Shown: positions 1 to 64,000 of the stretch, piece by piece
Position numbering within the stretch: the first letter of the stretch is position 1
How the letters are laid out: the number at the start of each line of letters is the position of its first letter
The notes under the pieces: model-generated
The model's input: only the letters and a program-made list of their open reading frames with translations
Databases searched by the model: none
Told to the model about the DNA's origin: nothing
Position numbers and translations under genes: made by a program
Assembly: GCF_003073045.1 (NCBI RefSeq)
Contig: NC_037598.1
Span: 24,923,822 to 24,987,821 of the forward strand
DNA from: Pomacea canaliculata
Taxonomy: Eukaryota; Mollusca; Gastropoda; Architaenioglossa; Ampullariidae
Reading direction: 5' to 3'
DNA: 64,000 bases

Positions 1-214
1 AGACATGGAGTATGTAGCCTTTTTTTCAAAAACTGTGAAGCAATATTTTCATATTTTTCAATTAAATAATAAAAAACTTAATGAAGTGTCCGTCCATAGA
101 AACTTCACACTTAGTAATTGCATCATCTTTGGATGAGAAAATCTGAGATGTAGAGATAAAGACATTAGTTCTTCTCATTCCTGTTAGTAGTTCGTCTGCG
201 AGTAAAAGACTTGC

Positions 215-1486
215 CTCGGCACGTGCTGCCAGTGTAGCCAGGCTGGCAAGGGAGGATCCTGCAGTCTCCAGTGTAGCGGTCACAGTCACTGTTGTTGTAG
301 CATTTGCCACATGGATGATGACAGCTGTGTTCATAGAATCCACGGGTACACACTGTGGACATGATCATCATCATCATCATCATTGCTTTGTGCTTGAACT
401 TTTTACCTTTTAATTTATTCCTTTTCCTTTTTTCTTTCTACCATTTATGAACATTCTGTTGTGAGCTACATACCGCAAATATCAGTAGAAGGTATTGACG
501 GGAAAAAATAATAAATTGAGTTTTTACCCCAAATCTGGACTTCACAAACACTGAGGACGTGTTGGTATGAAGATGTTAAACTGCTGTTTGGTTTTTGAAG
601 TTTAACCAGCTGACCATAAAGTGTAGTTGTACACGACAAGGAGGTATTAAGACTTGTGGGTGTTCCCTTGATCCTCGTGCAATTTCGACCATCAACACTG
701 ACCGACACTCCATCAAGCCTGTGTAAGACTGAAATAAAGATATTCTGCTATACACATGGTCACACGACAAATTCGAAATAGATTTTATACTGTTAGCAAT
801 TTTTTTCACCGAATAAAGACAAAAACAGAAAGAAACAAAACATAATAAAAAGAACCAGCAAAAAAAACTATATTAAATGAAAAACACCAGATAGAAAAAA
901 AGGAAAAGATAGAAACGAATAAAATAGGTTTATTTTTGTTGACATTTCCTGTTATTACTTTTAAAATCGATGTGGCACACTTGCTGTATGGTTTTGCTGT
1001 GCCCAGTGTTCAAATATGGCGAAGTACAGATTTGTAAAGGATGCAATACATTCTTCAACAACACAGGACATCGTGTTCATCTTTACTGCCGTATCAATAA
1101 TTATCTAGAGCAAGGATCTTTTGAAAGAAACAAAAATCTTCAGAAATTAGTACAGAAAGAGACAAGTCATTTCGTCGACCATGGTTTGATGTGGGCTGAC
1201 ATCAAGCAGAGAAAGATTTTGTGGTGAAGCTTTCTTGTAATAGAACACAGTCAGTGCTGAATTATTTCCTTACAATTAGTTCTGCCAAAGATGGTGATGT
1301 TCAGCACGGGGTACACCTGTCCAAGATCCACCTGCCAGAAAGGCGCCATATCGGTCTCCATAGTGTCGATGCAGTTGTAGTTGTCAAAGTAACCGCTGGT
1401 GTTACCGTTAGCCGCATGCGATGGATTGTATGTGTACTCCGGGTGGAAGGAACTTTGCTTGTAAGTCTTTTTCAGTGCTACGTTTT
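215..1486 (-). CDS. L1: FTP-lectin/EGF gene, partial (three exons, continues off the left edge)
   Basis: Three exons read on the minus strand. 1486-1274 is the first half of an F5/8-like FTP (fucolectin) domain: NVALKKTYKQSSFHP at the start, W-x-V-D-L-G near the middle and ITIFGRT at the end. 728-528 is the second half, with conserved LSCTTTLYGQ and the closing VCEVQIWG. 352-215 is a MEGF-type EGF domain (HPCGKC, PCQPGYTG). All junctions are phase 1 and match the same exons of loci A, B and C. The EGF exon ends in a GC donor (gag|gcaagt). No signal-peptide exon was found upstream and no membrane or phosphatase exon is inside the window, so the anchor of this product is unknown. Closest relative here is locus C on the opposite strand. 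The reading frame is clean over all three exons. Confidence 0.8.
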
Positions 1487-2156
1487 CTACATGAACAAAC
1501 AATGAGCATGCTTAGTGTCCCCTGACATCTTTACAAACATACATCAGCATACCTTTTGTACATAAACATATTCTACACACATAAATACATGGTTGAATGA
1601 GTGGTTGTCATGTCAGTCAGTGAGTCTGTAACTTTGTATGCGGTGGCGAGTATAAATATATATTATAGTGTGAGTATAAATATATATTTTATACTGTGAG
1701 TGTGTATATATCTATATGCAGCTTTGATGTTGTCATACACTACAGATGTGACTGCCTGACCTACCCTCCTGTTGGCAGAAAACAGACGACAGCAGTAAAA
1801 AGAAGACTTGTAGGTGGAGTGGACCGCTGGCCATTGTCAGATGAATGAATGAAGAAACTAATGAGCAGAAGACTTCTCTGGAACCTGAACACCGAGTGTT
1901 GAATCTCACAACTCAGGGCAACTTTCGTCTTATGTGGTCTTGAGATGTGAGATTAAAATAATTCTGGGCGTTAGCCCTCGTAATCTCCTGTTTCACACCG
2001 GCAACCATCCAGTTGTCTGCAGCACTGACTCCAGACTAATTACTGAGAAGCAGATTAGACCAATGTCAGGTTTCGAGTGAGCTTGAGTGCACAAGGAAAT
2101 ATGAATTATTACTCAGAGAAGTCAGAGTATGCTTCGAAGTTTATAAAAAAAGGAGG

Positions 2157-2234
<78 letters not shown>

Positions 2235-3244
2235 AGTTTCAAGTTTAACAAGGATTTTTTTTCAAGGATTTAACAAAACACTAGGATTGTTGTTGCACAG
2301 AATAGCAAACCTCGTGACGAGCCGTTCACTTGAGGTTCAAAGACAAAACTTGTTTTAATTCCACCTAAGTTGAGCTACGTTCTTTGCTTCCCCATCAAAC
2401 TTACTTTACTATTATGACTCATTTAATATAAATTTGTGTTAATATAGGAAATATTTACTGCAATCTGCTGTTTCTTTACGGGCTGGATGAAATGAGTTTG
2501 TGGCCGAGGTCCGGACGTTGCTCATCCACGTGGTACAGGACCCAGGACAGTGAGTGACAATCACTACATCACAGTCTGATGGACTTTGCATGCAGAGGAT
2601 AAGTCAACAATTCCCTGCAGTTTAAATCTGCTTATAATTAAGAAGTCTGGAATATTTGTACTTGTGTTTGTGGGTGTGGTGGCTTCGTCATCGTCATCGT
2701 CATGGTTAAACTAAACTGATAGACACAGACATAAGCATTTCCTGATTGGGACCATCGCAGCTCATGCAGGATGCAACAACTTAAGACTGAAGGAAGAGTT
2801 TAAATTTGTTCTGTCCTCTTGTCAAATGTCATGAAGGTTGTACTGCAGCTTCAACACGTAGTTGTTAACCGAAGAAAAAAATTCTACAAAACACAGAAAA
2901 ACTACTGACGATGAGTTGTTTGCACCTGCTGTAGACTTTACCTTAGAAAGATAATGAAGTCTGTTGACTTGAAGAACGAAGAAGGATGTCAGCTTAAAGT
3001 GATAGATAAAAAAACACGACAAAACTTGCGAAGACACATGATCATCAGAAAAGAAAGGAAGAGACAAGAACTGACATCAGACAGCAGAGTAAATGTTTAA
3101 TTGATGTCAGTCATGTTCCTCTAGGCCAATCTTTATGTTAATCAGTATCGGGTGGATACTTTGACCTTTTGCTGATTGATCAACAATTGAACGTGTGGTT
3201 ATTGAGTACTTTTCTTTCAGGTTCTTTTTTGTCCTTTTAATTTA
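1487..3244. other. No gene recognised; upstream flank of L1
   Basis: AT-rich sequence with stop codons in all frames. The first exon (signal peptide) of L1 should lie here or further right on the minus strand but could not be identified. The stretch contains a CA microsatellite and ends at a MITE. Confidence 0.5.
2158..2231. repeat. (CA)n microsatellite
   Basis: About 37 uninterrupted CA units. The histidine/threonine-rich open frame over it is an artefact of the repeat. Confidence 0.97.
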
Positions 3245-3419
3245 CAGGGCTTCTGCGAATGCTAAAATCTTTGTGGTCCCTGAGACCCCTTCTTCAGATT
3301 TTTAAGGGGTCCTTGTTCTTCGCCCAGCTTTGGAGGGGACCCCATTGACGAAAATTGAAGGGGTCCTCCGAACTTTTAATGCGTACTGTACGCAATTTTT
3401 TGCGTAAGCAGAAGCCCTG
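3245..3419. mobile_element. MITE, copy 1
   Basis: A 175-bp non-coding element with terminal inverted repeats CAGGGCTTCTGC / GCAGAAGCCCTG. A second copy in opposite orientation lies at 63552-63725 and is clearly homologous along its length, including the internal palindrome around GCGTACTGTACGC. Flanks aattta / aattaa look like a 6-bp target duplication with one change. No transposase is encoded, so it would depend on a DNA transposase elsewhere. The superfamily is not assigned: a 6-bp duplication does not fit the usual 8 bp of hAT or TA of mariner. Confidence 0.85.
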
Positions 3420-3632
3420 AATTAATCATGCACCTCGTGAATACCTCAAATCTTTTCATTATCTCCATTTATTATGACTCTCAGAACATGTCTCTACCCT
3501 GAATATTCAGTCCTCGTGCGATGAAAACTGCAGTGAAACAGGTTGACCAGACATGTACATATGCATCAAAAATATACTTTTCTCATTAAACGGTGACTAA
3601 AAAATTATCTTTGCCTGTATTCTTTATTATTA

Positions 3633-4789
3633 TCATTAATTACAACAAAGCATTTCAAAAATATGTTTTATTATTTTCAGAGAAGTAGTCAATATCACAA
3701 ATAATTCTTATGCCTTGCAATTAATTAAAATAATTTTTGGTAAATACTAAAGTGCACAAAACAACATCTATATATACACATATATTGTCAATACAAACAA
3801 ATACACATAGTAATAAATACGTGATAAATAAATGTAATTCTGAACATACACAGAGATTTCAATATCACTGTGACTACAGCAGTCATGGAAGTAACGGAAA
3901 TATTTTAGAAGGAATCACGAGTGCTGATGATGGCTAAGTCTCTAATGAGTTTCCTCAGACCGAAAAAGACAGATAGTGTTCTCAGTGTTAGCTATGTGTC
4001 TGTCTACAGTGTAGCAGCAGTCGTCTGGGTGTCGGTGGCTTACACTCAGATTACAGCAGAGGTCGCTAGTCCAAACCTGGAAGACAGTGGACCATCCTCA
4101 GAGAAAATGCATGTTCCAAAGACAAGATTCCAACATATGACCTATGACCCCCAGTGTTTAAGATCGCCGACATCTCTATATTGTGCATCACATGACTGTC
4201 CTTACCCCGCCCCCGGATGCAATAAGCAATACAATGTTTGTCAGGAAATCAAGTTAAAAGAAGAACACAGTGTGAAGGAGTGATTATGGAAGGTCCACAT
4301 GCTGGTGGTTGTTATCTGCTGGCGTAGAGACTCTGTAAAGCTCGGAACCGATGAGCTACTTCATAGCAGAATCGGTATTCCTCCTGAAATAGAAAATAGA
4401 ATTACAACATGACGGTGGATATTTATATATATATAGTACACGGAAAGAAATCATCTTATATAATATTATAGAAATCTTCGCTTCAAGCTAGAAGCTTTTC
4501 GTAATCTTTTCCCGAATTTCAGTCGCTCAAATGATGAAACATTGGTAGACAACTGGACACAGCCCAGTCTGTGTAATTTAACTGACACGGAGGAACTGGC
4601 ATCACTTTATTGATGAGGAGATAATTACAAATGCAAGTTGCATATTCATGAAAATAAGACTATTGAAGACGTTCACTGCAATTTGTTCCACCCATAAATC
4701 CCAAGTCTTCTGAAGTAAGAATAACTGACTGAAAATATTCAAGAAATAATCGTAGGATTCCTTTGATTATTAACAGCCATGAAAATAAT
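3633..4789. repeat. Segmental duplication, copy 1 (3' end of phosphatase gene)
   Basis: About 1.15 kb that matches 16053-17170 almost base for base, with small indels. It carries a copy of the terminal coding exon of gene A plus its 3' flank and about 400 bp of upstream intron. The similarity stops on both sides, leaving the other phosphatase exons out. Confidence 0.9.
4312..4383 (-). pseudogene. Orphan terminal exon of a receptor tyrosine phosphatase
   Basis: Minus-strand 72-bp exon preceded by a good acceptor (ctatttcag). It encodes EEYRFCYEVAHRFRA and ends SLYASR plus stop, differing at only a few residues from the last exon of gene A (16796-16725). In PTP second domains this segment is the usual E-x-Y-x-F-x-Y helix at the C-terminus. 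No other phosphatase exon is found between here and 16 kb, so the exon is probably stranded by the segmental duplication rather than part of a working gene. It could be functional only if spliced to an unseen distant exon. Confidence 0.75.
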
Positions 4790-6199
4790 CATCATCATCT
4801 CTATTGTTGCTGGTGTCGTCATAGTAGTAGTCAGCAGATTACAGCAATTATCTTATTGTAAACTGCAATAAACCTACAACATAGTTGATTGTTTGATTGG
4901 TTATGTGTGATTGGTTGGATGGTTGGATAAATGAGCGGCCATAATTAACACAAGCTGGGCTGTTGAGTATCATCATCATCACTCGGTTTCCCATCATCAC
5001 TTGATGACTACCAGACAGAGAGACGCCAGACCCAAGGATGTCGTGTCCCTGTTATGAACATTTTATCAAGTTTTTTTGGTTGATTTTACATCTTTTTAAT
5101 TTTTGATCTTGGACTACAATTGTACACCACTGAGTAAAAGCTGAGTGTACAGAACTTTTGTAACCTTTAAACAACATCATGAACCAAACACTTTTTCGAA
5201 AAGCTGGGTTTACTCACACGCCGAGCACTTCTTACTGACTGGTGTTACAATAGTCGGATGAACCAGACGAGTGTTTTCCCTGAACTTCTGGCAATCCTGA
5301 GTGTCAAGCTCTTACTATGATTTCACAGTGCTGTGTCTCTTCCAGGTAGAACACGGACGGAATCGTGTGATCCACTTATCCACCGAGATACCATCTTAGG
5401 AATTAAGAAAGTCACATTTATCATTTAAATTTCGACTGACAGTATTAATTAAAGTGAAATCATAGATTCCCACAAGCCGAATACCAAAGTCAACCTGAGG
5501 AAATCCCTAATGAAGGACATACTCATTAACCTTTAAAAAGTTAAGATTTAATAAAATTAATTTGGTTCTATCGCTGTGTCTTTGTTTTTCTGTCAAAAAT
5601 GCCGATAAATTATTCAAGAAAACAGTTTCAGGTGTTTTTTTTTCTTTTTCACTACTGTTCTCTTAGTCTTCAAAATGTGAATGCACATTTCATGTCAGTT
5701 CTGTGTTTTTACATTCAAGAACGGACACATTGATTCATACAAGCGTGCTTTGTTATTATTTCCGTTTGTCATGTTGTTCTCCTTTCAGTCATGGCCACTA
5801 TACTATATGAAATGAACAAAAGTCAAAGGATTTCTCTCAAAACTTTCCCAAAACTTTATTGTATCGTCCTTCTACTTTGAGGATTGCTCTCTTGACCCGC
5901 ATTTCCTCTGACCTCTTCCTGCGGCTTGTTTGTGTTTTATTCCGTGCTAGCAACTATGGCTATATCACGGCAAAAAGTATTTGTAACTTTAAAGGTTTTG
6001 GAATAAGAACTTCCTAATTCTTATAAACATGATATATTTTTAAAGGCCAACATAATAAGTAACCAAACTGTAAAAAGGGTGGGTAAAGCATTAAAAGGGG
6101 TGTTGAAGCCCAAAAAGGTTACTATCACACCAAAAACAAAACAACTATCAGGATATAGACATTTTTAATTTGATGGTAGAGCCCTATCCTCTTTAAAAA
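4790..6199. other. No gene recognised
   Basis: AT-rich intergenic sequence. No open frame above background, no exon with good splice signals and no repeat that I recognise. Confidence 0.5.
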
Positions 6200-6840
6200 T
6201 AAAAAGATTGTGCCGATGGGATGGACCTAAATAAGGAAAATAAAGAATTCTTTGTACAAAAACTGACAACGGGTAGTTTCAAGCTCCGGACAGATAATCA
6301 AAAAGTGTAGAACATTAACATTTTCCCTACACCGGGGACAAACAGGTGGCGGTTCACCTCGCAAGAGGTGTCCTTGCGTGGCACAGGTGTGTCCTGTCCT
6401 TAATCTTGTAAGGACCACCTCCTCACGCCGCGAAAGGTGGCAAGAAGGTAGGCGGTCGAAAGGCAGGGAAGGGTTGCATGTAACTTGTTTTGGTCCAGAG
6501 TGTCCCAGCGGCGTTGCCATAAGGACTGAATGCAGGCCGAAAATAAAGATTTGCAGTCTGATGAAATAAGTGATTGAAGTTTACCAGGGGACTGGTATGC
6601 AGCCTTGGCAGCCTGGTCTGCTCGAACATTGCCTGGGATACCAGAATGGCCAGGAGCCCAAATAAAAGCAATGTCCTTATTTTGCTGAAAGAGTGCTGCA
6701 TGAATTTTATGAATATGGACCACAAGGGGGTGGTCAGAATCATTTGAAATGAGGGCTTGAAGTGCAGAAAGAGAGTATGAAATAATCAAAAACTTGTGTT
6801 CTAAAGAGCGGTGAGCATGCTGCAAGGCATGTATAAGTAT
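6200..6840 (-). mobile_element. Non-LTR retrotransposon remnant, RNase H and C-terminal part (I/Jockey-like)
   Basis: On the minus strand the frame ending near 6400 reads an RNase H-like segment: SLSALQAL, then IAFIWAPGHSGIPGN and RADQAAKAA, the typical W-x-P-G-H-x-G-I-x-G-N-x-x-A-D pattern of I-clade LINE RNase H domains. An adjacent minus frame (6227-6520) continues with LTRLRTGHT, HLLRGEPPPVCPRC and FLIICPE, the usual C-terminal cysteine region of the same ORF2. The two parts lie in different frames and the reverse transcriptase is absent, so this is a 5'-truncated, frame-broken copy. Confidence 0.8.
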
Positions 6841-6919
6841 ATAAGTATATAAGTATATAAGTATATAAGTATATAAGTATATAAGTATATAAGTATATAA
6901 GTATATAAGTATATAAGTA
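6836..6919. repeat. Tandem octanucleotide repeat (GTATATAA)n
   Basis: About ten copies of an 8-bp unit (gtatataa) directly next to the upstream end of the LINE remnant. Eight bases give a repeating open frame (YTYILIYL) that has no coding meaning. Confidence 0.95.
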
Positions 6920-7936
6920 CACAAGACTTTTTTTCTTCCTGCGGCCACAAATCCTGATTTGAGAGGCGGGACTGTACTCAGTGGTTTGAACAGCAGAAGA
7001 CGAAATCCTGCTTCTCACATCATCTCCAAGCTGTCATATCTCGCCATACTCGCATTCATGTTCTTAGCAGGTTGCATTATTTGCCGAAATATGTTTGCTT
7101 GAAACAGTGTTCTTATCCTATCTTCAGGGGAGGAAAAATTATCCTCTTGTTGTCTTCTCTCTGAAGGACTGGACACTGACCTGCTAAGTGAAAATTTAGC
7201 GACCACAGTGATTACTAACTCAAATAATAATGACTTTACAAAGTCAAAACTTCAAAGAAAAAAACAGAATAATTATTATTATTGTAATTATGTAAACTTT
7301 TTTCTTGTACACAAGCAATACTTTCACACCTTTTGCTTGTTATTTTGTTAATTTTTATGTAGCATTGTAGATAAGGTGAAAGTTATATACTTTTGGTAGG
7401 TTCATTGGTATTTCAAGTGGATGGTCGTACCGGCCAGAAAGCATGTTTTTTTGCATATTTTTTTCATTTTTATAGCTCATTAACAATCTTTCATTTCATA
7501 GACGTATATGGTGATGATATGGTCGCTAATGCTTAAAGTGTTTTGGTTTTTTTGTGCTTTCTGTTAGACTTCCTTCCTGCAGTTATTTAAGCTTTAAACT
7601 CTCATCAAATAAATATTTCAGTTCTCTTCGCAAAAAAAAAAAAAAAAAGACAAGCTGTCATTGGCTCCTCACGCTTCCTTATCCGCTTAACTCGAAACTT
7701 AAATTTGTTATAAACCACTCCCAGACAAGGAACTGTTTTCTGACAGTGTTTCAGTTGATAACTGGACTTTAAAACAGAGATCTTCATCGCTGACCATTGC
7801 AAACCGAGTGTAACTAGCTTCAGAAGAAGAAAAATAATCTGGAACAAAGAGAACTGCAAGATTCTTTATTCACTGAATTTGAAGTTGTACGGTGGATAGT
7901 TCTTTTATTTTTTGTTGTTGATGTATTTATCTACAA
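6920..7936. other. No gene recognised; 5' flank of locus C
   Basis: AT-rich sequence with a poly-A run at about 7631-7648. Any promoter of locus C should lie here, but no clear TATA box or initiator can be singled out in such AT-rich DNA. Confidence 0.4.
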
Positions 7937-9137
7937 ATGGCCGGCTTTCATCTCCAAGTGCACATTTTGTTTTTGATGATTTCGTCTGGATTTACACAAA
8001 CAGAGGGTAAGTCAGACATTTTTTTTTGTTTTTTTGTTTTTTTACCTGACTAGTAGCACTAAACATTTAGTCTTCTCTGACTGTAGAAACACGGCTTTCG
8101 TGTCCACATTAGAACTTATACTTGTATTACTCTATGCAAACACCAATAGGCATACAAAAAAGACAACATTAAGACTACCTGAGATACAAATGTTTGAAAT
8201 CACAAATACAAACACACGCACTCACACGACTAGTTAGTGTTTGTCTACGCATGTAACAAACTAGAAAATAGAAAGACAGACAGGTTTATAAAGGATATTG
8301 AGAGACAGATTTATATTCATACACACAACATTGAGAACCATATCCAAGCAGCTCTACATACATTTTCATAAACATTTTGTTCTGTAGAGAACGTGGCGCT
8401 GTCTAAGTGGTACACACAAAGTTCGTTCCACCCGGTCTTCGCTCACAGGCCAGGGAATGCTGCTAACGGAAACACCGACGGCCATTTTGACAACGACAAC
8501 TGTATACACACCCACGCCGGAGATTACCAGCCTTCCTGGGAGGTGAACCTTCAGCAAGTGTACCCAGTGTTGAACATCACGATTTTTGGACGAACTGGTT
8601 GTGAGTTGTATTTAGCTCTTGCATCTTTATAATCCTGTATTATCAGTATATACTGTATATTTACTACAAACATATAAAATAAGATCTTAATCATGCTGAA
8701 CAATCGCAGTACAGTTTTTTACAGGGTATGCAAAAGAACACGCTGAAACTTCCCCTTCTGAGATTTCTGTATTTTGCTTCGTTTATATATGTTTAATAAT
8801 ATTTATCTTCTTTTGATGTTCCTTCGCCTTACCGACTTGACGGGACTAGCTCTTCCGATTTCTCTGGATTTTGTTATTTTTAGTTTGGAATGCATCGTTT
8901 GACTGTTGTACTGGACTGTGGTTTATGTTCGTGACATTGTGTGTAACTCCTAGGTTGACTAACAGTTCTTTGCTCCACATTTTCACCTGTCCAGGTTTTT
9001 GTTTGTTTACGTCGACAGCGAGATGAACCTTGAGCCATGTGGCTCAGCTTTTAATGACGAGGTGGTAACATCTGTCTCTACCTTGTTTCACCTGCAGAGG
9101 TTTATTCTAAGTATTCTTGATCGCTTCTTTCTTCACA

Positions 9138-9990
9138 GTAGGCGTACATTAAGGATGTACCCTAGCACCGCTGTTGTTTAATATCTTCTTGGAGAACATC
9201 CCGCTCGAAGCTCTCCACGACCATCATACTTGTTGGAAGTTGTTGGAAGTCCTATCTGCAACCTACCCTAAGCAGACGACAAATATCTGATAGCAGGCAC
9301 TAACAAACAACTGCGAGACCTCACCAACAGACTGACAGTTAAAATTCATATGGAATGGAGACCAGCACTGTTGTGGTCAACGGCCGCGGCAAAGCAGAGA
9401 TCTTTCTACAACTCGAAGAGGTCAGCAGCTTCAAATACTTGGGGGCCAACCTCTCCAAGAACGGCAGCTCCACACCAGATGTCCACATCAGGATCGTGAC
9501 AACAACAGCGGCAATGGCTAGACTAGATAGGATATGGCATAGCCATAAGATAAGGTTTACTACCAAGTACAAGTTGTACAAATCCGTGGTAGTGCCGATC
9601 CTGCTGTAGGGATGTGACACGTGGACTCTGCTCGCCGAGACGCAAAGGAGAATCTAGGCATTGGACAACAAGTGGCTGAGGAGGCTGCTCCGGATCTCAT
9701 ACAGAAAACATAGAACCAATGGCTTTGTACAAAACAAGATGGCCACACTCGTAGGAACCAGGAACATTTACTTTCAACAGTCAAGTGACGTAAGCTGCTC
9801 AACTTTGGCCACGTGACCCAGGCACGACACCTGTCAAGACACCTTGGAGGGTGGCCGGCGCCGCGGTGGTCAGAGGAAGAACTGAGTAGTCTGGTCGTCC
9901 TGTACAGGACCTGCTGACGTTTGCCCACAATAGACAAGAGTGGTGGTCCTGTCACCTGTCAGGTGGTGGTCAAGGAACGACCGACTGACT
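9138..9990 (+). mobile_element. LINE reverse transcriptase remnant (RTE/CR1-like), intronic
   Basis: Plus-strand fragments read as the late part of a LINE ORF2: LENIPLEALHDHHT in one frame, then from 9355 FKYLGANLSKNGS, MARLDRIWHSHKI and TKYKLYKSVVVPILL, then WTLLAETQRRI and LRRLLRISYRKHRTN. This is the palm end and thumb of a non-LTR reverse transcriptase. It is 5'-truncated, with several stops and frame changes, and lies in the intron between the two FTP exons of locus C. The family match is from motif recognition. Confidence 0.8.
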
Positions 9991-10799
9991 GATGGCTTCA
10001 CCGATAAATGAAAAGCGGATGTCAACTCTAAATCACAGACAGTGAACTGTGTGACTAAACTGCAAAGACAACTCTGGTTACCTGTCTTCTTCTGTCTACA
10101 CGATTTTATTTTGCATAGTTTAATTTTAATTTCAGAGATTTGTTAGATCCCAGAGCACTGTGTTAGTTCAGTTGTTAATCACATAGCACTACACTTTTCC
10201 CTTATGTGCTTTGTCCTCTTTTCTATTATGTTGTTTTGGGTTTTTTATACATCATTCTTCTATTATTTTTTTCTTGTGTTGGGTGCATTTTTTAATTTAA
10301 TATTATATTTTTCACTTAAAACATAAGAGCATGCTATTAAACACCAATAAAAATACACCATCTAATAAGGGGAAATTGTTTTCACAGTCCTCCGTCGCCT
10401 TGTGGGAGTGTCGGTGAGAGTCGATGGTGTTTTGTGTACTAAGATAAGGGAACTGCCCACCAGACGGAGGACATCCCTCTCGTGTGCAACTACACTTTAT
10501 GGTCAGAGGGTGAAACTTGAAAAAGAACTCATTTCTTCAAATTCTGACGAAAACGTCCTCAACATTTGTGAAGTCCAGATCATGGGTAACAATGAAAATT
10601 TGCGCTTTACAAAATTTATGTTCCCATTGCCTCCAAAGTTAGTAGTGAATTCCACAGAAAACAAATACGTGGATTGTCGTTAATAGTAAACTGCGGAGAA
10701 GCATGATAACCAAAAGAACGCAGACAATGAAATGACAAAAAAATTGGGAAGGAGAAAAATAATGGCTGCGACATTGGCTACGGACATAGTATCTGTGAT

Positions 10800-10800
<1 letters not shown>

Positions 10801-10848
<48 letters not shown>

Positions 10849-10850
10849 CT
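10801..10850. repeat. (GAT)n microsatellite
   Basis: About sixteen GAT units ending only a few bases before the acceptor of an EGF exon in locus C. They give poly-Asp, poly-Ile or poly-Ser frames that are not real proteins. Confidence 0.95.
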
Positions 10851-11899
10851 CCCACAGTGTGTCCCCGTGGATATTTTGGAGACAGATGCGATCGTCCGTG
10901 CGGTAAATGTCGTAAACGAAACAGTTACTGCGATCGCTACACTGCAAAGTGCCAGCATGCTCTCTTGCCAGCCTCGCTACACTGGCGACACTTGCCAAGG
11001 CAGGCAACACTTATTTATCCATCCTTGTAGGATATTGTAGGATAAGGTCAAACAGTAGAACTTATAAACACTTGTTATGTGTGCATATGTTGTTGGTTGA
11101 TATACAATTATACAACAGATAACACTTGTAATATTTGGAAACCAATTGAAGTGCAGTTAGTGCCACGTGTTTATCCTCGAAATTCCATTGTTTGTGGGTC
11201 GATGTGCAAGTTGACTTCTGGTATTTGTGCACATACATCACATGCAGCATATTGAACTTCACATTGCATCGCTGATGGACGCATGCAGATGCACAAACAG
11301 TTCTCAAAGCCTTCCTCACGAGAAGAGACTATAACCATTGAATTCATTTCGTAGAATGTGTTGCTACAAATACGGAGAAAACTGCAAAATGAGCTGCGGG
11401 CGGTGCAAGGACAAAGTGGCCTGTCGCCATGACAACGGACACTGTTCTTCTGGCTGTGCTGCAGGTTGGGCTGCACCCATGTGTGATACAGGTAATCATC
11501 CGATAATGAGAGAACACAGCACGGGGAAGTTTAAATAAGTCTTGTTCTAGTTGTATATCTTGTACTGAATGTATCAAAGTGTAAATGTAATCTCTGATAC
11601 AAAACTAACAAACAAACAGATCGAGGCTGGCTCTGCTTGATTGGAATATTCGCCATATTGAAAGGCGACACTGTCTTATTATTTAGCATGTCCTGTTATA
11701 GTGTACACTCGTATTTGAGGCACGAAGTGCTTTGCTTCATTAATTGTAAAACTGAAGACTTCTCTGTTCATGCTCCATGTTGGCGGACACTACGAGTGGC
11801 AAGATGGCCGCCTGGTAGCTTCAGCAGCTTGTACTACACCGCGGTCAGCGACTACTCGGCAGTTTTAATTTAGTTGTCCCAGGATTGTTGTACTGGTGT

Positions 11900-11955
11900 C
11901 AAATTGTGTCACTAATCGCTCATTTCTCAAATTGTGTCACTAATCGCTCATTTCT
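11900..11955. repeat. Tandem duplication of a 28-bp unit
   Basis: Two adjacent, essentially identical copies of the unit beginning caaattgtgtcactaatcgc, inside the intron before the degenerate third EGF exon of locus C. Confidence 0.9.
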
Positions 11956-12852
11956 GTTTCTAGTTTGGTTAACAAGCATTAGTTACTCAAATATTTAATT
12001 TAGTCCCTGTTTCTCAACGAGAAGCACAGGGCCTCGAATATTTAAAGTCAATAAAATTTATTAGTTCCTGTTCTTTAAAATTCATGCTTTCTCTTAAGTC
12101 TCTCTTAACTGTCAAGCTTGTCTCTTCGTTATCATCTTCACTGCTTATGATGATTAGTGTAGATATCGGGAAGAATGTTGCAGAAGATTCCCATTGACAA
12201 ATTATTTCTTGATAATTGTGCACTTTGCGTTCAATTCATTATTCTTCCACCTTTTAACATGCAATCCTTTCTTCTACATATTTATTTTTGAAGGACAAAT
12301 GCTTCTAGATTCTTGACCTCAAAGAAATGGTTGTTCATGACAGTAAAAAACGTCTCGTATTTAATTTAGGGCTCGTCAATTTTTTTTTAAAGTCTCTGTC
12401 TCGTATTATAACTCAGAGTGTCCAGCCCACACTTTCGGTGTGAACTGTAGGCAACACCTGCGGCAGGTGTAAGGACAATGTCACGTGTGACAGGTCAGCG
12501 GCCTCTGCCCTTTACACTGCGCTGCGGGATGGTCGGGACCTGGATGTGACAAAGGTAATCCTTGACTAACTTGTGAGTATTTTATTTTGTTCATGACAAA
12601 ATATCATTTAAAGAGTCGTACAAAGTGTCACTCAGAAGTAATAGACAAACAAACAACAAACAAACAACCCAGCCTGCAAAACTAATGGGGTAGTAGTGGG
12701 CCCTACTACAGGTTGCCCACAGGTGGGCTGTGGGCTGTCCCATCACAAACTACACTATGCGCCTACCAGTTTTCCCACCAGTTTTCGCTAAACGCAGTTG
12801 TGTCCCCTAACGTCGGCATACCCGCTTGGCGCAGTGCAAGCAAGTGGTGTAG

Positions 12853-13053
12853 AAAGAACAAACAAAGGATTATTCAAATGTAGAAGAAATCAAGGTGTGT
12901 CAAAAACATTTGAAAGAAAAGGTCAACCAGTTGCTGCGCATCCATAAGGTCAATGATGACCAAAACTTGAGTGGAGCAGCACCTGATAACTTTTCATTTC
13001 CCTCTGACGATAAAGGAAGATGGCTGGAAGACCGTGGTGTGAAAAAGAGAATG
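12853..13053 (+). other. Exon-like open frame, unrecognised
   Basis: A 67-codon open frame bounded by an acceptor (gtggtgtag) and a donor (aatg|gtatgt). It is rich in Lys, Glu and Asp and reads like protein (KEQTKDYSNVEEIK, then QKHLKEKVNQLLRIHK, then GRWLEDRGVKKRM). It lies downstream of the broken locus C but has no EGF or phosphatase character. Lysine-rich frames further on (about 13300-13380 and 13500-13600) might belong to it. I do not recognise the family: it could be a fragment of a DNA transposon or of a displaced host gene. Confidence 0.3.
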
Positions 13054-13859
13054 GTATGTTTTATAGCAGCTGTTTTCATTAATTTTTTTTTTTTGTTTAT
13101 AGAGACGTTACTGTTTTTTCCAAGATTATTGCATGGCTATCTTTAAGTGTGTCTTAATTTTGTCACAACAAATTTCATTAACATGAGCTTTTGGTTGCAT
13201 ACCTCAGTATTATAGCATTTTTTACTTTCCAGATTATCTCCTGTATCCAGTGGGTGGGTGGTGAATAGTGTTGCCACTTTGGTATGCATCAAGTACAATT
13301 TCACTGATGCCAAGAGGAAAAGAAGATTCAATGTACTCAGATTAAGAGGAGTGATGATGAATGAGTTAGCTCTACTGTATTTGTGGAAAATATTTCTAAT
13401 ATGTGAAAATTTAATATTAGCATTGTTTTGTACTTCATCAGTATCATTGTAAAGGCATATGGAGAAAGAAATATAATAAGAAATAGAAATGTTAAGTTGC
13501 TTGTTCAGCTGATGCAGCATGTTTTAGTCTTTCCAAGAACAATGGCTTACAGTAGATACCTCAGTTTGATGTTTGATTCATTAATAAATGCAAAGGAGGT
13601 AAGAGAATTTTCTCTAAACTTCTTCACAATCATAGTAGTTTGCTGAATTTTGGAGGCATACCGTGGTTTTTTTTTCCAGCAAAGTAGAGAGACATTATAG
13701 CTTCTGTTGGGGCTTTTTTTCTCATTTATATCAGAGGATAGAACTTTGATGATTGTTTTCTTTTTATAAAGTGTCAGTCAGGAGAATGTTTCCACAAGCA
13801 ACAGAAATGGAAATAAATAGTGTGGCACATAAATGGTTCATTAGTGCCAAGGACAGGGA

Positions 13860-14690
13860 TGGTGAGCGACATCAGCAATTCAACTCAACTACTGGTGAGT
13901 AGGCGAGTTCTTCGCGATGACGATCGGGGTCCGTCAAGGGTGCCTACTCTCTCCCATCCTTTCCTTGAAAATCTGTGCAAAGATGACATTGACCTCATGG
14001 CAGGCAGTAACAACGAACTTCAGGATTTGACGGACAGACTCTCCAGGCGAGCGGGGGCCTATGGCATGGAAATAAGCTCAGAAAAAAGGAAAGTAATGAT
14101 TATTCCACCACCGACAGCAGCAGCAACATCGTCATGAACGGCCAGAAACTGGAGGAGGTCAACAGCTTCAAGTATTACCCTGACTAGAGATGGTTGCTGT
14201 ACAGCAGAGATCCGTATCAGGATTGGTATGGCAACATCCGCAATGTCCAGGCTGGATAGGATCTGGCGAAGCATCAATCAGCTTCCAAGTCCCTCGTGGT
14301 TGTCAATCACTCTACGGAAACTTGGACGCTGCTTGCCGCAACGGAAAAGAAACTCCAGGGCTTTGATGCCTGAGAAAGCTGCTCCGCATCTCGTACCGCG
14401 AACACAAGACCAACGCATACGTTCCCTCGTGGGCCACATGAACCCCTTCTGGCAACAGTTCGCCTGGTTCGGTCACGTCACCCGCCACAAACCCTGTTCC
14501 TACAAGGAACCTCGAAGGGAGCCGTCGTCGTGGTCGTCCGAGGAAAAGCTGGGTCACCAACATTAAAGATGGACGAACGCGAGATGCCAGACCTGCTCTC
14601 ATCTGCTCAATTCTGTCTGTTGCTGTTGCCGGACGGTCCCCCCTACGCCCGGACCGGGCATGGGACTGACCTGACCTGACCTGACTGGTG
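13860..14690 (+). mobile_element. LINE reverse transcriptase remnant (RTE/CR1-like)
   Basis: Same family and orientation as the element at 9138-9990. Readable pieces are VRQGCLLSPI, then LMAGSNNELQDLTDRL, YGMEISSEKRKVM, then AMSRLDRIWRSINQLPS, a WTLLA-like stretch, and AWFGHVTRHKPCS near the end. It covers the catalytic-domain end through the C-terminus of ORF2, is 5'-truncated, and changes frame several times. Confidence 0.8.
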
Positions 14691-16052
14691 AGTGGTCATG
14701 ACTGACACTTTTTTTTGAGCATCACTAGTGAATCTGTTAGTAAAAGTACATCCAGAAAAAATGATATTTAATTCATCGCAAGAGACGGTAACCTTACCCT
14801 CTGATTGCTCAATAGAACAGTTTATTTCTGTCGGCAATTTGTTTTTCAGATTCTGGCTCCCGGTTCCCTAGCAGGCTGTCTGGTGGTGCATCAGTTAATG
14901 AACCAGTAGAGTGAGGATTAGCTGCACAGGGTTCTTGGACCTCGTCTTGGACACACTACTTTTGCATGTGACATCTGTTTGCTTCAGCAAAACCCGAGTT
15001 ACAAAAGTAAAAGTTAGAAATAAAAATAAACCTGAGAGAATCACCCCAATGTAGAAAAATAATCATTTTGAATTGTCATTTGCTTCTTGGTATTGTCTTA
15101 GTGTGGTAGAGATTTGATATCATGCTGTGTGAAGGACCGACGGTTTTGGTGGTTAGAAAGTGGTGTAGTGGTAGGCAGAGCACCTGCTGGTGGTATTAAG
15201 GTGGTGATAGGGTGGGATTTTGATGGTGAGAAAGTGGTTAGAGGTGCCGAGGTGGGTAGACCACCTGTTGGGAAGCAAATAGTCACACACACAGTCAGCC
15301 AGTTTGTACATGTTACACAATGTCCACAAAAAGCCGAAAGAATAAAAGGTCTGAATCTTTAAACCTCGCCTGTTATAATTATTATGAACTGGTTTTGCTT
15401 TTGGATCAAGTACTAATAACCTGTTTGTTGGTATTGATCAGTTTTTCTATTTTTTTCTTACAGTCATTATTTAGTACATGATGTACACAAGTGCATACTT
15501 ATAAAACATTTTGATAATGGAGTTAATTTTGACACGATAGAGACAGACCATGTAATATCTGGCATTTAGATTTTGCAAACTGTTTTCTCTTTTACAATTC
15601 TGTTTTCTTCACTTTTTACTTCTCTATATATATCGGGATGGATTTCCCATTTGTTACATTCTTCAGTAATATGCAATAATAAAAGTGTAAGAACATTTGT
15701 ATAAGGTTCCAACTGTTGATCAAAAGTTGCCAGTTCCATATAGCTGAGAGCTGTATATCTTTCCACTTTCATTAGTCCATATAATTCTTGTCAAAAGACC
15801 TGTATATATATATATTATTTCTTTTCTAAATCTGGATTTCTGTATGTAAAACTTTGCCATTATTATTATTGTCTATTACTTTAATCGTGAGACTATTGTG
15901 ACAAGGCTTGAACACCTTACTAGACAAAGTGAAGTTTGAAATCAGTTCCTTTAGCTTTTTCAAGCATTTTATTTCTTAAACTGGGAAAGTGGGTAACCAA
16001 GAGGTCAGAGCATCTGCCTCCTAGTCTTGAGGCCCATCAACTAGCCGATGTG
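14691..16052. other. No gene recognised
   Basis: Intergenic sequence. A 68-codon minus-strand frame at 15566-15772 (ERYTALSYMELATFDQQL near its start) looks protein-like but has no recognisable domain and no clear partner exons. G-rich tracts at about 15130-15280 keep two opposite frames open through composition. Confidence 0.4.
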
Positions 16053-17170
16053 TCATTAATTACGACAAAGCATTTCAAAAATATGTTTTATGATTTTCAG
16101 AGAAGTAGTGTATAATATAAGAAATAATTTTATGCCTTGCAATTAATTAAAATAATGTTGGTAAATACTAAAATGCACAAAACAACTTCTATATATACAC
16201 ATGTATTGTCAATACAAACAAATACACGTAGTAATAAATACATGATAAATAAATGTAATTCTGAACACAGCGATTTCAATATAACTGTGACTACCACTGT
16301 CATGGAAGTAACGGAAATATTTTAGAAGGAATTACGAGTGCTGATGATGGCTAAGTCCCTAATGAGTTTCCTCAGACCGACAAAGGCAGACAGTGTTCTC
16401 AGTGTTAGCTATGTGTCTGTCTACAGTGTAGCAGCAGTCGTCTGGGTGTCGGTGGCTTACACCCGGATTACACCAGAGGTCGTTAGTCCAAACCTGGAGG
16501 ACAGTGGACCATCCTCAGAGAAAATGCTTGTTCCAAAGACAAGATTCCAACATATGACATGACCCCCAGTGTTTAAGATCGCCGACATTTCTATATTGTC
16601 CATCGCATGACTGTCCTTACCCCGCCCCGATTCAATAAGCAATACAATGTTTGTCAGGAAATCAAGTTCAAAGAAGAACACAGTGTGAAGGAGTGATTAT
16701 GGAAGGTCCACATGTTTGTAGTTGTTATCTATTGGCGTAGAGACTCTGTGAAGCTCGGAACCGATGAGCTACTTCATAGCAGAATCGGTATTCTTCCTGA
16801 AATAGAAAATAGAATTACAACATGATGGTGGATATTAATATATATATAGTACACGGAAAGAAATCATCTTATATAATATTATAGAAATCTTTGCTTCAAG
16901 CTAGAAGCTTTTCGTAATCTTTTCCGGAATTTTAGTCGCTCAAATGATGATACATTGGTAGACAACTGGACACAGCTCAGTCTGTGTAATTTAACTGACA
17001 CGGAGGAACTGGCATCACTTTACTTAATTAGAGGATATAATTACAAATGCAAGTTGTATATTCATGAAAATAAGACTATTGAAATTCACTGCAGTTTGTT
17101 CCACCCATAAATCCCCAAGTCTTCTCAAGTAAGAATAATATTCCTTTGATTATTAGCAGCCACGAAAATA
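16053..17170. repeat. Segmental duplication, copy 2 (3' end of gene A)
   Basis: The partner of 3633-4789. In this copy the terminal exon is in its proper context, since the preceding phosphatase exon (17477-17342) lies just beyond the duplicated block. This is therefore probably the source and 3633-4789 the derived copy. Confidence 0.9.
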
Positions 17171-17233
17171 AGATTGCGAAAGAGTAATAGGTCCACGAAG
17201 ACTAATCCTTTAAATAAAATGTTTGTTGTTATT

Positions 17234-17267
<34 letters not shown>

Positions 17268-19904
17268 TGTCTTGTTTAGTGTCACATTCAATAAGTTCGA
17301 TGTTGACATGAGATCTCAACTACTGATGGACGTTCACCTACCAGCGACGTGACGACCTCAGGTCTGACCTCCTGCATTTCTCTGACCTTCATGAAGATGT
17401 CGGCTGTGAGGTCAGAAGTCATCTGAGTGATGATGTTACACAGTACGCAGAACAAACCACTCTTTGCAGCCCCGTCTCTGTTCACAAAAATAATATTTAA
17501 CTTTACTGTAAGCTGTTCAAACTATCAAGGAAGCAGTTTTTGACAAATGACCGTAGAGGTTACTACCATTACTATTACTAACAACAAGTAGAAGAAAAAA
17601 AGATAAAAAGATAAAAGAGAACAAAAATCAACAAATTCATCAAGAAAACATTAGCACACGTCCTTTGTAGAGTACTGCATGAAACTTTTTTTTGTTTTAT
17701 TTTGATGCTTAAAAGAAGGAATGAACACTGTGTGGCATCACTGACATGCACTGGATGAGGACGGGGCAGGACTTGGTGTCGAGGGCAAGTCCAAGCAGCA
17801 GCTGCAGCAGGTGTACGAGGTCCTCACAATAGCCGGGGACCTTGTCTCGCCAGTCAGTGAAGGACAACAGGTGGACCTCCCCGTGTTTGTGCTTTCGCTG
17901 TCAACACAACAGACAACAAACAACTGCATCACCAGAAACCAGTAAACAAATTCTTGAGAACTGGTGTGGCGAAAATATTCTTGTAGTGATTATAGTAAAC
18001 AACAAAAAATAGTTTTTTCGGCGACATTGTCAGCCACTTACAACAGGCGTCAATGTTAATTGAAGTCAGTCTTAGAAAAGTTTTACATGTCATTTTCTTG
18101 TTTGCTCGAAACAAGTTCTCCACATTTTAGATGAGACATATCAGAAAACATTCCAGACATTCTCTGGACATAAAATACAGACTTTGTGTGTTGCAAGTGT
18201 TACCTCCCACTTGAGACTGTAGCTCTGTAAGCTGACTCCCAACACATCTTTGTCAACTAGTGTCACAGTGTAATTCTCAGCCACCAACTTTTCTTCTTTT
18301 GTCGGCCAATAAGGACACAGATTCTGATGGACAAGGATGAAAATGTAAGAAAACAAACAATTCACACAGCAGTGCAGGGTTACATACAGAATAGAAAATG
18401 TCTGAGGTATAAGTGTTTGTTCCTAAGTTTATGCTAGTATACCAAACTATAAACTATGGTTGTTTTTTGTTCTAGTTTTGTTCTTCTTATGATGACATCA
18501 ATAATAATGAGGATGATTATGATCGTCATCATTATTTTTATGATGAAAACTTATTAGAGACCAAGAAAATAAGCAAATAAAAACAAAAAGAAGGTCGACC
18601 CTGCGTGCCTTCTGGTTAGAACGACTCTTGTGTACTAACGTATTATAAGCTATCTGCTTTTTCACCCAAAAATATCATACATAAAGCAAAGTAGCTAATA
18701 AACAAAAATTATTAAATAACTATTTTCCAATTCATATCGGCAATGGTATCAAAGGGTTATCATTCAGATAATAGCCTTTATAATTCTAGCTTGTGTACAC
18801 ATTTATAACTCAGTCTACCTTTTGTAAACAGTCAGCACTTCCCAGAGACACAATGTTTGTGACATCAAAGCTTTCCACCAACCGCCACAGGTCTTGGACG
18901 GTGTCTGGCAACGGCAGTTGTGTCAAGATGCTGCCTCGGGCATCAATCAGGGTCTGACAACAGAAGGTACAGGCTAATCAGCAATACAATTCATCAATTT
19001 AAAATCATTTAAATAACATTCAGCTTCATAGAGCATGCACATCCTATTATATTATTATTATTAATAATTCACATTATCAGAGTTGGCCATTCAGCTTTGT
19101 AGTCCTGTCTTTAAGTCTAAGACTAAAACTTAAAATCTTCCCAATATGAAAATAATATTTAACAACAATACAAATTTACTCAGTAGTTCAGTGCATTTTA
19201 TGTCCAAGCTGAAGAAGGGTAGCTTTCACACACAAACCACAATTTTAATGAGTATGGAAACCACATAAGCAGCAAGACTTATCCGAATTCAGCCTGTAAG
19301 CCATGAATGTCAGTCTGAGACATGACTGGAATCAGCCACAGACTAGCAAAGGTCAAAGGGAAATAAATAAATCGTGTGGGCCACCTCAATACCATGTTAT
19401 AACCACACACACACATTATATTCTAGGATTCATGCTAAATAGTGAGCAGCACTTACTGGAGCAAAAACAGCGGAAATGTAGTTGTTTCTCCCTCGAGCAT
19501 GCGCAGTGAGGTAAACCAAATGATTGTCAGCTGATAAAAGAAGAATAAATGGACATGTAAAAACTAGTTTTTGATGCAGATTTTAGTGCAGACAATGATA
19601 TTTGTGTTTCTTTCTCTGTGTGTTCGTTTGTTTGTTTGTTTGTGTTTAGCCCCTGGGCTAACGGTTACTGGGCTAACGGTTCACTACCAGGCATGGCTGT
19701 CTATTACGTCACAGTCTGTATATTTTTCTGTCAGTACCTTTCTCTCTCTCACTCACACACACACACACATCAAGCCATTGGATGATGAAAAGATTGCAAA
19801 AATATTTTCTTACGAGGAAGAGAATTCATATTTCGATTCTTGTCTCGGTTCTCGGATGAAGTAGAAATCGTGTAACGTGGTTGTTTCAGACGATCTCTCA
19901 TCAA
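16725..19904 (-). CDS. Gene A second phosphatase domain D2 exons (degenerate)
   Basis: Exons: 19904-19814 (RDKNRNMNSLP), 19530-19457 (GRNNYISAVFAP), 18953-18819 (ILTQLPLPDTVQDLWRLV), 18323-18204 (CPYWPTKEEK), 17897-17746 (LLSFTDWRDKVPG and up to LIQC), 17477-17342 (IDGAAKSGLF) and 16796-16725 (EEYRFCYEVAHRFRA, stop). The signature would be C-x5-R in an active enzyme; here Cys is followed by IDGAAK, so the phosphate-binding Arg is replaced by Lys and the preceding His by Gln. As in most receptor phosphatases, D2 is therefore likely a regulatory or docking module. The terminal exon is the one duplicated at 4312-4383. Confidence 0.88.
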
Positions 19905-22262
19905 CTGTAGATTCTATAATTAACAACAACAAATTATCTCTCTCTTTTCCACATGTTCAGAGATTCGCATACAAAGATACTCTTACTAAGAGGTTATTTA
20001 TTACTACTACTACTAACAATTACAATTACGACTAAAGCAATAGTAAATGAACATATAGTATCTGCATTTTTAGTCTACCTGTTCATACTACATTCAAATA
20101 AACATATATATATATATATAAACAAACCGACAAAACTAAAAAAGAAATAAGACAAAACTTGTACACCGAAGCAAATCCCGGGAACGAGAATGAGAAAGGA
20201 AGGAAGTTGGAATGAAAACAAATTTTTCTGAGACTACGATAAGAACAGACAAGAAAAGCATCATCAATATACATGTCATATTGAATACAGATCGAAGTGG
20301 ATAAAAACAAGATGAAAAAAGGCATTTGGTAGGTAAAGACGAGACAAACACCAGACAGCACACCACCTGAAACTCAGTGTCCACAATCTTGTCATCAGTT
20401 GTGGTGGTGGTGGACATTAAGGAGGCCATGTCAAAGTAGGCGACTTCTCGCCGAGTGTTGAGGCTGCTGTAGGCTTCCAACACCACCTCGTACACAAACG
20501 AGTACTGCTCCTACCAGGACATCATATTACTGGCTTCTTCAGCAAATGACTAGCGATTTTTAAAGATATTCTTACATATTTTTTCTTATTATTTATCTGA
20601 TTGAAACAATTGCAATTGTACCTAATTGGTGTGAACTGTTCAAGTGTCTCAACTCTTATTTATCGCATAACATTATTCGCAAGTGTTTTTATTGATTGAA
20701 GTATATAGCTATATTTTGAGTGTTTGTTGCATAAAATAAGCTGTAAGTGTCATTTTTTTCAATATTTGATTTATTTTTGCGGGACGAATACATGATAAAG
20801 AACAACAACGAAAAGGATGCCACTTGTCTTCCACAGAATAAAATCAGAGAAAAAGGCGAACCTTGTTTTGCACCATGTTGCATCGGTCGTCCCGCAGTCT
20901 CTTGACGACATCCAGAACATCGACAGTCCCATCCTCTGTCGCCTGGTCCATCACAATATCAATCGCTATGTAGGTACCCGTGCGTCCAACACCAGCACTA
21001 GAGGGGGGAACGGGAAAGTTGTAAAGAAACTGTCCAACAGCAGCACTAGATTAAGGGACAAACTTTGTTTTATTTTGAACACTGAGGAACCTAACACTTT
21101 AGCGGAGAATTCAGTTTTAGATTTTCATCTTTCCCACCAACTCTCTGGAACCTGGAATTTTTAGCAAACAGGCAACAGAGAGTTTGTGTTAAATGTCTTT
21201 TCTCAGATCCTATTGTCACCTGTACAGGCTCCCTTCATGGCCGCTGCTTGTCTCTACTCCTGTACATACTGTATATTAACAGTTGTAGAGGCACTACATA
21301 TAGGAGCTTTCTAGTAAAATGTGGTGATGACACTGCCTTGCTGTCTATTTGTATGATACTGAACATGATCATAGTGATGCTCTTCCTGACTTTGTTCACT
21401 GGTGTGACGAACACTTTCTTGTCTTCAATGCCTTAAAGACTAAGGAAATGATTTTCGATTTTTGGACGAAGAGGGCTTAGTCAGTCATCAGTATTATCGA
21501 TGATAATAACATTGAGGTATTAACCCTAAACCTAACCCTGACTCTTACAAATATCTAGGTACTATCTTCGATAACAAGCTTAAATGAGATGAGCATCCAT
21601 GAGCTAATAGCGCCTGTACACATCTGTCAGTCCTTCTCCTCTAATACAAGAATGCTACAAAATTTGTGAAAATTACAACAAATATTTAAAAACAAAGACA
21701 TGTTGTAAAGTGATAACAAGCGTTAAACTATAGTTGTTTTTTTTTTATTGGAAAACATAACGGGTAAACGCAGGGGAAGCAGATGTGCCATTTCGATAAT
21801 TATTTCCCTTGTTCCTCGCTTCTCTCCATCTGCACGTGTGTCTATTCTCCCTCTCTTTTAACTACTTTCTCTTGTTATGATCTTTATTACAGTAACAAAC
21901 TATAAAGAATGATTCGTTTAATATTAATAGAGTTTACCTTGATGTATCACTAAAACTCGTCTTTAATATAGAGGCAACTCTTCTTTATAATTATCTAGAC
22001 GTGGTTAACAGTATGCTGGCTGGTAAGGGAAATAATCGTGAAAAAACCTGACAGACGTCCATCAGTAATTTTAAAAGCTAGAGAGATTGTTTACAATCAA
22101 CATCAAGAGTCAAGCGCTGACAGGGAAATTAATTGCTTCTTTTCCATGGTAATTACACAAAACTTTCTTCTCTATTTAATTAACACACATGAAATAGTTT
22201 TAGTGTGGAGCTGTCTATGGTTACGATCAGACTGACAATACAGATTTGTGTTCACGCACACA

Positions 22263-22301
<39 letters not shown>

Positions 22302-25300
22302 CACACACAGAGTTAAACATAGAGAACTCGGTGTCTCCATTACCTGCAGTGAACAAGGGGAGGCGACAGTGTACTGGCAGAGTTACGGGACTTTGCAAAC
22401 TTGCAGAAGTCAGTGAGGGCGATGGTGGAGGGGATCTCGTGGTCCTTCCAGTCCACGTAGTGAAGCTGTTCCACCAGGCGAAAGTTCCTCACCTTTGAGA
22501 GAGCAAACAATTTGTTTTATGTCTGACGTAATTGGGAAAATAATAACAATAACAACAATAACAATAATAATAATTACAATAACAATAATAAAGCACATTT
22601 ATAGAGCTTAGTCGAATATTAAACAAGCTGTAATCGTTTTCCAAAGTAATGCAATCCATAAACTGTATTCATATTTATTAGTTTAAAAAGATTTTTTCCC
22701 AAGAATTTGCCGGTGTTTACATTTGTAAAATTTTTTTTTTAAATTCTCTACATTTTGTTCTCAAGTTCTAAAATCCAAACAAATGGACTTAAAGGTTTCA
22801 GTCTAGCATTCTAATCAGTTAATAAAACTGATTTTTTTCCAACATAACGTGTAAATTTTCAAATCTGTAATTGCTAATTACTTTGTGCTTTTTTTAAAAT
22901 GGTTTAATAACTGAAATCATAGAAGGACAACAGGGATTAATACTTACATTGACTGGCTGTACATGAAGAGTCCTTACGATGAAGTGCGCCCTCTTGTCCT
23001 CCTCAGCACACGTCACTTCCACCTGCCCGTAAACGTTCTTCTCTCCCTTTGCCGGCCAGTACTCAAAGCACTTGGACTGCACGACATACAGAGTGAGGTG
23101 GGCTGCATGGCATGTAGTCACATAGTTCATCTTCACAAGATATTATACACATTATACATAACTGAATGATCTAGGCAATGAAAAAGCTGCAGAAAAGAGC
23201 CGACGAAATAAAAATAGGAAAGAAGAAAAGAGAAACTACCTATTGTGCGAACAAAAGAAAGAAAAAAAAACCCAGAATGAAGTAAGAAATGAACAAACAC
23301 ATGAGTAATTAAATAAAACAGGAGGGAAGCACCGCATGGGATTTTTATGAATGTGATGATATCGTTGTTGTGAAGTGGATTACCTTCCCATTTTCAAGAG
23401 CGTTAGTCAACATGATTATCTGAGTTACGTTTTCCTGCCACACCATTCGCCAAAAGTCATCAACGGTGTTGTTTCTGGGTCCTGTAGACAATCAGTCAAT
23501 GATCTCGTCAGTCATTCAAGTTTATTTGATCCTAATTAAATAATCAATTAACAGATTACATTTTATTCATCCACTAGAATTTCTTTCTTTGATCGAAAAA
23601 ATGGGATAAAATATAAAGCGAGTGAAAGGAGATCTGAAAGAAGAAAACAAGATATACATATAGAGCTATTTGAGCCTGTCATAGTATACACAATACAGTT
23701 ACACATACCTTGGGCTGCAATGTAAGCTTTGTCTCGCTTGTATCCCTGGAGAAAAGACATTAAATTATATTATAATTTAGAATCCAACAACACGAGTAAA
23801 CAAGTATTAAACGTTTACTGGCCACAGGAAGCCTCCAACAATAAGTTTCTTCTTTAAAGTGAAGATGCCGAGCTAGATATTTGAAAAGACGATTGAAAGA
23901 GTTTCCCATTACTCTTGCTTTTCTTATTGCATTTAAAAAGTGATGCAGACAGTTACATTTTTTACTGTGTTTTGATGTCTCTGTAAGATGCTTTTGCAGC
24001 AAGTCTTTTAATTTCCATCTTATTGTTTTCGATTATTAGAACACTAGCATCTACAGCCAGCAACCGTCCAACCCTGCTTCAGGGTGGCACACGAGGTCAC
24101 GGCCTCTGTTCTACTGGTATCCAGACATCGTCACGATAAGTAGTAGATGATTGTTGCTGCTCCACCCTGTAGACCTCTCTACTACTGAACTCTCACTGAC
24201 TAGAAATGAAAACATTCAAACACTCAGTCTCACTGACAACACTCACGGTGATGAAGCTGGCGTTGATATAGTCCGAAGAGTTATCACCCTTTACCTTCTC
24301 CAGGACAACTCTGTTGAAGTCGTCTGTTGTATGGTGAAAATAACGTAACAATGTTAGTGGGTTTTTTTAAATACACCAAAAATAATTACATTGATAAACA
24401 TAGTGCATAGTACCAGATTTGTGAAGTTCTGCATAGTTTACTATTAATTCTGTTTACTTTAAAATAGCAATGTTTAGAGAAAAATTATTTACAATTTTTT
24501 GCACATTTTCTGAAAGATAACACGGAATATATTCCAAAAATTGTTCTTTCTTTCGAAATGAAAAGATTTTTTTAATTTTCATTTGTGAAAGGTACTTTTC
24601 TATGTCACCAATAAGTAACTAACTCACAAGGAAGAATAGTGTTAAACCGATTTTTGTAGTGATTTTCTTTCTGTGATCCGTTTTTGCAGTCATAAATTAA
24701 ACCAGAGGGCAGCTCCTGCCAAACAAATTTTTTCCATAATTATTTATTCTTTGATTTATTACAAATGTTAACATGAGTCCGTGCGTGCGTGCGTGCGTGC
24801 GTGCGTGTGTTCACCCAGGTAAACAAGAAAAATCCGGGCACTTGTCTGCATCCACAAATAACTTAGCCCTTGCATAATCTTGATATTTTCTTAAATACAT
24901 AGATTTCAAGAAATCAAAACCTGCCACGATTGACCACAAGAAACAAAAATAAATAAATAATAATAATTTATCGTAAATTTCAGCAAGAGATAACAGGAGG
25001 TTCAGAATAAATTGTCAATGTTCAAAAAGTTTTCTACGAGGTTCCTCTTACAAAAATCTATTTCCCTTTCTATTATTTTAGTTCTTAGAAAACAGTTTTA
25101 GGCTCTGTTACAGACAACAAGTGTATCAACTCGCATAACAACATTTCTTCCTGATTTTACTGAGAATTCGTCGTCAACGGAGCGCAGTTTCTTCTCGACC
25201 TCCATTTTGAACATGCGCAGTGACACGCCAGTAGTGGCGGCGTGCATCCGGGCATCTAGGTGTGATGTTCGTCCGCCTGCAGTGAGCAGAGCTTCCGTCC

Positions 25301-28300
25301 GAATGTTGACATAAACATCAGCAGCCCCGAGTGAGTGCGCAGTGCCGGCCCCTTGTCTCACTTCCGGCTGATGGTGCAGCTGTAGCGTAGCGGTCCTCGC
25401 TACCGTAGCGTATTCGTCTGAAATCAAAGGTAAAATCGAAAGTAAACATTCAGTGTGTAAATAGGCAAATACTAATACATACTTTGGTTAATGCAAATTT
25501 AAGCACAAAAAATATATTTAACATTTTCTTAAATCTTCAGCTACGACAACTATCCACGGACTATAGTTCTGATAATGAGGATGGAAATGACAACACTGAT
25601 GGCGACGATGATGACGCTGATGATGATAGGGACGATCATCTCACCATTGGAGACAGGTGGTGAGCACGCATGAGCGACCATGTTGTTGATGTAGTGGACA
25701 TCCGGTGTATGATTTTCATCAGCGAGGTGAGGAGGCGGACACGATCGCTGAAAACAGGTTTCCGTTGCAGCCAATATCTCCTAGAAAAATTATCAGTTAT
25801 AACAGATGGGCGATGACATGGTATTTTAATTATAGTAGACTGACATTAATCTACACGAACTGAAGCTCTAGTGGCTTGATTGATGCATGTATACACGTGT
25901 TAGGTAAGCACAAAGCATTTTTAAAATTCAGAGAAAGGTCATTGAAATGTGACCTCTCTACCTCTCACCTTTGGAATTGCATGTTATGTTCTTACGTCCA
26001 AAATACAGTGCATCGATTACATCTATGAGGCATTTGAAGTGCGAAATTTAAATAATAGTTGAGTTTTATTGCATTGTTTTATATTGTATTGTGTACTGTT
26101 TGGATTCCTGTTGAAATGGGTCAAAGGCCTTTTTAATACATTAATCATTAATAAATCTTTATCCAAACCACATTATAATCTACATTCCATCATAGTAGTA
26201 ACCATGACCAGCATTACCCGTCGTCATCAGAATTTTAAAAACTGGACAGAAAACAAGAGTTCACAGAGTGGAGAATCACAGAAGACTTACCTCACAATGA
26301 GAAAAATCACAACGGCCAGCAGAATGATGACAAAGATGATTCCTACAGCAACACCAGCGGCGCTTGTGCTTGTATCTACAAGTTCTGTGGAAAAAAGTTT
26401 TCAATGTATTTTGTGATAGTCTTCAAACCACAGAGGTTAAATTTAAAGTAAATTTTATATCAGAAAAATACATTATCAAGATTCATAACATTAATTACTG
26501 AAATTTTAATCTAGCACTAACTGTTATCTCAACACGTTGAAATAATTTGTCTGTAAATTTTGAGGGAGGAAAATGCCAAAAGATACTTAACTTGTATGGT
26601 AATGGAGGCAAATCTCGAAAAGCATCCTCTTACCCATGCACTTAGTTCCTTGGAAACCCTCCAGACAGCCGTTGCTACAAAAGCCGTTTTCGTGGTGACA
26701 GTCCTGCTGGTGACGACACCGTCCGCAGGTCTGGTTACACCCATCACCATGTGAGCCAAGTGGACATTCTGTAAACACGCCATAGATAGTTGTTGTTGTT
26801 TATTTTTAGTGTGAGCTTCTGTCTTTTTCTAACCACAGGACTTAATGTTTCTTGGACAGTCTACTATTTGTATTTTTTGAGCTACTACTCACGTTGGTCA
26901 CAAAGGTCACCTAGAAGTCCAGGTGGACATCCTTTGGCACATTTGCCAGTTTTCTTGTCACAGGCCTCATCGTCCTTACACCGACGGCAAGAGAGTTGAC
27001 AGTTAGCGCCATACTTGCCGTCTTCACATTCTTCAAAAAGATTCAGTTACTAAGAGAAATTCTAACTGATTTTGAGAAATGATGTCAATATTTAAAAGCA
27101 TTCACATTTTTATCATACTCATATATACTAATTTACAATGAGCACAGCAGATTGTTGTTATCATCTGGGTAATACAAAAGTATTTGAAGAACAAAATACT
27201 CGCCAAACACACCCTTTTCGCACTTATCGCCATTCCACCCTGTTTGACAGCCGTTCGGACATCTACCCGTCACCTTGTCACATGTGAAGTTGGCGCATTT
27301 TCCACAAGATTGAGAGCAATTCCAGCCATACGTCCATTCTTCACAAGCTTCACATAATATATAAAGTAAATATTTTTTTAATTTAATTACCTACAGCATC
27401 ACAAGGTTTTTTTGCTACATGTTTCTTTCCTCATGTCTTTGTGAAACGCCCATAATTTTATTTTAATCGATTTTGACAGATTTTAAATGAAAAGATTTTG
27501 CTCGTACATTCGGAGAGCTACTTCTGTCGGTTGTTTTTCTTTGAAAATTTTTTTTACGTTTTCGGTACTCAGGAACAAAATAAATTATCAGACATGTTCG
27601 TGTCAAACATACCCGTCTGGCACAAGTCGTCTGTCCACCCTGCTGCACAGCCAGTCGGACATCTACCCGTCACCTTGTCACAAGCCAAGGAGTTGGCACA
27701 CTGACCACACGACTGAGAACAGCTCCAGCCATACTTCCCATCCAAGCAACCTAAAGTACAAAACAGTCATTTGTAAATCCTAATTTTAATCGGGTGTTAC
27801 AAGGTAAAGTTTTTGATGTACTTTTCTTTACTTGTCTTTTTCCCTCATTCTCCCAGCTGAGTTTATTTTAAAACGACTTTCACATATTTCAGTCTGCTTG
27901 GCTTTACTAGTACAACCTGGGATTTAGCTTTGTTGGTTGTTGTTCACTGAGTTCTGTTTGTGAGAGCAAATGATAAGCCAGATGTCTAAGAAAAGCATTT
28001 GTGAAATTAAGTTACATGTTTCACACATGTGGCTAAAAAAAGGTCCTTTAATCCTTTAATCAGGGCATTTTTTTTTTAAATTTACATTGAAAGGACCAAG
28101 CTTTTACAAATAAAATCAACCCTTTTTAACTTTTGATCTTTCCCATTTTCCCATTTCCCATATCTCTTTCTATTTTTTTATGCATGGTTATTTTTTATGC
28201 AGTTCAGGGTCTAGCATTACTTCTATGATATCATTGCATGATGATTAACATTTTAAGCCTCCCAGACATTATCAGCAAACTGTGGTTGTCATTACTTTTG

Positions 28301-31037
28301 TGACATCCTTGTCCTTGCCATCCTGGGTGACAGCCTCTCGGACATCGTCCACTTGCTTTGTCACAAGTCTCACCCTCACAGTGACCACAGCTTTGATGAC
28401 AGTTAGCTCCGTACTTTCCGTCCTTGCAAACTGAAAATGTATTCTTATCTTCTTAATATTTTAAATTCATAATTTGAAAACTCCAATATATTGTCTGCAT
28501 GATACTTGAATGGTCCAGGCGCACTACATGCTAAACTATGAGAGTGCTTCGGCTAGAAACACTGCATAACATGCGAGTGGAAATAGGTAGGTAAGTTCGC
28601 AATTACAAATTAAATGTTCTGTACTTTGTTACGAAAATTCCTGTCGATTTTAGGAACAATATAATAGTGTAGAAAACTGACTTCTAGAGAACAAGAATGA
28701 TGTTATGTTATACTAGAGGAGGAAACACGTATGGTTATTAAAGTAAAGAAAAGAAAGTGTATACGTACCCCACACCTCAACCTCACACATGTTGAGGCTG
28801 ATATCGTTCCTATTTCTGCTGTCTCTCCTAATCTTGACTGTCCTGCCAGACAGCGCCGTGGTACAGGACAGGGTAAAAGGGTTGGTAGAGGGCATGTCTT
28901 TAATCGAGAAACACTGGTGGTTGTCTATGGTGACAGTTGTGTCCACCATTCTGCGTAAGACTGTGAAGGAATACAGTTGTAGGTCGTTGAAAGGTACAAA
29001 CATTAGACAAACACACATGTACACAAGTATTATGTTCCTTTACTTATATATAAAGATGACTTTAAACATCACAAACACTCAAATGCTCTCTTTACCTGAT
29101 AACTAAAAGAACTTTAAGCCAGTGATGTGTTAAGAAGATTAATCCAGCAATTACAAGTTTCTTCTCACTCGACTAGTGGCTAACCTTTGTGGTTCTTAGT
29201 GTTGAACAAAGACAAAAAAAGGAGTATTGAACACTAAATTAGAATAAAAGTAAGAAAGCACACAAACAATCCCACCCGACGTACACACACAAGCAGACCC
29301 ATCCACCCACCATACACACAAACACCCATACAAACTCCCCGTCCAAAAATAGAGACAAAGAAAGAAAGAATAAAGAAGAAAAAGTAAAAAGTGCAATTTT
29401 GATTCTGAGTTTCAAATCCGAGTAACTTGAATGGTGCCCACACTATAGCGGGTTGGGAGGTGGGCGAGGGAAAGAGGGGTTGGCGTAGGAGTTTAAGGAC
29501 GAGTCAGTAGTTGTCACCAAAAGCAGCCCTGTACTAATATTCAGGAGACTGACTCAAGAAAGAAGCGATAGTTAGCAGAGGTTGTGAGATAATTAGATAA
29601 CAATAAGGGGATTCCTTATAAGAAATCTACATGGTTTTTCTTTTATTGAAAATTTAATTGTTACAAACTGTATAATATACATGTCGCCATCTTGTGTTTC
29701 TAGTGCTGAGTAACACTTTAGTATTTGTGTAAAATATTGAAGAGTAACTTACAGCCAGGACGGCCATAGATGGTGATGTAAGCCACAGGGTACACGTGAC
29801 CAAGGTCTACTTCCCACGATGGATACTCGTCTCTGGGATTTTCAGATGTGTGGATACAGGTCATGAACTCGGTGATATTTCCACCCGGTGTCCTGCCATC
29901 CACCGCCGCAGACCCTGATGTAAATTTACTGTGAGTGGAGCTCTGCTTTGTTGCCTTGCTCAAAGCCATGTTCCCTGTAACAACGATCGAGTCAAGAGTT
30001 ACAATATGAGAGAAGAGGTGTGAGTGAACTAAACTGTAGCACTGGTAGCCATATTTACTTTTAGAGGCTTTCTTCTTTAAATCAACAAACATACATTATA
30101 AAAGATTTCTGTGCTCTAGTACACCTTAGCGGGTAATATAAATGGTGTTTACAATATTTTGTGAAATAAAATTGTTCTCACTAAACACAGTGTACAGTAG
30201 GTCCCTTGTGAAATGTAAGTACACACCAGTTATGATGTTATACAGCATCTCGAGTATTTACTAATGATGGTATCGATATGAAAGTGTTTATGTAGATAGA
30301 CAATAATAACACTAAACTTTTCCTTAGGATCAAAAGCACTCGCCTTAGCCTATAACAGGAAGTGGTCAATCGGATTAATAAGACAAAATGTCAAAGGATT
30401 TGTTTTACGGGGTGGGGGTGCTGGCCCCACGCCCAACCCTCCTCCTTTGTCAGCCGAGCTTGGGACCGTCCTTGGCGGAGGGCAGCCAGCCCTGTAAACA
30501 GATGCCACGTGCAGAGAAAGATCAGCGTGCCCGAGACGAGAAATGAACTCAGGGCAGCCAACCTTCACTGTATTGGTGACAGGCGCTAACAGCGCTAACC
30601 GTTGCCACCGGGCCGCTCAAGTGTTTATGTAGATAGACAATAATAACACTAAGCTTTTCCTTAGGATCAAAAACACTCGCCTTAGCCTATAAAAGGAAGT
30701 GGTCAATCGGATTAATAAGACAAAATGTTAAAGGCTGAGTCTCAAGGACTGTGACCACGAGAACATATGGATATAATAGTTAATAGACTGACAGAGCAAC
30801 TATTAAAACAGTTAAATACTAACATCATAAACTATATCAATATATATATATAAAGTATAATTCGCTTGCTTATTCTTTGCTGACTAAAGTCCTGAAAAAT
30901 AAATTGGCACTAACTTAAAGTAAGTAGATCTTTCTACTGACATCTATAATAAAAATACGAGGAAAACTTCACTTACTGACATCCTGGGCATGACAACAGA
31001 AAGCTGTTAACCACGTGACACACAGCTTGAGTAACAT
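16725..31037 (-). CDS. A: receptor-type tyrosine phosphatase with FTP lectin and EGF ectodomain
   Basis: A complete 26-exon minus-strand gene of about 1,090 codons. Order: signal peptide (MLLKLCVTWLTAFCCHAQ), two-exon FTP lectin domain, five MEGF-type EGF domains, one membrane helix, juxtamembrane region, active PTP domain D1, degenerate PTP domain D2, stop at 16725. It should sit in the plasma membrane, bind a ligand (possibly glycan) outside and remove phosphate from phosphotyrosine inside. Exon phases agree at every junction except one: the membrane exon (26384-26291) ends in phase 2, while the next exon (25780-25645) must be read from phase 0 to join the DEYATV exon. Exon lengths sum to 2 modulo 3 accordingly. 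A missed micro-exon or a one-base error would explain this. The front half is duplicated as locus B. Lectin-EGF phosphatases of this kind are known to be expanded in molluscs. Confidence 0.88.
17232..17266. repeat. (TTG)n microsatellite
   Basis: A run of about eleven TTG units in the last intron of gene A, next to the end of the segmental duplication. Confidence 0.9.
20367..24715 (-). CDS. Gene A catalytic phosphatase domain D1 exons
   Basis: Exons with matching phases: 24715-24628 (QKENHYKNRFNTILP, the KNRY motif), 24323-24247 (SDYINASFIT), 23745-23709 (GYKRDKAYIAAQG), 23481-23384 (TVDDFWRMVWQENV), 23076-22948 (KCFEYWPAKGE), 22492-22344 (VDWKDHEIPS and up to VHC), 20997-20862 (SAGVGRTGTYIAID) and 20510-20367 (EQYSFVYEVVLEAY). 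The signature HCSAGVGRTG, split by an intron after Cys, has the catalytic Cys and Arg. The WPD loop reads WKD, keeping the general-acid Asp. The Q-loop region reads VQNKEQY. All essential residues are present, so D1 should dephosphorylate phosphotyrosine. The 20862 donor (aag|gttcgc) is weak but the frame continues correctly. Confidence 0.9.
22256..22300. repeat. (CA)n microsatellite
   Basis: CA repeat, slightly interrupted at its start, about 44 bp downstream (in gene sense) of the exon carrying the catalytic Cys of D1. Confidence 0.9.
24782..24808. repeat. (GTGC)n microsatellite
   Basis: About six GTGC/GCGT units in a gene A intron. Confidence 0.85.
25161..26384 (-). CDS. Gene A membrane helix and juxtamembrane exons
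   Basis: 26384-26291 encodes ELVDTSTSAAG followed by a hydrophobic run (GIIFVIILLAVVIFLIV) and Arg, a type I membrane helix. 25780-25645 is a juxtamembrane exon. Read straight on from the helix it begins RRYWLQRKPVFSDR, an ideal stop-transfer sequence, but this frame ends in phase 0. Read in the frame needed by the next exon it contains ENHTPDVHYINN and SPPVSNG, joining DEYATV perfectly. 25417-25161 is a long juxtamembrane exon (ADVYVNIRTEALL, then FKMEVEKKLRSVDDEFS) leading into the phosphatase domain. Both readings of 25780-25645 look partly real, which suggests a frame-changing indel inside it. Confidence 0.75.
26634..31037 (-). CDS. Gene A ectodomain exons
   Basis: Exons: 31037-30977 signal peptide (phase 1 end). 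29974-29753 FTP first half (RNMALSKATKQSS, PSWEVDLGHVYPV, YITIYGRPG). 28960-28769 FTP second half (FTLSCTTALSGR, NMCEVEVWG). Five EGF exons: 28430-28296 (VCKDGKYGANC), 27750-27613 (GCLDGKYGWSC), 27347-27213 (ACEEWTYGWNC), 27030-26893 (ECEDGKYGANC) and 26768-26634 (ECPLGSHGDGC). Each EGF is a phase 1-1 cassette, so loss, gain or exchange of whole domains keeps the frame. The FTP fold is known from fucose-binding lectins, but I did not confirm the sugar-binding His/Arg set, so a lectin activity is inferred. Confidence 0.88.
30282..30734. repeat. Direct repeat of about 115 bp flanking a SINE
   Basis: The segment beginning aagtgtttatgtagatag at 30282 recurs at 30619 with a few substitutions, each copy about 115 bp. 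The corresponding place in locus B (about 40224-40330) has only one copy and no SINE. All are in the first intron, between the signal-peptide and FTP exons. Confidence 0.85.
30396..30618 (-). mobile_element. tRNA-derived SINE
   Basis: On the minus strand the element starts gcggcccggtggcaacggtt, a tRNA-like head with an A-box-like block, followed about 50 bp on by a B-box-like gagttcatttctcg. The body is G/C-rich and ends with a short tail near ttttgtttta-complement sequence at 30400. It lies inside the first intron of gene A. The tRNA relationship is from box spacing and sequence; the family name is not assigned. Confidence 0.65.
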
Positions 31038-31049
31038 TGTCTTTGTCAA

Positions 31050-31136
31050 CTTATACAAGTGATGACCACATGTAGACATCTACCTCTGTCCTGCTATACA
31101 AGTGATGACCACATATAGACATCTACCTCTGTCCAG
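31050..31136. repeat. 43-bp tandem repeat just upstream of gene A start (two copies)
   Basis: Two near-identical 43-bp units (tatacaagtgatgaccacat at the start) lie 13-100 bp upstream of the gene A start codon on the minus strand. Locus B has three units at the same place. The position makes it part of the 5' UTR or core promoter. Confidence 0.85.
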
Positions 31137-31735
31137 TCTTTGCTGCCAAACAACTTCTCGATGGCAGTGCTAGCATCCAGTACACGATGTGTTACTGTCA
31201 GCAGGCACTGACAATGATTCTTTACTGACAGCAACAGTCCACAATTCACTTCTCTGTCAGCAAATTTTCGAAGACATCGAAGGACGATGTTTGATATTAT
31301 CAGCAGGAAGTAGTTAACTGCGGCTGGAGCAATGCGAGCTTTGTTTTCTACTGGGTAGACACTACGCATGAAATCATCTACCTCTCTTCCATCACTCTTT
31401 TATATCTCTACGTCGCTTCTTTTGCCTTTAAATAAACCATCTTTGATTTTTCAGGTTGTTTTGATTTGTCTTTGTATATATGAAATACATTCAACGAGCA
31501 TGTAGCGATACCATGCTGTCCGGCCTCTTTCACAGAATGTTGTGTGTTTCACTGTTACAATGGCGAAGGAACCAGGAGGGCAATGGGGCAGCCACCCACT
31601 TACTGTCTCATGGAGTTCCACATAACAGTTTCCCACAGTGTACAGAGCATCGATGATCGTATCCCAATCTCTCGGGAACTCGAGCGATTACAGCTTCGTG
31701 TCTTCATCCTGCACAGTTGGTCCTTCACAGTCTGA
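31094..31735 (-). pseudogene. Unrecognised protein-coding remnant, copy upstream of A
   Basis: Minus-strand sequence readable in pieces: VDDSDCEGPTVQDEDTKL, then FPRDWDTIIDALYTVGNC, ELHETVSGWLPHCPPGSF, ERGRTAWYRYMLVECISYI, a short gap of changed frame with stops, and finally a 91-codon open frame (31369-31094) containing NKARIAPAAVNYFLL, LRCLRKFADREVNCGLLL and STAIEKLFGSKDWTEVDVY. The last part is conserved with locus B at 41152-40757, where the frame stays open longer. The family is unknown to me. It has stops, so at least this copy is broken. It runs into the 43-bp repeats in front of gene A. Confidence 0.5.
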
Positions 31736-31739
31736 GTCA

Positions 31740-33310
31740 TCGACAAGAGCACTGAACTTATTGAACCACTCGAAATAAATGAGCCTGTAATGCGCCAACA
31801 ATGAAATACTTTCCACCTTTTTTATATTGGTCATCAGGGAGAGGCAAACAGCGAGGGTCAATGTCGTGACACTCTGACCCCGGAAGCTTTACAAAATTAG
31901 TTGACCTTCGATTACAATAAGTTTGTCTTTTTAAATTAGTTTGGCGAGTTGTCCACTAGAAATACTCAGTGGTCATCGTTGACGTTGGGAGAGATGAGTC
32001 CACAGCTGAAAATCATCGTTTAATGACAGACAGGAAGTGATGATAGAAGACTTGCTGGGTCGCCATACCACCTGCACATCCTGCTTATTGTCAGGTTCGG
32101 AAAAAACTACATTTAACACAGGATGCTGTAGGCACGGACCGGACATAAGTTGTTAATATTCTCTGCCACTGCACTTGAGTGAAGTATTTGGCACTGTCCT
32201 GTATGTAAGCGATTGTGGGATGTATACTAAAACTTGTTCCTCTATTTTTCCGTCAGTAAACATCATGATGTCGAGTTACTCTGATGCCATTTCTGTTACT
32301 CATTAAAATTTCTGATTGAGCTCAAGCATAACCACACACACAAACGCATGCATTTGTTTCAACGATAAATCCCTGTGACATTAAATGGCAGAGAAACAGA
32401 CAGACAAACGGACTGATATTGATGACACAATAAAACTTTTCCATTCATGTATGTTTTTATTTGACAGAAAGTGCTTCGATAAATCGTTGTCACTCTGATC
32501 TTACAGTCAAACATCCTGATAACAGCGAGGCTGACTAGACATCGCCATCCACAGAACTGATGACACTGTTCACTGGCAAGACATACTAGCAGAACTGCTC
32601 AAACTGCACACTGGCAAGATACACTCAGAGCTGCTCACATTACTCAAGCTGCTCACATTACTCATGCTGCTCACACTCAAAAGCCGTGTGTCGTTTTGAG
32701 ATAGAAACTCTCGCATTGTTCTACCCTGTGATACTATCTTCTATATCTGTTATCGACAAATTCACCATTTCTCTTTTCCTAACGTGAAATTTGCTGTCAT
32801 CGTTCCTTAGACCAGACATGTGCAACGTGCGGCCCTCTGTTCACGTGTGCGGCCCTCAGGCCGCCCTCCTCTTGACATGCTTCCTTTAGACAGTCATGTG
32901 GACTACACTGACATGTAGTCAGTATATTTCCAGGTTTATAAGAACCACAGAAACTTCTGTGTAGTCTCATAATGTTACAGAGACTCAAAAGTATTTTTTG
33001 TTGGTAGTGACTAATGTCTCATGTTTATAATTTTTAGTTCGCTTTCTTTAGTTAAAATGTGATTTTACATGTCGATTCTTTGTTCTAAGGACTAATAGCC
33101 TCAAAGATAATATATTTTAAATATTATTCTAATCTAATAGAGAAGGCAGTACTATGATACAAACTTACAGATGAATATCATCACACAATCGAATGTCGGC
33201 GCGCACACTCTCTCACTCGCTTATATTAAGGATCATGAAGTCTGTGTTTTATATATAAACATCAAATCACAAATTTACAATATTCCAATAAAGTGACACA
33301 TGTCATTGTA
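31740..33310. other. No gene recognised
   Basis: Intergenic sequence between loci A and B. It holds a short tandem array of about 15-18 bp units at roughly 32610-32680 (tgctcacattactc-like). No open frame with coding character was found. Confidence 0.45.
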
Positions 33311-36300
33311 TTATAAGGAGATAATGAATCTTTTCTGATGCTTCTTATTTAACGGAATATTTTGTTTTCTTGAGCTGAAACTCTTTTTTGTGCTCATCTT
33401 GCAGACACACTGACAGATAATATATATCACAAGGTATGATGTGCAGATTGTATAAACAAACACAGTTCCGCTAATCATTAGGATCTTAGAAAAGTGGTTT
33501 TGTTGGTCAGTCTGGAAATATCCTGAAGCTGTCGTAGGAGCCAACACCACTGGTAATAATTGTGTGTGGTTGAAAGAGATAAACTCGAGTAAATAAAGTA
33601 GGTATGTTTCAAAACCCAGTGAGTCTGTCGTGGATGTCTGGTTGAATACGAATTAAATGAAAAAGGTAATTATTTCACGAACAAATTTACTGCTTAAGTA
33701 AATGGCATTATTAAGAATCTCTATCTCAATTCTTCTGACAGTTCTTGTATGTTTTTGACTTTCTGTTGGTGATGAGGTGATAGTAGAAGTAAGTTTGGAT
33801 GTGGGACAATTTAAAGTTTGTACATTGTCTGTAATGGTAGTGGTTCATCATCGCGAAAAGTTCTGTGTATCAGTGAGTGAAGGCCAGACAGTGAGAGTAC
33901 TGAACAGGATGCAGACAACTGATGTGATGCATCAGACTGCTCGAGCTGGAAGTGAAGACACTTGTATTCCATGACAACAACAGTCAGCTTGTCTCCCCTG
34001 TGAGAAACGACAGAAAAGTTAAACAAATTAACATTAGTGTAGTCGACAAATTTAGAGATTGGTGGGCTAATTAAAAATTAAAATACTTTGAGTGGACCAG
34101 TAAGTGCTCAATGTGTAAAACTATTTTTAATTTATTCAATAAACTTAGAAAACAAAACATCTCTACATACTTTAGGTCTTGATCTACAAGTAAAGATGTT
34201 GTACATTTACAGTTATTTGTGTCGGTTTTAATAAATTACTGGAATAAGAACTATTTTGAAGAATAATAACAATACAATTGTGTGCATAATGAACAGGATG
34301 GTCACAGATGAATGAGCTCAGTGAAAAACCGCAGGTCCAGCAACCGATGTATGAGGTTGCGTCCCCTTTACTGGAAGGTTGAAGGTAGCTCACCAAGATA
34401 GACATTGGTTGTTGTGTCAGTCATTCTGTAATCAAGTATCTCTCACACACCCACACACACTCACACACACACACACACTCTCACACACACACAAACCTCT
34501 GAAAATAAATCAGAAAAATATTTGATACAAGCACTAAGAAATCTTTAAACAGCTTTTGTAAAGTGAACAGTAAACAAAGATGAGTGTGGAATAAAACGAG
34601 AAACACGCGGATCTTTACTGATGTGTGACTGTTATGTGTTAACTTCAGGGTTAGGGAGTCGATACCAGTAAGAGGCTGGTTATTTCTCTTGCAAAGTTTT
34701 GAAGAAGTCTCACAAATAGAACATTCATTACAATTGTAATATGACTGTTAAAAATTTGAATGGCTAATCGCATTACCTTAGTGTAGTCTTACCTTGGTTT
34801 GTCTCCCTCCTTGTGTCCACGTGTGATTCATCTATAAAGACATTTGATGCCAGCAAAATTACAGTGGGCATTGATAACTTGTAACTGTGGATGCTCATGA
34901 AAACAAGAAAATAAGATAATATTGTGTAACCTCGCCAAATTGTTATTTTTAGTAACAATGAAATAAATAATATTCTAAAACATATTTATTAATCAATGTA
35001 TAGGACTTTTTCCTTGTAAAATGTTGCATAATCGTTTTGACTAGGGTTAAAAGAATAACCATTCAAAGTATTCTTACTATTCGATTTGCTTCTAGTCGTG
35101 GGTGTAAACAAATTGTAAGCAAATTGAAGGTTTTCTTGATAAATGTTTTTTTCAGAACACAGAAATGTGACAAAAACTTCTGGTAAAAACTTCCGAGAAT
35201 TATTTCTTCCATCGGAATAGACTTTTGATATTATCAACATCCTTCACACAAGTGTACATTGAAAGTGTTTCTCAGGTTGGTGTCCATCTCTAGTCGGATG
35301 TTGAGGAAGCTGTCATAACAAGATGTACAAACTTCTAGTGACAGCTGTATCACACTGTACAAGTTTGTATCAGACAATTCAGTGATGTGTGTCGGACTGA
35401 GTTCTTACATGCTAAATATGTCACTACTGTATGTCTGTGTAATCATCACAACCATCCTTTACTGAAACTGTCAGTTTGGGTAAAAAAAGAAAATCATCGC
35501 GTGTTTCAAAAAGATTGTACAAGAATACCTTTCTCGTGGTCATCGTGCTTTTTTTCGTGAGTCTTCATGGTCCCTGTGCAGCCCAGTTTAAATTTAACTG
35601 TTTCAGAGAGAAATCTGTCGGTATCATCTCTCAACACACGATCGTGGACCGTCTCCTTTTTAGAAGTAAATCGCGAGTGTCGATCAACAAACACCATCAA
35701 ATGTTATTCGAAAGTCGATGGTCACAAACTCCTCACTGAATGTCGGTAAGGCTCGGTGGAGTTTGAAAAAGCATGTAGTGGCAAGATCAAAGAAAGCTGC
35801 GCACGTGTTACGTAATCACTCATTTGTATTAACTCATCACTCGGCAAGTCTCGATAAGCAAATACAAAAAAAAACCACCTGTTTGCATAGAAAATGACAT
35901 ACGCATCACTAAATCCTTCTGTCCAGAACTTTCATGTTGTAAAAGATTGGATAATTAAAATAATTATAAACTGACTAAAAGTCTTTTATGAAGTTAATAA
36001 AAAAATAAATGTCTTAAGATAATAATTATGGGTGAAAGTGACAATGAGAATACGAAGAATCTGGCAAATTAATTGAAAAAATAAAACAGATTGGTATGAT
36101 TAAATTATATATATATTTTTTGGTCCAACCGAATTCAGATACTAAGCCATCACATCTAACTAATCAAAGAATAAAACAAACAAAACTAAAAGGTTTTCTT
36201 AGTATGAAAGTGTCTACAATTAACGGGGACATCTGATTTTTCGACTTTGCGTGATAAACTGCTTGCTGGCAAATGTTTGGCTGTCTGCTAGCTATGCTAT

Positions 36301-39300
36301 GGCTGGACACTTTAAAGACCGAATGATGATAATTGGGATAAATAATATTAAGGATAAGGACACTGTAGGAAAAACGGAGTAATTAAAAAATGAAAGAGGA
36401 AAATGTAAGCAAAACATCATGGACACCCAAAGCTCCAATAAATGTGATATTAGTTACACAGTATGGTGATGTCTGCGACACTGTGGTGTGATGTGACATT
36501 GATACACTGTTTACAACACTGACGTAATGTGACACTGACAGTCTACAACACTGACATGATGTGTACAACAGTAATGTGCTTTTAAAGACATAATGAACTG
36601 TCAGCCGCCCTCTCCATCATCAGTGGTAAAACTTCCTGTTTACTTGACACTCTTTTCTCCGGTCCTGCTGTGAAAGTCGAAACGTTTAAAAGATTTATAA
36701 ATAATTGTCAAACTTACCGTCTGGCACAAGTCGTCTGTCCACCCTGCTACACAGCCACTCGGACATGTACCCGTCACCTTGTCACAAGCCAAGGAGTTGG
36801 CACACTGACCACACGACTGAGAGCAGCTCCAACCATACTTCCCATCTTCACAAGCTTCACAGAATATTTAAAAGTAAATAATTTTACATTTAATTACCTA
36901 CAGCATCACAAGGTTTTTGTTACATATTTTTTCCTCCTGTCTTCGTGAAACTCACACAATTTTATTGTAATCGACTTTGACAGATTTTAAATTAAAAGAT
37001 CTTGCTCTGAAAGCTACTTCCGGTTGAAACGTGTTTTGAGTCCCTGGTAATTAGGAACAAAGTGAGTTATTAGAAATAATGATGTCATTGTCAAACTTAC
37101 CAGTTCGGCACAAGTCGTCTGTCCACCCTGTTTGACAGCCACGCGGACATCTACCCGTCACCTTGTCACAAGTGGAGTTGGCACACTGACCACACGACTG
37201 AGAACAGTTCAACCATACGTGCCATCCCTGCAACCTACAGTACACAACAGTTGTAGGTAAACTTTCTCACCTGCTGTTACAAGGTAGGAGTTATTACTAC
37301 ATCTCTCTTCTTTCTCGCCTTGTCTTTCTTACTCATCCCCTCAAAGACTCAACCGAGTTTTCTTTAACGATTTTACAGATTTTAGGTGGTTTGATATTAT
37401 TAGTCTATTCTGAGAGCTAGCTTTCGGTTGCTGTTTATTCAGTTGTTTTTGTGTGTTCCTGATACTCACAAACATCACAACTGCTCAGACAGTCGTAAGT
37501 CTAAAAAGATTTTAAAATTTAGTGTTAGTGACATATTTGATGTTGTGTTTGTGGTTAACAAAGCTCTATACTAACATCTCAGTGAAATAATTCAGACAAG
37601 TTTTTTTTTTTTTTCTTGTATTAATATATCTGTAATTGGAGCAAGGATTTTACTAATAGGATCAAAGCCATCTGTCGCTACTAACCTACCCCTTATGTTC
37701 TATCTTTCCCTCTCTCTCTTCCTTATTGTATAACCTTGGTCAATTAAGATTTATCCTTTGATATTTCTTTCTCTCATTCCTTCTTCAACTATTTTTATAA
37801 AAGTATAATTTTATTTTATGTTACGTTTCATGTAGTGATATAGTGTTATGTATCAGTATCCTACAGTTTTTTTTCTATTATCCCTTTACATATTTTAAAA
37901 CTGTTGTTGACTCATAGACATTATCAACAAATTGCTATTGTCATTACGTGTGTGACATTGTTGTCCTTGCCAGCCTGGGTCACAGCCTCTCGGACATCGT
38001 CCACTGTCTTTGTCACAAGTCTCACCCTCACAGTGACCACAGCTTTGATCACAGCTAGCACCGTACTTTCCGTCCTTGCAAACTGAAAATATATTATCTT
38101 CTTAACATCTTTAATTCATATCTTCAAAGCTCCATTATATCTTGTGCATGATACTTGAATCGTCCAGACACACTACATGCTAAACAATAAGAGTGTTTTG
38201 GTGAGACACACTGTGAGGGAATTTATCGTCTGTGGACTTAAAACACGCATTGGGATATAGGCAGGTGGGAAAATATTATAGCAGATGTTTTTCATGTGAC
38301 GAATTGATTTTATAATTTTCAGTTGATAATAATAATAATGAGTGAGAAAACAAATGCAGAACAAAAATCTTTAATTACCAAAAAAATCACAAAAAAGACA
38401 CTGGCGAAAAAAAATCTTATCCAACATATCAGAAATAGGTTTTGTGTAGTGTCTTTCTGCTAACATATAGACACATCATATTAAACATTGAATGCATATA
38501 ATTTAGTTAAAGATATCTATTTGCTTTATAAAATATCATTAAACAAACTATCTCGATCACAATTTCAAATTAAATATTCTGTATATCGTTCTGAAAATTC
38601 CTGTCGATTTGAAAACAACAGGTAAAATAGTGTAGAGACATGGGCAACAAGAATGGCGGTATGTTAGAGGAGCAAACACTTATTGTTATTATAGCAAAGT
38701 TAAGCAAAGTGTATACGTACCCCACACCTGAACTTCGCACATGTTGAGGCTGAAATCCTTCTTAACCCTGCTGTGTCTCTCTATCCTGACTATCCTGCCA
38801 GACAGCGCCGTGGTACACAACACGTTAAAACGGTTGGTAGAGGGAGCTTTTTGGATGGAGAAGCACGTGATACTGTCTATGATGACAGTTGTGTCCACCA
38901 TTCTGTGTAAGACTGTGAAGGAATACAATTGTAAGTCATTGAAAGATACAAACATTAGACAAACACTAATGTACACTAGCATAGCGTTCCTTTATTTATA
39001 TGTGTATAATAATATCTACAAACATCACAAACACTCACATTCTGTCTCTGTACCTGCTAACTAAATCAACTTTAAACAAATGTGTAAAGAAGTGTTGTTC
39101 CAGCAACCACAAGTTTTCTGTCTTATGTCTTGCGGCTAAACTTCATGGTGCTTAGTGTATTGGACAAACACAAAAATGTAAATTAAGACTATTGAGGACG
39201 GAAATAAATAAAAAAGAGAGAAAGCATGCAAAGATTGTAACACACATGCCTTTACAGACAAAGAAAGAAAGAAAAGAAAGAAAGAAAGAAAGAAGGAAAG

Positions 39301-40657
39301 AAAGAAAGAAGGAAAGAAGGAAAGAAAGAAAGAAAGAAAGAAAGAAAATAAAAAGTGCTATTTTGCTAGTTTTATATCTTGATAACTTGAATGGCGCCCA
39401 CACCATAGCGAGTTGGACTGTTGGTGGGGATGTTAGACGACGAGCCAGTGGTTATCACCCAAAGCAGCCCTGTAGTATACTATATTCAGGAGATTCCCTC
39501 AAGAAAGAAGCGATAGTCAGCAGCGGTCGTGAGATAAATAGATAACAAGAGGATACTTTATTAGAAAGCTGCATAGATTTTCTTTTATTGAAACATTTTA
39601 ATTGTTACAAACTGTAAAATATACATGTCGCCTTCTTGTGTTTCTTGTGCTGAGCAACACTTTAGTATTTGTGTGTAAAATATTGAAGACTAACTTACAG
39701 CCGGGACGACCATAGATGGTGATGTAAGCCACAGGGTACACGTGACCAAGGTCTACTTCCCACGATGGAAACTCGTCTCTGGGATTTTCAGATGTGTGGA
39801 TGCAGGTCATGAACTGGGTGACATCTCCACCCGGTGTCCTGCCATCCACCGCTGTAGACCCTGAGGTAAAGGCACGATAATAGGTGCTCTGACTTGTTGT
39901 CTTGTTCAGGGCCACGTTCACTGTAAACACGATCCAGTCAAGAGTAAGAATATTAGATAATAATTGTGAATGAACTGAATTGTAACAATGATGTATTAAT
40001 TAGAATTCATATTTAGAAGCATTCTTATCTAAGGAATCAATAAAAATTATAAACCAATTTCTTGGCTTTAAAACACTGGAGAGGGGAAATATAAATCACG
40101 TTGCAACATTTTGTAAAATAAACTTGTTATCACTAAACACAGAGTACAGTCCCTCGTGAAATGTAAGTAGACTCCAGTGTTATACAGTATATCGAGTATT
40201 TACTAATGATGGTATTGATATCAAGTGTTTATGTAGATAGACAATAATAACACCAAGCTTTTCCTTAGGATCAAAATCACTCGCCTTAGTCTATAAAAGG
40301 AAGTGGTCAATCGGATTAATAAGACAAGATGTCTACTGACAATGTTAAAGGCTGAGTCTCAAGGACAGTGATCACGAGAACATATGGAATTAATAATTAA
40401 TAGACTTCCAGAACAACTTTAAAACAGTCATGTATCAAAGTACAACGAAAAGCTAAAAAAAGTCTTAAATTGTTATTGACATCATCATAAATAAACAATT
40501 CACATATTAACTTAAAACATATTTAAGCTGATTTAAAGTAAGTAAATCTTTCTACTGACATATCAACAACAAAAAAACCAAGAAAACTTCACTCACCGGC
40601 ATTTTGAGCATGACAGCAGAAAGCTGTTAACCACATGACACACAGCTTGAGTAACAT
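33311..40657 (-). CDS. B: FTP-lectin/EGF paralogue of A without phosphatase domains
   Basis: Exons: 40657-40597 signal peptide (nearly identical to A), 39920-39699 FTP first half (VNVALNKTTSQST, DLGHVYPVAY), 38912-38721 FTP second half (LCTTALSGR, NMCEVQVWG), EGF exons 38082-37948 (VCKDGKYGASC), 37234-37101 and 36854-36718 (ACEDGKYGWSC). The second EGF exon lacks one base after TYG, which creates a stop in the expected frame, and the third EGF exon ends one base early at its donor. A candidate last exon, 33549-33311, has a good acceptor and encodes a short stem, a hydrophobic segment (MISGTVFVYTICTSYLVIYI), a basic tail (KMSTKKSFSSRK) and a stop. If used, B would be a membrane-anchored receptor with no enzyme. 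The anchor exon is not homologous to that of A and is the weakest part of the model. Confidence 0.6.
39259..39347. repeat. (GAAA)n / GAAGG microsatellite
   Basis: Purine-rich tract of GAAA units with interspersed GGAA, in the intron between the FTP exons of locus B. It is absent at the equivalent point of A, where only a short purine run is seen. Confidence 0.92.
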
Positions 40658-40671
40658 TGTCTTTGTCTGCT

Positions 40672-40795
40672 TATACAAGTGTTGACCACATGTAGACATC
40701 TACCTCTGTCCTGCTATACAAGTGATGACCACATGTAGACATCTACCTCTGTCCTGCTATACAAGTGATGACATGTAGACATCTAACTCTGTCCT
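40672..40795. repeat. 43-bp tandem repeat upstream of gene B start (three copies)
   Basis: Same unit as in front of gene A, here in three copies, the third with a small deletion. Copy number therefore changed after the A/B duplication. Confidence 0.85.
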
Positions 40796-41640
40796 GTCTT
40801 TGCAGCCAAACAACTTCTCGATGGCGGTGCTAGCATCAAGTACACTTTGTGTTACTGTCAGCAGGCACTGACAATGATTCTTTACTGACAGCAACAGTCC
40901 ACAATTCACTTCTCTGTCAGTAAATTTTCGAAGACATCGAAGGACGATGTTTGATATTATCAGCAGGAAGTAGTTAACTGCGGCTGGAGCAATGCGAGCT
41001 TTGTTTCTCAATGAGTAGACACTAAGCAGGAAATCATCTTCCTCTCTTCCATCACTCTTTTCTGTATCTATGTCGATTCTTTTGTCTTTAAATAAACCAT
41101 CCTGATTTTTAAGTTCCTTTTGATAATCTTTACTGCCATCATGGAGTTCCACATATCCCCCTCAAAGTTTAACATCTTCCTGCGCCACTACAATATTTCA
41201 TGGTAACATAGAAATACGAGTGTTTATTTGAATTTTAAAATGAAATGTAGTGTTATGACCATAATGAAAATCTTTTCTAGTCCTGCACTGGGAAGACAGC
41301 AAAAGCCAGACGGTGCATTGATACCATGTGACAAAGGTGTGCGCACACCCGACATAAAACTCATCTAGAGGTCAGTGGCGATGATGTGTCAGTGAGTTGT
41401 AGTCTCACAGTGTGTAGTAGATGATGATGTGTCAGTGAGCTGTAGTCACACACAGTGTGTAGTAGATGATGATGTGTCAGTGAGCTGTAGTCTCACACAG
41501 TATGTAGACTGTAGAGCATCGCTGCTCGTATCCCAGACTCTCGGAACTCAAGCGATTAGAACTCGGTGCCTTCATCCTGCTCAGCTTGTCCTTCACAGTC
41601 TCCTTTGTCGATAAGAGCACTGAACACAGTTAAGTCCACA
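40757..41640 (-). pseudogene. Unrecognised protein-coding remnant, copy upstream of B
   Basis: Homologue of 31094-31735. A 131-codon minus-strand frame (41152-40757) starts MELHDGSKDYQKELKNQDG, continues DKRIDIDTEKSDGREEDD and ends with the conserved NKARIAPAAVNYFLL to LFGCKDRTELDVYM part. Further upstream the SALIDKGDCEG and SLEF motifs also match the A copy, with a stop at the same point. About 95 C-terminal residues are well conserved between copies. I cannot name the family; no membrane segment or catalytic motif is evident. Confidence 0.5.
41380..41506. repeat. Tandem repeat, about 44-bp unit, three copies
   Basis: Three successive copies of a unit containing gatgatgtgtcagtgagctg followed by tagtctcacacagtgtgtag, inside the degraded upstream part of the unknown remnant. 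Confidence 0.9.
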
Positions 41641-44560
41641 TCCAAACAATTCGCAGAAATACTTAATCCTCACTTCTCACTTAACCTGAGCTATTAATCC
41701 TCTCTACTTTCCCACCTCCTCCTTGACACGAGTGTGTGTGTGTGTTTAAGTGACAGAAGCTACAGTTGGTAAACCATGTACTCAGATGAGAAACGACCTC
41801 AGAACACTTTGACGAGGAGAGTGACGTGTAGACCCGAGGGTTTATTCATGTTTATTCATGTCTTCCTGCTTGTAGCATATGTCTGGTTATTATGATGCTA
41901 TCAGAAACACACACACACACACCACCTACACTTATTATTCTAGCTGTGTGTCAGTAATTGTCATAGAGAGACAGGAGGACAAAGAAATAGTCACATTACC
42001 TCTGACCCTACATGTATTTTTTATTTTGCAAAACATAAACAAAACATCTGTGTAATGTAGTCCAGTAATAACTGGAGGATGTTGTTGCTAGTCATCTAGT
42101 CCTAGTAATTACTACTTCACCCACACAGTGACACTGAGGCTGATGTCTTTGAGATAACAGACTAAAGTACACACTCACTGTGGCCACTGTCATATTATCT
42201 TGGTGATACTTACCTGTGTAGTGTGCTTATCTTTGTGTTGTGATCTTGACCTGTATGTCTACAAATATCAAATCTTTTTATGTCAGAGCCTCACATTATT
42301 CATTTTCTCTCTCCAAAACTACTACTCATATGAGTCTATCATTGTGGCACAGTTCTGCTCTTCGTCTACCTGGTGATGTTCACACACTTCTTTCTACCTG
42401 GTGATGTTCACAGACTTTCTTCCTACCTGGTGATGTTCACACACTTCTTTCTACCTGGTGATGTTCACACACTTCTTTCTACCTGGTGATGTTCACAGAC
42501 TTCTTTCTACCTGGTGATGTTCACAGACTTCTTTCTACCTGGTGATGTTCACAGACTTCTTCCTACCTGGTGATGTTCACAGATTTCTTTCTCGAGAGGA
42601 AAATGTGTTTAGTCATCCCAACCTTGAGAAAGCCTCATTGTAGTGGACCAAACCAAGTGATTTGAAGTAGACAACCTTGAACTGTTGTTTACTTTGTATT
42701 TTAAACAAATCTGTTTCTGTTGGTGCTTCTGATGGCGAGTTTCATATGGCAGACGACATTTTAACCTGTAGACCTTCTAGAAACCTGTATCTCGACTGGT
42801 CAACAAATCAAGTTCTTCCTTAATAGTTCATTACATTTATCATCATAAGTTTATTTGTCGTGAGGGCAGGTGCTACATGAAATGAAGCCGAGAACTGTTC
42901 CACCCCCAGTCTGTAGTTTGTTTAAACAAACATGTCTGAAGTTATCTGCTTTGACAGAACTTAACCCGATGTTAAAGTAGGTGGCTCACTGAATAATTCA
43001 CAAAGGCCACTGGAGGACCTGGTGATTCTTTATCTTCACCTTTGGGATCAAGTGACCAGAAAACACGGGACGCAGGTTGGTTTTATGTTCTTGTTTCTTT
43101 TTTGGCAGAGAATATTTCTTATTACTATTTTAAAACAATTGTTTCTTCACTTTTAGACGACATATTGTTACATGGGATGGGATGGGACAGGCATAAATTG
43201 CCATGGGATGGGATGGCCATGGACAACCCTACTTATCTATTATCTGCGAGCAATCTCCGGAGCCGGAAGAACTTGTGTACAAAATACTTGAAACACTAAA
43301 TTTCCTTGTTTAAATTCTTCTGTCTTTCTCTGTCTCAAGCTGCAACATGCGTTGACGACCAGCAGAGCAGAATGTAGAGAATGAAAAGCTAGACATGTTG
43401 AGTACTAGTAAAAAATAATATAATGGCCGGAAAATTGCACTGCATCTCTCTTCCTATTTATTTTATATTTGTTTTAATGTCTAGACACTTGGTCAGGTTT
43501 TGATGCCATTTACAACAACAACAAACATTGTAACTGAATGAGAAGAAAATGATTAAGATTTATAGGCAGGTAAAAATTACTTCTAATTTCCTGATTCAAA
43601 ACTCAAAGTGTGTCAGTTGGTTGCCTATAGTATAGGTTAATACGTGTAAATATTGAAATACATTGTACTTCATGCAAACACATCCGGATTCTTTTCCATA
43701 CTGAACAAAGTAAGAAAAAGTAAAGTCTATGAGGGATGATCATTGTTAAGGAAAAGGAAATAAATGCGAAAGACTTGCTGGTCACACTGACCCCGAGTAC
43801 CTGAGGTATCCGGTAGCTGCACATAAATACTTTTATTGCATTTTAAGGCAAAACATGTTGTTGGAGGGAAAGGAATTTATCTAGCCTAAAGTGTATTACT
43901 AAACAGGTTTACATGATGAACACTAAAACTCTCCTATTTGTTGCTGCTGTAAAGGTCAGCTTGTTATCTTGTCATCACTTGACCTTAGTCCTCCACTGCC
44001 CACATCCATGTATTGTTGGTTGTGTGGGAAGATGTTGGTTCTCTATTTTGACTATGCTTGTTGGTTATGCTCGATTATGTCTGCGTGGCAGGCCATTCTT
44101 AGTTTGTTTTATCCATAGACCTTTCTAGCAATGTCCGTATGTCCTGGTCACCACATCAAGACATTTCTGTTACCACTTCATTACATTCCTCATCACACCT
44201 GTACTTTTAGTTGTCGTGCTGTGCCTGCTGTTCCCTGCAATTGAAAAGCCAAGAAGTGTTACAGACACGTGTCTATGGTCCTTGGTTTACTTGGAAACAA
44301 TCACATCCTAGGTCCTAGGTTACATCACAAGACGCCACAACTAATTCTAATATTCTAATATAACAGCAGGTGGATCTTTGAATAATTCATACAGGTAAAG
44401 GACAGTAAAGATGATTCTTTATCTTCAACTTTAAAATCAAGTGACCAGAGCACGAGGGCAACATCTCGTGCTGCAGGTTTGTTTTGATGTTCTTGTCTTT
44501 TTCTTTTCAAAGCTGCACAAACATAATGTTTTAAAGGATTTTTATCTTGGTTCAATACGA
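41641..44560. other. No gene recognised; intergenic
   Basis: Sequence between locus B and the transporter. Contents seen are a 28-bp minisatellite (separate entry), short CA and GT tracts near 41730 and 41910, and a run of atgggatggg-like units near 43170-43210. No exons could be supported. Confidence 0.5.
42366..42590. repeat. Minisatellite, 28-bp unit, eight copies
   Basis: Eight near-identical units beginning ctacctggtgatgttcac, differing mainly in cacacttct versus cagacttct. Very low divergence implies recent expansion. Confidence 0.95.
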
Positions 44561-44570
44561 AATCTTTTAT

Positions 44571-45010
44571 TCAAGTAAGAAAGGTAGGCCATGTCTTCCT
44601 GGATCCAGACTGCCCTGGCTGCTCAAACGCCTTTCCGTATTTAGTGGTTGACCTCCCTGTAGTCAGCAGCTGCCTCGGAGTTTTCATCTTTTTGCTCTTC
44701 GGATTTCGCGATGGTAGCAAAGGTCGAGAACTTGCCTTTGTGACTTGGGTCACCCAAGAATCTTCAAGACCTGGGTGGGCATGCTATTTGAGTCTACAGG
44801 GAGGAAAGCGGAGTTGATAAAAGGTTCAAGAGAAGAGATGTGGAAGGTCCTTACCACACTGTACCGAAAAGTCTGGGCGACCAAGCCGAGGCACAAGAGT
44901 GGATGCAATCACTGGTCGTACCCCGGCCTGAAACATTTAGGCAGTGTCATCCCGTTCAGTCACCCGAGTAAAGTAAACTGATCCAAAGCCGCCTCACGAC
45001 GGCGACAGAG
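44571..45010. mobile_element. LINE fragments in opposite orientation
   Basis: On the minus strand 44571-44740 reads an ORF2 linker-like piece (DYREVNH, then IRKGV, AARAVWIQEDMAYLS) with stops. On the plus strand 44790-44985 reads RKAELIKGS, REEMWKVLTTLYRKVWATK and FSHPSKV, the start of the reverse transcriptase of the same kind of element. The part that belongs upstream in ORF2 is inverted and placed left of the sense part. Both are degraded. Confidence 0.6.
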
Positions 45011-45327
45011 GTGAGTCTAGGCAGTTAAGAAGCCGACATCTTGCCAGCAGTTGAGGAGATCTTTATCGAAAACTGCCTTTCAAGATGGTAAAGGTCAATA
45101 CCATGATGTTATTGACTAAAGTGCTTTTCTATAGAGTATGGTTCGAAAGATGTAAATATTGAAGTTGTTGTACATCCTGCCACCGCTTGTCTTCAAAATC
45201 TGTAATCGCCCCAATTGTAGGAAGTCGGAGAAAATGTACTTGACTTAGTGTTGTCAAGGAAATAATAGTTACCTTTACATATATTTTATTATATATTTTA
45301 AGACGAATAACTTCAACGCCAACAAGC

Positions 45328-52081
<6,754 letters not shown>

Positions 52082-52251
52082 TAATCTTCCCATGATGCTC
52101 AGCTGTCAACTGTCAGGCTTCATCGTTGGCCGAGACATTCTCTTTGCTTGCTCATCATTTAATGTCCATGTCTTGTTAGTAATTTAAGAGAATAGTTTGC
52201 TGATATTACCTTTATCCCAAAGTGGACTTTGTTCTGAGAGAAGTATAGTAG

Positions 52252-52257
52252 AATAAA
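52252..52257 (+). promoter_or_regulatory. Candidate polyadenylation signal of the transporter
   Basis: AATAAA 171 bp after the transporter stop codon. Another AATAAA at 53381 would give a 1.3-kb 3' UTR. Confidence 0.5.
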
Positions 52258-52763
52258 AAAAAACATTTCTCTCGCGTTTTCTCTCTCTGTGTGCATACGT
52301 ACACGTGACAGTTTGTGTGAAATCGTTTGTTCAGTTTTTACCAGTGTTTTTTTTTTCTCTACACAAAGTTTGCAGACTATTCTTGGTTTGCTGTGAATCC
52401 TTTTCGCCTGAACAGTCTACCCAAGAGCTGTTACTGTTGTCAACATCGAACATCAACCAAAAGTAAACTTAACAAAGTCATTGTTACAATTAGTCCGTTG
52501 ACCCCATTCTGTAAAAGAGGGATGAAGAAGAAAAAGAAATCACCTTCGAGTGGAAGCACTATTTCCTTCGTAACTGTCTTTAATTTCGTTTCTCTTGTCT
52601 GCTTTTATGTTCCGCGTCTGGGACGATGTCCATGGGAGTGATAAGTTGTTTTAAGAATTGCTTTTATTCACTTTCAATGACTTGCCGAAAAAATGTTTGA
52701 TTTTTCTGCGAAGATACTCTTCATCAGTCGACCAGAGAGCAAGCAAACAAAAAACAAAAAAAC

Positions 52764-52814
52764 AAAAACAAAAACAAACAAACAAACAAACAAACAAACA
52801 AACAAACAAACAAA
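52764..52814. repeat. (AAAC)n microsatellite
   Basis: About twelve AAAC units preceded by an A-rich run, possibly an old retroposon tail. Confidence 0.9.
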
Positions 52815-54072
52815 AAACCACTTGTAAATATTGTGTCCACCCTTGAGGAAAGAAAAATAATTCTCATTCCTAACAAGTGCCACGGGCAGACAATATTTCC
52901 TAGATCATCTCTCTAGGTTATAGTTAAATCCCTTGAATTGATTAATAGAATTCTACAGTCTGTCAAGGAATCTTGCCATTTAGTGATCAAATATAATAAG
53001 CCTTTTCTTAACGGTTAATTTTATTGTCTCCCTAACCATTCCAGAATCTTCTAAACTATTTTTAAAAGTTTGTTATTCGTGTTTTCGATGTTACTTTCTC
53101 TACACGTGTGGATGGGCCTGTCACACCTCACTGACTCGTTCACTCATTGCCTACATGTCACCTGTAACCTCTCTTGACCTCATGCAGGTCATATTGCAGT
53201 TGTCTTGTACATGCCTTAACTCAAACATCGCTCATTACTGTCATCATCGCCGTCGTCATCATCATCATCAACAACAAAAACAGATATTTTATGCTATAGT
53301 CATTACACCTCCTATTTATCTGATCTGGCAAGCATCTTTTTGTTTATATCTTTATCAATATATTCCCCTACAACTATAAAAATAAAGTTTTCAAAAATAC
53401 TTTTCAAAGACTTTATTTAAAGCACAATGTTTTCCAATAAAATTGTAATCTGTCGAGGCTGAAATCATTGCTGTATGTCAAGGAAAGTAAGACTGCTTTT
53501 AAACTTTCATAAACATAAACTTCCCTAATATTTAATTAAGACAGTGTTATTACTTTTTCGTATTGGGGTGTGTAATCTATGTTAAGGCAAGTAAATATTT
53601 GTAGACAGGATCACAAGAAAAAATGGTTTACAAGACTGTATCTAAGACAGGAGACAGGTCAGTGCGTTTGTCATAAGTGTAAAATGTATGAATCTGTACA
53701 AATATACAAACACATTAGTCAGACGTTTGCACATACCCTCCTTTATACTTTTTGTACATACCAACATATACATACGTGATATACATGCATATTTACACCC
53801 GGACATGCACACATATACAACTATACACCGACTACCCCAGTGACACAATTAGTCATCAAGTGACAGTCGTCAGGACAGGACTACCAATGTCCGTGGTGTG
53901 AAGGTTGGGAGCTCTCCATTGTTAGTTTGTCTTTCTTGACACAAGATGCTCCTTGGGCATGTCTCTTGGTCAGTGAAACTCTCAAATAACACAGCTGTCG
54001 TCTCATTTTGGTAAAAACAATACAAGCATGTGTATGGAACATTGTGTGAAAGGAACATTGCAAGTAAACAGA

Positions 54073-54254
54073 AGATCAGCCTGTAAATTAGATAAACATA
54101 GACATGAGTAGGTGGGAGTATTTATTTAGCTATTATTTGATAATACTACTCGATTATAACCACAGATCAGCCTGTAAATTAGATAAACATGGACATCAGT
54201 GGGTGGGAGTATTTATTGAGCTATTATTTGATAATACTACTCGGTTATAATCAC
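54073..54254. repeat. Tandem duplication of a 91-bp unit
   Basis: Two adjacent copies beginning agatcagcctgtaaattaga, a few substitutions apart, downstream of gene D. Confidence 0.92.
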
Positions 54255-54362
54255 TAACTTTACTTCAGAAATAAAAGACGATATGATCCAGAATATTGTT
54301 AGCTCAAACCAAGCAAAGTATGTTCAGTAGCAAAGACAATAAAAATTACAAAGAAAAAGTCA

Positions 54363-54368
54363 TTTATT
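54363..54368 (-). promoter_or_regulatory. Candidate polyadenylation signal of gene D
   Basis: AATAAA on the minus strand 150 bp after the gene D stop codon. Confidence 0.5.
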
Positions 54369-54517
54369 CTTTTTAACACTATTGTCTTCGGGAAGGGTCG
54401 TAGAGGTATCAAACTATAAATGTTGCCATCACATCAGTGCAATGAGAATCAACAGTAACGACCACAATTGTTTACAAAACACTCAGCCACACAAATTATA
54501 ATTTATGTGTGTTTGTT

Positions 54518-57500
54518 TTATCCCTCTGTATGATTATTTAAATGCATCCCAGGATCCTCCGCTAGTTGATCTTTCTTGATGAATTGTTTTTGGTCTAGAG
54601 GCAAATTTGTGACAACCTCTTCTTTTCCCGAAGAATAACTTGCGATACAACTATTCTGAAAGAAAGGAAATGACATCACGTGACATAGCTCAGACTGGAA
54701 GTCGAACCAGGTCGGTATAGCATGAACAAGTAAGAACGAAACAATAAAACATTTAAGATAGCTGGACACAGAAAAGTAATGGGTGTGTAGACAAATAGGT
54801 CAAACACAATGGGACCTGACCCTGTCCCCCGTCCTGTGACATCTGGCAATGTCATGTGACTCAGTGACGTCAGCAGTCAGCAGTGTGCATGTTTGTGTCG
54901 GTCTCTCGTCTGCAAGTACACAAGTAACACACGATGTCTACAGCTTCCTTAGCTAAGTTAGAGTTTAAGCATGGAGAATAGGGAATTTCAGTGTGTGAAC
55001 TCACTCGTTCTGTAAATGAACAGGCTTCTGGGCTTTCTTTGGTGATGTATTCCTTATGGTATCGGCGTTTTCTTCGACTGTATAGAGGACATATTGATGA
55101 TTAGTAATATTTCTAAAGTGGAGTAGAGTGCAGATATTTCTGTATAATGTAGTGTGTACAAGATACTACTCGACAGAATCTGGCTAAAGACCTCTTTCTG
55201 TTCCTGATGATTGATGGATGATGATGGATAAATGGATGGTGAGTGGATGATGGGTGGATGGATGATGATATGGATGGAGGTATGGAGGATGGATTAAGTG
55301 ATGATGATGATGATGATTGATGATGATGGGTGTGTATGTTCTGTTTACATATATTGATTACTTTGTGAGCTAATGAAACATTTTTGTTCAGGATTATGTC
55401 TAACACAGACAATACAGATTAATTGATTGACTTTTCACTGAACATTTAACAATAAGAAGTAGAGGAAGTATAGGAAGTATAGGATGACTTCTGAACTAAC
55501 CCTGGCATCATCCATGATAGTGTCTCATAGCATCCAGATACATGTCGTCTGTTTTCAATATATCAAAGTCTAAGTCTTATTATTATCGTTGATGATAAAG
55601 TCGTTTGTGTCAGCGTCCACGTGACATGACGTCCACAGTCGGCTTGTTTTCTTCAGTAGAGAAGGATGCTTAGAGATGGCTTGTTGCTAGTCAGACTATA
55701 GCGATATGTATTTGCCTGTGTGTATATGTCATTGTGAACTATAGTGATCTCTCAGACCCTTCTTCGTGTAAAACTTACTAGACTACCCCGGCGATCCCGG
55801 CACAGATACAGGCACACACCGAACCAACCCCGATCAAAGCTTCGGTAAGTAGAGTGTCTTTGACTTCTGGAAATGGATTCAATGAGAATTGTGGTGATGC
55901 CATTGATTAACTACTTTGTCTGCAGCCTTTGGGAGATAAACATTTTATAAGCTTTTCAAATACGTTGCATGTAACAGGGATATTATTAAACTTTATTTTA
56001 AGGGCACATTAATATACATCTACAATATATTGAGATGAATGTAACCAGGAATACATGCTGATTATGCTTTATCACAAACAATGTAGACAAATAACTGTCT
56101 CTACTAACTGTCAGTACACTTGTTCCCAGTCCAGCCATCAGAACAGCCGTTAGGACAGGTTCCATCCTTGTGGTTACAAGACTCGTTGTCTTTACATTTA
56201 CCACAAACCATGCCGCAATTTTCGCCATAGCTTTTGTTTTCACATTCTGTCAATAGAAGATTGACAATAAAAGATTGAATCATTGCATCGTTGATAAACC
56301 CACATAGAATCTGCAGATACATGTTGCTACATTCAGACCTACAATGACCAATGGCACTCTAGAGTCACTATATGACCAGGGTACAGAATGCAGTCCTGTT
56401 CTTTATATTACTGTATCAGACACATAGTTATCACTGTCTCAAATACAAAATTAAAAACTAAAATGTCTTCACAAACACACCATGTGGTCTGTAGTAGTGT
56501 GATTTTACATTATTCAGTGTAAGCCTTGGCCTACAACTGAACAGGGTGAACATAAAAAAAAAATAGAAAAGAGAAATAAAAAAGAAAAAAGAAAAACAAA
56601 GAAAACATTTACAAAACCTATTGACATAGATTTGTTAAGCAGCACAGGTGACATTCCAGTCACAAATAAATATAATAAATGTATCAATAGTGTAATCTAG
56701 CTGATGTCCTGATTAATTTAGCTTTTTTAAAAACACTTTTTGATGAAGAATATATAGTGCAACATACATCAGCACTCATGCAAGTATATGGTAAGATGTA
56801 GATACATAAAAGATATAATATCATTTGACAACTTTTTTCTATTGCTTATTTAGAAAAGGCCAGCACGTGTTACTGTTTAGAGTTCAGAAAAATTATATTT
56901 TGCTTTAGAGCACGAAATACAGATTTTTAAATGGATTACACATTATTATTTCTCCCTCTCTGACATTACAAGTTTAAAAGAATTGATGCCAAAAGAGTTC
57001 TAGTAATTTCTTACATTCTTTCAAGAGTTGATTATTATCACTTTGCTGGCTGCACCTTTAGGAAGTCAAAATTCCGCTAATTAGGTTCATTTTATTTATT
57101 TTCATAAAATTCCACTTTGCTATTAAAGCTGATTTGGTATCAATAAGAATCACTCCACTGTATTGCAAGAGGCACATTTGCTCCTCTATCCAAACTTTTC
57201 TTTTTCGTTCTCCATTTCTTGTCTTTAATGAAGGTTATGCTGATAATGATAAATAAATGTATACTTTCCACTTTTACTTTTACTGTTTTACTGAGGTTCA
57301 AGCACCAGTATTTTACAGTATACAGTTATGACATTTTCCTATCAACTGTGTATAATCAAAATCAACTGACCGACTAATGCTATAAAATCGTAACCTCATT
57401 ATGAAAGCTGTTACCTGTGTCACACCTGTCCTCAGTGTAACCTGGGGCACATCCCCCATGACAAGGCCCACTGATGTGGTCACACGTGGTGTTGTCCTTA

Positions 57501-60500
57501 CAGTGACCACACCTTGAGTTGCAGTCCTCACCATACACACCACCTTCACACTCTAAAGGACAGAACATTTCATCTTGCAGGTTAGTAATCCTCTTGTCTC
57601 CACACATCACAGTGTATGCGCCTTAACTCGGCATGGTCCTTCCCTCTGTCTATCACCTCTGTACCTAAATATTCATTTGTTACATTCATATATATGTTTT
57701 ATATTTATATCCCCATTGTCTTTAGTAATAAACATAGGCTCAAGCGCGCGCACACACAAACACAATCGTGATGGAGCACATCATTAAGGGTAATGAAGTT
57801 GATGACAAGATGATGCACATGAGGCACAAACACACACAGTACAACGCACAACAAATTCGCGGGAGGATGCATACACATGCACAATGAAAGAAACAAAAGT
57901 ACCCGAATAAAACTATTAAGATGTACCCAGTTAACATGTATTGTGTAGAATATTGTTTAGAATTCCATAAACATTGCTTCTAACAACCTTTCCCATATTG
58001 CTCGTCCTTTGTCACACACTTCTTTTGTAATATCATGTTACTCTCGGCTCTTGTTCTTATTTGTTTCCTCTAAGTGTTTTCTGTATTTTATTTTATATTC
58101 TTCGTTTAGTACGGTTGTTTATTCTTTTATAGTTCATATGTTGGTTGTTTGTTTTCCTGTCCCTCGCATGCTGTCCATGTTTCGTTCTTAGGAGTGTGAG
58201 TTTATGACAAGTGTTTTAACTGTTTACACATAGTCAAAATGTACGGTCAACAGTTCTCGTCATATTTCTCCCAATGAAAGATGTTCTACTTACGAAGAAG
58301 ACTACACAATACTTCAGCTTGTACTCCATGTCTTATATTAAAAGCACAACAACAAAGTGAACCAGTAGACATGTAAACTTATTACTATAGGCTTGTGTAA
58401 CTTATTATTACTTTGGTTACACATGTTTGCAGTCCATCCTGCGGCACATCCATCAGAGCAAGTGCCATTGATGTGGTGACACGTGACATTGTGTTTACAC
58501 TGACCACAGTGTTGAAGGCAGTGAGTTCCGTATGTTCCATCTTCACAAACTGGAGACAAAAATAAACTCAACCGTCGTCATTGTCTACAAGTCTAACATT
58601 ACTTTCAAATAGTACAAAGTATATATGTTTTTATAATTGTCACCTTGGACAAGCACACACTTGTCAACTGTTCAGTTATCAACTATATATACTCAAGATA
58701 AGGAAACCTTAAAGAGCATGATGATTAATTGTGTTGTTCATTTTTGCTACAATGTGAGTATTTTGAAAAAAAATCAAATATCAGAGGAGTTCATGTTTAC
58801 CAACTGTACAAAGGTTTCCTCTCCATCCGGCATCACAGGAGTTGCATTCCCCAGTCACGTGGTTACAAGTGTACCCGCCAGTACAATGACCACACGATTT
58901 ATCACAATTTTCTCCGTAGGTTCCTGCTCCACATTCTGAAATGAGAACCACTTATTATTCACCAAAATTATTTACCAGAAAGTAGATGCTCTGCTTACGA
59001 AAAGAAAAGGTCAAGATATGTCAGCTGTATTTCCTAATTACCTAAAGTAATGAAAGCATTGTAACCTCATTATATAATTGTTACCTGTGTGACAGCTGAA
59101 TCCAGTGTAACCAATGTCACACCCACCAGGACACCTCCCACTGATGTGGTCACACGGTGTGTTGTTATTACAATGACCACACGATGAGTTGCAGTCGGCA
59201 CCATACACACCACCTTCACACTCTAAAGGACAGAATATTTCAAACAAACAACTTGTGTGATAAACAAAGCATTTGGCGTTAAAAGTCTGTTTTAGAGTGT
59301 CTTAATACACAGAACATTCTATCTCCACCACTGGCTGTCATCAGCAACAGCCATACAGACAAACTAACACACACCTTGTAAACTTTACCTACATTTATAC
59401 TATATACATGCACACCGCGCGGACACATACAACAGAACAGGCGCACGCACACAGGCAAACAGTCAAATACACACCCACACACACGAACCCATCACATCCC
59501 ATTCTTACTGTCTAACTGACAAGTGTCTTAACCACTGATCCACTAGTCACCCCACTTTAACTCTTTTACTTTCCTCAGCTTTAAATACTTGAACATTGTA
59601 TTACTGCAGACAAAATAGAAATCAACGAGGAGCAGCACTGTAGCTTGGAGGCTGGTTATACTAGTAACAATGCTTAGAGAACAAAAGTGAGGCCACAATG
59701 TCTCATCATATCTTGTTCAATAAGCAAAAAGCTTCTTTCAAGAAATAGTGTTTACTTTGGTTTAATACTTGTATTCCATGTCTTATATTAAAACCGAAAG
59801 GCGACAGTGAATCAGCAAACATGTAAACTTATTATTTAACTTATTATTACTTTGGTTACACGTGTTTCCAGTCCATCCTGAGGCACATCCCTCAGAGCAA
59901 GTGCCATTGATGTGGTGACACGTGACATTGTGTTTACAACGACCACAGTGTTGAAGGCAGTGAGTTCCGTATGTTCCATCTTCACAAACTGCAGACAAAA
60001 ATAAACTCAACCATTGACATTGTTTACAAGTCTAACACTACTTTCTGAAAATATACAAATATAATTTTTTTATAATTGTCGTCCTGCACATGCACCCAGT
60101 GGTCAACCTTTCAGTCGTTTACTATATATACACATAAGGTAAGAACACCATAAAAAGCATAATATTGAACTGTATAGTTAATTTTTGTGGGTATGTGAAA
60201 AAAAACTTGAATATCATGAAAATCAAGAAGAAGAATTCCTGTTTACCAACAATACAAAAGTTTCCTCTCCATCCGGGATCACAGGAGTTGCATTCGCCAG
60301 TCACGTGGTTACAAGTGTCCCCAGTGCAATGACCACACGATTTACTACAGTTTTCTCCGTAGGTTCTTTCTGAACACTCTGAAATGAGCAGTCGATGATG
60401 TTTTACTTTGTAGCCACGAATGTTTGGTGCTGTAGTAATACTGTCAGAGAAACATGCTAGATGACGAGTAAAATCTCTGGACTTATATCTCTCGATTATA

Positions 60501-63500
60501 TAATTTTTAATTAAAGTAAGCATTGTAGTTTCATTCTGTAAGTTGTTACCTATGTCACACCTGTCTCCAGTGTAACCAATGACACACCCACCAGGACACT
60601 TGCCACTGATGTGGTCACACGTGGTGTTGTCCTTACAATGACCACACCTTGAGTTGCAGTCTGCACCATAAGTACCAGCTTGACACTCTAAAGGACAGAA
60701 TATGTCAAACAAACATCTTGTGTGATAAACAAAACTTTCGGGGTTAAAAGTCTGTTTTAGAGTGTATTAATATACTGAACACTTCATCTGCACTTTCATC
60801 AACACCAGCCATACAGACTAAAGAATTTTAGACAGGACTAAATAGTGCACAAAACTTCTATTACAATCAAGTGATTGGCGTATCTAGCTATACAACTATT
60901 GTAGTTTTAATCAGTGAGTTGTTACCTTTGAACTTTGAACTTTGCTGTCTAAAGTATCGGTTTATGTAGTAATATAAACATTGTAACCTCATTATATAGA
61001 CTGTTACCTGTGTCACACCTGTCTCCAGTGTAACCAATGTCACACCCAGCAGGACAGTTCCCACTGATGTGGTCACACGTGGTGTTGTCCTTACAATGAC
61101 CACAAGATGAGTTGCAGTCTGCACCATATGTACCACCTTCACACACTAAAGGACAGAATATTTGAAACAAACATAGATAAATTTGTAAATGTTTGAACGG
61201 TTTATTACTGCGAACAGAATAGAAATTAATGAGGAGGACGAAGCATGAAGGCTTTCTTACTAGTAATAATACTTTAAAAAAAAACAGTTAGACCAAGATT
61301 TCTCACCACATGTTGTTCAAGGGACAAAAAGCTTGTTACTAGCAATAGTGTTTACTTTGGCTTAATGTTTGTATTCCATGTCTTATACTGAAAGCTAAAG
61401 TCGACAGTGAATCACCATTGATGTAAACTTATTATTATGAGCTTGTGTAACTTATTATTACTTTGGTTACACTTGTTTGCAGTCCATCCTGAGGCACATC
61501 CCTCAGAGCAAGTGCCATTGATGTGGTGACACGTGACATTGTGTTTACATTGACCACAGTGTTGAAGGCAGTGAGTTCCGTATGTTCCATCTTCACAAAC
61601 TGGAGACAAAAATAAACTCAACCATTGACATTGTCTACAAGTCTAACATTACTTTCTAAAAATACACAGATATATATATTATAATTGTCTCCCTGGACAA
61701 GCACACACTTGTCAACTGTTCAGTTATCAACTATATTAACTCAAGATAAGGAAACCTTAAAGAGCATGATGATTGTGTTGTTCATTTTTGCTACAATGTG
61801 AGTATTTAGAAAAAATCAAGTATCAGAGGAATTCGTGTTTACCAGCGATACAAAGGTTTCCTCTCCATCCGGCATCACAGGACTTGCATTCCCCAGTCAC
61901 GTGGTTACAAGTGTGCCCGCCAGTACAATGACCACACGATTTATCACAATTTTCTCCGTAGGTTCCTGCTCCACATTCTGAAATGAGAACCGATGATGTT
62001 TTATTTGCTAGCCAGGAATGTTTGGTGCTCTAGGAATAATGGATGATGAGTAAAAGCTCTGCGCTTTGATTGTTTTCTGTCTGTCTCTCTCTCTCTGTCT
62101 CTCACACAAAACACAAAGAAGCGCCGAACCACACACATCACCCACCATCAGTTGGTGCTTGATTGTAAGTGTATTTAAGTTGTTTATTTTCGAGTTCGAC
62201 AAATGTCCGTGTCCTTACAAGTGACCTGGTTTGTATTCGCATGGTGATTATGGTTTGTAATAAGATTTCCACTTGAAAATCAGTTGATGTTGCGTGCAGA
62301 AGCACAGTCGGAGTCAGGGTATCCACTGCCGTACAATATCTATTTGTAATGACCACGTGGACTTGCCCAGGTCACGGATCATATTCCAATGACTTTCCCC
62401 CATCATTGTCGCCGCCATTGTCCCAACACCACGTGGACACCAACAATGTTCCCCACACACTGCAAGCATTCAACCATAAATTCCTGCTGCTTGTAGGCCC
62501 TCGGCAGTCAAAGATCGTACCACAGTCCGGTGCTACTTTTGAAACCTTCCATCTCCTTTCCTTCTCTTGCAAGAGCTCCCAGTCAGGGGCGCTAACTCCT
62601 TTGGTATGTAGGGAGTCCACGAGCAGCCGCCCTCTATACTTCAGTTTACTGCTCCTCATATATACAAACTCTTGACACTTTGGATTTAGGTTTAATAGTA
62701 TAAAATGTGACATATACAGTAGTCCTAGAAATATAAACCCACATTTTGAGTTTAATTTACATATGGCGGATGCCATCTAGATGTATCATCTACACTTGAC
62801 TCTCTCATTTCTTTGTATGCAGTCTGTCCGAAAAGCCACAGGGAAAAAAGCCAAACTAAAAAAATGACAGATGTGCATTGTTTTTTGAGTTAAAAAATGT
62901 AATCATACTAATTTTCCACTTGTTGATTACATCGTTATCTCTTTAAACGGAAAATATCTATGGTTTCAATCTAAGACCTGTAAGATATACATTCCTTCAG
63001 ATTCCCTTTAACTTGGGAATTTCTCTGTCATCTCAGAGACTGTGAAAAACACAGAAAGAATGGACTTAAGTTTTCAGTTCTTAAGAAAGGCCAGAATTTG
63101 TTACTGTTGAGTCCACCAGAGGTATATATTCCGTTAGAGCACCGAATATAGTTTTTGCTATGGCTTCTTACTCACTACATACCTACTTACTTAAATGGTT
63201 CGTGTCGGCTACTAAGACAAGAAAAGCGCTAAAACCACTTATTAATCACCAAAATTATTTACCAGAAAGTAGATGCTCTGCTTACGAAAAGAAAAGGTCA
63301 AGATATGTCAGCTGTATTTCCTAATTACCTAAAGTAATGAAAGCATTGTAACCTCATTATATAATTGTTACCTGTGTGACAGCTGAATCCAGTGTAACCT
63401 GTGTCACACCCACCAGGACACCTCCCACTGATGTGGTCACACGGTGTGTTGTCCTTACAGTGACCACACGATGAGTTGCAGTCGGCACCATACACACCAC

Positions 63501-64000
63501 CTTCACACTCTAAAGGACAGAATATGTCAAACAAACATCTTGTATGATCACCAGGGCTTCTGCTTACGCAAAAAATTGCGTACAGTACGCATTAAAAGTT
63601 CGGAGGACCCTTCAATTTTCGTCAATGGGGTCCCCTTCAAATTTGGGCAAAGAACAGGGACCCCTTAAAAATCTGAAGAAGGGGTCCCTGGGACCCCAAA
63701 GAATTTAGCCTTAGCAGAAGCCCTGGATCACGAAAATATTTGGCGTTGAAAGTCTGTTTTATTGTGTCTTAATGAACCAAACCTTCCATCTGCACACTGT
63801 CTTTCATCAGCAGCAGCCATACAGACAAACTAACACACACCTTGTAAACTTTACCTACATTTATACCAATAACTGCACACCGCGCGGACACATACAACAG
63901 ACTGACAAGTGTCAACCACTGAGCCACTAGTCTCCCCACTTTAACTCTTTTGTTTTCCTCAGCTTAATCAATATCTTGAACTCATTGAATATTCGGATAG
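54518..64000 (-). CDS. D: membrane protein with an array of MEGF-type EGF domains, partial at 5' end
   Basis: Minus-strand gene entering from beyond 64000. Twelve EGF exons in gene order: 63509-63372, 61977-61843, 61599-61462, 61145-61008, 60687-60550, 60378-60247, 59988-59851, 59222-59085, 58935-58801, 58549-58412, 57552-57415 and 56246-56109, all phase 1-1 and frame-clean. Then 55866-55779, a membrane exon (EVKDTLLTEALIGVG, hydrophobic through CACICAGIAGVV), 55077-55005, a basic stop-transfer exon (YRRKRRYHKEYITKESPEA), and 54655-54518, the C-terminus (SYSSGKEEVVTNLPLD, ending NNHTEG). The cytoplasmic tail is about 70 residues with no kinase, phosphatase, NPXY or ITAM motif. Related to MEGF10/Draper-like scavenger proteins only in its EGF type. 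By analogy with A, B and C an FTP domain may lie upstream outside the window. Introns, including 61980-63370, hold no other coding exon that I could support. Confidence 0.82.
55207..55325. repeat. GATG/GGAT-rich simple repeat
   Basis: Degenerate GATG and GGATG units in a gene D intron; they give a poly-Ser/His/Pro frame on the minus strand that is not a protein. Confidence 0.85.
58948..59580. repeat. Intragenic duplication block, copy without MITE
   Basis: Matches 63239-63960 closely, including the EGF exon and about 140 bp of intron on one side and 350 bp on the other (cttacgaaaagaaaaggtca, and later cacaccttgtaaactttacc). A third, more diverged copy lies at about 60540-60830. Confidence 0.88.
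63239..63960. repeat. Intragenic duplication block, copy carrying the MITE
   Basis: Sister of 58948-59580. Nearly identical up to tgtatgatcac, then interrupted by the 174-bp MITE, then continuing as atatttggcgttgaaagtct. Confidence 0.88.
63552..63725. mobile_element. MITE, copy 2
   Basis: 174 bp with inverted ends CAGGGCTTCTGC / GCAGAAGCCCTG and a perfect 6-bp target duplication gatcac (63546-63551 and 63726-63731). Opposite orientation to copy 1 at 3245-3419. Non-coding. It lies in a gene D intron just upstream of an EGF exon. Confidence 0.92.

Follow-up and report, generated by a model that had tools for sequence, protein, structure and literature searches.

Does the 64,000-nt stretch of Pomacea canaliculata DNA analysed here (the window) hold one intact gene for a receptor-type tyrosine phosphatase (RPTP) with a lectin-like ectodomain, and would such a receptor signal by catalysis? 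The window is part of contig C9 in the 440-Mb genome, and the gene under study (the window gene) runs on the minus strand from an ATG at position 31037 to a stop at 16725. To our knowledge, the FTP-EGF ectodomain that it encodes does not occur in vertebrate RPTPs.

The gene comprises 26 exons, and the chain from signal peptide to stop that an earlier note on this DNA had proposed was recovered. All 25 introns have AG/GT borders (25/25), and joining the exons gives a single open frame, 1094 aa long in model A and 1079 aa long in model B, although the chain through the juxtamembrane region is not unique. The chance openness of the exon chain is 2.1e-23 (model A), calculated as the product of the per-fragment chances for the needed frames at random placements within the window. 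The protein consists of a signal peptide, a split fucolectin-type (FTP) domain, five 8-cysteine EGF cassettes, one transmembrane (TM) helix and two tyrosine phosphatase (PTP) domains, D1 and D2, in this order; it has the signal peptide, single TM helix and two intracellular PTP domains of a receptor-type tandem PTP. The domain order, the five cassettes, the single helix and a degenerate D2, all contained in the same proposal, are borne out by the 8-Cys/phase pattern, by hydropathy and by the D2 motif CIDGAAK. Other placements of exon borders were discarded: near 19342-19280, exon 21 has no in-phase donor (19530-19457 was adopted), and models in which exon 11 ends at 25157 or exon 25 starts at 17475 contain stops (25161 and 17477 were adopted).

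Exon 1 (30977..31037; this and all following exons are on the minus strand) carries the ATG and the signal peptide MLLKLCVTWLTAFCCHAQDV, which was called by inspection, and ends at the phase-1 donor TCA/gtaagt. The first and second halves of the FTP domain are encoded by exon 2 (29753..29974) and exon 3 (28769..28960). Its fold was assigned by homology to PDB sequences, with matches to FBP32 (7.2e-10), a fucolectin-related protein (1.5e-5) and the eel lectin (5.1e-4). The Pfam matches of the F5/8 type on the ectodomain were below the cut-off in the whole protein; one family, F5_F8_type_C_2, scored 23.5 bits there and 28.0 bits, just above its cut-off of 27.8, with the isolated domain. The fucose motif of F-type lectins is H-X26-R-X-D-X4-R/K. 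The His, Arg and Arg of the window gene align with those of FBP32 domain 2, but the H..R spacing is 29 and RPG stands in place of RxD. The earlier wording "FTP lectin" is accurate for the fold but not for the canonical motif; "lectin" is a fold assignment, and glycan binding is putative.

EGF cassettes 1 to 5 are encoded by exons 4 (28296..28430), 5 (27613..27750), 6 (27213..27347), 7 (26893..27030) and 8 (26634..26768). They were called as such because each has eight cysteines and symmetric 1-1 phases (as in exon 4) and because the best PDB sequence match of this part is Tie2 (about 2e-8). An EGF model, which the earlier note had expected from domain databases beside F5/8-like or FTP and two Y_phosphatase matches, was reached neither in Pfam at 0.1 nor in the prokaryote library NCBIfam at 0.01, which yielded nothing on the ectodomain; Pfam also gave no match to an EMI model in this protein. 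The TM helix lies in exon 9 (26291..26384) and is the only one in a hydropathy scan, made on a model with exon 25 started at 17475, that covered the protein short of the last part of D2.

D1 is encoded by exons 12-19 (20367..24715), located at 24715-24628, 24323-24247, 23745-23709, 23481-23384, 23076-22948, 22492-22344, 20997-20862 and 20510-20367, and D2 by exons 20-26 (16725..19913), located at 19913-19814, 19530-19457, 18953-18819, 18323-18204, 17897-17746, 17477-17342 and 16796-16725 (with the TAA). Two stretches were recognised as Y_phosphatase by Pfam, with a value of 2.1e-120 over the whole protein, and the best PDB sequence match of this part is RPTP-alpha (1.1e-119); the D1-D2 tandem of RPTP-alpha and epsilon can be aligned with both domains. 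The P-loop of D1, HCSAGVGRTG (aa 737 of model A), is an intact HCX5R motif, in which the Ser codon of HC/SAGVGRTG is split at 22344/20997. The WPD loop, in exon 22492-22344, reads WKD (Asp kept, Pro lost), and the KNRY phosphotyrosine loop reads KNRF (aromatic kept). D1, previously described as active, has an intact P-loop but altered WPD and KNRY loops, and its activity is a prediction. D2 is degenerate (QCIDGAAKSG, WRD, KNRN), as befits the present but usually inactive second domain of tandem PTPs.

The surroundings are paralogous, as had been noted, but they are an array of RPTP genes with partial and decayed copies rather than a cluster of ectodomains. Five RPTP genes, including the window gene and its paralogs A, B, C and D, lie on one strand within 95 kb, together with a sixth RPTP fragment and decayed copies. 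C9 carries 57 of the 59 FTP matches in the genome, and the arrays that they form overlap in part with PTP matches. Pairing the two domains by distance on C9 was not informative: 12/27 P-loop matches had a same-strand FTP match 4-20 kb 5', close to the 10/27 of the 3' control, and 3/27 had one on the opposite strand, which indicates one-strand interleaving and not pairing. Within the window, the next gene of the array, paralog D, contributes its FTP and first EGF exons (219..1484, minus strand), and its PTP exons follow to the left of the window (C9:24921300-24914930). The last exon of the window gene and its 3' flank recur as an orphan duplicate at 3633..4788 (minus strand; 93% nucleotide identity). 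A partial duplicate of the 5' half (36699..41124, minus strand) encodes a signal peptide, an FTP domain with an intact acceptor AG and three EGF cassettes, the second with a stop or frameshift, and no TM or PTP exon was found after it. Its last donor is in phase 0, so its use as an alternative ectodomain of the window gene is unsupported.

The one uncertain section of the chain is the juxtamembrane region, which consists of exon 10 (25645..25780; frame uncertain, weak internal donor at 25668) and exon 11 (25161..25417; tyrosine motifs DEYATV and DVYVNI, alternative acceptor at 25367, weak donor TCA/gtaaaa). As tblastn queries, both exons found only themselves (264 kb searched, cut-off 0.01), and the paralogs were therefore compared by position, phase and eye. 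In each of the paralogs A to D, the TM exon ends in phase 2, as does the best donor of exon 9 (26291; the alternative donor at 26296 is in phase 0), and exon 11 starts in phase 1 in the window gene, B, C and D (read by eye). Exon 10 of B (125 nt) and D (137 nt) fits this 2-in/1-out pattern, whereas that of the window gene (136 nt, 1 mod 3) is off by one base, as is that of paralog C (130 nt). With the paralog-conserved phases the frame is thus broken at this exon, which could reflect either a defective gene or a one-base error in the assembly; the two would look identical.

A recent pseudogene, in which the frameshift truncates the receptor just past the membrane and leaves at best a phosphatase-less membrane lectin, would account for this phase clash and would be at home among visibly decaying neighbours (the upstream 5' copy, paralog A with its frameshifts and a plus-strand copy). 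However, the other 25 exons are free of stops and frameshifts, and three alternative phase-consistent chains restore the frame. They differ in the use of the junctions 26291/25780 or 26296/25780, and 25645/25417, 25645/25367 or 25668/25417. The donor at 26296 used in model A is unremarkable (score 5.4; leave-one-out median 6.2). Since paralog C shares the deviation, alternative junctions may be in use, or both genes are broken. Altogether, we regard a pseudogene as unlikely. Codon usage in exon 10 mildly favours the 0-in frame (LLR 5.8 vs 0.9), which runs against the paralogs. A brute-force search for hidden extra exons around exon 10 gave one candidate of 16 nt that precedes it (score 5.1), five between exons 10 and 11 (best score 7.1) and seven single 2-in/1-out exons (best 25780-25668, score 9.6, weak donor), none of them compelling.

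The same junction separates the ectodomain from the PTP half, and FTP-EGF stretches for which no PTP exon was found occur nearby, as would be expected if an FTP/EGF membrane protein ended near 26.3 kb and a second gene, for a PTP that is cytosolic or has another head, began at 25.4 kb. This division into two genes is very improbable: paralogs A, B, C and D have FTP, EGF, TM and PTP exons in the order and on the strand of the window gene, exon 11 ends in a tail similar to the sequence that leads into the PTP in the paralogs, and the fused architecture is described for Biomphalaria (PMC12297450).

With the observed exon chain, domain order, P-loop and array membership, the window gene is best explained, with a probability of about 0.78, as a gastropod RPTP of the MEGF/galactose-binding-domain class and a member of a tandem array, with a ligand-binding head, a dephosphorylating membrane-proximal D1 and a dead D2. 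We infer its expression, ligand class and catalysis. The ligand of the FTP head and EGF stalk would most likely be carried by another cell, a microbe or a parasite; its binding may alter clustering or the accessibility of D1, which would dephosphorylate tyrosines near the membrane, while the catalytically dead D2 may be regulatory or bind substrates.

In three of the four neighbouring RPTPs (B, C and D), the D1 P-loop has Leu for the catalytic Arg (AGVGL/AGIGL) with the nucleophile Cys kept, and WPD reads FTD or FTE. Their D1 domains look constrained (dN/dS 0.23-0.42). Elsewhere, 55 P-loop matches were sampled; 41 of them showed the motif, and Arg is kept in every one of these (41/41). That three of five D1 domains of the array lack this Arg and are yet apparently constrained is a testable twist. 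Tentatively, the array might be a lectin-headed receptor set with catalytic and non-catalytic phosphatases side by side, the Leu-for-Arg D1 being under selection; the pseudophosphatases might retain substrates or act against the catalytic member. Such a mixed array could be a phosphatase version of the immune receptors that come in activating and inhibitory pairs. Should gastropods in general use lectin-headed RPTPs for recognition, the array allows one to ask whether catalysis or scaffolding carries the signal. A single literature search found no report of molluscan receptor pseudophosphatases, and no such receptor is named in the passages of PMC11699755 and PMC8861042 that were consulted.

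Among known systems, RPTP-alpha and epsilon (PTPRA, PTPRE) share the tandem D1-D2, but their aligned D1 has SWPD and KNRY instead of WKD and KNRF, and their short, glycosylated ectodomain is unrelated. F-type lectins (eel agglutinin 1k12, FBP32 3cqo) match most of the FTP domain in sequence and differ in the sugar-binding motif and in lacking the membrane-bound fusion. The cassettes, which we take to be Draper/MEGF10-like, have the 8-Cys CxDGxYGxxC pattern of Tie2, whereas the cytoplasmic part differs from those of Draper/MEGF10 and Tie2. The closest counterpart is SudRes1 of Biomphalaria sudanica, with tandem MEGF and galactose-binding-domain RPTPs that were linked to schistosome resistance by association mapping and that form clustered paralogs with tandem expansion, structural variation and some domain loss (PMC12297450). 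The available part of that paper does not mention loss of catalytic residues, and an adjacent antistasin gene is a feature of SudRes1 that is not shared here, with none of the antistasin (PF02822) matches on C9 (0/16 matches, E up to 0.001). By the published description, the two systems have in common a single-pass receptor with a galactose-binding-like domain, multiple EGF and tandem intracellular PTPs, encoded in a tandem cluster (PMC12297450), and by analogy the window gene may have an immune role. The receptor architecture itself is not new, having been published for Biomphalaria; in our reading, the present locus shows the SudRes1-type receptor class in a second gastropod lineage.

The exon chain of the window gene (W), a lectin-EGF receptor tyrosine phosphatase (RPTP), was built from a six-frame reading, a splice-site listing and exon joining. 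The gene lies on the minus strand and runs from an ATG at 31037 to a TAA at 16725 in 26 exons that form a single open frame, with GT/AG borders at all 25 introns. In a random-placement control, the open probabilities of the individual fragments multiply to 2.1e-23. Splice-site listing and exon joining reproduced the start, end and exon count given in an earlier note. A 43-bp tandem repeat is located directly upstream of the signal-peptide exon (31052-31134), and intron 1 contains a 116-bp direct repeat (30282-30397 and 30619-30734, 97% identical).

One of the possible exon chains (model A) encodes 1094 aa in the order signal peptide, F-type lectin-like (FTP) domain, five EGF cassettes, one hydrophobic helix, juxtamembrane part and two PTP domains (D1 and D2). 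The FTP domain is spread over two exons, and each EGF cassette has eight cysteines and occupies one symmetric phase 1-1 exon. Of the Pfam matches predicted by the earlier note, Y_phosphatase was obtained in two stretches (2.1e-120) and F5_F8_type_C_2 just above its cut-off for the isolated FTP domain (28.0 vs 27.8 bits; 9e-5 and under the cut-off for the whole protein), but the expected EGF match was not, because no Pfam EGF model was reached on the protein at 0.1. F5_F8_type_C stayed under its cut-off for both the whole protein and the isolated domain. Among PDB sequences, the PTP part matched RPTP-alpha (1.1e-119) and further tandem RPTPs, the head matched FBP32 (7.2e-10), a fucolectin-related protein and eel lectin, and the EGF part matched Tie2. 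His, Arg and Arg of the putative sugar site line up with those of FBP32, and the RxD motif is missing. It is this anatomy of the receptor that the data establish.

The P-loop of D1 is HCSAGVGRTG, in which exon 17 ends at the Cys, and MVQNKEQ retains its two glutamines; WKD stands where WPD is expected, and KNRF where KNRY is expected. D2 has QCIDGAAKSG, in which Lys replaces the P-loop Arg, along with WRD and KNRN. The roles of these catalytic-motif residues are established. The degenerate D2 of the earlier note was confirmed; its active D1 is a plausible prediction from sequence, with an intact P-loop and substitutions at the WPD and KNRY sites.

The juxtamembrane region allows more than one exon chain. 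Exon 9, which encodes the transmembrane (TM) helix, ends at a strong donor in phase 2 (26291, GAG|gtaagt), and only a fraction of 0.001 of the 980 GTs of W score as high or higher. Phase 2 is likewise found at the end of the TM exon in the neighbouring paralogs A, B, C and D (read in the helix-giving frame), and in W, B, C and D exon 11 was read by eye as beginning in phase 1; exon 10 is therefore expected to be 2-in/1-out. It fits in B (125 nt) and D (137 nt), and is one base off in W (136 nt) and C (130 nt). Three chains bring W back into phase: model A through donor 26296, model B through acceptor 25367, and a third through an internal donor at 25668. Scores of the two differing sites favour model A over model B (12.6 vs 6.6); the phase in the paralogs favours donor 26291. 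The one-base offset may reflect an assembly error or a true frameshift. The ectodomain and the PTP domains are unaffected by this uncertainty.

The genome searched comprised 440,159,624 bases in 24 contigs (window, C9:24923822-24987821), and the array was surveyed in the window and 200 kb around it (264 kb). This stretch contains five RPTP genes (A, B, C, D and W), all inside 95 kb, with FTP, EGF, TM and PTP exons in identical order and strand; together with a fragment and partial copies, they bear out the cluster of paralogous ectodomains noted earlier. A sixth member is fragmentary: FTP and three EGF exons lie at C9:24879210-24877059, and a single D2 fragment at 24874110. The 5' half of W is partially copied upstream (window 36.7-41.1 kb), and its last exon and 3' flank recur as an orphan copy (window 3633-4788, 93% nucleotide identity) with no further PTP exon nearby. 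On the plus strand, an inverted FTP/EGF copy (window 8390-12553) is interrupted by in-frame stops within one EGF exon and resembles C in its EGF sequences. By tblastn, signal-peptide exons were matched among array genes in W and the upstream copy only, and the exon queries D1_8, D2_1, D2_2 and D2_7 had no match in B, C or D at 0.01. The 43-bp repeat also precedes the signal-peptide exon of the upstream copy (40667-40796). An open frame on the plus strand (window 13817-14137) resembles, by eye, a reverse-transcriptase fragment.

Genome-wide, the 150 candidates scored out of 306 gave at least 157 exon matches to PF00102. The FTP query gave 59 (150 of 161 candidates scored), 57 of them on C9, near 7.4-7.55, 8.7-8.8, 12.6-13.5 and 24.87-25.05 Mb, plus a single match at 10.5 Mb. 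FTP and PTP exons are interleaved on one strand; distance alone is no proof of their pairing. The FTP matches at C9:8707228-8780350, with no PTP match there among the matches listed, are possibly lectin receptors without phosphatase. A MEGF-type gene on the minus strand (window 56116-63507) has twelve EGF exons, or 16 with those past the window edge, FTP exons directly upstream (C9:24990696-24989805) and no PTP exon found nearby.

P-loops were compared in a hand-picked sample of the listed PF00102 matches that span this loop (51 and a further 4 loci outside the array, 5 inside). The AG.G..G motif was present in 39/51 and 2/4 outside loci and in all five array genes. Arg fills the P-loop Arg position in 41/41 outside loci with the motif, in W and in A; in the D1 of B, C and D the residue is Leu. 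Among the 14 outside loci lacking the motif, L080 and L082 read HC.xGxGR by eye. The Leu-bearing neighbours, putative pseudophosphatases, lie left of the window (C9:24885218-24885427, 24902940-24903101 and 24918600-24918761), the gene listed last beginning at window 1484. All three retain the nucleophile HC. The WPD site is FTD in B and C (Asp kept), FTE in D, WKD in W and WLD in A. In paralog A, frameshifts interrupt the first FTP exon as well as the exon ending with the Cys.

Nei-Gojobori dN/dS values, from small samples without confidence intervals, were 0.42 (B-C, dS 0.14), 0.23 (B-D, dS 0.46) and 0.24 (C-D, dS 0.36) for four D1 exons (D1_2, D1_5, D1_6, D1_7), which is consistent with constraint on D1 after a common loss of the Arg. 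Three D2 exons gave 0.40, 0.56 and 0.42. For the ectodomain, represented by the single exon FTPa, the values were 1.09 (B-C, dS 0.11), 0.25 and 0.20, and therefore give no consistent sign of positive selection among B, C and D. For W and the upstream copy, itself decaying, the summed ectodomain value was 0.61.

Judged by the families of its parts, the FTP head and EGF stalk of W would most likely recognise a surface ligand, D1 would dephosphorylate membrane-proximal targets, and D2 would be regulatory. The juxtamembrane part contains VYVNI and, only in chains with acceptor 25417, EYATV; by motif class, the tyrosines of both are possible SH2 docking sites.

RPTP transcripts are reported from oyster hemocytes in the accessible text of one paper (PMC13070813), and a figure legend in another names PTPRK among gene families (PMC7895826). 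The closest description, in the available text on Biomphalaria sudanica, is of SudRes1, a region associated with schistosome resistance, whose three RPTPs combine MEGF and galactose-binding domains outside the cell with one TM and tandem PTPs; 14 more such genes, 13 of them near SudRes1, and occasional domain loss are also described (PMC12297450, Nat Commun 2025). The W array differs from SudRes1 in that its contig carries none of the 16 antistasin matches in the genome (0/16). Since the SudRes1 RPTPs are published, W is another member of an already described architecture.
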